Made by a program: the position numbers and the translations under genes. Positions 1-64,000 of a DNA stretch of 64,000 nt are shown here, piece by piece. Each line of letters opens with the position of its first letter. The stretch's first letter is position 1. Below the pieces are notes generated by a model. That model made no database searches. It saw only the letters and a list, made by a program, of their open reading frames with translations, and had not been told where the DNA came from. This stretch comes from Sthenelais limicola (Eukaryota > Annelida > Polychaeta > Phyllodocida > Sigalionidae), in NCBI GenBank assembly GCA_942159475.1, contig OW804099.1:15309999-15373998 (forward strand), written 5' to 3'.

Positions 1-679
1 AAATTACGCTACTGCGAAGTAATTAAAAATGCTATTTCGACTCAAAATACATTGCCAATGTGTTTTAATTCTGAAAGAGCATGCTTTTCTACCCCCATGC
101 ATCTAATGTTATCAACATTTGTATTTAAATAAAGAAGATAAGAGGGCAAATGAAAATTAAAAGGCAGAAAATTGATTAAAAAAACGTATGCGATTTTCTT
201 GCAGCAACCAACTGACAAAATGATTGGTTGATGGTGTAGCATGGCGAAATTGGCGTACATGACAATGCAGAAAGAGCAGTAAAATATCAAGCAAATGAAA
301 TAATAAACTAAAATACTTTCATGTGTATCAAAGCCTATACCTATTGTCAAAGCATTACTTTATTTTAAAAAGATTTAAAGCTGACAAAAGGACTGAAAAT
401 GATTTGAAAATAGTTACGAAAATGTACACAAGTGATCAAATGACGCAACATTGGTGGATGTAAACAGGGAGGGGCCACTGAGGCGCTGAGGGGATCAACA
501 TTTAGGCTTTATTTCATCGATTTTCACTGTAAAATATCGGAAAAAGGTCCAATAAACACAAGAGGGACCTTGGGTGATCCCTCCAAAGTATATTGCCCTT
601 GGGCACCGCAATTCCACCTCGTGCAATATGCGCACTCACTGAAATCACTACACTGTTGGGCAATATGCTTCTCTGTGGT
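1..679. other. No gene recognised
   Basis: A+T-rich sequence. Short open frames here have no recognisable domain or exon signals. Confidence 0.6.
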
Positions 680-1247
680 CAGCCCTGTTGTGTACCCAGT
701 GACCAGTGGTCAGCCCTGCTGTGTACCCAGTGACCAGTGGTCAGCCCTGTTGTGTACCCAGCGACCAGTGGTCAGCCCTGCTGTGTTCCCAGTGACCAGA
801 GGTCAGCTCTGTTGTGTACCCAGTGACCAGTGGTCAGCCCTGCTGTGTACCCAGTGACCAGTGGTCAGCCCTGTTGTGTACCCAGTGACCAGTGGTCAGC
901 CCTGCTGTGTACCCAGTGACCAGTGGTCAGCTCTGTTGTGTTCCCAGTGACCAGAGGTCAGCCCTGTTGTGTTCCCAGTGACCAGAGGTCAGCCCTGTTG
1001 TGTACCCAGTGACCAGTGGTCAGCCCTGCTGTGTACCCAGTGACCAGTGGTCAGCTCTGTTGTGTTCCCAGTGACCAGAGGTCAGCCCTGTTGTGTTCCC
1101 AGTGACCAGAGGTCAGCCCTGCTGTGTACCCAGTGACCAGTGGTCAGCCCTGCTGTGTTCCCAGTGACCAGAGGTCAGCCCTGTTGTGTACCCAGTGACC
1201 AGTGGTCAGCCCTGTTGTGTTCCCAGTGACCAGTGGTCAGCCCTGTT
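680..1247. repeat. 31-bp minisatellite
   Basis: About 18 units of a 31-bp motif beginning CAGCCCTGTTGTGTACCCAG and ending TGACCAGTGGT. Variants: TGCTG/TGTTG, TTCCC/TACCC, AGAGGT/AGTGGT. No exon-like context was found. Confidence 0.95.
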
Positions 1248-2534
1248 GGATATGTTTGTACTTGTATATATAGATAGCCTCAAATAAATTGATTTTAGCT
1301 CTTCTTTTCTCTGGTCCAAAACACATCAACTTGTGGCATTGAAATTATTTCTCACCCAGTTGGGGAAATAGACCAAAGATAGACCCAATATGTTTCAATG
1401 GTATAAACATTTCAGTCACTGTACATACATAGGGAATAGATTGGTATCTTGCTACAGCTTCAGAGTCTAGGACACAAATCTAAATACCAACATCAGTACT
1501 TACCACATTCCACCAAAGATATCCTAAAAGAGCTGATGAAGGCCAGTGTAATCTTCAGTAAGACATTCATCCTGCAAATATATGTGAATGTTTTGTTTAT
1601 TATCAACATATTTATACAGCAAGACAACCTTTTATCAAAACCAGTTTCCATGGGATGGATCATGCTATTCTGCCTGGGGCTGTTTCTACTGTGCATATCA
1701 TTACTATTAATTTTCACAATGACATATAGTAGCAAATAAGGTAGAGAGGGTGAAATTGAGATATTATCTTCTATCTATTCCATTCTTAACTATAGACGTA
1801 TACAGTGAGAACCATACAGGACTGCACAAACACCAGGCAGATAACACCAATATTTAGTTGTATTCCATGTAGATACTATATGGATGTACTGTGCCTATGT
1901 TAATACAGACATTATGAATGTATGAACATGAACAAACAACCCACATACTATTCCCGCCCAGTAGGGAACTGGCTGATTATTTTGATCTTCTTAAACTTTA
2001 ATATTTTGTTAAGGCATATTACCATGAATACACCATACAATAGTTCATAATGTGATATAGACATATGCATTGAGAGAGTTTGATCACTTGCATTCAGGAG
2101 CTGCATAGTAAAGTTTCACATGTATATCTGTTGTGATAGATGTAGGTGAATGACAGTATATTGTGTGCCTTATAAATAATTGTTACTTAGAATCTAACAG
2201 TAAAATCTTGAAAGTGGTTCATTTCAGCAGTAAGGGGTAAGTTTGTTCAGGGAGGGTTTGATATCTACAGATGTGATATATAAAAACTTCATACATATAT
2301 TAATTTCATTACTACCATTTTAAACAATGCCTTGTTTCCACTATGTTGGTATATATTATATCTAAACATGTAATTGTAACTATTCAGTCCTAATGTACAA
2401 GTTGACTTATATACTAGCAGTATTATATATCCTACTAAGCCCAGAGATCTAACTTTAAACCCCTATTCATCCCGTTATACACAAATTAGCCTACAATGGA
2501 TACAAAATATGATGAGGGACCTCTGGAAGACTTA
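1248..2534. other. No gene recognised
   Basis: A+T-rich unique sequence between two tandem arrays. The 96-codon open frame at 1449-1739 ends in a hydrophobic stretch (LFCLGLFLLCISLLLIF) but has no supporting signal. It might be a stray exon; there is no real evidence. Confidence 0.5.
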
Positions 2535-3390
2535 AAGAATATGAAGTCTGTAATTTACATGAGTGACTCAGGCAATGGGTGAGCTAGTCACCTCTCCTAC
2601 TATAAGACCTAAACACTATAATGTAATATATCCCAAAGTCTTAAACAATATGAATATCTGGGTGTAACTTACCTGAGTGACTTAGGCAATGGGTGAGCTA
2701 GTCACCTCTCCTACTACAACAACTCTTTTGGAGTAATGTAATATATCCCAAAGTCTTGAATATCAATGTCTGGATGTAACTTATATGAGTGACTCAGGCA
2801 ATAGGTAAGGGGGTTTCCTCTTCTACTACAACACCTTCAGTAATGTAATATATCCCAAAGTCTTAAACAATATGAATGTCTGTAACTTACATGAGTGACT
2901 CAGTCACTGGGTGAGCTAGTCACCTTTCCTACTACAATACCTTGAGTAATTTTATATATCCCAAAGTCTTAAGTAATGTAATATATCCCAAAGTCTTAAA
3001 CAATATGAATGCCTGTAACTTACATGAGTGACTCAGTCACTGGGTGAGCTAGTCACCTTTCCTACTACAATACCTTGACTAATTTAATATATCCCAAAGT
3101 CTTAAGTAATGTAATATATCCCAAAGTCTTAAACAATATGAATGTCTGTAACTTACATGAGTGACTCAGTCACTGGGTGAGCTAGTCACCTCTCCTACTA
3201 CAACAACTCTTCACAGCCTTAAACAGGCTACGTTGTGTCACTCAGGCAATGGGTGAGCTAGTCACCTCTCCTTCTATAAAACCTCTTCTATTGGAGTAAT
3301 GTAATATATCCCAAAGTCTTAAACAATATGAATGTCTAGATGTAACTTATATGAATGACTCAGGCAATAGGTGAGCTGGTCTCCTTTCCT
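2535..3390. repeat. Degenerate tandem repeat, ~115-135 bp unit
   Basis: About eight copies of a unit with ATATATCCCAAAGTCTTAAA, then a TTACATGAGTGACTCAG part and GTGAGCTAGTCACCT. Unit length varies because short TAATGTAATATATCCCAAAG segments are themselves duplicated. Confidence 0.85.
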
Positions 3391-4188
3391 TCCCTTCCCA
3401 GTGGCAGCAGCACTAGGAATGGGTTCAACACTACACACCACCACTTGATGCTCTCAGTTGTTTGGGGAGGCCCTCATACAGTGTTTGCTTATATGACACT
3501 GCGGAAGTTCCCAACCAAGAGGAGGTGGAGTGAGATGGAGATCTCTTTACACTGACACACTCATTAAACAGAGGGATGTGTAAGCTCCCGCATGAGGTAG
3601 GATACATGGCTAGCAGATGCAGCAATGTTTGATTTGCCATATAATCCCTTGTCTCTTTTCATACTCACAATTTCATATTTCATACTACTACTATACACGC
3701 TATTTTAATATCTGGCTTATAAATGTATCTTGATGTTCTTCCTGGGAATGTGTGGTGTAGAATTACCTATAGAATGATGATCCACTAAATATACCCAGGA
3801 CAAATGTTCCCATTCTTCAAATCTTACCGTTCTTTTTGGATTGAAGCTTTATTAAAACATATATCTCATACATCATATATCTCATATATTCCAATGTATT
3901 CTCTTCCTAAAGACTAGATATGAAAAAGAGGGGTGGTGAGGTAGTTATTGAAGTATTACTAAACCTTTATTACAACAATGAAATGTAGTTGTATATGCAT
4001 TCATAATTGTATACACTGCTCAGTGAGGGTGTGACATAACATGCAAATATATCACCCTTCGTGCATACAACAAGTAAGCTCAGTACAAAGTGAATTTAGG
4101 TATTAATGCAGTACATTATGCTCTTGCTAATTACAAATAACCTTTAATGATCTGTGTGGTGAAAGAAGAACTAGTTAGTGATAATGTC
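3391..4188. other. No gene recognised
   Basis: Unique sequence between tandem arrays; nothing recognised on either strand. Confidence 0.5.
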
Positions 4189-4803
4189 CGGGGAACCACT
4201 CTGGAATCTGGGGAACCACTCTGGAATCTGGGGAACCACTCTGGAATCTGGGGAACCACTCTGGAATCTGGGGGACCACTCTGGAATCTGGGGGACCACT
4301 CTGGAATCTGGGGGACCACTCTGGAATCTGGGGGACCACTCTGGAATATGGGGGACCACTCTGGAATCTGGGGGACCACTCTGGAATCTGGGGAACCACT
4401 CTGGAATCTGGGGGACCACTCTGGAATCTGAGGGACCACTCTGGAATCTGGGGGACCACTCTGGAATATGGGGGACCACTCTGGAATCTGGGGAACCACT
4501 CTGGAATATGGGGGACCACTCTGGAATCTGGGGAACCACTCTGGAATATGGGAGACCACTCTGGAATATGGGGAACCACTCTGGAATATGGGGGACCACT
4601 CTGGAATATGGGGAACCACTCTGGAATATGGGGGACCACTCTGGAATATGGGGGACCACTCTGGAATATGGGGGACCACTCTGGAATATGGGGGACCACT
4701 CTGGAATATGGGAGACCACTCTGGAATATGGGGGACCACTCTGGAATATGGGGGACCACTCTGGAATATGGGGGACCACTCTGGAATATGGGGGACCACT
4801 CTG
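4189..4803. repeat. 20-bp minisatellite
   Basis: About 30 units of CTGGAATATGGGGGACCACT, very regular in length. The left half mostly has ATCTG and the right half ATATG. As 20 is not divisible by 3 and the unit has no stop in several frames, it gives long open frames on both strands with a 20-residue period; these are artefacts. Confidence 0.95.
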
Positions 4804-5217
4804 ATTCACTCAGTTCAGCTTCTCCTGAGCAATAGCTAAGGTTTATTTCATCATCTTGGTCATTGCATTAGACTGAGTTCCCTGAGTCAGGCTTAATGGA
4901 TCACATATAGATCATATCAACAGTTTTTGTTTTGCATGCTTATATAATTGTTTATTACTCCACCCATTTATTACTGTGTATAAGTTGTAACATTGTATAC
5001 TCAATATGACAGGTTTGAATAACTGCACCCATATATTGCTGTGTTGTTTACAATTTGCTACATTGTATACACAATATTAAGATGAGATAATATACTACTT
5101 TATTTATCAAACTCACAGAGTACAATTATGAAGTGATGATTAAGATACAGATAAATTTGGTATACAGACTTCTGGATCAGATCCAGTTCTCCTGGACGTT
5201 ACCACATTATACCACAT
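4804..5217. other. Spacer between 20-bp and 65-bp arrays
   Basis: Unique A+T-rich sequence, apart from the isolated 65-bp-like copy at 4986-5077. No promoter motif could be named with confidence. Confidence 0.5.
4986..5077 (+). repeat. Isolated diverged copy of the 65-bp unit
   Basis: CATTGTATACTCAATATGAC, then AGGTTTGAATAACTGCACCC and CATATATTGCTGTG, resemble the array downstream but with substitutions and separated from it by about 140 bp of unrelated sequence. It probably marks an older edge of the array. Confidence 0.8.
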
Positions 5218-8200
5218 GAATACAGGTGTGAATTACTGCACCCATATATTGCTGTGTTGTGTACAATTTGCTACATTGTATACACAATATTACAGGTGTG
5301 AATTACTGCACAATTTGGTACATTGTATACTCAATATTACAGGTGTGAATTACTGTACAATTTGGTACATTGTATACTCAATATTACAGGTGTGAATTAC
5401 TGCACCCATATATTGCTGTGTTGTGTACAATTTGCTACATTGTATACACAATATTACAGGTGTGAATTACTGTACAATTTGGTACATTGTATACTCAATA
5501 TTACAGGTGTGAATTACTGCACCCATATATTGCTGTGTTGTGTACAATTTGCTACATTGTATACACAATATTACAGGTGTGAATTACTGTACAATTTGCT
5601 ACATTTTAAACTCAATATTACAGGTGTGAATTACTGCACCCATATATTGCTGTGTACAATTTGCTGCATTGTATACTCAATATTACAGGTGTGAATTACT
5701 GTGCAATTTGCTGCATTGTATACTCAATATTACAGGTGTGAATTACTGTACAATTTGCTACATTGTATGCTCAATATTACAGGTGTGAATTACTGCACCC
5801 ATATATTGCCGTGTACAATTTGTTACATTGTATACTCAATATTAGAGGTGTGAATTACTGCACCCATATATTGCTGTGTACAATTTGCTACATTGTATAC
5901 ACAATATTACAGGTGTGAATTACTACACCATTTGCTCCATTGTATACTCAATATTACAGGTGTGAATTACTGCACCCATATATTGCCGTGTACAATTTGT
6001 TACATTGTATACACAATATTACAGGTGTGAATTACTGCACCCATATATTAATGTGTACAATTTGCTCCATTGTATACACAATATTACAGGTGTGAATTAC
6101 TGCACCATTTGCTCCATTGTATACACAATATTACAGGTGTGAATTACTGCACCCATATATTGCTGTGTACTATTTGCTACATTGTATACACAATATTACA
6201 GGTGTGAATTACTGCACCATTTGCTACATTGTAAACACAATATTACAGGTGTGAATTACTGCACCCATATATTGCTGTGTACAATTTGCTGCATTGTATA
6301 CACAATATTACAGCTGTGAATGACTGCACCCATATATTGATGTGTACAATTTGCTGCATTGTATACACAATATTACAGCTGTGAATTACTGCACCCATAT
6401 ATTGATGTGTACAATTTGCTGCATTGTATACACAATATTACAGCTGTGAATTACTGCACCCATATATTGATGTGTACAATTTGCTGCATTGTATACACAA
6501 TATTACAGCTGTGAATTACTGCACCCATATATAGCTGTGTACAATTTGCTACTTTGTATACTCAATATTACAGGTGTGAATTACTGCACCCATATATTGC
6601 TGTGTACAATTTGCTGCATTGTATACACAATATTACAGGTGTGTATTACTGCACCCATATATTGCTGTGTACAATTTGCTACATTGTATACACAATATTA
6701 CAGCTGTGAATTACTGCACCCATATATTGATGTGTACAATTTGCTGCATTGTATACACAATATTACAGCTGTGAATTACTGCACCCATATATAGCTGTGT
6801 ACAATTTGCTACTTTGTATACTCAATATTACAGGTGTGAATTACTGCACCCATATATTGCTGTGTACAATTTGCTGCATTGTATACACAATATTACAGGT
6901 GTGTATTACTGCACCCATATATTGCTGTGTACAATTTGCTACATTGTATACACAATATTACAGGTGTGAATTACTGCACCCATATATTAATGTGTACAAT
7001 TTGCTCCATTGTATACACAATATTACAGGTGTGAATTACTGCACCATTTGCTCCATTGTATACACAATATTACGGGTGTGAATTACTGCACCCATATATT
7101 GCTGTGTACTATTTGCTACATTGTATACACAATATTACAGCTGTGAATTACTGCAACATTTGCTACATTGTATACACAGTATTACAGGTGTGAATTACTG
7201 CACCCATATATTGCTGTGTACAATTTGCTGCATTGTATACACAATATTACAGCTGTGAATGACTGCACCCATATATTGATGTGTACAATTTGCTGCATTG
7301 TATACACAATATTACAGCTGTGAATTACTGCACCCATATATTGATGTGTACAATTTGCTGCATTGTATACACAATATTACAGCTGTGAATTACTGCACCC
7401 ATATATTGATGTGTACAATTTGCTGCATTGTATACACAATATTACAGCTGTGAATTACTGCACCCATATATAGCTGTGTACAATTTGCTACTTTGTATAC
7501 TCAATATTACAGGTGTGAATTACTGCACCCATATATTGCTGTGTACAATTTGCTGCATTGTATACACAATATTACAGGTGTGTATTACTGCACCCATATA
7601 TTGCTGTGTACAATTTGCTACATTGTATACACAATATTACAGCTGTGAATGACTGCACCCATATATTGATGTGTACAATTTGCTGCATTGTATACACAAT
7701 ATTACAGCTGTGAATTACTGCACCCATATATTAATGTGTACAATTTGCTGCATTGTATACACAATATTACAGCTGTGAATTACTGCACCCATATATTGCT
7801 GTGTTGTGTACAATTTGCTACATTGTATACTCAATATTACAGGTGTGTATTACTGCACCCATATATTGCTGTGTACAATTTGCTACATTGTATACACAAT
7901 ATTACAGGTGTGAATTACTGCACCCATATATTGCTGTGTTGTGTACAATTTGCTACATTGTATAGTCAATATTACAGGTGTGAATTACTGCACCCATATA
8001 TTGCTGTGCACAATTTGCTCCATTGTATACACAATATAACAGGTGTGAATTACTGCACCCATATATTGATGTGTACAATTTGCTGCATTGTATACACAAT
8101 ATTACAGGTGTGAATTACTACACCATTTGCTACATTGTATACTCAATATTACAGGTGTGAATTACTGCACCCATATATTGCTGTGTACAATTTGCTACAT

Positions 8201-9818
8201 TGTATACTCAATATTACAGCTGTGAATTACTGCACCATTTGCCAAATTGTATACACAATATTACAGGTGTGAATTACTGCACCATTTGCTCCATTGTATA
8301 CTCAATATTACAGGTTGGAATTACTGTACAGTTTGCTCCATTGTATACACAATATTACAGGTGTGAATTACTGCACCCATATATTGCTGTGTACAATTTG
8401 CTACATTGTATACTCAATATTACAGGTGTGAATTACTGCACCCATATATTGCTGTGTACAATTTGCTACATTGTATACTCAATATTACAGGTGTGAATTA
8501 CTGCACCCATATATTGCTGTGTACAATTTGCTACATTGTATACACAATATTACAGGTGTGAATTACTGCACCATTTGCTCCATTGTATACTCAATATTAC
8601 AGGTGTGTATTACTGCACCATTTGCTACATTGTATACACAATATTACAGGTGTGAATTACTGCACCATTTGGTCCATTGTATACACAATATTACAGGTGT
8701 GAATTACTGCACCCATATATTGATGTGTACAATTTGCTGCATTGTATACACAATATTACAGGTTGGAATTACTGCACCATTTGCTCCATTGTATACACAA
8801 TATTACAGCTGTGAATTACTGCACCCATATATTGATGTGTACAATTTGCTGCATTGTATAAACAATATTACAGCTGTGAATTACTGCACCATTTGCTACA
8901 TTGTATACACAATATTACAGGTGTGAATTACTGCACCCATATATTGCTGTGTACAATTTGCTCCATTGTATACACAATATTGCAGGTGTGAATTACTGCA
9001 CCATTTGCTCCGTTGTATACTCAATATTACAGGTGTCAATTACTACACCATTTGCTCCATTGTATACACAATATTACAGGTGTGAATTACTGCACCCATA
9101 TATTGCTGTGTACAATTTGCTGCATTGTATATACAATATTACAGGTGTGAATTACTGCACCCATATATTGCTGTGTACAATTTGCTACATTGTATACTCA
9201 ATATTACAGGTGTGAATTACTGCACCATTTGCTCCATTGTATACACAATATTACAGGTGTGAATTACTACACCATTTGCTCCATTGTATAAACAATATTA
9301 CAGGTGTGAATTACTACACCATTTGCTCCATTGTATAAACAATATTACAGGTGTGAATTACTGCACCCATATATTGCTGTGTACAATTTGCTACATTGTA
9401 TACACAATATTACAGGTGTGAATTACTGCACCATTTGCTCCATTGTATACTCAATATTACAGGTGTGTATTACTGCACCATTTGCTACATTGTATACACA
9501 ATATTACAGGTGTGAATTACTGCACCATTTGCTCCATTGTATACACAATATTTCAGGTGTGAATTACTGCACCCATATATTGCTATGTACAATTTGCTGC
9601 ATTGTATACACAATATTACAGGTGTGAATTACTAAACCATTTGCTCCATTTTATAAACAATATTACAGATGTGAATTACTACACCATTTGCTCCATTGTA
9701 TACACAATATTACAGGTGTGAATTACTACACCATTTGCTCCATTGTATACTCAATATTACAGGTGTGAATTACTACACCATTTGCTCCATTGTATACACA
9801 ATATTACAGGTGTGAATT
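5218..9818 (+). repeat. 65/47-bp minisatellite ending at the first coding exon
   Basis: About 4.6 kb, roughly 75 units. Long units are 65 bp, with a 70-bp variant having TGTGTTGTGTAC; short ones are 47 bp and lack the CATATATTGCTGTGTA part. Every unit contains AATATTACAG|GTGTGAATT, which looks like a 3' splice site plus exon start. The last copy runs straight into the start codon at 9825. Larger blocks are repeated too: the 260 bp from 6489 recurs from 6749, and a similar block begins at 7428. Open reading frames seen in it are not genes. Confidence 0.95.
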
Positions 9819-9824
9819 GCCAAA

Positions 9825-9888
9825 ATGTGGGTGAAGATCCTGACGTTGCTGCTTTTGCTTTGGATGATAAACAGACTGAATGCATCAG
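9825..9888 (+). CDS. Exon 1: start codon and signal peptide
   Basis: ATG at 9825 has A at -3 and A at -4. It encodes [20 protein letters not shown], a positively charged start followed by a leucine-rich core, a clear secretion signal. The donor TCAG|GTAAAG at 9889 leaves phase 1, matching the CCP exons. A second donor, AT|GTGAGT at 9904, also leaves phase 1 and would add five residues. The exon may begin at 9810, after the 3' splice-site-like TATTACAG that closes the upstream 65-bp array. Confidence 0.75.
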
Positions 9889-12800
9889 GTAAAGAGGAAT
9901 CATGTGAGTACCATGCCATTCATTTGTTCTAGCGGGTTTTGTGCAATTAAATAGGTTGTCATGGTAAACGATTCATTAAGTTTACAATTCTTAAGTCCCA
10001 TCTCAATTCATATTCAGGTTTGTAACCATGAGCCAAACCAAACTGAATATACATCTTGCTGAAAACCAACCTCTAAATATTTACCTACTAGCAAGTTTTG
10101 TTTGGCTGTACTTATTTAACTTAACCACTGCCTTGGAAGCCTTGGGGTTATAAGTGATTGCTACAGAGATTAAAAGAATTAATGACCTCCGTTATGGCCT
10201 GCTGCTGTTTTGCCTCTAGACTATACCCCAATAAGTGCAAGCCGAAAGTTGAGGGGTTGTTGATGCACTTTTTGGTGTATAATCCAGAAATAGAGGTTAT
10301 TAATCTATTTAATCTCTGCCTAAGGTGGTTATATCCCAAGACTTTCAAGGCAGTGAGTAATTGTGCATAATCCCTCCAACTATGCACCAAAGATGGCTCC
10401 TCAATGCTGGTTATTAATCCTTTAAAACATTTAGGTTTTTTAGCATCTAGAAATGATTGTGCTTTGATTAATTACCCTCCTGTTTGTAATACATAACTAT
10501 TTGAAGAATTTAAACAATACAACATAATTATTGTATCAATTGAGCTTCTTTTCAAATGGTCAGATTCATATTGGAATTATGAATTTAATATTATTCAATA
10601 TAGTATAAATATTGATTTAGAGCACAAGCATGAACTCAAATAACACGCCTGAATTACTGAAGCCTTGGTTACACAAGTGTAATTCTCCCTATTCTTGATA
10701 GCGCAACCTAGCTTTTCTAGGTTTGCTAAGGCGGGAGCTTCCAGTAATGGCACCTGCAACCTAAGAAATTTAGTAGGCCTAAAATGGCTCGGGCTCTACT
10801 CTTTCAAATATGTAAAATTATATACCTACGGATAGCTGAGAATATACTCTTTTCATATTTTTTATCCTGTGACCATCTTTACATTTTTGGTTGGTGTTAT
10901 CACCGTTCTCGCGGGTGGTGGCCGGCGCGAACACATTAACAGGTTCCGTCTCAGCCTACTGGGAGATATTTCAGCATACAGCTCTACTGGTGTTAAATTC
11001 ACATGCTATCTGGCTAGCTGGTTTCAGCAGAATTCTTAATGACTGATTGTTCTATTGTAGATTGCACTGTGGATGACTTACATCCAGGGCTGAGGTATGA
11101 TGGGAAGGAGCCTGGAGTTTACTCATTCAGACTGTGGGCCTTCATCTCTGTGCGCTGTTACGGCAGGTATGAAGACCAGCAGGTCATGATCACCTGTATT
11201 AGACACAGGACATGGAGCGCTGTATATCCTCCCTGCAATGGTTTGTTACAGTTTCATTATTTGTTGTCAATCTTGATATAGACTGGTGTGTGTTTCAACA
11301 TTTGGATGTATTTTTTTGTCTACATGAAAGCTAGATTTGCGACTTACTTATGCACCCTTAACTGTTGCAGTCAATTCTTACAATCACAGAGGTTGTTTAC
11401 TTTGGACTTGATAATCATTATAGTTATGTCCCAATTATATAACATTGTGTAGTCACTGTACCAACGCCTGTCTCCGTAATTCATATTACGCGGATACAAG
11501 ATTGCAGAAGGTGAGATCAGTGCCTCTGTGTTTTCTTCCAATTATAGTTAAATGAATGGTTTAATATGAATCTGAATCGGCACATCTCTTACAATATTGT
11601 TTAGCAATAGTATGGTTTGGCGGATTTGATATTAGACCATTCATTTAACCACAATTGAAAGATAACCCCTTGTATCCACATAATTTGAATTACGGAGACA
11701 GGTGTTGGTACAGTGGTAGTGATCCTCGTGGTTGAACTTGGGATTGTAACCTGCTGAAGTTGTGCCTGCCTCGATAGCTCAGTGGTTAGAGCATTAGAAC
11801 CTTAATCCAAATGTCTGGGGTTTGGTTCCCTGTCCAGGCAAGGGCATTTCTCAGCAGGTTCACTACAACTGCATGATTAATTATGATTTATTATTAATTT
11901 AACATTAAATCTATACTTAAGAGTATTTTTTATAAATCTTTACATTAGAAGTATATGCACATTAAGATAGAACTCAACTTCAGATGGATTCCAAGGTTCC
12001 GGAAAACAGGAAAACAACGTACTTGTGGTTTGTGAATGTGTCACCCTATATCCATCTCAAGTTGAGTTTTATTTTAATGCCATGATATTTATATTAGCCA
12101 TATTTAATCATTATAACCTTAACTTAATGTCTCACAACCCTCCCACTCTCCAAAAGCAAGTCCCTACAAAGTTGTGTCATTGATTGTCGCAATTAGATTT
12201 ACGTAACCCATCGAAATAGGGAAGTAAATTGGTTACATTTGGAAAGCGGATTCCACTAGTGAAATCTATGCATTGGCTAATCTGGCCCTCTTGGTTTAAA
12301 ATATTTTAGCCTCCGTTGTTCCCTTTTTGTGGGTGCTTTGATTCACAATAAACACCTGTGTCTGCATAACCAACAAGGGTTGCTATAGGGCAAGAGCAAT
12401 GTTGGCGGGACCTAGTGACTACTGCAGTAATCACCAGTCCTCTTTTGGTGTGGCCTATATGGTGGGCAGCACAGAGGCCACACAGAGGCCCCAGTTATTC
12501 AAAAGCAGTGTAACTAAAGTACATTGGAATGTTTATCACTCGACCATTCATCAACACTAAAATGGTAAATCTGAAGACAATATAAGATTGTAGGACGTTA
12601 CATATGAAGGTATGGTGAAAATACATGTTGTAGCATTAATTGATGGAGGAAACGGGAACAACAAAGCATTATTTCCCTGTGTTTAGCCCTAGCTGGTACT
12701 ATGGTCCATTATACCCTCTCGGGCAAAACACGTCAGGAAATAACGCTTAAATTCTAAGCTTTTACTGCTATGTTTCTGTTTGATTATAGTAGTTATGACA

Positions 12801-15800
12801 TCTCAGGTGATATGAAATACATGTGTATCACATCTTCATGCAATAATAAGATAAAAATGACCAAGGGATAGAGCAGGAAGCCATATCGTAATGTGGCCGA
12901 GGTAATAGCACACACGGTTATATACAGAAGCCAAGCAACGATACAGAATTCCACGTAGTCCCAGAGATTTCTTGTATTTATTTCACCGTCACTAATCAAA
13001 ATGTACTGGAGTATGACAGATTTATTGATGAAATTAAATTCATGTTCATCATGTTTTTGATTTTTTTTAACAAATTTTATTCAGGTTGATATAACGGCAT
13101 GGCCGTGTTTAAATGCAACTCGGGTCAGACCCGGTCTTCCTTTGCACCCTGAATTATTAGGCTGACGTTGATGTTTTTTATTACATCATGACGCCGGTTA
13201 TGACTCCTGTTATGACGCACTATTTTTACACACTGTTTTTTCCGACTGGTGAGGGTCAGGACTGTATGTTAGAAGTTAGAACGCCAAATTATCTAATTCT
13301 GTACTGTCATGTACATTTGTTTTGCTTGCTGTTTTTCAGTTAATTACTCTATTAAACATATTCAATTATTTCTTATTTAATTCTGTGACGCATTTGTGCG
13401 TTATAATATTATTATTGTTAGAGAACTATATTCATTCCATATCCGCTTGAGGCCTGATATGACCATCATATCAGCCGCAGATCTTAGTTCTGCTCTCGGT
13501 GTTTCCTCAATGGTCCATGCGTATTGACCACATTCAAAGGTGAAATAATATATATATTTTTATCTTCCACCAGATGTGCTGTGTGACTCGCCCAAGCTGC
13601 CCCCCACTGCAGCAGTAGTGATGGGATGGGGTGTTGGAGACAATGCTACAGTCACCTGTAGGGAAGGCTTCTGGTACAATGGTACCAACCCTACAGTGTG
13701 TCAGGAGGACAGGACCTGGAGTGGAGTCATAGGCACATGTAATGGTATGGGCTTAAATATACTTTATTCACTGCTTTCATCAGTCCTGGGGCCCGCTGCT
13801 CCGCATTCCTGCTAACTATTTCCCCTTTGAAAGTGTATGGAGAAATAGTTCACAAGAAAGCGAAGCAACGGGCCCCAGGCTGGGAATATAATCACCTTAG
13901 ACAGCAGCTAACATGGTTAATAACCTAAATCTTGAAAATTATGTCTGCACAATGCACATGCAGTCCTTGATGTACGCCCTTACTGATACTGGCAGTTCAC
14001 TATATTTCCTGAAGTAATCTTTATCATCATTATTTAGTTATTATTTAAAAGCTTGTATTTGCCTTATCTGTCCATTGTAAAGTAGGTAGACCATCTCTAT
14101 AATCAAGCAGACAGATACAACATGTTTTTGTTCATATTGCCCCTTTAGGTTAATGGTCGATTACACAATGATGAAGGAGTCCCATTAACAAACTACTACT
14201 AAATTTATGAGAAACATAAATCCCACCTTTAATTGTTCTTCTGATGTTGTTGCTATACAACCAATATCAAATCCCTCATCTATCAAATAGCGTAACTCGA
14301 GATAAATAGGGGAATTGCATGTGCCACTGTGCATGCCTGTCACAGTGCATCCTTGGATGGATTCTGATGAAACCTGATATACAAATAATTTGCAACATTT
14401 TTACAAAAAATTGCAAGAATGTTTTCACCAATATCTTAGCTTGTATAAATGATCTATGAACATCAAATGCATGATGAGAAAGATGGGGACTTGTGTCATG
14501 GACACATGTATAACACATGAATATTGACATTAGAGCATTGATAAATAGTCCATGCTGAACATGGCATGTTTTCTATAGATTTTATACTGTACCATTAGTC
14601 CCATTATTCCATGCGAAACAAGATTCAAAATGGCGGCTATGCAACTCCCCTATTTAGGGGTAACATAATATAACTTAAAATTGTACCATACAAAATTCAG
14701 ATTAATAGTAGTTTAGTGAAGAATACACTGTATTCAAATACAAAATTATCTGGTCTAAAGTTTCTCTGTATCTACACTTGTACTAGCTGTGCGATGTCCT
14801 CCACTACAAGCTCCATTGTTTGGTAGCATCAGGCCTGGGCCTCCCTACAAGTACAATATCACAATACAGGTCAAGTGTGAGACTGGATACATCCATGTTG
14901 GCTCTCCTCTACTGCACTGTCAGGGTAACAACACATGGCATGGTACTGTTGGTACATGTACAGGTAAGTCTCTCCTCTACTGCACTGTCAGGGTAATAAT
15001 ACATGGCATGGTACTGTTGGTACATGTACAGGTAAGTCTCTCCTCTACTGCACTGCCAGGGTAACAACACATGGCATGGTACTGTTGGTACATGTACAGG
15101 TAAGTCTCTCCTCTACTGCACTGCCAGGGTAACAACACATGGCATGGTACTGTTGGTACATGTACAGGTAAGTCTCTCCTCTACTGTACTGTCAGGGTAA
15201 CAACACATGGCATGGTACTGTTGGTACATGTACAGGTAAGTCTCTCCTCTACTGTACTGTCAGGGTAACAACACATGGCATGGTACTGTTGGTACATGTA
15301 CAGGTAAGTCTCTCCTCTACTGCACTGCCAGGGTAACAACACATGGCATGGTACTGTTGGTACATGTACAGGTAAGTCTCTCCTCTACTGTACTGCCAGG
15401 GTAATAATACATGGCATGGTACTGTTGGTACATGTACAGGTAAGTCTCTCCTCTACTGTACTGTCAGGGTAACAACACATGGCATGGTACTGTTGGTACA
15501 TGTACAGGTAAGTCTCTCCTCTACTGTACTGCCAGGGTAATAACACATGGCATGGTACTGTTGGTACATGTACAGGTAAGTCTCTCCTCTACTGTACTGC
15601 CAGGGTAATAACACATGGCATGGTACTGTTGGTACATGTACAGGTAAGTCTCTCCTCTACTGTACTGTCAGGGTAATAACACATGGCATGGTACTGTTGG
15701 GACATGTACAGGTAAGTCTCTCCTCTACTGTACTGTCAGGGTAACAACACATGGCATGGTACTGTTGGTACATGTACAGGTAAGTCTCTCCTCTACTGCA

Positions 15801-18800
15801 CTGTCAGGGTAACAACACATGGCATGGTACTGTTGGTACATGTACAGGTAAGTCTCTCCTCTACTGTACTGTCAGGGTAATAATACATGGCATGGTACTG
15901 TTGGTACATGTACAGGTAAGTCTCTCCTCTACTGTACTGTCAGGGTAACAACACATGGCATGGTACTGTTGGTACATGTACAGGTAAGTCTCTCCTCTAC
16001 TGTACTGTCAGGGTAACAACACATGGCATGGTACTGTTGGTACATGTACAGGTAAGTCTCTCCTCTACTGTACTGTCAGGGTAATAATACATGGCATGGT
16101 ACTGTTGGTACATGTACAGGTAAGTCTCTCCTCTACTGTACTGTCAGGGTAACAACACATGGCATGGTACTGTTGGTACATGTACAGGTAAGTCTCTCCT
16201 CTACTGTACTGCCAGGGTAACAACACATGGCATGGTACTGTTGGTACATGTACAGGTAAGTCTCTCCTCTACTGTACTGTCAGGGTAACAACACATGGCA
16301 TGGTACTGTTGGTACATGTACAGGTAAGTCTCTCCTCTACTGTACTGTCAGGGTAATAATACATGGCATGGTACTGTTGGTACATGTACAGGTAAGTCTC
16401 TCCTCTACTGTACTGTCAGGGTAACAACACATGGCATGGTACTGTTGGTACATGTACAGGTAAGTCTCTCCTCTACTGCACTGTCAGGGTAACAACACAT
16501 GGCATGGTACTGTTGGTACATGTACAGGTAAGTCTCTCCTCTACTGCACTGCCAGGGTAACAACACATGGCATGGTACTGTTGGTACATGTACAGGTAAG
16601 TCTCTCCTCTACTGTACTGTCAGGGTAATAATACATGGCATGGTACTGTTGGTACATGTACAGGTAAGTCTCTCCTCTACTGTACTGTCAGGGTAACAAC
16701 ACATGGCATGGTACTGTTGGTACATGTACAGGTAAGTCTCTCCTCTACTGTACTGTCAGGGTAACAACACATGGCATGGTACTGTTGGTACATGTACAGG
16801 TAAGTCTCTCCTCTACTGTACTGTCAGGGTAATAATACATGGCATGGTACTGTTGGTACATGTACAGGTAAGTCTCTCCTCTACTGTACTGTCAGGGTAA
16901 CAACACATGGCATGGTACTGTTGGTACATGTACAGGTAAGTCTCTCCTCTACTGTACTGCCAGGGTAACAACACATGGCATGGTACTGTTGGTACATGTA
17001 CAGGTAAGTCTCTCCTCTACTGTACTGTCAGGGTAACAACACATGGCATGGTACTGTTGGTACATGTACAGGTAAGTCTCTCCTCTACTGTACTGTCAGG
17101 GTAATAATACATGGCATGGTACTGTTGGTACATGTACAGGTAAGTCTCTCCTCTACTGTACTGTCAGGGTAACAACACATGGCATGGTACTGTTGGTACA
17201 TGTACAGGTAAGTCTCTCCTCTACTGCACTGTCAGGGTAACAACACATGGCATGGTACTGTTGGTACATGTACAGGTAAGTCTCTCCTCTACTGCACTGC
17301 CAGGGTAACAACACATGGCATGGTACTGTTGGTACATGTACAGGTAAGTCTCTCCTCTACTGTACTGTCAGGGTAACAACACATGGCATGGTACTGTTGG
17401 TACATGTACAGGTAAGTCTCTCCTCTACTGCACTGTCAGGGTAACAACACATGGCATGGTACTGTTGGTACATGTACAGGTAAGTCTCTCCTCTACTGCA
17501 CTGCCAGGGTAACAACACATGGCATGGTACTGTTGGTACATGTACAGGTAAGTCTCTCCTCTACTGTACTGCCAGGGTAACAACACATGGCATGGTACTG
17601 TTGGTACATGTACAGGTAAGTCTCTCCTCTACTGTACTGTCAGGGTAATAATACATGGCATGGTACTGTTGGTACATGTACAGGTAAGTCTCTCCTCTAC
17701 TGTACTGTCAGGGTAACAACACATGGCATGGTACTGTTGGTACATGTACAGGTAAGTCTCTCCTCTACTGCACTGTCAGGGTAATAATACATGGCATGGT
17801 ACTGTTGGTACATGTACAGGTAATTCACTTCATTCAATTCGGTTCATTCACTTTTTCCAGTTGAATAGAGGCATAGATCATGTGAAAATTCACAAAATGA
17901 ATTAAAATAATAATCATAGCAACAGTTAATACTACTTGTATTAAAATACATAAGTAACGATAAAAGTCACAATTATGTTGTTTTATTTCTTGTGGCGCCT
18001 GTATATCAATCTGTAGGATTATTATCACAGTAAATCAAACTTAATGCTTAATACCATTGGTAGAGTATTTGTTTGAAAAATGTTAGTAACAAAGCTGCAC
18101 ATTGTGTTAGATATAGAATAATATTATGCTAAATGTCACATTATGTTATATTATATATATATATATAAACCTTTCTGGTATGAAATCAAACTGATCTTTA
18201 ATCTGCCCCGCATTTAGTATTATAGTAGAAAATATTTGAGTAAAATTATCAACAGGTTTGATACTGCTTCAGATGATAGTTTCAAACTAGTACATCAACA
18301 TAGCTCATAAAGCACACCATGCAACACCTAGTGCACTCCCTGATATTCCTTTTGAACATCCTTTTAAAGGCTGGCTTTACTTGACAATTCCTTCTTGTAA
18401 ATTTGTGTTGACGTTTCAAATACTAATGAGTGTATACTGATTTCCCTGCAGAGAAAGATACAATTCGCTGCATAGTGAAGGACATAGAGAGGGATATTGT
18501 TACTCCTAACATCACTGAAGGTAGATATGGAGAAGCAATAACAGTTGCCTGTGAGACAGGCTTTGTATACACTGGCTCCCAGAATAGCACTTGTCAAGCA
18601 GATGGTACATGGTCTGGCAGCTCAGGGACATGTGAGAGTGAGTAGTTTTGGATAGTTTGACTGGGTAATGTCTGAGATATCTAATGGCACATGTGTGTAA
18701 GAGCAATCTACTCTCTCTCTGTAAGGGTTGGGTTGTGTGTTTGATAGATAATATTCTTGTTAACAGTTGTACCAACTGACATACATATTTCACATTTAGT

Positions 18801-21800
18801 TGAAAACTGTTTAGAATGCAGTTTATTGTCCTCAATCGACCTGCAGAGTGTTTAAGTATCTCCTGATAGATGCAGAAGTTGTATTTCGGTGGCTATTCTT
18901 CTATATGTAATAATATACAAGAGTGTTTTGGGAAGTCTGACACCACAGGTGATGCAAGAATACAGTTTATTGTCCTCAAAGACATCAATCTAAGTTAGAT
19001 ATGTTCTGATACTGCAATCATCATCGAGGGTGTTGCTGATTCAGACTATTTGTACACATGTTCCTGACTCATCTTTATAATTCAGTTATCAACTGCCAAC
19101 CGTTTGATGATGTCGTTGATAAGACTGCAGGTAATGTCTCACCAGTATTTTCCTAAATAATATTTGTATTATAAGTGGTAGATTGAGGTAGATTGCTTTA
19201 TATGTTATTTGTAAACCGCTCCTGACCTGAAAGCCTGTCTAATTTCATGAATAAAGACACGGTGCTGGGGGAGGGGGGGGGGGGAATCAAACTTGTTGAT
19301 GTTGTTTATATTATATTATATAAATATATTATTATTCACTTGATTTGAGCGATTTCTCCTCCTTCAGGTGATTTTGGAATGATATTTATTATCAGTCCGC
19401 CTAAGGTCATAAGGTACTAAGGCAACCAAATTGTTAAACAAATGTACACAAAATTGTGCATAATAGTATTAATTATCAATGAGCTGATCTAATCAATATT
19501 ATTAAAGTTTCACATGTCCCTTATAGCGTGGAAAGGCATAGACATGATATGGATGCTGCAGCATCGAGTACATGGTAGCAGTCTGACAACTGAACAAACC
19601 TTGTTGATTAACCTTGTGTATGGAGATGTGGTAGAGGTGAGATGTCCTGCTGGATATGTGTACAATGGAACCTCATTAGTCTGTGGTGAACTTGGGCTGT
19701 GGAATGGTACACGAGGAGCATGCACAAGTAAGTGCTATTTCTGTTCACTTTCTTGTATGATAACTTTTGTATAATTTTGACAAGCACAGAAACGTGTGTA
19801 GTAGAGGTAGCAGACAGAAATGGATCAATTGTATGCAAAACATCCCTAAATAGTTGTATTATTAATTACAACTATATGTATTCTTACCATACCATATAAT
19901 AGTAATATTATATAAATAAAGAATGGGACAGGATCGTTCTCCAATGGAGGTCTTCCGAGTAGCCCTTTTAAATTAAACATTACAATAAACACTGTAAATA
20001 AACTATCAGTAGTACAGTTTTGTTCATACAATGTTCATACAATATTGCGTTGACATTATTTATTTAGTGAAAAGTAATGTGGTTCATTTAAATTTACAGT
20101 TGTAGCGCACAGACAGAAAATTTAACCTCTACATGTACTGGTAGATTGTTAACATAAACTAAGTTTCCTCGTCCTGTACTGGTTGGGAGTGTGCTAAATA
20201 ATACATAACAACTTCGAATCTTGAAATTAGTTGTCTCGTCTTAGACTTGTCGAGAGTATGGTAATGCCATTATAGGAAATTACCCTTAATGGGTCCTTAA
20301 TAGTTATATCGGCCTTAGGGCACATGTCTTACATGCCTGTTTACTTCCCCCCTTCCCCCTTTGCCCCCCGACTCAACGGTTTCAAATAGCGTTATAGTTG
20401 TACTTCAGTTTTGATTACATTGTTGTGATACTTGGTATCCCTTGTTTACATTGTTGTGATATTTGATATCGCACATAAAATACTTTGGTGTACATAAAAT
20501 ACTTTGGTGTAATATGTGTCATAATATTTGCAGTATTTGTATTCCTTCACAGGGTTAAGACAATACGTTAGTTAACGTTTCATACAATTAACAATAGTTG
20601 TAGAACAGGAGTATAAATTTATTTCAAGTCTTGAAGATTTATTCTTTCAAATAAACATCAAATTCCTTGGGGTAGGAAGATTTTAGGTAGGTCCTAAACT
20701 CCTTTTTATCTTTAATGTTTGTAGGATTGGCTGGTAAGCCAAATCCTAGAAACATAAACCCCAGGTTAACATTAACCCCAGATTAACATTAACCCCATAT
20801 TAACTACTTGTGTGGTACTATCATACTGCACCACTAGGAGGAGGAGAGGGTATTTGATCCCACAAATAATGCCATTCACTTTGTCGGCACTATAATATTG
20901 TTTTTCACTCTGATCCTAGATAATATCAAATTTCTGAAATATGATGTTAATATCAGTGCTGTACACATATGTTTTATTGGTATCCATAGCAGCAATGCAT
21001 TAGGGTATATCATGTATTGTTTTACTTTATTACTGAAAGCTGTACATCATTTAAATTGTTATATAACTCAGGCCCCCCGGCTAGCTAGGTGGAATGGAGA
21101 CACAAGACTGGAGTGGGTTCAGTGGGACGAAAGGCTTGTAGGCCGACCTCCCCTTTATTAAAATAAGGTATTGGGGAGGGGGGAATAAATAGGCATGTAA
21201 GTCCTATCGCTAAGGCCGGCTCATCGGCAAACTGTGGGAAGGGAGGGGAGACATGTTATTGAATTGTTAATTGATTGTACAACTACCAAACCATCAGTTA
21301 TAGAAATGTTACGTTATAAAATTGTAAGTCCACCAGTATAAGATAGGACGGAATGGAATAAGTGCAGTATTCGCAAAAAATCACTCCAATAAATCCTTCC
21401 AGTATAGGACGGAACTGAAATTGATTAATTATGATGATTTCTTTTTTTGTTTGTTTTTACAAACGACTTTATTTATTGACACCTGCCATCTGGGCTTCTA
21501 CAGTTCTAAAGACAATTCAAATATATCAAGAGAGGAATAATAAGGTTAACACTTCAAGGAATTTGTGGTTTCAGATATACCTTCAGCCATACGCCGCCAT
21601 ATTATTTTTTCTTCTCTACTTGTTTTTTTGAAATTAAAAGAATATATGACCATGTTACATCTCATACGGAGTTCATACATTGCTGAAAGGGTATCTATAA
21701 AGCCATTAGCAAATAGCTTCTGCCTATATATGAAGGACTTTACCTGTAGAATAATCCAGTTAATTATTTTAGAGTTAACATTCGTAATTTCCACACCAAA

Positions 21801-24800
21801 AATAACTTCGATAGGTTTTATTACTATATGTTTACCTCTTTGATTTAAAATCATTCTATCATTACCATCCTTATTCAGAAAACCACTTTCGTATATCCAT
21901 TTAAAAATGTTCAGCCACAACTCTTTGGTCTTTTGACATTGAACCAAAAAATGAACTATGTCATCTTTTTTCTTGCAAAAGGAACATGTATCCTTTTTTA
22001 TAACATCGATTTGTTTGAGATATGCATTACAAGTCAATACTCATTGGAGAATTTTAAATTGGAAGACATGTATTCTAGCCTCAGTAGAGGCTTTTATGAT
22101 GATTTCTTAAGCTCAAAGGTAATTTTATCCAAAGAAACGGGCACTGTCCAGTAAAGGGCATGTGTACAAATAAATGGTTTTGGAGGATCCCATAAATATA
22201 CAGTAATATTTTACTGAAATATTGTTATAACGCTACAAAGGATAATAGTTGTATGTAATACATTGTGTATGAATAAACCAGTGAATCGTTGTCTAAGGAA
22301 TATAGAAATGATGTGTAATAACACTATCTGATCAAGGACTGTTAAATTATAGAATAAGGAACTAATGTAAAAGTAATACCACTGTGATGTATAGATACAA
22401 GCTCTATTTAATAATCGAGAAAGAAAGAACAATGTTTAAATTTGATTTCAAGTAGTCGCTATCGACTAATCAACTAAGGACAACATGGAATCAAGACCAA
22501 CAGGAAAAAATAATGAATTCTAAAACCTTCAAGGAGTTATCGCCGTCCGAAAAGTTCCAAAACAGTCACAGAAAACTTAGCAGGAGATATCTTATATAAG
22601 TCTTCTCCTAACCAGGACTGGTCATAATTTAACACTAATATTCATCAACACCAACGAAAGACTATTTACACACCCAATTTATGGGGCGAACTTAATCAAA
22701 GACATTATTCTCTTTTCTTTATGAACGTAAACTCACATCTGATATTACATTTATTTGTTAAAATCATTGCTTGTTTATTAAAGGGCTACCAGGAAGATCT
22801 CCAGTGGAGAGGGAGCACTGGCCCTATTCTTATTGTCATTATGTACATGTATATGCTGATATGGAATAAAAGTTGTATAATAATAATAACTTGAAACAAA
22901 ACAATTCAAATTCAGTGAAAAAGAATTTTTTTTTCAACAAGTGTACAGTAGAAGTGCAGCTAGCTGAATGAGAGTGTGCCCTGAGTTGGGGTTCACACCT
23001 CTGGCTGCAGAGTCAATGAGAGTAGTACAGGTGATTGGCAAAGGTGATTGGCAATTGAAGAGCCTTCTTTGGCCCTAGTTATAATCTCCTCCGCAGGCCT
23101 CGCTTGAGGAGGATAATAACTCAGGCCCCCCGGCTAGCTAGGTGGAATGGAGACACAAGACTGGAGTGGGTTCAGTGGGACGAAAGGCTTGTAGGCCGAC
23201 CTCCCAGCCCACCCCCCAGCCGGAGGACGAAGGGCGAGAAGAAGTAAGCTCATGAGTAGGTGTTCAGATACAATGCAACTGACTTGTCTTTGACTAGGCG
23301 AGAATCGTGACTAGAAGACAAGTATAGGAGGACACTCAACGACCTCCAATCGCCATATTCCTTGATTTCATGAAGAGGCAGTCCGAGGTTACTCAAAAAT
23401 GTTGCAGATCCACGCCTCAGGCTATGGGAGTTGAAGTGACCCATAATGCCTGCAGAGGCCATAGAAGTCTTTAGGCGCCTGGCGAACCAAGAATATGTGA
23501 TCGGGCACTTAGAAGATGGTAGGCAAAAAATATAATCACTCTCACACAAACGTGATCGACGAAAATACACTTTCAGCCACCTCACAGGGCATAGTAGTGA
23601 AAGCGGCTAAGGGACTACTGGGATACGTAGAACACGCTCAGAGTGTTGAACTGTCTTAGAGGAAGTAATCAACACACACATCCCATAGCTAGTGAAGGAA
23701 ATGGTGCCGACCCTCAGCATATGTGGCGAATAAGTGTAGTGGCATTTGCGCAGAAGACATCTGAAGCCCAGGCAAACCGTGCACCAAAAGATCAAGTCTG
23801 ACAAACTCGTAAAGTCAAGCAGCCTGAAGATCATCAAGAGTTGGTTAGGCAAGAGGGGCTCAGCTTGACGTGTAGCATTACCCAGGAGGCGCTTGAAGCC
23901 CTTGATCGTGCATCTCACCATGAAGGAGTCTTTAGCCACAGGTTTGACATAAAAAAACCCATGCAGCGACCACAGGGCACTAAGGTAGTTTATGATTGAA
24001 GAGTAGCACAAATGGGTCGATAAATGGGTGAGATATAAGCGCACCATGTCTGAAGAAGCTGGCAAGGGGTCAAATGAGTAAGTGTCACAGAACTGGAAGT
24101 ATTTCTTCCACTGGCTCCGCCTTGTGGCCCAGGTTGAGGGGGCCCAACATAAGGTCTGAAGACGATTGCACTCGATTCTGAGGTCACATAAGGGCATCCC
24201 TACAACAGAATGAGAAGGCAAGTGGTAGACCGTAGGCATTGAAGTATTTTGAAGAAACAGATACCCTGGAGAGGGCGTCAGAGATGGTGTTGTCCTCTGA
24301 TGAAACACGGAAGGCTACCGTGCGAATGTTATAAATGGCACAAAGCCAGAAGTATTCACGAAGCAGTTGCATTGCTACCACACATGAGCTTTTGCCGGTC
24401 TGAATCATATACTCTACTTGAGTGTTATCAGTATAGATGTGAACTATCGAATCCTTAAAGCGGGAACACCAACGCTTAGATCCAGCCACTATGGGCCACA
24501 ATTCTTTAACATTAATACTTGAGTCTGCTACATTATCAGCCACAGGAGGGCAAATACAATGGTTACATGAGTAATAACAACCGGACCAATGCCCAAATAA
24601 ATAATCATCATCAACATAGGCGCCAAACCCAGTACCAGAAGCATCAGAGTACATTGTATAAGTTCATTACAATTCAAATTGTTACATTCATTGTTAAATA
24701 TTACATTCATTGTATAAATTCATTACAAATAATCTTAGCATTGCCATCAAAAACACGTAAAAAGGCCTTCCACCAAAGAAGGTCTGCTTTGACCAAATCA

Positions 24801-27800
24801 GTGATGTAGACACGACGTCTGTTTTTGGTGCGTTTAAGTAAACCATACATTCGTCTACAGAAGGTTCGCCCCCCATGTACCAAGGTGGCACAGTGAGCTG
24901 AATAACCAGTAAGAGGCTCAAACAATTTACGTTCACACCAACTCAAACTCAAGATTGAAGAAACCAATTCTTCTGCTTTAATAAGTTTACTTTCAGGTAA
25001 GCGAAGACACAGGGATTGCAAATCTATAATGACACCCAAATATTTTGGATTGGCCGATGGGGCCACAACTTTGCGGAAATTAATACAAAACCCTAAACAT
25101 CGTAAGGTAGAAATAAGTACAAGTTGTCTTTCGCTACAGCTTTGGAAGTTAGGGCCCGCCACAAAAAAATCATCTATGTAATTTAGACAGGTGATACCTT
25201 GTTTATGTAAAAGGCGAGCCACAAAATCGCTGACTGAACAAAAAATGTGTGGGGCCGATCGTAGGCCAAAACATAAGCAATTGTCAACAAATATATTATC
25301 AGTACCATTCAGGTTCCAACGGAAACCCTGATAACTCCTGTGAGGAGGAAATACATTGATTGAACGGTAGGCAGTAGCAATATCGACTACCGCCCCAAAC
25401 CCAAATTGATCTATCATACCAAAGGCGTCATCTATTCTACAAAAACTAAATTTGAGCGCAGTATCGAGCATGTAATCATTAATCGAAACATTAGGGCGTG
25501 AACAATCCGTAATAGGACACATTTTCCCATCTGTTTTAGCAATGGCCCCCATGGCGTGAATACATGTGGGGTGGTAATCAACAACAGAAACTTTACCACT
25601 ATGAAGTTCTGAAAAAACATTGGTACACATAAGGTCCGCCATCACGGGAACCAAAATAGAGTCATAATTTCTTTGGTCATAAGTACAAGAGATATCGTCA
25701 TCAACAATGCGAAAACCTCGACAAACACCATTCAAAACAAAGGTATCGGCATCTGAACATAAACCAGTAAGGCATAAGGCCGCCGCAACACGACACGGCT
25801 TTAGTTGAGTGGGAACATAGTCCAATAAGTAAATACACGAGCACGAACCAGCCATACATTCGCGCTTAACATGGACATATTGGTCAGAATAGACCCTAAC
25901 ACTACAAATATAATTAGCAGGAAGGTAAGGTAGTCTAACCTGTAAAGTCGGATCATATTCAGGTAAGGTGAAAAAGCAGTCAAAGCTCGGAGAACGTAAA
26001 TGTTTAGGTGTAACAATAACGGTAAGCCAGCCATGGCGGCCATCTTGACAAACAACATCCGGTTCCGGAACTTCCGCTTCCGCTAAACAAGCAAGGCTCG
26101 CAGCATTGAATTCTTGACCAATATGTTTACCAAAAACATCACAATCAAAGTCACCAAGACCATTACAGAGAGACATATTGGAGGCAGTATCATTTACATA
26201 GCATTCAGAAGCATAACCATCGTCAAATAATTCTAGATCACAACCAACACGATCGATATCGACAGTAGGTACATCGGCATAAGCATCAGCGCTCTCGGAA
26301 TGAAAAGTAAACAAACCCATGTGGCTGTCAAAACAAGCCTCCGCTTCACAACACACAGATTGACCGGTAGGTAGCTATGCTTTAGAAGCACTACAGTCAG
26401 CAGGTACATTACAATTTGGTTTAGCATGGCTAGAACTGAAACAATTTGAACATACGTGTGGCCAATGGCAGGTAACGGCAGTACAGCCGTCCCGATTGAA
26501 GTTGAAACAGTAAGAGCGTTACCCTTCTTGGTCTTAGACTTAGACTGAGTCTTAGTACCAGAGCGAGAGTACTCAGCCGAGAGAAACCTCATTGACAGGC
26601 CCAGGTCGCCAACAGAATAAGCTTTGAGCCCTATCAACTTCGCCCGTTCTCTCACAGCCTCATCATACTTGGCTATACCTGAAGACATGTAAACATTGGT
26701 GCTAGCCTTTTCGGCGATGCAACAGTTATGAGCCAACAACCCAGAAATATCATTACCCTTTTGGTATTCTTCGACTATTAAACTGCCATGGCAGAACCAG
26801 AGTTTATCAGTGGTGAAAAGCTTTGATCTTTCTTCCTTTGGTAAAAATCGTTTAATTTTAAACCTACGTTTTTTGTCATAGTCCTTCACACAAAGACTCT
26901 TCTTCGCTTTTCTGTTAGCAGGCTTGCGGTGAGGTGACAATAAACTAGATTCAGACGAGGAAGAAGTCAAGGCCTAGGAAGAAGAGGTTGAAGGGGTAGA
27001 AGATCGAGATGATTTCTTGCGTGAATGGCGACTACGCCTGGTAGCAGAACAGGAACACCGCCCGGACTTCGAGTGGTGTGACCGGCGAGTCATGCGAGCC
27101 ACACCCTTTCGGTGACCCGAAGCACGATGAGGGCTACTGAATGGGGAGCCATCACTGGAGCTCAACAACTTACGGGTGGGGCTTGTCAGTTTAGCAGCTC
27201 CCTGCTGCACAATTGTCGCCAACAAACCTTCTATGTTAGACAATTTATCCGCTGATGTTTTAGAGTCCACACGTAACTTGGTCATGTCGGCATTGATATT
27301 GGTTACAGAAGTCTTAACCAAGTCCAATTCATGCTGGGTGGGCCCACCCCATGCCCCTCCCTGAGGCATAGGCTTCGTAGGGCGCCTGGTATCATCCCTT
27401 TCCCTTGAAGAATGAATAGTACGATGGGTATCATCCCTTTCTTTCGAGGAATGAACGTCTACCTTAACTCGAGGGCCAGAAGGAGGTAAACCGAAAGTTG
27501 GTGTCTTTGGAGGAGGCAAACCAAAGGTAGAAGTGTCAGCCCGAAACCAGGAGTCGACGGGGCCATCAGTCACACCTAGGCCATGTGCCACCTCAGCCAT
27601 AGTTGGAGCTATGCCCAACTTCCCAACTTTTTCTTCAGCATAATCCGAAGGCTCAGAGATATTCCCAAATTCAACTAACTGACAGTTCTTACCCGTAGGA
27701 GGGTAGTGGCGGGTGCCACAATTAGCACACTGCTTTTGTCTTCCCATTTTAGTATCCTAGATAGGCACGAACAGAATTCACGAACAGTACTTTCCGAAAA

Positions 27801-30800
27801 AAATGTCAACAAGTGTACAGTAGAAGTGCAGCTAGCTGAATGAGAGTGTGCCCTGAGTTGGGGTTCACACCTCTGGCTGCAGAGTCAATGAGAGTAGTAC
27901 AGGTGATTGGCAAAGGTGATTGGCAATTGAAGAGCCTTCTTTGGCCCTAGTTATAATCTCCTCCGCAGGCCTCGCTTGAGGAGGATAATATATCTATATA
28001 TTTGAGACAAAAATTATGATAAATGCATAGAAATGAATATATCATAAAGCATGTGATCTTCAATAACCTCTACTTTGGTTTAATTAGGGATACAATGCAC
28101 TGAGCATATACAAGGACTGAATGGTGTGATAGAGGGAGCAGGGTACACATACACTGATACTGCCACCATTGTGTGTGATGAAGGCTACAGATGGGAGGGT
28201 AGTGTACCTCATGCTACCTGTACAGAAGATGGCACCTGGAAGCTGAATGGTGAATGCAAAGGTAAAAGCTATAAGTTGCTAAATATGCAAACTTATTCCA
28301 CACAAATATCAATATTATTTTTCTTTTATTATACATGCATTGCTCTGACAACAACGTATCTAGAGTGATTTACGCATAGCGCGTATTTCACTAGTGATTT
28401 ACATTCAAAATTCAAATTTATGACTCAATTTTTTTCTATTTTTATGATTGAAAGCATGTATAATAAATCTGTTAACTAACTTGTTGGTTTCAGTCGCTTA
28501 GAATATTGCACTCGTTGCTATGCAACTCATGCAATATTCAGGCTCCTTCAACCAACTCGTTAGTTAACCTGTATATATGCACATTCCATTCTTAGGCCTC
28601 AATACCCACTGAAAATATCAAATTTAATTCTAATTCACTTGACTCTATGGCATTGCACCAGGAAGAGGGAAACAATTTGGGAGAACATATATGCACATAA
28701 ATTGTTACATGTGTTTTGATGGCAGGGCATGTAAATATGAATGGTTCATGTTAGAACTTTGTGGCTCTTTAGATTCAATTTGTCCAATAGAACTCCTACC
28801 AAATGTCCCTAACACTGTGAACCAATTACAAATGATTTTAAAACACCCTCACTATTGGATTACCCCAAATATTCTCATGTCCTTTCATCATACAGGTTGA
28901 GAGTTCCCTCTTTTATTATTGGCAATGTTGACTATGCCAAAATGAAGCTATAATGATACAAATTAACAAAAACAACACTTTTCATTCAGGTTTACCATGC
29001 TATGATAACCCAGTATCCAATGGTCAGCTAGAAGGAAGTGAGCATGTGTACCCTGATGTAGTGAGCGTGATGTGTGATGAAGGCTACAGATGGGAAGGTA
29101 CCTCTCCTCATGCTGTCTGTACTGCTGATGGTACATGGACACTCAATGGTCAATGTAAAGGTTAGTATAATGTAGGCACCTCTCCTCATGCTGTCTGTAC
29201 TGCTGATGGTACATGGTCACTCAATGGTCAATGTAAAGGTTAGTATAATGTAGGCACCTCTCCTCATGCTGTCTGTACTGCTGATGGTACATGGACACTC
29301 AATGGTCAATGTAAAGGTCAGTATAATGTAGCTACCTCTCCTCATGCTGTCTGTACTGCTGATGGTACATGGACACTCAATGGTCAATGTAAAGGTTAGT
29401 ATAATGTAGGCACCTCTCCTCATGCTGTCTGTACTGCTGATGGTACATGGACACTCAATGGTCAATGTAAAGGTCAGTATAATGTAGCTACCTCTCCTCA
29501 TGCTGTCTGTACTGCTGATGGTACATGGACACTCAATGGTCAATGTAAAGGTTAGTATAATGTAGGCACCTCTCCACATGCTGTCTGTACTGCTGATGGT
29601 ACATGGACACTCAATGGTCCATGTAAAGGTTAGTATAATGTAGGCACCTCTCCACATGCTGTCTGTACTGCTGATGGTACATGGACACTCAATGGTCAAT
29701 GTAAAGGTTAGTATAATGTAGGTACCTCTCCTCTTGCTGTCTGTACTGCTGATGGTACATGGACACTCAATGGTCAATGTAAAGGTTAGTATAATGTAGG
29801 TACCTCTCCTCATGCTGTCTGTACTGCTGATGGTACATGGACACTCAATGGTCAATGTATAGGTTAGTATAATGTAGGTACCTCTCCTCTTGCTGTCTGT
29901 ACTGCTGATGGTACATGGACACTCAATGGTCAATGTAAAGGTTAGTATAATGTAGGTACCTCTCCTCATGCTGTCTGTACTGCTGATGGTACATGGACAC
30001 TCAATGGTCAATGTAAAGGTTAGTATAATGTAGGTACCTCTCCTCATGCTGTCTGTACCGCTGATGGTACATGGACACTCAATGGTCAATGTAAAGGTTA
30101 ATTCCTACTGATTTAGGCTTTTGAAAGCTTGATTATTCAGCTAGGGTGTCCATGGCTTTACAATCTCGTTCATTTATCACCAATATGCTTTACTTGTAAT
30201 TTATGAAGGTATCACATGTGTGGAGAAGACTATATCCAATGGTCTGCTAAAAGGCAGTGGCCATGTTTACCCTGATGTAGTGAGTGTGGCATGTGATGAA
30301 GGCTACAGGTGGGAAGGTACCTCTCCTCATGCTGTCTGTACTGCTGATGGTACATGGACATTCAATGGCCAATGTGAAGGTATATATATATGTTGGTTTT
30401 AGTGATCAACTTTGCCAAATAAGCCCTATTATATTTCACATTCCTCTTGTATCCTTTGCAAATGCAAATCATATATATTTCAATTTTACTGCTGACGACC
30501 TGGAACTTAAAACATGAACATTTTAGACATTACTATAAATGTGGCTATATAGAATTAAATTAGATATACATTGACTTTTCATTGAGACTAGAACTTAGAC
30601 AATATTGCCTATTTTGTACTTTCTTCAGGTGTCCCCAGAACAGCTTTGACTATTATTTTGCCTGTGTCATTGGTAGTCATAGTAGTTATCTGCATTACTA
30701 TGTTGATATGTTTCTCAAGGTGAGTATATTTAAACAGATTCCTCTCTTATTCCATACTTGATCAGTTACTTTCAGCTTTTTGTAATCACACATGTGTGCC

Positions 30801-33800
30801 AATACGCTTGTCATGGTAACATATGACCCAAATGATGCAACTTGTTTGGTTTGTGACATCACATTGTTTGCACTGCTGTGTAGTGCTGTATTGCATGTTT
30901 CGAAAGTTTTCAAGCAAAGTTCTGATAATTTGTCAAGAAATAGGTAATTATAAGGTAAATATAACAAATAAACCTACAAAACAGTATGTAATAAATAATA
31001 TTAAATAGCATGCTGTCCAGATTATAATTGGGTCTTGACGAGCTGAAGAGCAGAACTCATCCCTTTGGGACTCGTTCCGTTCTTCAGCTGGTTGAGATCC
31101 GATTATAAACCTACATCGTGCCATTTGGTATATTATTACATGCATCAGCAGTTCAAAAGGTTCAGTTTGAGGTTGCAGTTTGGTTGTTACACATGACTAA
31201 AGGATGCAATCTGGTTGGCGGAACGTGGGCATGCCAAAATGGTGTTGTCACCAGCCGAATAATTTTGTCCTTCAAGTTGCATTGAAATGAGACTCCTAGC
31301 ACTAAACTTTAGGCTAAACAAGTTGGATCTACTTAAAAAAATAGATTATGATAATTCCAGTGTGTAATAAATAGCAAATGGCACTCTGTTCAAGTTTGAA
31401 CCGATCTCATTACATTCAGAAAACAGGAATTACCCCTTTGGGGTTAGGCCCGTTTTCTGATGTGTCTCAATCGGTTTGAACCCTCCATCATGCTATTTGC
31501 TGTAAATACTGTGGCTGGCTCTAGCTAGACATGAGAAAGGAGAAGGTTGTGGGCTTTGAGTATTCTTAGATATTGCCTAAGTACCCTTTTATTCAATAAC
31601 AACATAACACAAAATTTTCAGCAATAATCAAGTGGTGTTGACCCGTCAAGGTTACAGAGGTGAGTGGCAGAGCTCTGATTTCCCTCGCGGGACCGAGACC
31701 GTGGTGGGCTAATCACATGTCCCTTGTTTTACACGAATCTCACCGCCACCTAGTGTGTAGTGAGATGGAGAGTAAATACTGTGGCTGGCTCTAGCTAGAC
31801 ATGAGAAAGGAGAAGGTTGTGGGCTTTGAGTATTCTTAGATCTTGCCTAAGTACCCAAACACCCCCAGCCACAGGAAAGTATACATTAACATCGAGATAA
31901 ATTCAGAAAGATAAGGTAAGTAACATACACATCGAGATGCTTAAGAGAAAACATTCAAATAAAGGGCTACCAACTCGTCCTTGGACAAACGAGTCGTCAC
32001 ATCACAGGAAAGATATAGAAGGACACTAAGGGAATCATCTAAGGTAATCATCTGGAAATAACCTCACTCTCCTAAAGTAATGTCGTAACCAACGGACTGG
32101 ACAAAGTTTCGACATCGGGGCACAAACTACCGGAACTTTAACCAGCCTCTCCGAAAACTGGATGGTCTTGGAACTGTCAATCGTGAGGAGGAAACCATAG
32201 GTAGGAAAGACAATGTCCTTGCGCTTCAGCATGTGTATTGAAAAAGTATAGTGCGATTTCCTCAAAAGACACCTAAAGGCCAAACATAAGGCTGACCAAA
32301 ACATTAAGTCATCGTATTTAGACAGGTCGAGACCATTATATAAAAGTACTAAGTCCTCCGGCAGCAAGGGGTCCGATTGCTTTACAAAATCACCGAGCAA
32401 TCTACGAGCTCCTCTCAGCGTACACTTTAAATGAAAGGACCCCTTTGCTGGCACATCAAAATCAAAATACTGGTGACGTAGTTAGTGATAGAAGAATATT
32501 TCAGGGAGGCACTAAGGTAAGTAACGTACAAACACATAACATCCACAGATGCAGGCAAAGGTGTTAAGTTATACAGGTCACAAAAATTAAAGAACCGGGA
32601 CCATTGGGACGGTCTGGTCTTCCAAGTAGAGGGCGCCCAGCTCAAGGAGCGTATGTATTCACACTTGTTACGAAGCTGCACCAATGATGCTAGAAACACA
32701 ACAAAAATTAAAGGTAAGGGGAAGGCCGAACCCCAAAACTCCATTTTTTGGACAAAAAACTCTTGACAAAGCGTCAGCTGTAACATTATCCTCAGAAGAG
32801 ATCCTCCTAGGGACTAAAGTAATATTTGAAATAGCACAGCACCAAAAGAGCTCATGTAGGAGACCCATTGCTTTGACATTAGTACTACGACCTGTTATTA
32901 ACATTCATTCCACTTGGGTGTTATCAGTAAAAACCTCAACTTTGCTATCACATAAAGATGAACCCCAACGGTGGACAGCAGCCACTATTGGCCATAACTC
33001 TAACACGTTAATGTTAATACCTCATCATCACATAAAGGAGCCGGGCAAACATGTAAACAAGCACCAGTCCTACCTGACCAACTACCAAAGAAAAAATCGC
33101 CCCCAAACACCAAGAGGAGTCAGTATATAACACATGGGTAGGGGCCACATCAACAATCATTTTCCTTTTACCGTTAAAAATATGCAGGAAACTATTCCAC
33201 CAGTACAGGTCCGTTTTATAAACATCTGACAGATGAACTATACTTTTACCATGGGTAACCCGAAGAAGTGAATACAATCTACGGCAAAAAGTATGGCCGC
33301 CCTTATCTAGGACGGAACAATGAGCTAAAAGGCCTATAAGTCGTTCTAAGTCCTTGCGCTTACACATGCGCTTACCTAGTAAAGAAGTAACCATATCTCT
33401 AGTCTTGGCTAGCTTATCCTCAGGCAACCGAAGCTGCATCTCAGTCAAGTCAATATCTACACCTAAGTACCTAGGGACGTTGGATGGACTTACAGCTTTC
33501 TTGTAGTTGATAAAAAATCCCAAGAAACGCAGGACCGACATAAGGAGAAGTTGCCTCTCCAAACACTGGGAAAAGGACCCCCCTGCCAGGAAGAAATCGT
33601 CTAAATAATTAAGGCATCGCACCCCCAACTTATCCATAACATTAGACACAAAGTCAGTAATAGAAATAAAGGGGCAGATTTGATTCCAAAACATAAAGAA
33701 TTATCTTCGAAAACTGTGTCAGAATCATTAACCCAGGGCCAGCGAAAACCCAAGTACCTCCGATGCGGGGGGTAAATACAAATACTACGATAAGCATTGG

Positions 33801-36800
33801 TAATATCAACTATAGCACCAAAACCACCTCTACAAACTAAATTAACTGTATCATCTATCCTGATGAAGGAAAACTTCTCAGCGGTGTCAGACATACAGTC
33901 GTTAACTGATATTGCAGGGCGAGAACAGTTGGTGATTGGGCGTAAACAGCCATCTGCACGCCGAACAGCCCCCAAGGCATGAATACAACTAGGGCGACCC
34001 TTACTAATGGAAACCTTACCCTCAGTTAATTCCTGAGCAACTGTCTCCTCATAGAAGGTTCTAAAATTGAACTGTAATTAGGTAAGTCGTAAAGTAAATC
34101 AGTATCAGAGTCAACTATTTTAAAACCTCTACATATACCATTGAGGATGAAGCTATTAACATCCAAATCTTGACCGCACTGGTCGATAATACACGCAAAA
34201 AAGTCCCAAGTATCATACCCCGGGACAAAAGGCAAACTATTCGGTGCTCGACTATCAAAAGCAAAGTTGAAAGGTTGCACTACCAGGTCACTCGCGAAAA
34301 AACTATCGAGGACTGGAAGACCAGAATCCTCTGATTCAAAATGGCCGCCAAAACATGAAGGCGAGAGTAAACAGCTAACAGAATTATCTAAAACTGGTGA
34401 TAAAACTGGAGTAATACAATCAACGACTACGGGGGAAGCTTTAGAACTATCAGGAACACATTCGGTGCCTTGAACACAAGTACTATACTGTACAAATGGC
34501 GGCTGAAGGTAGGAATCACCACCAACACGACGCGAAACTTCCCCCTGCTCAAAACCCTATGCCTGATTACTCTGAGTAGCCGGGTTAATCCGGCAATCTT
34601 TCATAACGTGAGAACTATCAAAACAGGTACCACATACGTGTGGGAACCTACAGTTAGAAGATAAACACTTGTCCCAATTGTAAGCCCAACAGTACAGCCG
34701 GACCTTAGAATCTTTCCCCTTCTTAGCATTAGAAAAGTTCTGGGACTCGGTCAAAAGGAAGTGCATTGCTAGACCCATGTCGCTGGCCGTATAGGCCTTC
34801 AGACCGGTCTCACATGCTCTCTCCCTCATGCCCTCATTGTAGCGACAGATACCACTTGAAAGATACACTTTAGTACTTGCTTTTTCGGCAAGGAAAATAC
34901 TATGCTCAAGCATACCCCTCACATTTTTACCTTTCTTTAATATTTCCAAGGTTAAGGAATCGTGACAGAACCATAAGCGTTCTATTGTCATAGTTTTAGC
35001 TCTCTCCTCACGGGGCAGAAATCTTTTCAATTTAAAAATTCTCTTACGTGCCACACTCTTACTCTTGTGCTTGGATACTCTCTTGGTCTTCTTCGGTTTA
35101 GTCACAGAAGAAAGGCCCAAGGAGGACGAAGACGATGAAGACGACACACTAGAAGAGGAGTCGGAAGAAGAGCTAGAGGCACATCTCCTACCACCCTTGG
35201 CCCCGTCAGGACTCTCGTCCGAGTCACTGGCATGTCTACGCGTCCTATGCCCACCATTCGATCCTCTCGTCTCAGCGGATTTCTTAGAACGTCTGCCTAC
35301 GGGCACAGCGGTCTTCTTAGCCGAACGTGAGACCCTTTTAGGGACAACAGGAGAGCTAGGGGCACTCTCTTCAGAACTAGAGTCAGATTGACTGGAGTCA
35401 GTAGCAGGTGGAGGTGAAAACTGTTTTTTCTGAGTCATGGCAGATAACAATTTCTCAATGGAGCTTAACTTAGCAGCGGAACTTGTTACGTCCACTTGCA
35501 GCTTCAACATATCTTTTTGCAACCCCACAACCGAACGGTCCAGCTGTGGTTCGCTCTCACCGGACACTAGCCTGCTCTGGCCCTGACCATAAGCAATTTT
35601 ACTAGAAGCTTTACTCCTGCTGACAGCTAGCTTGCCTGAAGGCACTCCAAAGGTGGACCGCCCAGGGTCCATTAAACCAGTTACACCCCTACCTGCACCT
35701 CATCTTCTACCCGCACTTTCATTCAGGGGCGGCCAATCACAAGTACCCACACTGCTGCCAACGGGCGTCAGCGGAGGGGGAGGGCTCATATAACCCACCT
35801 CTTCCTTGAATTCTTTGGCAAGTATATGGCACTTCTTCCCTGTGGGAGTAGTATGTTTAAACCCACAAGCCCAACAGAAGCGAACTTGCTTTTGTTTCTC
35901 CTTGTCAGACATGACAGCAACTGACAGTCAACACATGGTAAAACATTTTCAGCAATAATCAAGTGGTGTTGACCCGTTGAGGTTACAGAGGTGAGTGGCA
36001 GAGCTCTGATTTCCCTCGCGGGACCGAGACCGTGGTGGGCTAATCATGTGTCCCTTGTTTTACACGAATCTCACCGCCACCTAGTGTGTAGTGAGATGGC
36101 GAATAAAAATTGTGTTGACTTCATTTCCACTCACTGACATCATACCATACTTTCCCCATGGATTCAGGGCGTCACAATTTCCAATCCACCTTTTATTACA
36201 ATAATTATTATGAAGAAGGAGGGGACAATTCAACTGAAAACATCTCGCAGTGATTTTGTTTTAGCAGATTTATTGGATGCGACCCTACTCATTTAACCTT
36301 ATTTTGGCTCCATCAGGGATTTATCACAATCATGTCAACATGAATTATAGGTCTACAATTGTATTATCATGTGTAATGAGAATCTTGTTTTAATTGTTTC
36401 ACATTCAGTGGAGTGTCACTCCTGTCTTTGATATTGTAGGATCTCAGCAATACAACAATATAGGAAGAGGCTTGCAGAGAGAATTATTCGTTTCTTGGGG
36501 GGAAATGTGCAAGTCAATGCTGTACCTGGTGATGAAGAAGAGGCCATTCCACTACTGGATGTATCAGGTAGTTCATAAGTTACATTTGTAATTATGGATT
36601 CAGTTCAGTTCTCATTTCACAGTCAATATCTAAGTAGTAAAGAATAAAAGTTGTTATTTTCACTTGGGATTGATTTGCTTAATATGTCTCTACCGGGTTG
36701 TTATTTATATGAACAGCAATTAAAGGTGAGTGACAAGGTCTTTAGTATTGCCTGCTGCAGGCAGGAATTCAAGGAACTAATGTATGAAAGAATAGCAGTA

Positions 36801-39800
36801 ACACTATTTTTTTCGAACTTCACCTTGAGAAAGTGGAAAAGCATGAATTCTCTCCTGTTTTTTTAATTTTGGGGGAAAAATGACATGTCAGCTGTGTATG
36901 CAGATTTTAAAGGAAATCGCATGATTTAATCATCTGATATTGTGAAAAAATGGGAGAAAAACCACTTTTCCTCATTCACTTCTATAGTAAATGGTAGTAC
37001 ATTTCAGTAGTCCCTGAAATCCAATGACATGAGGTTTTTATTGTTTTTTTTATTACCTCAATCATGTTCTTCCTAAATTCAAAGTTTAAAAAAAATCCAC
37101 GATTCCTTCTTTTTGATTGAATGCTGGCATTTACCCTCAACAAATTTGATCTTATGAACCAAGATTGTTTATCACAAGGTGAGATATTGATAATTGGTTG
37201 GACGTAGTAGATGTTGGAAATACTTCATGGAAGTGAATAGTTGGAGAATTGACACAGTTAGATAATATAATTCTTTGTCGGTTTATGAATGGTGGTTGCC
37301 TGATTATGTAATAATCACCACAGAGATTCTTACTGGTGCTCTTTGTTGGTGCTGACATCATTACCATGATATTACACCAAGAAGATTGTTGTCATTACTG
37401 TATCCTACACATGGTCAGAAGCAATAGGCAGAGAATTAACTGGTATCATGATCAAAGTATTTTACAAACATAAATAGTACACATGTTCTGACATGGGATT
37501 ATATGATATGGTGTCTGTGTAAGTGTAGTAGAACTTAACTATACGACTTGGGCATTATTCACCTTCCATCCACTTGTTAGTTAACCTTTATATACCGGTA
37601 CATAAGCTACTGTAGAACAGATTAAATACAAGTGAACTAACAAGTCAAGAGCGAGAATATTGCACAAGTTGTGTAGCTGTTTTATCTTATATGCTTTTAA
37701 GGATGTCAAATGTTAATGTTGAGTCATGAATTCACATTTTGGTGGTAAACCTGATATAAAAACCATCAGTTGCCATTATTCCCACTATTAACACACTAGA
37801 GTGATATGCACTGTGCATAATACACACTAGATTTGTTAGATTTGTTCTTAAAGCAACGCGTATAAACACTAAGTAATTGACTAACTGCTTGACTCATATA
37901 ATAACCAGCTTTATCTTCACAGGTTCTGATGATCCACTGAGAGCAGCAGTACTGAGCATTGGTCATGTGACAAACAGAAACCCTGATAAGAAGATTGACC
38001 TGGACACACAGTTTGTGAAGATCCGTCTGGTGACTGGAGGTGGATATGAGAGGATGAATGAGATCAATGATGCCCTGCCTGATCACTACCAGGACTACCT
38101 GGAGAGAACTGGTGCTGAGAACATAGAGATAGAGGACATCCTTGCCCATATGACCTCTGACTCTACAGGGAAGAAAAGGCCACTCTTACTGGAGGGACGA
38201 GCGGGCGTTGGAAAATCAACGCTGGTGCAGAAGTTAATGAGACTCTGGGCTCAGAATGTCTGGGCTAGAAATTTCAAAGCTGCATTCCTGTTCAACATTC
38301 GCAATTTGACTGTTATTGATAAAACACCGATGACCCTTTTAGAACTTTTCAGAAGGTTCAGTGTATACACAGTGAGGGGCAGTGACAGCATGATTTCACA
38401 GGATCTACTTGATGATGACCAACAGTTGCTGGTTTTTCTTGGTAGGTGTATGACCATGAACAAACTTACATAACAGATTTCAGTGAATGAAGTCATTTCT
38501 AAAGTCATATTTAAACTGTTAACATCTCTGCCTTTATGTAATTAAAAAGATATTATGATAAATATATGATTATATTGAAATATATAAAATATTTGCATAC
38601 CAATTTTGAGGTAGTTGACTGCAATTTTTGCCATGCAGATGGAATCGATGAGTTTCCAGGATTGGAGGAAGCTTTGAGCTATTGTAAGGTTCTTAACCGA
38701 CATGAGAAAGCTGAGCCTATTGAGTGGTGCTTTAACCTGCTGCAGAGACATGTGCTGGGCAATGCAGTCCTCATACTGGCCTCCAGGTATGAAAAAACTG
38801 ATATTTTAGATTCTTATTATACATTGGAGAATTATTCTACGTAGCAGATCGTCACAGGGATCATTCAGGCATGATTTGACCAAGAAGTAAATAACCTTTG
38901 GATATTCTGAGAGATAGATTCAAAGTACACTTTGAGGACCAAATGATTCCTAGGATGCTGATGTTTTCTTGGAAATTCTCAGTCAAAAATACTGACTGCT
39001 CTAAAGTACTCCAATATAGTAAACTGGAAAATTCACAAAATTATAATCAAAACTAAATAGCCAGTAAATGGTTATTTTGTGTGTGATTGTGTGTAGGACT
39101 AAGTAGTGTCTTTCACATGTCTTGCCATGGTAACCTTATATAATTTTGATCTAACAATATTTCCCTAAAAGTGAGAAATACCAACAGATTCATGTTTCAA
39201 TCTCATATTCAAAGAACCTACCCACTACCTACCCACTGAACTACAATGTATATATATATATACATATAAAAAGTTGGACAAGGTGGGAAACTTCACTGGT
39301 TGCCTGATAATGTCTCTATACTGTGCCAACTGTTACCCATTACTGTGTCAGCAGAGCGCATAGGATTCCATGAAGTGATCTCATCCAATATGCGATAAGG
39401 GTTACAGATGAAAATATGAAGAAACAAAATATGTTGTTCACAGATCTATGTACCCTTTATGTAAAAATTGTTCTCAAACCAAAGATTGGGAGACCTCTGT
39501 CTACCATTCACTGATTTGACCTTGGAGGAGATCCAGTTCATATGTTGAGGTTCTTGTGCTATAAATCAAGTTTGATAAATTGCCCTTATCTACAGGCCGT
39601 ACGAGGACCTCAAGCATATCAAATGTCATCCAGTGATGGAAGTTGTTGGGTTAACAAAGAAGGGTGTGATGGACTTCATTGATCATCATGTTGATGCTGG
39701 AAACATTGCTAGAGTCAGGGCTTCAATGCAGAGTAATCCTCTGATAATGTCAGTCTCTGCCATTACTTACTGCTGCATGATGTTTTGTAAAGTACTTGAG

Positions 39801-42800
39801 GAGAATGAATCCATATCCACTGAGGAACTGATTACATACACAAGAATCAATGCCTTCTTCACTAAGGTAAATGAAATATTAACATGAGGCTCTGAATTTG
39901 ATTTTTGGTTCATAGGATGAATCTTATATTGTTATTATGGTTGCCATCATTTATTGCTATTACATCCAATTGTTATTGCAGCAATACATGTCACGCTGCC
40001 CAGTGGACAACACCTTCAAAAGCCAAGCTGCAGATATTTGCCTTCCAGCACTTGCCAAGCTTGCTTATCGAGGTCTGGTAGAGCGGCAGACCTTGGGCAA
40101 CAGGGTCCGCCTCGTGTTTGAACAGACTGATCTACAGGAGACTGGTGTTACTCAGTATATTGGTAAATATGATAACAATATGGTAATATATAACAACATA
40201 ATTTCCAAAAGTACTTAGAGTAGAAGGTGTTTTTTAAACATTTATTATTTGTTTCTCTGCCATTAATATGTTTCAAACATATTTTTTATTCCTAAATTCA
40301 TCCTGATTTGTTGATGTCTGTTGGGATTATTGAAGAAAAAAAATAATGTTTCTAGATTATTTAAGTATTTTTTAGAGATTTCAGAGAATATTTATCATAA
40401 GTTGTCATAATCCTTTCAGAAAAAATAGCGGAGTTCTGTGGCATCCTACTAAAGTCTTCTGCTGGCTTGGATGGTGATAATGAAAGTGATCAGTACAACG
40501 TGAGTGAGTTTGTGCACCTGTCAGTGCAAGAGCTACTGGCCATGCTGGAACTCATGCACAAGACACAACTAGTCACAAGAAGTGCGGCGGCCATGTTATG
40601 GAGTTCTGGCAGTTTCCTGATGGCTCAACAGTACCTGTATGGTCTGTGTTATGATGAAGGCAGTGAAGATATCAAACACATCCTGAAGGTGATGAAAGGT
40701 GAAGGAGAAACCCTGGACCAACACAAAGACCTCATCCCTGATCTGATTCAAAGGATTGAAAGGGTATGACATTAGACCATTTCCTGAACGGTGGTTCCCA
40801 ATGGGGCATTTAGGGAGTTTCACATCATGTTTCTCAATTGTGCTGAATGTTTATTACACTACAGAGTGCAAAGTTGTAATATTCATTATTAGTTTTGTCA
40901 AGAGAATTTGGTCCCTGCAAACATAAATTGCATACATTTGTAAACACAAGGAATGGTATAACAAACTCTGAGTAGAAAGGACATTATGAGAGCTGACCCA
41001 AAAATATTACGGAGAATGACCCTGAATTCTTCAATACAACTTTGTTGTTAATGTGTATTGGCCCTTTCCGCTTGTAAAGATATTAGATTGGTCCATGTCT
41101 TAGCCTTGTGCCAACTGTAGGCCAGGAGCTTGGGAAAAACATGGGCCAAGCTAATAATCTAGATGATAGATGCACTGTCCCTTATTCTATGTTATATTAC
41201 ACTGTGATAAAACATGTCCATATTTACATGATCATAGATAACTGATGGCGTGGACACCAAGACCAAGCTGCAGGCCATCCAGATGGTGTATGAGACACAG
41301 AGGGAAGACCTGGCTGAGAGAGTCTCTCATGTTCTGTTTGATGAGTCCCAGGAACTGGTGCTCACTGATACACTCCTCACTGCTATAGATGTCAACGCTG
41401 TTATCTTCATGCTCAAACAGCTCACAAACCCCTGCCTTCTCAAGTAATTATTCAATATATGTATTTGTATATTGTCTGCAATATGTCTGGGTCATTACTC
41501 AATACAATGAAACTATAATGGCTGATGTATGTATGTATGTATGTATGTACGGACTGGTGTCCGATTGAGCTTTTGAATTCATATATAATGCTTTATATTC
41601 CTGATCACAGGTTGGAAGGTGTTATACTGGATGATACATCAGTCTCGGTGCTGGCAGAGAACATGGACAAATGCCCTGCGGTGAATGGTCTTGAGTAAGT
41701 ATATTTTCATAATGCAATGTTTACTCTATAATGTTTCCACGCTGTAATTAATAATCCTGTATGAATTACTTTTTAATTATGGTAGAAGGGGAGAGTATCG
41801 CTGTACATTGGTTAGCGACGGGTTGGAAATGATGAATCGATGTAGATATCATAAAAAGTTGTTGATTATGATTTTATTTATTACACAAGCTTTCGGGCTA
41901 CGGATGCCCTTCTTCAGGTGTGAAGTGGTGCTTTTTAACTGTGGCTAAATAATTAGGCCAGAAATGCATTTTATATTTTATCATCATTATTGCATGGTTC
42001 TTTTATCATTGACTATTTACCTAAGTCACATTTAGTATAGCTAACAGTTTGCATTATACACTGTAAAATAACCTTGATTGAATTGTAATCAAATATTTTT
42101 CTTTGTCTTTAAGTTATGCATAAACCGTTTAAACTCAATTTAATTAAAATCTTCTAATGTTCCAATTGATTATGATCTTTGTCATGATAACATGTGCATC
42201 TACTGGGGTATCAATAGTAAACATGCTTTATTTAAAATAATTTTAATATTGCAAATTTATATGTTTGCTACTTGAAATCAAATCCTCTGGGATGTTTATT
42301 TTTCAAACTTTATTGTCTAAAGGTCAAGTGGGTCAGTGATCACTGGAAAGATTAAATACATTCCTTTTCACAAAGAAAAAGCAACGACAGGGAATGCATC
42401 AAACAGATGGAAATACCTGCCAGGCCATGGTTATTGTATTGTTGTTCTGCAGGAAGTGTGGTTATGTTTGCATCATTATTTAGTTTCAGCAAAACCGCAT
42501 TAACAGATGAAGGGACAAGACTTCTATTGTCTGGTCTATCGACAATGGAAGGAGGTCTCAGAGTTCTCAGGTTAGATTTTTGAATATCTGTCTCAGGCAA
42601 GTACTGAAGGCCAATTTCAAGGAACTATGGATAGAAAGGAACTGATGTCTCAAAACCCATAGAAATACATATCATATATATGATATCAAGTTTATAATAA
42701 TTGTTCATTTTACTTTCAATTATTAGCCAATCTTTGGATTCTGCTGGGGTTTTGGATAGTGATAAATTACTGTTTTGACCAGATGTAGTCACTTAGGATA

Positions 42801-45800
42801 GCGGATGTAGTATATTATTTTTCGGATGTAGTAAATTACGATGGTTCCCGCTCATTCACTTACCTCATCAACTATAGGCCATAAGCAGGGGCCGTGTATC
42901 GTTCAGTTTCGTTGCACCCAACAAGGAATTATAATCTTAGGCATTGTAAATTGTGATTATTTCATTTAAAACCAAATTGTCCTTGTTCCCACCTTCAAAA
43001 GTGTGGACAACTATGAGAAAACAGCAAACAAAATCAGGTATTTCTTCCCCGAGCATATTACATGCAACACCATGGCCTCCCGTCTCTTAGCCAATCAGGG
43101 GCCCTGCTTTGACCCGCGTGACTGTACCACAATGGCGTGGTCCATGTACAGATGGAGACGGCGGCAACGTATTTAATTCATGTTTGTGAGAAGGTTGAGG
43201 AGAAACTCAAACAATTCACAGAGAAATCGTGGGGTAGAGCATGTTAGTTTGCTGGAAAACAGGTTGGCTTCGACTGACAGGAGCAGAAAGTCACTGAACA
43301 ACACAATAACATGGTCCAGAAAAGTTTGTTTACATTTTGCCCTATTCGTTCGGCAAATAGGGTTTTCCCCATGTCAGGGTGACAGCAATCTCTCCCATTT
43401 TGTGATCACCTAACTTTAAAGGTTTCTTTCATAATGAAATTGTATAGCCAGATCCCTCGAAAATGAACCAAATTAAAGAATATATGCTATATTTTATAAA
43501 TATGCCCACTTATGCCCTTGGTGTAGAAAGGTGGGGAGCAGTTGGAAAAAAATGATTGAATTAGGACACCTGACAGAATAAGGGCACCATACGTTACATA
43601 ATGTTCTATTGCTGAATAAATATCGTTTAAATAGTGCCATGACGAGGGAATATATGCAATGCTCACCCTGGGGTGTTAATCCATAAATGATTTTCAAATG
43701 TCTTAAAATAGCAACAAAAGAATGCAACCCTATTTGCCGAACGAATTTTGATAGCAAGGGAATGTGTCAGCCTCTTTCTATCTAAATGACAAAGGAGGAA
43801 CTGATATGGGATAGGGACAGGAGAGAGTGTGTTAGAGAGAGAGGGGGAGGGCTGGGAAGGGGAGGGGGAGGGGGCAAGTCGGTGGGAGGGGAGGGAAAGA
43901 TAGATACTTAAAGCAGTTCTTCCAGGCCACCCAATTCCAACAAGTTCGAGTATAGTTATTCATTATCAGTTGGGTCTCTCTTTTTTTTCCTTTTTTTTTT
44001 AGGCTGGAATGATATTACTATTATTACAAAATATCATACATTATAAACCGTACTAATAAATCCTTCCGCAATATGTGGAGGATTTTTAACAATAATTAAT
44101 AGCATTCTCTATGCGAACTACAATTTTACACTCCACAAATCCGTTACTTTAAACAATCTTATATTATTTGATAATTTGACGAATTCAACTTTATACGTAT
44201 TTGTACAAAAATAAATCAAAACTGTACCTAACAACCCGTTATTCTATACATAGAATTTTCTCCATGCATGCAGTAGACATGAATGACTTAGACTTATTGC
44301 CTACACTAGCCTAATCTTCATTATTTTATCTATTTCTATGATATTAATTGCTCTTGGTAATTGTTCTTTATCTGAAAGTCAAGTATAAATCTTTTCAATC
44401 AATAACTAAGTGATTGTGCATGCGAAAAATAGCCATGATGGAGATAGGGCACCCCATGACGGTTTAAGGACACCCTGGCGGAATATGGACACCCCAGGTG
44501 ACGGAAAAAGGACACCGGTGTCCTTATTCCGTCATTTTGACTTTGTTTGAAGAAAACATTGATTCTTGAAACTACAAATCAATTAACTATGCTGGAAATA
44601 TGCATTTTAGTAGCAAAGAAGTATATCTTGATAATGGAGACGAGAACACAGGTCAAAATTCAGTAGTTTCAGAGCAATCTAATTATAATTCAAGGGGGTG
44701 ACGGAATAAGGGCACCATACGTTCCCAGAACAGGTTTAAAATTCTATGAATTCTTCTGTAACATAATGGAATCACTCCACAATTTACATGTAATATATGG
44801 TTAGTTATTCTGCTGTCAGCTCCTTTGCTTCTTACATTCTGTATCAGGCGCAGATATTTATTTTACATGATGAGTCAGACTTCTTTTACCATAAAAATGA
44901 TATCTAATGCCGAAATGAAGCAATGGGCACCACCATTATATGCATCTGTGTATACTAAGTATGACTCTGTGCTGATATAACCCTTATTCAAAATATAACA
45001 AATATTCAGATCATTTCGATGTTGATTCTCAATGTCAGACATTAATCCTAGTCTTAGGCTAATGCGGGGATATGAGAATATTTAGAACAATATACATTTG
45101 ATATTTTACCATATTTCTAATTCATACTATTGACCAAAGGGTTGTTTAAATTATAAGGGGATGACAACTACCTTCATGTAATGCACTTGTCAATTGCATC
45201 AAAAAAAACCCTCAGAGTTATGGGAAAATGCCCTGGGCATTTTAGCAAAGAAATTTGGACACATTTTTCGCATAATTCTTTTCATAAAATTACCCTTATT
45301 ATATTGATTTGAATGGAATATAGGTGTTTATGCAATAAAAAGTTGTAAATAGTTAAAATGAAAAGAAAATTTGGATTATGGTATCTAGCAGTATGGATAT
45401 TGTATTACCAAGTTTTCCTTCAGATTTTATTGTCATTCTGACTCCAAACAGTGTATAAATGCAAATAAATGGCTCTGGCACCCTTTTGAAAAAAGCTCTA
45501 TAGGATGAGAAAGAAGGGGGTATATGTTTTTTCGGTATTAATAACCAGTGTTAATTCGTCAACTCTAAGTTCTATAAAAAAAAAAGGCACTCATCGGAAG
45601 AGCTGACACCATAGACAGAGATGATCGACCACTTGTAATAACATCAGCAATAAATGATTTTTTAATTTTTAAATTTCCATAGCTGTATGGAGCGGTGGAA
45701 TTTACAAATGTGTAGTGATTCGCTCTTTGATCCGAATAAACAACTTAACAAGGCACAATTCCCTGTAGCTCTCTTTATTCTCCAGTCCGTGAAAACGGCC

Positions 45801-48800
45801 CTTGTGTCCGTGAATCCGGCTAGAGTAGCTTACCCTAGTCCGTGACACAAACGGGTAGTACTAAATAAGGTTCACATAAGATCACGGTGTATATAACAAC
45901 ATACACAGATTATAATAGTACAGGTTAGAATAGACAACAGAGCTCTTTAGGAGAGTAACACAAAGGGTTTACATATAACATAATGAAGGGGAAATAGATA
46001 TAATAGAGAAGATGTATAGAAATACAAAGCACCTAAGCGCGGAGCACCTCTATTGGTAAAGTAGTAAGAGAGTAGACTGGACCTTTATGGTCAGCTACCA
46101 AGTGGTAAATGTAAGAACTACTACAATACCCCCCCTTTTATTTTAAGATTTTTGAACCCCGTTAATAAAATCGTAATAAGAGTACAAAATCATAGGTTAA
46201 ATGGAAACATAAAATAAGAGAATTAACAATGCGAACCTGAATGGAAAATAAGTAGGTCTCATGGCGAACAATAAGGAGCATAATGTGTCCTAACTACAAA
46301 ATTAACAATGTCAGGTCGCAACATCTCTAATAATAAAAAGAATCCAAAACCACAATGTCATAAGGTAAGACATTTTTAAGAATATAAAAAGGTACATCAA
46401 GGAGCATTTGAGTGTCCTCTCTACATACAAAACATAGTATACGAGAAAAAGTTTAGTCACTTCCCAAACGTGGAAAAATGAACAACACAACAGAAAAACT
46501 TCCAAGTACAAGGTAGGAGCTTATGGAGTCCCACTGTATCACGTATACAATTCCAGCAAAAATAAGAATAATCCAGGCAGCATATTCATCAGAACAACAA
46601 AAAAATTTCCCAGAGGAAATGACATAACAAGGTAAGCAAAAAATAGAAGAATATAAACTGGCTCACTCGTTTGAAGGGAAAACAGAACTGTCCCAAAGTC
46701 ATCTTTGAGGAAAACAAAGTTAATTCTGCTCCATATCGATGACAACATCCGAAGATTCGTTGTTCTGCGGATCCGCGGGACGTCCGTGAGGTTGTTGCTG
46801 TCGTCCGTCCGTGCCTGGTGGTGCGGCTGCTGGTGGTTGAATCAGCTGAGTAGGGCTGAACAGCCAGTTAGGGATAATGTCATACATCTGCGCCTGTGGA
46901 TCCCTTCCAGGAGTACGAGGAGGGGGCACAGCTTGTGCCGGACCAGCTGGAGGAACAGATTGTAATGTCCGCAACAGGTTACTGAGCATCAGCAACTGGG
47001 GAAGCTGGGCCGGATCCAATGGAAGTGGTTGTTGGGCAGGAACAGGGGGTGCAGCAAACGGAACAGCAACAGGAGCCATCGCAGCAGCACTAGAGGTAGA
47101 GGTAGAGGTAGCAGTAGGGCCACATCCATCCGACTTCTTTTGATCGTCACAGGGAGAGGAAGTACGGGACTCATTCTCCAGCATGGATAAGAGTCGAAAG
47201 TTCTCTTCTTCCAACTCCCTCACCCGTGCATCACTCTTGGCCAAAGACTTCCGTAGTCCGTCTACCACTACTGCCTGGTTTCTCGCCTGTTCTCTGACTT
47301 CTCCTAACTCCTCCACGGAAGCTTTAACACTCCCAAGGGACCGGAGAGGCTCCACTACATCTTTTAATAGGGACTGCAATTCTTAATTTTCTTTGCAGAC
47401 TTCTCCTTAGGACCAGAACCTTTGCCACCACTAGTAGACACATGTAGTGGGCCACTAGCGGTCTGGCACACCCGGGAACTTTCCGTCTTCTTGTCATGGC
47501 CCTTCTCGGAAACCACGGACTTGTCCACGGACTTGTCCACGGACTTGTCCACGGACTTGTCCATGGACTTGTCCACGGACTTGTCCGTCCTTGTACGGTG
47601 TCGACTACGACCTTCTTTTTTCTCATCATCGGCAGGGATTTTCTTCTTCTTTGGAGATTCGTTCTTTCTCCTGGACGAGCGTCTCCGCGGACTTCCCTCC
47701 GAAGTCACGTCCATGCCGGACTCTTCGTTTCTCTCCGTCAGGGGACGGATTTCCGCGCCCAAGGGTCTCGTCTCATGGTCAAGGTCAGTGGAATCCAGAT
47801 CCGGATTCCCTTCACCTTCTTTCCGCGGGGGGGGACGATTCTCGGGGTCAAGATCAAGGAGATCGTTCGCTCCCTGAAGCAATCTCTCTTCCTCCGCTTC
47901 TGTCATAAAGACCTCGTCAGACACGGATTCGTCCGCACCCTCCATACTATCGTCCGTCCGTATACGGATTGACTGACAAAAAATCTTAGTCTTCTGCAAG
48001 AAAAAGAATAACACTCAGCACCGATGGAACAACCGTATTTTTCCGTGTTTCAAGCATTCAATGGTACATACTTCTTCCCATTCATTCATTCATTCATACA
48101 GCACTCTCCATAGCCTATTACATAGGCAGTGGAAAGTGAACAATAATTCCAAAATCACAGACAATACATTGCATTTCATATTTACACAGACTAACACAAG
48201 TTTGTGAACTCTTAAAAAGAGCTGTATAGGTTGACAAATAGTCAAACCATTTGGTATAGTGGTGTAAATAGCCACCACAACGCTATACATTCACAAGTCA
48301 GTGAAGCCATTGCACCGGTGTCATGGCGGACACACCGAAACTTCCGACCAAAATTAAATCAAAGATCCTGACTAATCTAAAAATTGAAACACACCGTGCC
48401 CAGTACAAGACAACTTTCAGCTATCACATTGACATTGCTTCAGTTCATGACAAGTAAGTTTTAACCCAATTCAACTCACTTCTTTCCTCAAGGAATACTG
48501 GTCCCAGAGTGCCGGTTAGCTTGTTGACAAGTCGAGTCCCGGGAGCATACTGAGAAAGGGTGCAACACCACAGCGCCACGTCCAGCGTGGTAACCGTAGT
48601 ACTAAAAATCGCCACCACTCACAGCGCCACTGTTTCCCGATCAGACAACCAGCTATACTAACTCCCTTCCACAGGTCGTACAGTTGATGTTAAAACATGC
48701 AGCCTGTTCTGGTCTTCTGCAGAGACAAATGCAGAAACGTTGGTCCAATAAACCTAGTATCCACCTAGCCAAGTCAATAGCAATTTCAACCCAATTCCTG

Positions 48801-51800
48801 AGTTGATTCAAGCTTCCCGGGGAGTCTTAGTTCAGCTAGAACTCAAGGGTTCTCCCAAGCCAAGCCATTCTCAGTGCAGTTTCTACCAGACAAATCAGAC
48901 GGATTTGTTCTTTCCCAGCCACTCAATTAATTCAACAAAGAATTCCTCAAATGTCGTGAAAGGGCAGCATGACTATCCGATATATCAGCCACCGACTTCT
49001 CGTTGTGTTTTGACTGTTGTAGAACCATCAAGAAAGTTCTACCCGTACTTTATTCTAAGTTCCATATTGCAATCTAGATGGAGCTTTCCGCGTGCGTTTA
49101 GCTCTTGCAACCACTGGTGGGGAACTGTCCATCTTCTTTAAAGGAGAAACAGGAACATTTTGAACAATGTCCAAATTTTTCCTCGGCCTCCCCCTCTTTC
49201 TTTTCACAGGATTAGCAGAATCCGTCAAAACTAATGGGGCTGGCTGATTTTTCACAACCAAATCCGCCTTAGCTTTCCTGGGTCTACCAACTTTCTTCTT
49301 AGAAGGAATGACAGCTGGAGGAATTTTTATCTTCTTTTTCTTCTTCTTAGTCTTCTTCCTGACCACACGGACAACAGCCGGAGTCTTATCTACGGACTGA
49401 TCAGTGCGAGCAGGGGGAAGATCATCTCCAGATGTCTGTTGTTTCTTAGGTCTACCCCTGGGTTTAACCCCAATAGTAACCTTTTCTTTTTCCTTCCGCT
49501 TAGGACATTCAGCACCAGCTAAAACTTACCCACCTTCAAACTTCAGGATTTCACGCCCAGCCTTTTCTAGTTTACGAAACTCTGGAGCTCTATGCAAGTT
49601 TATTGCCTGTATAGGTCCGTCCTCGTCAAAGGCGGGTTTCAGATAATCTACATGATATCTGACGATTCCCTCAGTTGTTTCCAATTCATAGGTAGTACCC
49701 CCTATGAATCTCCGCACCTTGAAAGGCCCGTCCCACTTGGGACCATATTTCTTGTTAGCCTTAGGGGGACAGTACCTATACACAATAGCCCCTTCCTCAA
49801 AGCGCCTTGGACAAGCCCGTCTGTCAAAGTCTTTCTTTTGGTGCACGGCAGCAACTCCCAGATTTTCTCTGACAAACTGATGTCCAGTTCTCATCGACTG
49901 TCTTAGATTTTCCACGTATGACAATCGACAAGGAAAATCCAATCCTCCTGGTTCAACTCCGTGAATTAAATCAACTGGAGTTACAAGTTCAGTCCCAAAA
50001 ACTACTGAATTGGGCGTACACAACGTACTGGCATGCACCGTACCCCGGTAAGCGTGTGCTATACACGGAGCGAGCAAGTCCCAATTTGAATCCGAGTAGT
50101 TCGTCAGGCAAGAGAGCTGCTCGACAAGAACACGATTAAATCTCTCTACCTGTCCATTTGACTGAGGCCTGTACGGAAGAGTGATTAGCTTTTCCACCCC
50201 CAACATGTCCAACAAACTTCGCAACAGCCGAGACCTGAATTCCAGCGCTCCGTCCGTCTGCAACGAAACAGGACAGCCGAATCTCAGTACCCATTCTCTA
50301 AACAAAACTTCAGCACATCTTTCTGCCGTGTGGTCTGGCATAGGAAATGCTTCCGCCCATTTCGAGAAATGGTCCGTAATTACCATCACGTAGTTGTTAC
50401 CTCTAGGGGTAGTCTTAAATGGACCTATAATATCCAACGCTATCCTACTCCATCGTTCACCATGGATCTCCTTCTTTAAAGGTGTAATACCTCGTCCGCC
50501 TCTAGACTTTCTCATGCTGCACTCAGGGCAAGCCTTTAGCCATCTTTTCAAGTCATAGCGCATACCAGGCCAAAAATATTTCATTTTTGCCTTCCAGCTA
50601 GTCTTGAAATCGCCATAATGACCTTGCAACTGAGATCCGTGCAAGCAACGAAAAATATTCCTTCTCATAGAGGCAGGGATTATCTTCCTGACATACGTGT
50701 GTCCAGTGTTCTTACGCAGCCACCGCAGACATAAGACACCCTGGACCATCTCTAAATTCTCTCTGTTACGGATGTATGTACAGAATTCCTGCGGCTCACC
50801 AGACAATTGTTCCTTGCTGGGAACCGGACTGGATCCGTCCAACACAGCCATAACTTTCTTTAACAAGGGATCTGCCTGTTGAGCATCCCGGATCTCGTCC
50901 TCCAGGGAGCCTAGAACCACCACAGCTTCCGCGATTACAGCATCATGGACACCACAATCGGAACAGCCAGGGTTTCCGCACTTCCTGGTAGGGATTCGAG
51001 ACAATCCGTCCGCATTCGTATGCTTCTTGCCCGCCCGGTGAAGTATCATACTCTGCTCCAAGCCATACTCTTGCATCGTGGCTAACCATCTAGCAAGCAT
51101 ATCAGTTGGATCTTTAAAATTCAGGAGCCACCTAAGTGAAGCGTGGTCAGTTCTTACGTAAAATTTACGATTGCCAAGGAGATAATGTCTGAACTTCTTC
51201 AAGTAGGACAGCACTGCCAATAGCTCACGTTTAGTAGCACAGTAATTTTTCTGCGGCTTGGTGAGGCTATTACTAGCGTATCCCAATACGACTTCCTTGC
51301 CGTCTTGCATCTGCGACAAAACTCCGGCCATTGCAAAGCCACTGGCATCAGTATCCAAGATGAAATAACCTTCCTTTCTAGGATACCCAAGAACCGGGGC
51401 TGAAGTTAATAAAGTCTTAGCTGTCTTAAAGGCTTCATCACACTTCTTGGTCCACACTATAGGTTTACTATAGCGTTTCTCAGTCCCAGCATCCGTCACA
51501 ATCTGTTGCAGAGGAGCTACAATTCCACCAAAGTTTGGTTGAAACTCCCTATAGTAGGAAGCGAAACCAAGGAATTGTCTAACTTCTTTAGCTGTTTTGG
51601 GAACAGGCCATTCCTGAACTTTTGCTATCTTAGCCGGATCCGCGCGGATTCCGGCGCCAGAAACAATCCGTCCCAAATACTTCACTTCCTTACGGAAGAG
51701 CTCACATTTCTTAGGCTTAAGCTTAAGCCCATATTCTCTAATGCGTTCCAACACTAGTTTAAGATTGTCTGCACATCCCTGGAGAGTCTTACCAAAGACC

Positions 51801-54800
51801 ACCACATCATCCAGGTATACCAAACAGGATTTCCAACGCAATCCGTCCAACATACGGTCCATCATGCGTGTGAAAGTGGCAGGGGCGTTACACAGTCCAA
51901 AAGCCATCACTTTAAACTGAAACAGACCCACACTGGAAAGAAAAGCAGTTTTGTGTTTACTGTCTTCATCCATTGCAACCTGCCAATATCCGGACTCCAA
52001 GTCTAGTGTGCAAAACCATTGATTTCCACCCAAGGCTTCAACACACTCATTCGAGGTAGAGGAAAACTATCCTTCTTAGTCACCGAATTCAGTTGGCGAT
52101 AGTCTACACAAAATCTCTGTGTACCATCCTTCTTAGCAACCATCACTATGGGAGCCCCCCACGGACTACTGCTATGCTCTATTCTGCCTGCTTTATACAT
52201 TTTCCAGATTTCCGCCTCTGCTCCCTCCCGCCTAGCCACTGGCATCCTACGATAGGCTTGCTTTACAGGGATTGCATCCCCAGTGTCAATCACATGGCTA
52301 ACCAAGTGAGTACAACCAACTTTGGTACCAGGTAAGGAAAAACAGTCTTGGTAATCATAGAGCAGTTTTCTAACTAACTTTTTTTCTTCTTTTCTAGACA
52401 GATGAGCATCATTCACCAACTTCTCTAACGGATCTTCGGGACTAGGAGGGACAACTATATCAGGAGCCAAAAGCTCATCATCCACAATAGGCGAGTCCAT
52501 TACCTGTATGGAATTGATAATAGCCGTCTTAATCATTTCATTATCCTCTTCCTCCGGTAGGGACGCATCGGACACCAAAGTCACAACACTCACTCTCCCT
52601 ACTATCATGTCACAATTCAGGCGTACGGTGGCGTACGTTACCCGATACGTATGTATTAAGGCTTCCCAAGGCAAAGTCTTTTAACAATCCCTGATCAGGC
52701 TCGAACATCAGCCCATCTGACGTGTCAGAGCCTCTACCCAGGTCTATCTTAGCAAGGGTCACGGACCGGGGTTGGAAGACCACAGGTTCTTTCAACCTGA
52801 CTTCTCCCCCGTCCACGAACTCTCTCACTTCAACAGCCTGAACAGTGGACTGTCTCAAGCTTCTCTTCATGTGCTTCCATTGCTTACACAATACAGATAC
52901 TGCTTGATTCTCAAGGAATAGCAATCCAGACCAGTCAAGATTACATTTATGGACGTAATAAAAATCCGCCCCAATAAGTCCATCTTCCGGACCTTTCAGG
53001 CCGGAGACAACCAGACATGTAATCATGTATGTCCGATCCCCTATCTTCAAAGGACAAAGCGCGCTCCCATGAGTGGTTATAGGCAGCCCATTCCCCATTG
53101 CACAGACCATTTGGACCGGAACCAAAGGTGGTTTGGAAGAAAGAGAATCATAGAATCTCTTGGTAACCAGGCTAGTAGTAGCACCAGGGTCCACCAGAAA
53201 ATCTCCATTCTCACTGTCTAACCCCACTGGGGCATACCATCTCTCACGGACAATTAAATTATCCGTGATCCTCAGCGTCTTTGGCTGCTGTACAGAAACT
53301 TTCTGTATCCGCGCCGACCTGTTGGGGTTCTGTCCAACCACAACGATCTGACCTTCAACAGCTTGGTACCCGTCCCGTCCCCATCTCACATGAGAAGCAG
53401 AATCCGGGCTATCCTGGGAGATATCCGGGGAGATATCCTCACCTAGACAGGTGTTCTTTTCCGGCAACGACCTAGGATCTCTTGCGTCCGGGAGCGCCTG
53501 ACCTTGTGTCGAAGCTAACCCCTTACTAGCAAGTGCCTGAGCAACACCCCCAGTTCCTATACTACTAGCCAAATCCGTCCGAGCTGTAGTACTATGAAGC
53601 GGCGTCCCTTCGGCCCCCATATCGCTTCCTATAAGGGCCGTGAAGGGTTTTCCGGAGCCTTAGCTTTAGTAGACTCGGCCAACTCCTTCAAAATCTTCGT
53701 GGTAGGACAATCAGGAGAGATATGTCCTTCCTTCCCACAGAAGTAACATCTCCTGGGTCCGTCCCTTCTCCGGCTGGAGAATTGCCCAGAAAATGTTTTC
53801 TTCCAGGGTTGTCCAGTCTTGCCATCACCAGGCTTCTTCTTGAAATCCCTATAGGCCTGTAAGGCCTGACAGATGACGGTTGTCACGTCCAAAGTCTCCG
53901 AACCAGAGGAGGTAACATCATCATCATCCAGGGGCTCAATCACCTGGGCTACAGCAGCACCGGACTTGCGGCGGGACCTTCTCTTCTTTACAGCCAAAGC
54001 GCGTTCCTGAACTGGTTCAGGAGCTGGCAGCGCAGCAAGTTTTTGGACGACCACACTGGATTCAGTGTCCATCAGGCATCCCTCGTAAACCTCTGACCAA
54101 TGAATGGCCTCCTGTAGGTCTACGGGTTCCTTCAGACGAGCCCAATTGGCCTGCTCACAGCTAGTCAACCCCTTCAGGTAAGTATGAAGAGCCATATTGA
54201 CTATGGTACTATTCATTCTCTTACCGAAAGCGTACCTGGCTCTGCGGGCTACCTCGTTACCAAACTGCCGGACAGTCTGTCCGGGAGTCTGGCGACAAGC
54301 ACGAAATTCAGCTTGCCTTTTTATACGAGAAACCTCGCCGAAATTCGCGTCCATGTGTTGAACGAATTCCTTCAGAGACAGACCTGCAGGCAGATCACCC
54401 ATATCCGCCAACTGCCGCTTGCATCCCCACTGCAACTGAAGCAGGAACTCTTCCTCTGACCAGTTGCATGCAACTGCCATTACCCGCATCTCAGACAGGT
54501 AAACACGCCAAGGGTCCTTTTGGTCCCACATCTTTATGACGGGCGGACGCATGGTGTATTTGCTCTTACCCGGACCCTGAGTATATTCAAACTCGCCAAA
54601 GTCCGAGTCGTCCGTTCCATCATAACTTAATCCCTGGACAAGGGATCGATCTTTTTTAGCGATCCGAGACCGCTCTTTGGTTTTCCGCGACTTTACTTTT
54701 TTCGATTTCTTTCCTTTCTTCCTGGGGGCAGGAGATTCAGAGTCAGAGGACAAGGAAGAGGATGAATCACTCGGATCTGACGGATCACCAGGAGAGCCAG

Positions 54801-57800
54801 CCACAACCCGTATCTTCGGCTTGTAGACATCTCCCTTTACCTGACCTCTCTCGAAATCAGTGACCGTCCCTGCAGTACTGCTTTTCTTACCAGAACTTGC
54901 AGTGCCATCCTTCTTCCCTTCCTCTCCAGGAGTCTTATCCGTCTGAGTGCCAATACTAGCAGACAAATCAGTTACCTGCACCGTATCAGATTCAAACGGA
55001 GTTTGAGTACTAAAACTCCTACATGTCACAGAAAAACTGGCCTTTTCTGAGAGGGTGTTTCCTTTCCTTTACTGAACGACCCATTAGCAGGGGAAGAAGT
55101 AGACATACCAGAACTTTTGTGGTCCCGAAATGTTACTCTCTTCGCCGTATCCTCAGACAAACCAACTGGAGATCCAAAGAAATCCATTCTACCTTCCCTA
55201 GTTTCTAACCCGGCCTGTGGATCCGCAAACGTTGAACACACAGGAGCAGACCTACTTGTATTCAGAGGAGCCATACTCCTCCGACGTGTATCTGCCGCCA
55301 GTGTATTCCAAAAAGGGGACGACACAGAATCAGTCTGAGTTGAAGCTGACTGATCTTCAGAAACATTCTGGAGACGAGAATGATCGTCTACCCGAGATAT
55401 TTCACACTTCAACTTTTCATTCTCTATCTGCAATTTTTTAATAAATACAGAGTCCCTTTCTGTCACCACATCCAGTGTTTCATGGATCTCTCGGTTCTGG
55501 AACACGAGTTGCCATCTCTGAAAGAGAACCAAAAAGTCAAAAACCAAATCCGGATTTATTCCAAATCCGTCGCGCTTAGTCTTCAGGACTGGTCAAGAAC
55601 TGGTCACGGCACCAATTGTAGTGATTCGCTCTTTGATCCGAATAAACAACTTAACAAGGCACAATTCCCTGTAGCTCTCTTTATTCTCCAGTCCGTGAAA
55701 ACGGCCCTTGTGTCCGTGAATCCGGCTAGAGTAGCTTACCCTAGTCCGTGACACAAACGGGTAGTACTAAATAAGGTTCACATAAGATCACGGTGTATAT
55801 AACAACATACACAGATTATAATAGTACAGGTTAGAATAGACAACAGAGCTCTTTAGGAGAGTAACACAAAGGGTTTACATATAACATAATGAAGGGGAAA
55901 TAGATATAATAGAGAAGATGTATAGAAATACAAAGCACCTAAGCGCGGAGCGCCTCTATTGGTAAAGTAGTAAGAGAGTAGACTGGACCTTTATGGTCAG
56001 CTACCAAGTGGTAAATGTAAGAACTACTACAAATGCATAATAATAGTATTAAAGCTGTTCTAAGTGGGAAATGTGGTTTTCCCTTGAATGTGCCTTATAG
56101 TCAAACCTGAAAAAAAAACCATTTCTACATTATATTTCTATGTTTTCGCAATTGTTTCATTAATTTCATTTCAAAGATAAAGCACCTTATATACTTTAAT
56201 AATGCATCATGTCATGATAGTGTAGCTTATTTGTACTGCAGTACATACAGCTGTCACTATTCATCAGTGACTTTCACTAGCCCTTAATTTAGAATGTTTT
56301 TCACTTATGATCTTAAGATTTGGCATGCCAATTGTATGTATCCTTGACCTTCTGTTGGTAATATTTCACATGATTCCATTACATTTGAACTAGGATGGAG
56401 ATACTCAAATATTGAAAAAATATATTTTTTTCATTATTTTTGCATTATTTTATTTTTTCATGGTAAATAATGTATGTATTTATTTCATATTCAAAACATA
56501 TATACTTACAACTGTCTAGTCATAGGAAGTCACAGAATTTGATTCAAAATAGGTCGAGAACATTTTGTATGAGTACCCTAAAAATATTTTGTTTTTAACA
56601 TTTTCACCTATTTTCCACATAATTAACTGTAAATTACGTGGTGATGTCCACAGCTTTCGAGGAGGGAAGTTTGATTTTCGGATTCAGCAGGTTTTTTTTA
56701 CATAGAAATCAGCAAAGTTCACTTAGTTCCCCGTTGGGTGCAACGAAAATCATTTTCTAGCCACATTTTGGCCTACTAGTTGTTTGTCGTCGATTCCATG
56801 TTCAGTTTGGAACTGTATAAAGTCCTGGTCACCCAAAAGTATTTTCTCCACTGTTTCCGATGGAAATATTAGCCATTTTTAAGTTTTTAGGGCATAGGAC
56901 TCGCAATAACATGATGACGGTAGACATCGTGCAAGCAATGTTGTGATACCAGTGACAATCAGAAAAAACAGGCCAGGCTCATAATGCCTAAATATCACTA
57001 CCACTAGCTCTAAAATCACCGATAATGTTCCAAATATCCTTGTACTTGCCGCTTGCTGAATGGTGGTGAGCAACGAAATAGGGAATGATCCATTTGTCAA
57101 TTCCGGCAAAACATTGTCATGCTTGCCACAGACGGCCATGACAGTTCTAAGTTCAGAGTTCAAGGTCGGATTGGGGACTTTCGAATGAAATCCTCTGTGC
57201 GCTATATAGACTACCATACACAATGCAACGCCAATTGCACTGTACACTTGCACTTGCACTGAGTGGCTATGCCGAAAGTCTCCAAACTGCTTCCGCCTTG
57301 CTTGCTCAAACGTAAACACGTATGGCTTCTGAAATTGCTAATCATTGATTTCCATAGAGGAAAACTTCGCTATCGGGGTAAAACAATATTACAAACATTT
57401 CTACCGATTCAGATTTTTTATTTATTTCTTTATTAAGTCCCTAGACACACGGAACACAGCATTCGTAAGCCGGAAGTCTGATGCTTTGGGTGTGCGACAT
57501 TAAGCCCCGGACACTTGGGCCTTTGGACTGTAATACCCAAGCAGTGGGAACTACTAGTAGTGTGGGCCATACCGTCTGATTTTGGGGCGCTAGTGTCCGG
57601 GCTCCGTTGGTTGCATGCAAAAAGTGGAAGGTTTGTTTGTTTATGGAACAGAGAGTGCGGCTGACATAACCGACATTCTGATGTTATAATTATGTGTACA
57701 AATGTGATATTGGTTTTACAGAGGTAAAATAAACTAAATACTAGAATGTGATGGTTTGAATTGTGTAAAACATGCTGATTTGGACGTTATAAAGGTGGCG

Positions 57801-60800
57801 TTTTGACTTAGTCCTTTCCGTGTAAGAAGCAAAATAGTAACCCATGTATTTGAGTGGAGGAGCTAAATTATTGCAGTTCTTCATGCTATAAGTATATCTA
57901 AAACGTTTTTTAAAGGGTCTGATATTTATTAATATGTGTTTAAACAGTAGTATTGAATCCAAAAATTGGCTAATAAAGTGATTAATTCCCTCGCTTTGGT
58001 GTCTTCGGCTTTTGTTTGAAAATAAACCCCTCGGCCCTGACGGGCCTTGGGGTTTATTTTCAAACAAATGCCGAAGACACCAAATCTCGGGAAATTAATC
58101 CCATAGCATTTGGACCAATCCTTCAAGATTAAACAGGTGCCCATGGCTATATTCATTTTCAGAATGCATGACACAGGATTGAATGAGACCAATGGAACCT
58201 ACTTGTCCAAAGCACTTGAAAATCTTCCGTCTATTGCGCATATCAAGTATGTACTTTAGAACACTTATATTAGGTATATATGTTAGAATAGATTATGCAG
58301 ATTACTGGTTCTCAGTTGGTGCCTGTGACTCACTAATTACACGTCAGTCATGAATAAAATCTTTAAAATTGAGACTTGTACAACTCATGGATCTATAACA
58401 ATGCTGCCTTAGTATTGATCATTATCCCAGTGATTTAGTGACTTTAATTCTTTGGTATATGGAAGAAGGATCTCAATATAATCTATGAACCTGCATAAAA
58501 GAAATATTGATATGCTTTACACAATCTTATAATAATTATTTAACTTATGAAAAATTAATACAAAAAGTTTAAAATCCAACTTTTTTATATATGTTCAGTT
58601 TGGAGAGAAGCCAGCTGAGTGCAGCCCAGATAGGTGAAGTAGTGGACATCTTGGTACAACACCAGAAACTGGAACTCCTGGAGTAAGTCTGAGCTGACCT
58701 TTGTATCTTAGTTCAACACAGACCATTAAGTAGCAGTATAAGATAGACTTTCAACTAATGGAACTAAATGATATGAAATACATCTATATGACATTAATTA
58801 GATACAATGAAGTTAAAGATAGTAAGATCAGGCTGATAATGAACAATTTAATATCTTTCAGTTTGTCTCACTGTGGACTGGATGATGATGCAATTGTACC
58901 TCTGACTAAAGCCTTCAAGATACCAACACTTACCAGTCTCAGGTAGGCCTAGTCTTGGTGCTCATTCAGCATGTCATCAACTAGTTTTTAAATATTTTTT
59001 GTTTGTTTGAAACATGAAGATCATATTCTTTGATATTGAGTATATATAAAAGGCCAACACTTTCATGAATGATTTGCTCCTATTGATCATATCCTATAAT
59101 ATATAATAATGTACAATTATTATTCTGATCCATGTGAATTATTCATATAGGGCGACAAATGACTATTAATTTGAATTTTTCGTCCAGATTGAATGGTAAC
59201 AGATTTGGGAAAGAAAGTATCAAACGTGTTGCTGTCCATTTACGGGGAGTCAGGTAACAAATAAACAAAAGTTGAAGAGTCAGTAAACCCCAAAATATTA
59301 TGCAAAAATCAACTTATTGCTATTATTTAAATGCAACGGCCCCAGTGGTACCTACACAATTTAAGATTTAGTGCGTTTCACCCATTTAGATGAGGGAAAA
59401 GTAGTTCCACAGTTCGACACTCAATTCAGGGTGTCTAAATATTGAAATGAACATGCAATGTTTATAATACACAAGTGGGGACAGGTATTCTGTACATATC
59501 AGGAGCCACCTTATGATATCACACATCACCCTCAGTGCCCTCTTGTGCTAAACAGACCTTTTCACCTAAGCTTTCTTGACCCTTGTGAGAGACTATAATA
59601 AGTTAGACATAAATGGAGGTTAAAATTTGGGACTTGGATATTGTACCAGAGAGGAATATACAGGGAGGAATAGAAAGAGCATAGAAACCACAGTTTTTAT
59701 TACCGTATTACCTTGAATTACCGCCTACTGGCACTTATTAACTCAATAAATCTATAACCGGCAGTAATTCAATACCCTGTGGTGATTCAAATATAGAACT
59801 TATTGCATTTCCACTGAAAAAGCATACTCAGTGGTTAATTAGGGCCCCGGCCATATTTCAAGGAAATACAGTATCATGTCATCAACAGTAACAATTTAAA
59901 TGTCATATGAGACAACAAATACCTAGTGCTTTGAATTCTCCTTTCAGATTGAGGCGTGTTACCAGCAAAATCAAAGGCAGCTGTAATCTTCAACATCTCA
60001 GGTAATAAATTTAAGGTATCTCAACATCTCAGGTAATAAAAGTTAAAAGCTGCATTCCATTGCACAGTTCTGGGGCTCTAACCACCTTAGGCAGAGAATA
60101 AAGGGTTAAAAACCTCAATGTCAGCACCACTCCAATTCCTCAGTGTACTACTGTAAAACCTCTAATAGCAGTTATCCATCAGAAGCTGCACAGTATGATG
60201 GTCAGATTGGGCAGATGTATTAGGAATGTACAATTGATCATCCAGTATATACCAGACATTCCCATTGTAATAACGAGAACGTCTCATATGGAACATTTGG
60301 TAAATTGTACATTCCTACTATAAAAGTCTGACCCATATTGATTTTAAGGAAAGCCTATATATTAGAGAACAGTGCCGCAGAAGACCCTTTTCCACTAAAT
60401 CCTTCCATTAAAGACTTCCATGTGAACTAGAGCATTTAGACCTTCATGAGTTACTATTGACATCTTGAGAAGGAGTTTCCTTATTTCTTGTTGTTGCCAT
60501 TGATTACTGTTGTACAATGATAGACTGGTATTGCTGGGGCATATGGAAGATATGATTTAAAATGTTCTAGACATTGTTTGGTTGTGTATTGTTTCCTAAT
60601 GAAACAGATTTATCCTTAACAAGTGATTCCCACATATAACTCCATAGGAATATGGCTGCATACACCAACTGTATAACAGTGTCTACATTACAAAATGCCT
60701 TTAAACAACCAGGAAAGTTGTATGTTCATATAATCTACACAATATAATATCGTTTGTCTAGTCTAAAATATTATATATTATATATAAATACTCAGCACAT

Positions 60801-62449: not shown

Positions 62450-62611
62450 GTAAGTTACTACTTAATGCACATACAGGGAAGAGACAAAATCAGGTTTAAA
62501 CATATGAATTCCCCTCCCCGCACCCAATCATATTTCAGTTTTGGCCAGTCCTATTGACGTCCATAGTTTGTCATTTGTCCTGATCATACTCCAGTTTACA
62601 TTAAAGGTTAA

Positions 62612-63105
62612 TGCCAGCATCATCAGCACTGCAACAGGCAGAAATTCAAGGAACTAATGCAGGGGAAAATAAAAGTAGCAATAGTCTTGAGAAAGAACAT
62701 GGTTGGGTGAATACAAAAAGCAATAAAATATATATAGAATACTACCATTCAATATGGAGGACAATGGGGGAAAAGCATTCTCTTTAACTTTTTTTTTATT
62801 TCAATTATCCCTGTTTCTTTTAATTTGGGGGGTGAAATAATAATGTCAGATTTGTATATGCAGATTTTAAATAACATCGCATGATTCAATCATTTGATAT
62901 TCTGAAGAGAAATGGGAGCAAACCATTTTCCTCATTGACTTCTATAGTAAATGGTAGTAAATTTCAATGGTCCCTGAAATAAAAACTAATGACAATGGCT
63001 TTTTGGATTGCTCCAAACATGTTCTTTCTAAATCCAAAGTTTAAACAATATTCCATGATTCCTTCTGTTTTGATTGAACACTGCCATTTACCGTTAACAT
63101 TTGAC
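62612..63105 (+). repeat. Interspersed repeat, copy 2 (right of exon 28)
   Basis: About 490 bp, diverged direct copy of 36740-37146, as shown by CTTCTATAGTAAATGGTAGT and other shared stretches. No coding capacity seen. Confidence 0.8.
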
Positions 63106-64000
63106 ACAAGAGATGAGAGATGTATGTACATTATTGTGTGTGACATTATGATATTTTCAACATTCAATCAACACAAGTTGATACAGGGGATTGATTGCAA
63201 ATTGTGTGGGGAAAGGATGTATCTTCTGTAATAGCTTCACATATATGTTTTGATTGGAGTCCTTTATGCCAATCTTTACCATTGCATCCATTGAATGGTC
63301 CATCAGTTTCCAGTGGGCTATAAATTGCCCAGACAATGTGCTGTGTCAGTTCCAGAGTGCTAATTAATGGTTTGTGGGTTTGTGCAGTTAGTTATCATTA
63401 CTTTTCTAAAATGATTTATGTAAATTTATTTATCATCATGTTGTGATATAAACTGTGGTAAACCTTGGACTCAAGCTTTAATTCATTGACTACGTTATTC
63501 TCGGTCTCAGTAGATATAGAAACTATTTAGCAAATATTATGTGTTATGCTCTTAGCCGAAAGTTCCATTCACTATTTAATATATGCCCTCAGCAAAGAAT
63601 CCCATTCATTATTTATGACCTTAGCAAATAGGGATTTTCAGAACATATTTTTCATTGTAATCACAATATTATTTCTATGTTTAATAGACTAGATAGTAGT
63701 CTTCCCAGAAATATCAACAATGAGCATGAAGCACAGAGTGAGTTTCATTGCGTAAAGATGATTTCTGGATCTTTGGGTGGTATTGTTCAAAATATTAAGC
63801 ACAACTAATATGCACAATATCAAGGTTTGGTGCATGTATGTAGTTAACTTAAGGTAGTTAGTAGAGAAACTCATCATCACTTTAGTTCACCTTATAGCAC
63901 CAGTCTAGTAGAGCAACTCACAGTCTGTCCAGTGTCTAACTGACTAACCTATGTGTATGTCCTATGATGACTACATGTGTATGAACCCTGTCACTATGGT
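63106..64000 (+). other. Right end, no exon recognised
   Basis: Probably intron 28 of the receptor gene. A TTTAATAG acceptor-like site at 63687 would create a stop in the required phase. Confidence 0.45.

Follow-up and report, generated by a model that had tools for sequence, protein, structure and literature searches.

Boundary repeats in other genomes

Canestro et al. (2002) are said to have found a 'mirage' in the Adh3 gene of amphioxus, and Zhuo (2007) and Gao & Lynch (2009) are reported to have dealt with intron gain by tandem duplication, or with intron-breeding arrays. Mirages are tandem duplications of exon–intron boundaries, of either side (PMC3087553; see also PMC3902484), with a published unit length of 10–160 bp (PMC3087553). 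The cases that we compare come from cephalochordates (lancelets): the globin genes BflGb6 and BflGb9 (PMC3087553), PGBD5 (PMC3902484), and a troponin C mirage of amphioxus that is cited in the latter paper. Six and three units are given for the two haplotypes of BflGb6 (PMC3087553), and two to seven copies for PGBD5 (PMC3902484). As described in PMC3087553, the cores of mirages are homogenized and the edges of the clusters are distinct; regular splicing was undisturbed in the RT-PCR reported there, and the extra copies, it is pointed out, could act as cryptic sites. Variable tandem repeats also occur at exon–intron boundaries in humans (PMC2812944), and the RdRp gene of potato provides a tandem duplication and intron-gain system (PMC4974935).

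The host gene and its first array

We describe here a gene that carries two arrays of this kind, and probably three, within a window (the whole stretch of DNA that was analysed) of 64,000 nucleotides. All of the features lie on the + strand. The reconstructed reading frame, modelled from the sequence by joining neighbouring exons in frame, is 543 aa long and runs signal peptide–sushi–transmembrane, from which the host appears to be a sushi-domain cell-surface receptor-type gene. The coding part of the first exon (9825–9888; donor at 9889) specifies 21 residues whose hydrophobicity, judged by eye, resembles that of a signal peptide. The fourth coding exon, CCP-3 (14787–14963, phase 1-1), contains the best Pfam Sushi stretch, residues 142–196 of the model. 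CCP-4 (18452–18637) follows, then further downstream CCP-7 (28990–29160, phase 1-1), CCP-8 (30209–30379), and a transmembrane-like exon (30629–30719) whose membrane segment was again judged by eye. A protein search with two joined CCP exons found no relative among 2 candidates.

The end of the CCP-3 exon is the first, genuine copy of array 1 (14902–17823), for which TRF reports a period of 68, 43.0 copies, 97% matches and 0% indels. Each unit comprises the last 62 bases of the exon and GTAAGT, the start of the intron; after the final unit comes GTAATT, instead. Besides the exon's own copy there are 42 intronic copies (14964–17819), a span of exactly 42.0 × 68 bases, with donors at 14964 + 68k (k = 0 to 41). 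GTAAGT occurs 42 times within 14901–17900, and the start of the 43rd unit, at 17820, reads GTAATT. The initial annotation had placed a donor array at 14964–17819, composed of CCP-3 exon ends joined to GTAAGT, with a last GTAATT and no drift in unit length; TRF and our unit table agree with it on coordinates, copy number and composition, and its constancy of length stands too. In our judgement such constancy is normal for a homogenized minisatellite and is no evidence of function.

All 42 GTAAGT donors read CAG/GTAAGT (the slash marks the boundary) and so are perfect complements of U1; elsewhere in the 64 kb this sequence has one occurrence per strand, that on the + strand being at 54175. The U1 duplex of the terminal GTAATT (17820–17825) is weaker, –8.1 versus –12.1 kcal/mol. 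The modelled junction of 14963 with 18452 is a phase 1 joining that keeps the frame open. When all 43 donors are joined in turn to 18452, only the first gives a stop-free frame, as had been claimed, and the other 42 run into a stop 30–33 residues beyond the exon end.

The 42 intronic units vary at only 5 of their 68 positions, and sort into nine types arranged as a mosaic. The first and last intronic units belong to a common type that is absent from the other 40, as if the edges had escaped homogenization. Within the array, units 14–24 (15848–16595) recur as units 25–35 (16596–17343). This higher-order duplication (15848–17343; unit table) repeats an 11-unit block of 748 bp without one difference, and none of 20,000 shuffles of the unit order gave such a block. 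Exact duplication is what unequal exchange leaves. It is also what one might see if the assembly were at fault—if the array were really shorter, or an allelic pair, its copy number inflated by the assembler and the 748-bp duplication a misjoin—and one amphioxus mirage does seem to have been misassembled in a genome draft (PMC3087553). The mosaic of nine unit types speaks against such an error, as do a second and a third array, built from different units, at exon boundaries in this gene. In minisatellites, moreover, recent and exact block duplications are ordinary, and we consider an artefact improbable.

In the frame of the exon, four of the five variable sites fall on third codon positions (P ~0.04 among the 62 exonic positions). 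As a sign of selection on the units this bias is not convincing: it is calculated from five variable sites, and the units of array 2 show amino-acid changes, instead. That the 9-nt donor never varies is likewise uninformative about selection, being expected by chance with P ~0.48 given five variable positions.

Two further arrays

Array 2 (29096–30100; TRF and unit table) begins within the CCP-7 exon, the end of which is its first copy. It consists of 12.9 copies of a 78-bp unit, each an exon end followed by GT[T/C]AGTATAATGTA, that is, 64–65 exon bases and about 14 intron bases. It has 13 donors, weaker than those of array 1 (7 of 9 bases of the consensus); the last, at 30097, is GTTAAT. Donor 1 alone keeps the frame and the other 12 lead to stops. 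The units include donor variants and amino-acid-changing variants, and two units with GTCAGT read through into the next. One could imagine that some isoforms include the units of these arrays as translated, repeated half-sushi segments. The two read-through units of array 2 would suit this idea, as would the third-position bias of array 1, but stops follow from 42 of the 43 possible donors of array 1 and from 12 of the 13 of array 2, full-length reading through either array is excluded by them, and the variants of array 2 change amino acids. We regard translation of the repeats as scarcely credible.

Array 3 (about 4985–9819; TRF rows at 5263–9818, reading by eye, and blastn hits from 4991) has 47/65-bp units that contain CAATATTACAG/GTGTGAATT; exact CAATATTACAG cores number 73, within 5285–9799. 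Its first copies are scattered from ~4985, with a non-repeat stretch near 5080–5220, and its final copy extends into what is putatively the first coding exon's acceptor (exon start 9810). It is probably a third boundary array of the gene. Arrays 1 and 2 are clear at their donors in the sequence, whereas the acceptor that array 3 adjoins is a predicted one. Arrays 2 and 3, and the 11-unit duplication, are absent from the initial annotation of array 1.

Between 9825 and 30720, TRF finds two arrays of at least four copies, and both lie across a donor. In 20,000 random placements, a unit of 68 bp lay across one of the 11 donors 2.8% of the time and a unit of 78 bp 3.1% of the time; with acceptors counted too, the shares were 5.9% and 6.4%. 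These figures belong to a post hoc test in which selection against arrays wholly within exons would itself yield part of the association.

Comparison with mirages

Array 1 is, we think it likely, a mirage: a probably neutral minisatellite that grew by unequal exchange and is tolerated by way of exon definition. The unit lengths found here (68, 78 and 47/65 bp) fall inside the published range of 10–160 bp (PMC3087553), and the units of arrays 1 and 2 span an exon–intron boundary, as mirages by definition do, the exon in each case being that of our model. Cores are homogenized and edges are distinct, to judge by the 97% matches, the 11-unit block, the separate type of the edge units, and the last donors, GTAATT and GTTAAT. 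As in the amphioxus mirages described, the genuine exon is intact and only the exon-adjacent copy is needed. That array 2, at CCP-7, has the same make-up as array 1 supports this reading, as do array 3, at its putative acceptor, and the siting of both TRF arrays across donors. There are differences, too. The arrays are larger (43 and 13 copies) than the BflGb6 and PGBD5 cases, although we claim no record; array 1 has a perfect 9-nt donor in every internal copy; and two, probably three, arrays occupy one gene, departures that apply to the mirages as those reports present them. Array 1 is a large new case of a known kind of repeat.

It probably arose through the tandem duplication of a short stretch across the boundary (62 exon bases and the beginning of the intron), which then expanded into intron 4 and became homogenized by unequal exchange, the genuine exon end being retained as the first copy. 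The gene would be unharmed, because the genuine exon end is that first copy, provided that splicing uses the first copy's donor.

The spare donors might, on the other hand, have a purpose. If the 42 of them served as decoys, or as a rheostat, a copy-number-dependent share of the transcripts would be frameshifted and destroyed, and receptor level would be tuned between individuals. Stops follow from all 42 wrong donors of array 1 and from all 12 of array 2, one gene has two donor arrays, and agreement with the 9-nt consensus is 9 of 9 bases for the array 1 donors and 5–8 for the gene's other modelled donors. Yet the donor of the transmembrane exon forms as strong a U1 duplex (–12.6 kcal/mol) as those of array 1 (–12.1); with just five variable positions, the 9-mer would stay constant by chance about 48% of the time; array 2 has variants in both donors and amino acids; and published mirages are reported without splicing disturbance (PMC3087553). 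We doubt strongly that the arrays work in this way.

Choosing among identical donors

The initial annotation presented the choice of one donor among identical competitors as a puzzle. A general answer to it is already published: exon definition favours whichever donor lies closest to the acceptor of its own exon. In PMC9225289, two identical CAG/guaagu donors were set to compete in five minigenes whose flanking introns measured 365 nt, and the upstream site was used exclusively. Two other results of that work count against the mirage reading: when both donors were weakened, constructs with the larger exon skipped the exon, and among unfiltered events the downstream donor was favoured, at about 60%. 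These results, as given in that paper, come from minigenes transfected into cells, with human data behind them. The minigenes resemble array 1 in that the CAG/GUAAGU 9-mer competes for one downstream acceptor and the flanking introns are long enough for exon definition, and differ in having two competing donors versus 43.

The introns that flank the CCP-3 exon are 1042 and 3488 nt long, and hence the exon is probably recognized by exon definition, which we assume to operate in the host organism. Factors at the exon's acceptor would then pair with the nearest U1-bound donor, the first, and the array would be tolerated because exon definition selects the donor nearest the exon's acceptor. The remaining donors would leave with the intron, either ignored or yielding transcripts, at low abundance, that carry premature stops. 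The short terminal introns of array 2 count against the mirage reading, as does the remark in PMC3087553 on cryptic sites. The last strong donor of array 2, at 30019, would leave an intron of 190 nt, and its terminal donor one of 112 nt, lengths at which splicing by intron definition would prefer a wrong donor.

Array 1 amounts to a natural construct of 42 identical competing 5' splice sites and a weaker last one, and array 2 has 13 in a different intron context. Every donor of array 1 would leave an intron of at least 632 nt, the last donors of array 2 one of 112–190 nt, and the two arrays together could test exon versus intron definition in vivo.

Origins of introns and of donors

As in the intron-gain tandem duplications described, the unit of array 1 carries AG/GT. 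Those systems differ from array 1 in that here a non-repeat intron follows the array and is of phase 1, as are its neighbours. From the last donor (17820) to the acceptor at 18452 there are 632 nt, between which TRF found no further repeat copies; an intron created by a repeat would have copies at both ends. With non-repeat intron after it and the phase shared with neighbouring introns, array 1 lies inside an existing intron.

Could each ACAG/GTAAGT boundary act as acceptor and donor together, so that the intron is removed in steps of 68n nt with the message unchanged, or so that new introns arise? CAG/GTAAGT is present at 42 of 42 boundaries, the removal of whole units would be invisible in mRNA, and mirages have been proposed as sources of introns (PMC3087553). 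But the AG at the boundary has a poor pyrimidine tract (0.53, compared with 0.59–0.82 at ten modelled acceptors), and a better CAG inside the unit (0.76) would define a 40-nt piece with an immediate stop. Since 632 nt of intron remain after the last copy, the array did not create this intron. Recursive splicing or intron breeding here strikes us as very improbable.

The internal donors all have G at +5 (42 of 42 GTAAGT in array 1, 12 of 12 GTYAGT in array 2). The terminal donors, GTAATT and GTTAAT, do not, and their U1 duplexes are weaker by 4.0 and 4.5 kcal/mol. If the terminal donors are ancestral, then the joints of the duplications made stronger donors, and mirages might persist only if the donor newly placed next to the exon wins over the older one downstream of it. 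We offer this filter at birth as a speculation, and an unlikely one. Against the idea, the intron just past array 1 still resembles the unit, agreeing at 9 of 12 bases (it departs at +5, +8 and +11), and may be a decayed terminal copy. In array 2, the match of the flank to the unit ends after +4. By blastn, the CCP-8 boundary matches that of CCP-7 for 17 bases into the intron, through an AT-rich stretch; it could be the unit's intron bases, rather than the terminal ones, that are ancestral. Were the filter real, the arrays would record splice-site competition in evolution.

The locus also illustrates how kilobases of exon-like repeat may be carried by a gene, and how minisatellites at boundaries may become a source of new introns or alternative isoforms for a surface protein with sushi domains.

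Other sequences in the window were searched as proteins. A piece of a NACHT exon had 1 relative, at 41% identity, among 52 candidates, and a reverse-transcriptase ORF had at least 50 related proteins among 7996 candidates scored.

Structure of the CCP-3 donor array

The 68-bp repeat at the end of the CCP-3 (sushi) exon, array 1, occupies 14902–17823 on the plus strand: 43.0 copies, 97% matches, 0% indels, by Tandem Repeats Finder (TRF). With unit boundaries set by the first donor, 14964–17819 holds exactly 42 units, each the final 62 exon bases plus GTAAGT; GTAAGT occurs 42 times, and GTAATT stands at the following unit start. The initial annotation had the coordinates, the 42 copies and the final GTAATT right, and the absence of indels across all 43.0 copies bears out its remark that unit length has not drifted. 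Every one of the 42 donors reads CAG/GTAAGT, the full 9-nt complement to the 5' end of U1 snRNA; the calculated U1 duplex is worth –12.1 kcal/mol at these donors versus –8.1 at the terminal one.

The 42 intronic units, those after the genuine exon copy, fall into nine types. Five positions distinguish these, of which four are C/T sites shared between units and the fifth is a private T>G. Units 14–24 recur as units 25–35 in sequence and order—an 11-unit (748-bp) block duplication that never arose when unit order was shuffled 20000 times—and the first and last units are of one type, absent from the other 40. We read this pattern, block and distinct end units together, as the trace of unequal exchange in an array whose edges are sheltered; the block by itself would look the same had it come from an assembly duplication.

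The sushi gene and its other arrays

When joined at AG/GT sites, the modelled exons give an open reading frame of 543 aa: a hydrophobic start (9825–9888, plus strand; signal peptide called by eye), CCP-1 to CCP-8, of which one is encoded by two exons, and a transmembrane-like exon whose last base is 30719 (plus strand; membrane segment called by eye). All CCP exons are of phase 1-1. The Pfam Sushi profile hits the model with an E value of 1.2e-53, and six stretches pass; the figure of eight comes from counting exons. The predicted gene may extend past 30719; a NACHT-bearing ORF (37877–38473; Pfam E 1.1e-10) lies downstream.

A second donor-spanning array, array 2 (29096–30100, plus strand; 78 bp, 12.9 copies), lies at the CCP-7 exon, its unit being the exon end plus GT[T/C]AGTATAATGTA. 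By eye, arrays 1 and 2 both start within about six bases of equivalent sushi codons, the Ser-Pro ahead of the third sushi cysteine. TRF reports no other array of at least four copies within 9825–30720, and each of the two spans a donor; when a single 68- or 78-bp unit was placed at random 20000 times, 2.8% or 3.1% of the positions spanned one of the 11 donors. The test is post hoc, and selection would remove arrays inside exons.

Array 3 (4985–9819, plus strand), of up to 4.8 kb, comprises 47/65-bp repeats, CAATATTACAG/GTGTGAATT, with 73 exact CAATATTACAG cores; TRF rows cover 5263–9818, and scattered first copies begin at about 4985. Its final copy enters the first coding exon's putative acceptor, which lies 15 bases upstream of the ATG. 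Should splicing use this site, two exons of the gene would be followed by donor arrays and another preceded by an acceptor array; alternatively, transcription may start there. Upstream of the gene lie three minisatellites: 675–1248 (31 bp, 18.5 copies), 2527–3203 (units of about 106/133 bp) and 4190–4803 (20 bp, 30.7 copies; several frames open on both strands).

Choice among donors

Joined to the CCP-4 acceptor at 18452, only the first array-1 donor keeps the frame open (1/43), as the initial annotation held; the other 42 lead to a stop, about 30 residues past the exon end in one and about 33 in 41. The consensus unit also holds an internal CAG behind a pyrimidine-rich stretch, scoring 0.76 (0.59–0.82 for the ten modelled acceptors), and splicing there would define a 40-nt piece with an immediate stop (one unit checked). 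In array 2, again, only the first donor keeps the frame (1/13), and the other 12 stop right at the boundary. Two array-2 units have GTCAGT rather than GTTAGT, which removes the in-frame TAG and allows read-through into the next unit.

Exon definition would select the first array-1 donor, and by analogy is most likely the route to that choice, because the CCP-3 exon (177 nt; 245, then 313 with the next donors) is flanked by long introns of 1042 and 3488 nt, and because upstream donors prevail in published competitions: among near-equal competitors in long introns the upstream one is favoured, and of two identical CAG/guaagu donors with 365-nt flanking introns it was used exclusively in five minigenes (PMC9225289). 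The same report adds that, with no strength filter applied, the preference goes to the downstream donor in about 60% of events, and that weakened donors in larger exons lead to skipping (PMC9225289). What we draw on there are human data with two competing sites, whereas array 1 has 43. Array 2 is more difficult to explain in this way: the next acceptor is 112 nt from its terminal donor and 190 nt from the last strong one, distances at which intron definition could favour the wrong donor.

All internal donors have G at +5 (42/42 in array 1, 12/12 in array 2), and neither terminal donor does (GTAATT, GTTAAT), a detail that could be new. With two arrays to judge from, either stronger donors arose at the duplication joints and arrays persist only where this happened—an idea that we think improbable—or the terminal copies have decayed. 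The array-2 flank matches the unit to +4 only; the array-1 flank matches at 9 of 12 bases, which fits decay of the terminal copy as well, and comparison with the CCP-8 exon (30209–30379) leans weakly toward decay.

Relation to mirages

Array 1 is real in the assembled sequence, and its kind is already in print. Amphioxus globin genes contain minisatellite-like tandem duplications of exon–intron boundaries, called 'mirages' after the Adh3 case; they affect the donor or the acceptor side, their core evolves in concert while their edges differ, and haplotypes of 6 and 3 units are described (PMC3087553). RT-PCR suggests that they leave regular splicing undisturbed, and the copies could serve as cryptic sites (PMC3087553). 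In PGBD5, two assemblies have 2 or 7 copies of 60 bp and 3 or 6 of 108 bp; Adh and troponin C have duplicated splice sites without aberrant mRNA, and PGBD5 is inferred to behave alike (PMC3902484).

Judged by sequence, our arrays fit this description in the three features with a clear result: the unit spans a modelled exon–intron boundary, its length is in the published range, and a homogenised core has distinct edges. The published globin and PGBD5 examples compared have fewer copies, and the arrays here are notable for size, donor uniformity and repeated occurrence in one gene. Were the host a lancelet, this would be one more mirage gene; if it is not, mirages extend beyond lancelets.

Other features of the window

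The intron between the first exon and CCP-1 contains a tRNA-like match at 11768–11840 (Rfam RF00005, 45.8 bits), which an ARAGORN search did not find; an inverted-repeat-like element, seen by eye, adjoins it at about 11450–11730. Two minus-strand clusters of retroelement-like ORFs, 21546–27756 (inside one intron of the sushi gene model) and 32035–35699, we take from their appearance to be likely tyrosine-recombinase (DIRS/Ngaro-like) elements. One ORF of the former, 24710–26374, has at least 50 protein matches, 49 of the 50 among the matches listed carrying Pfam PF00078. The minus-strand region 46720–55592, with gag/pol-like ORFs, is presumably a Gypsy/Ty3-like retroelement, and a 12-bp repeat (47513–47586) lies within one of its ORFs.
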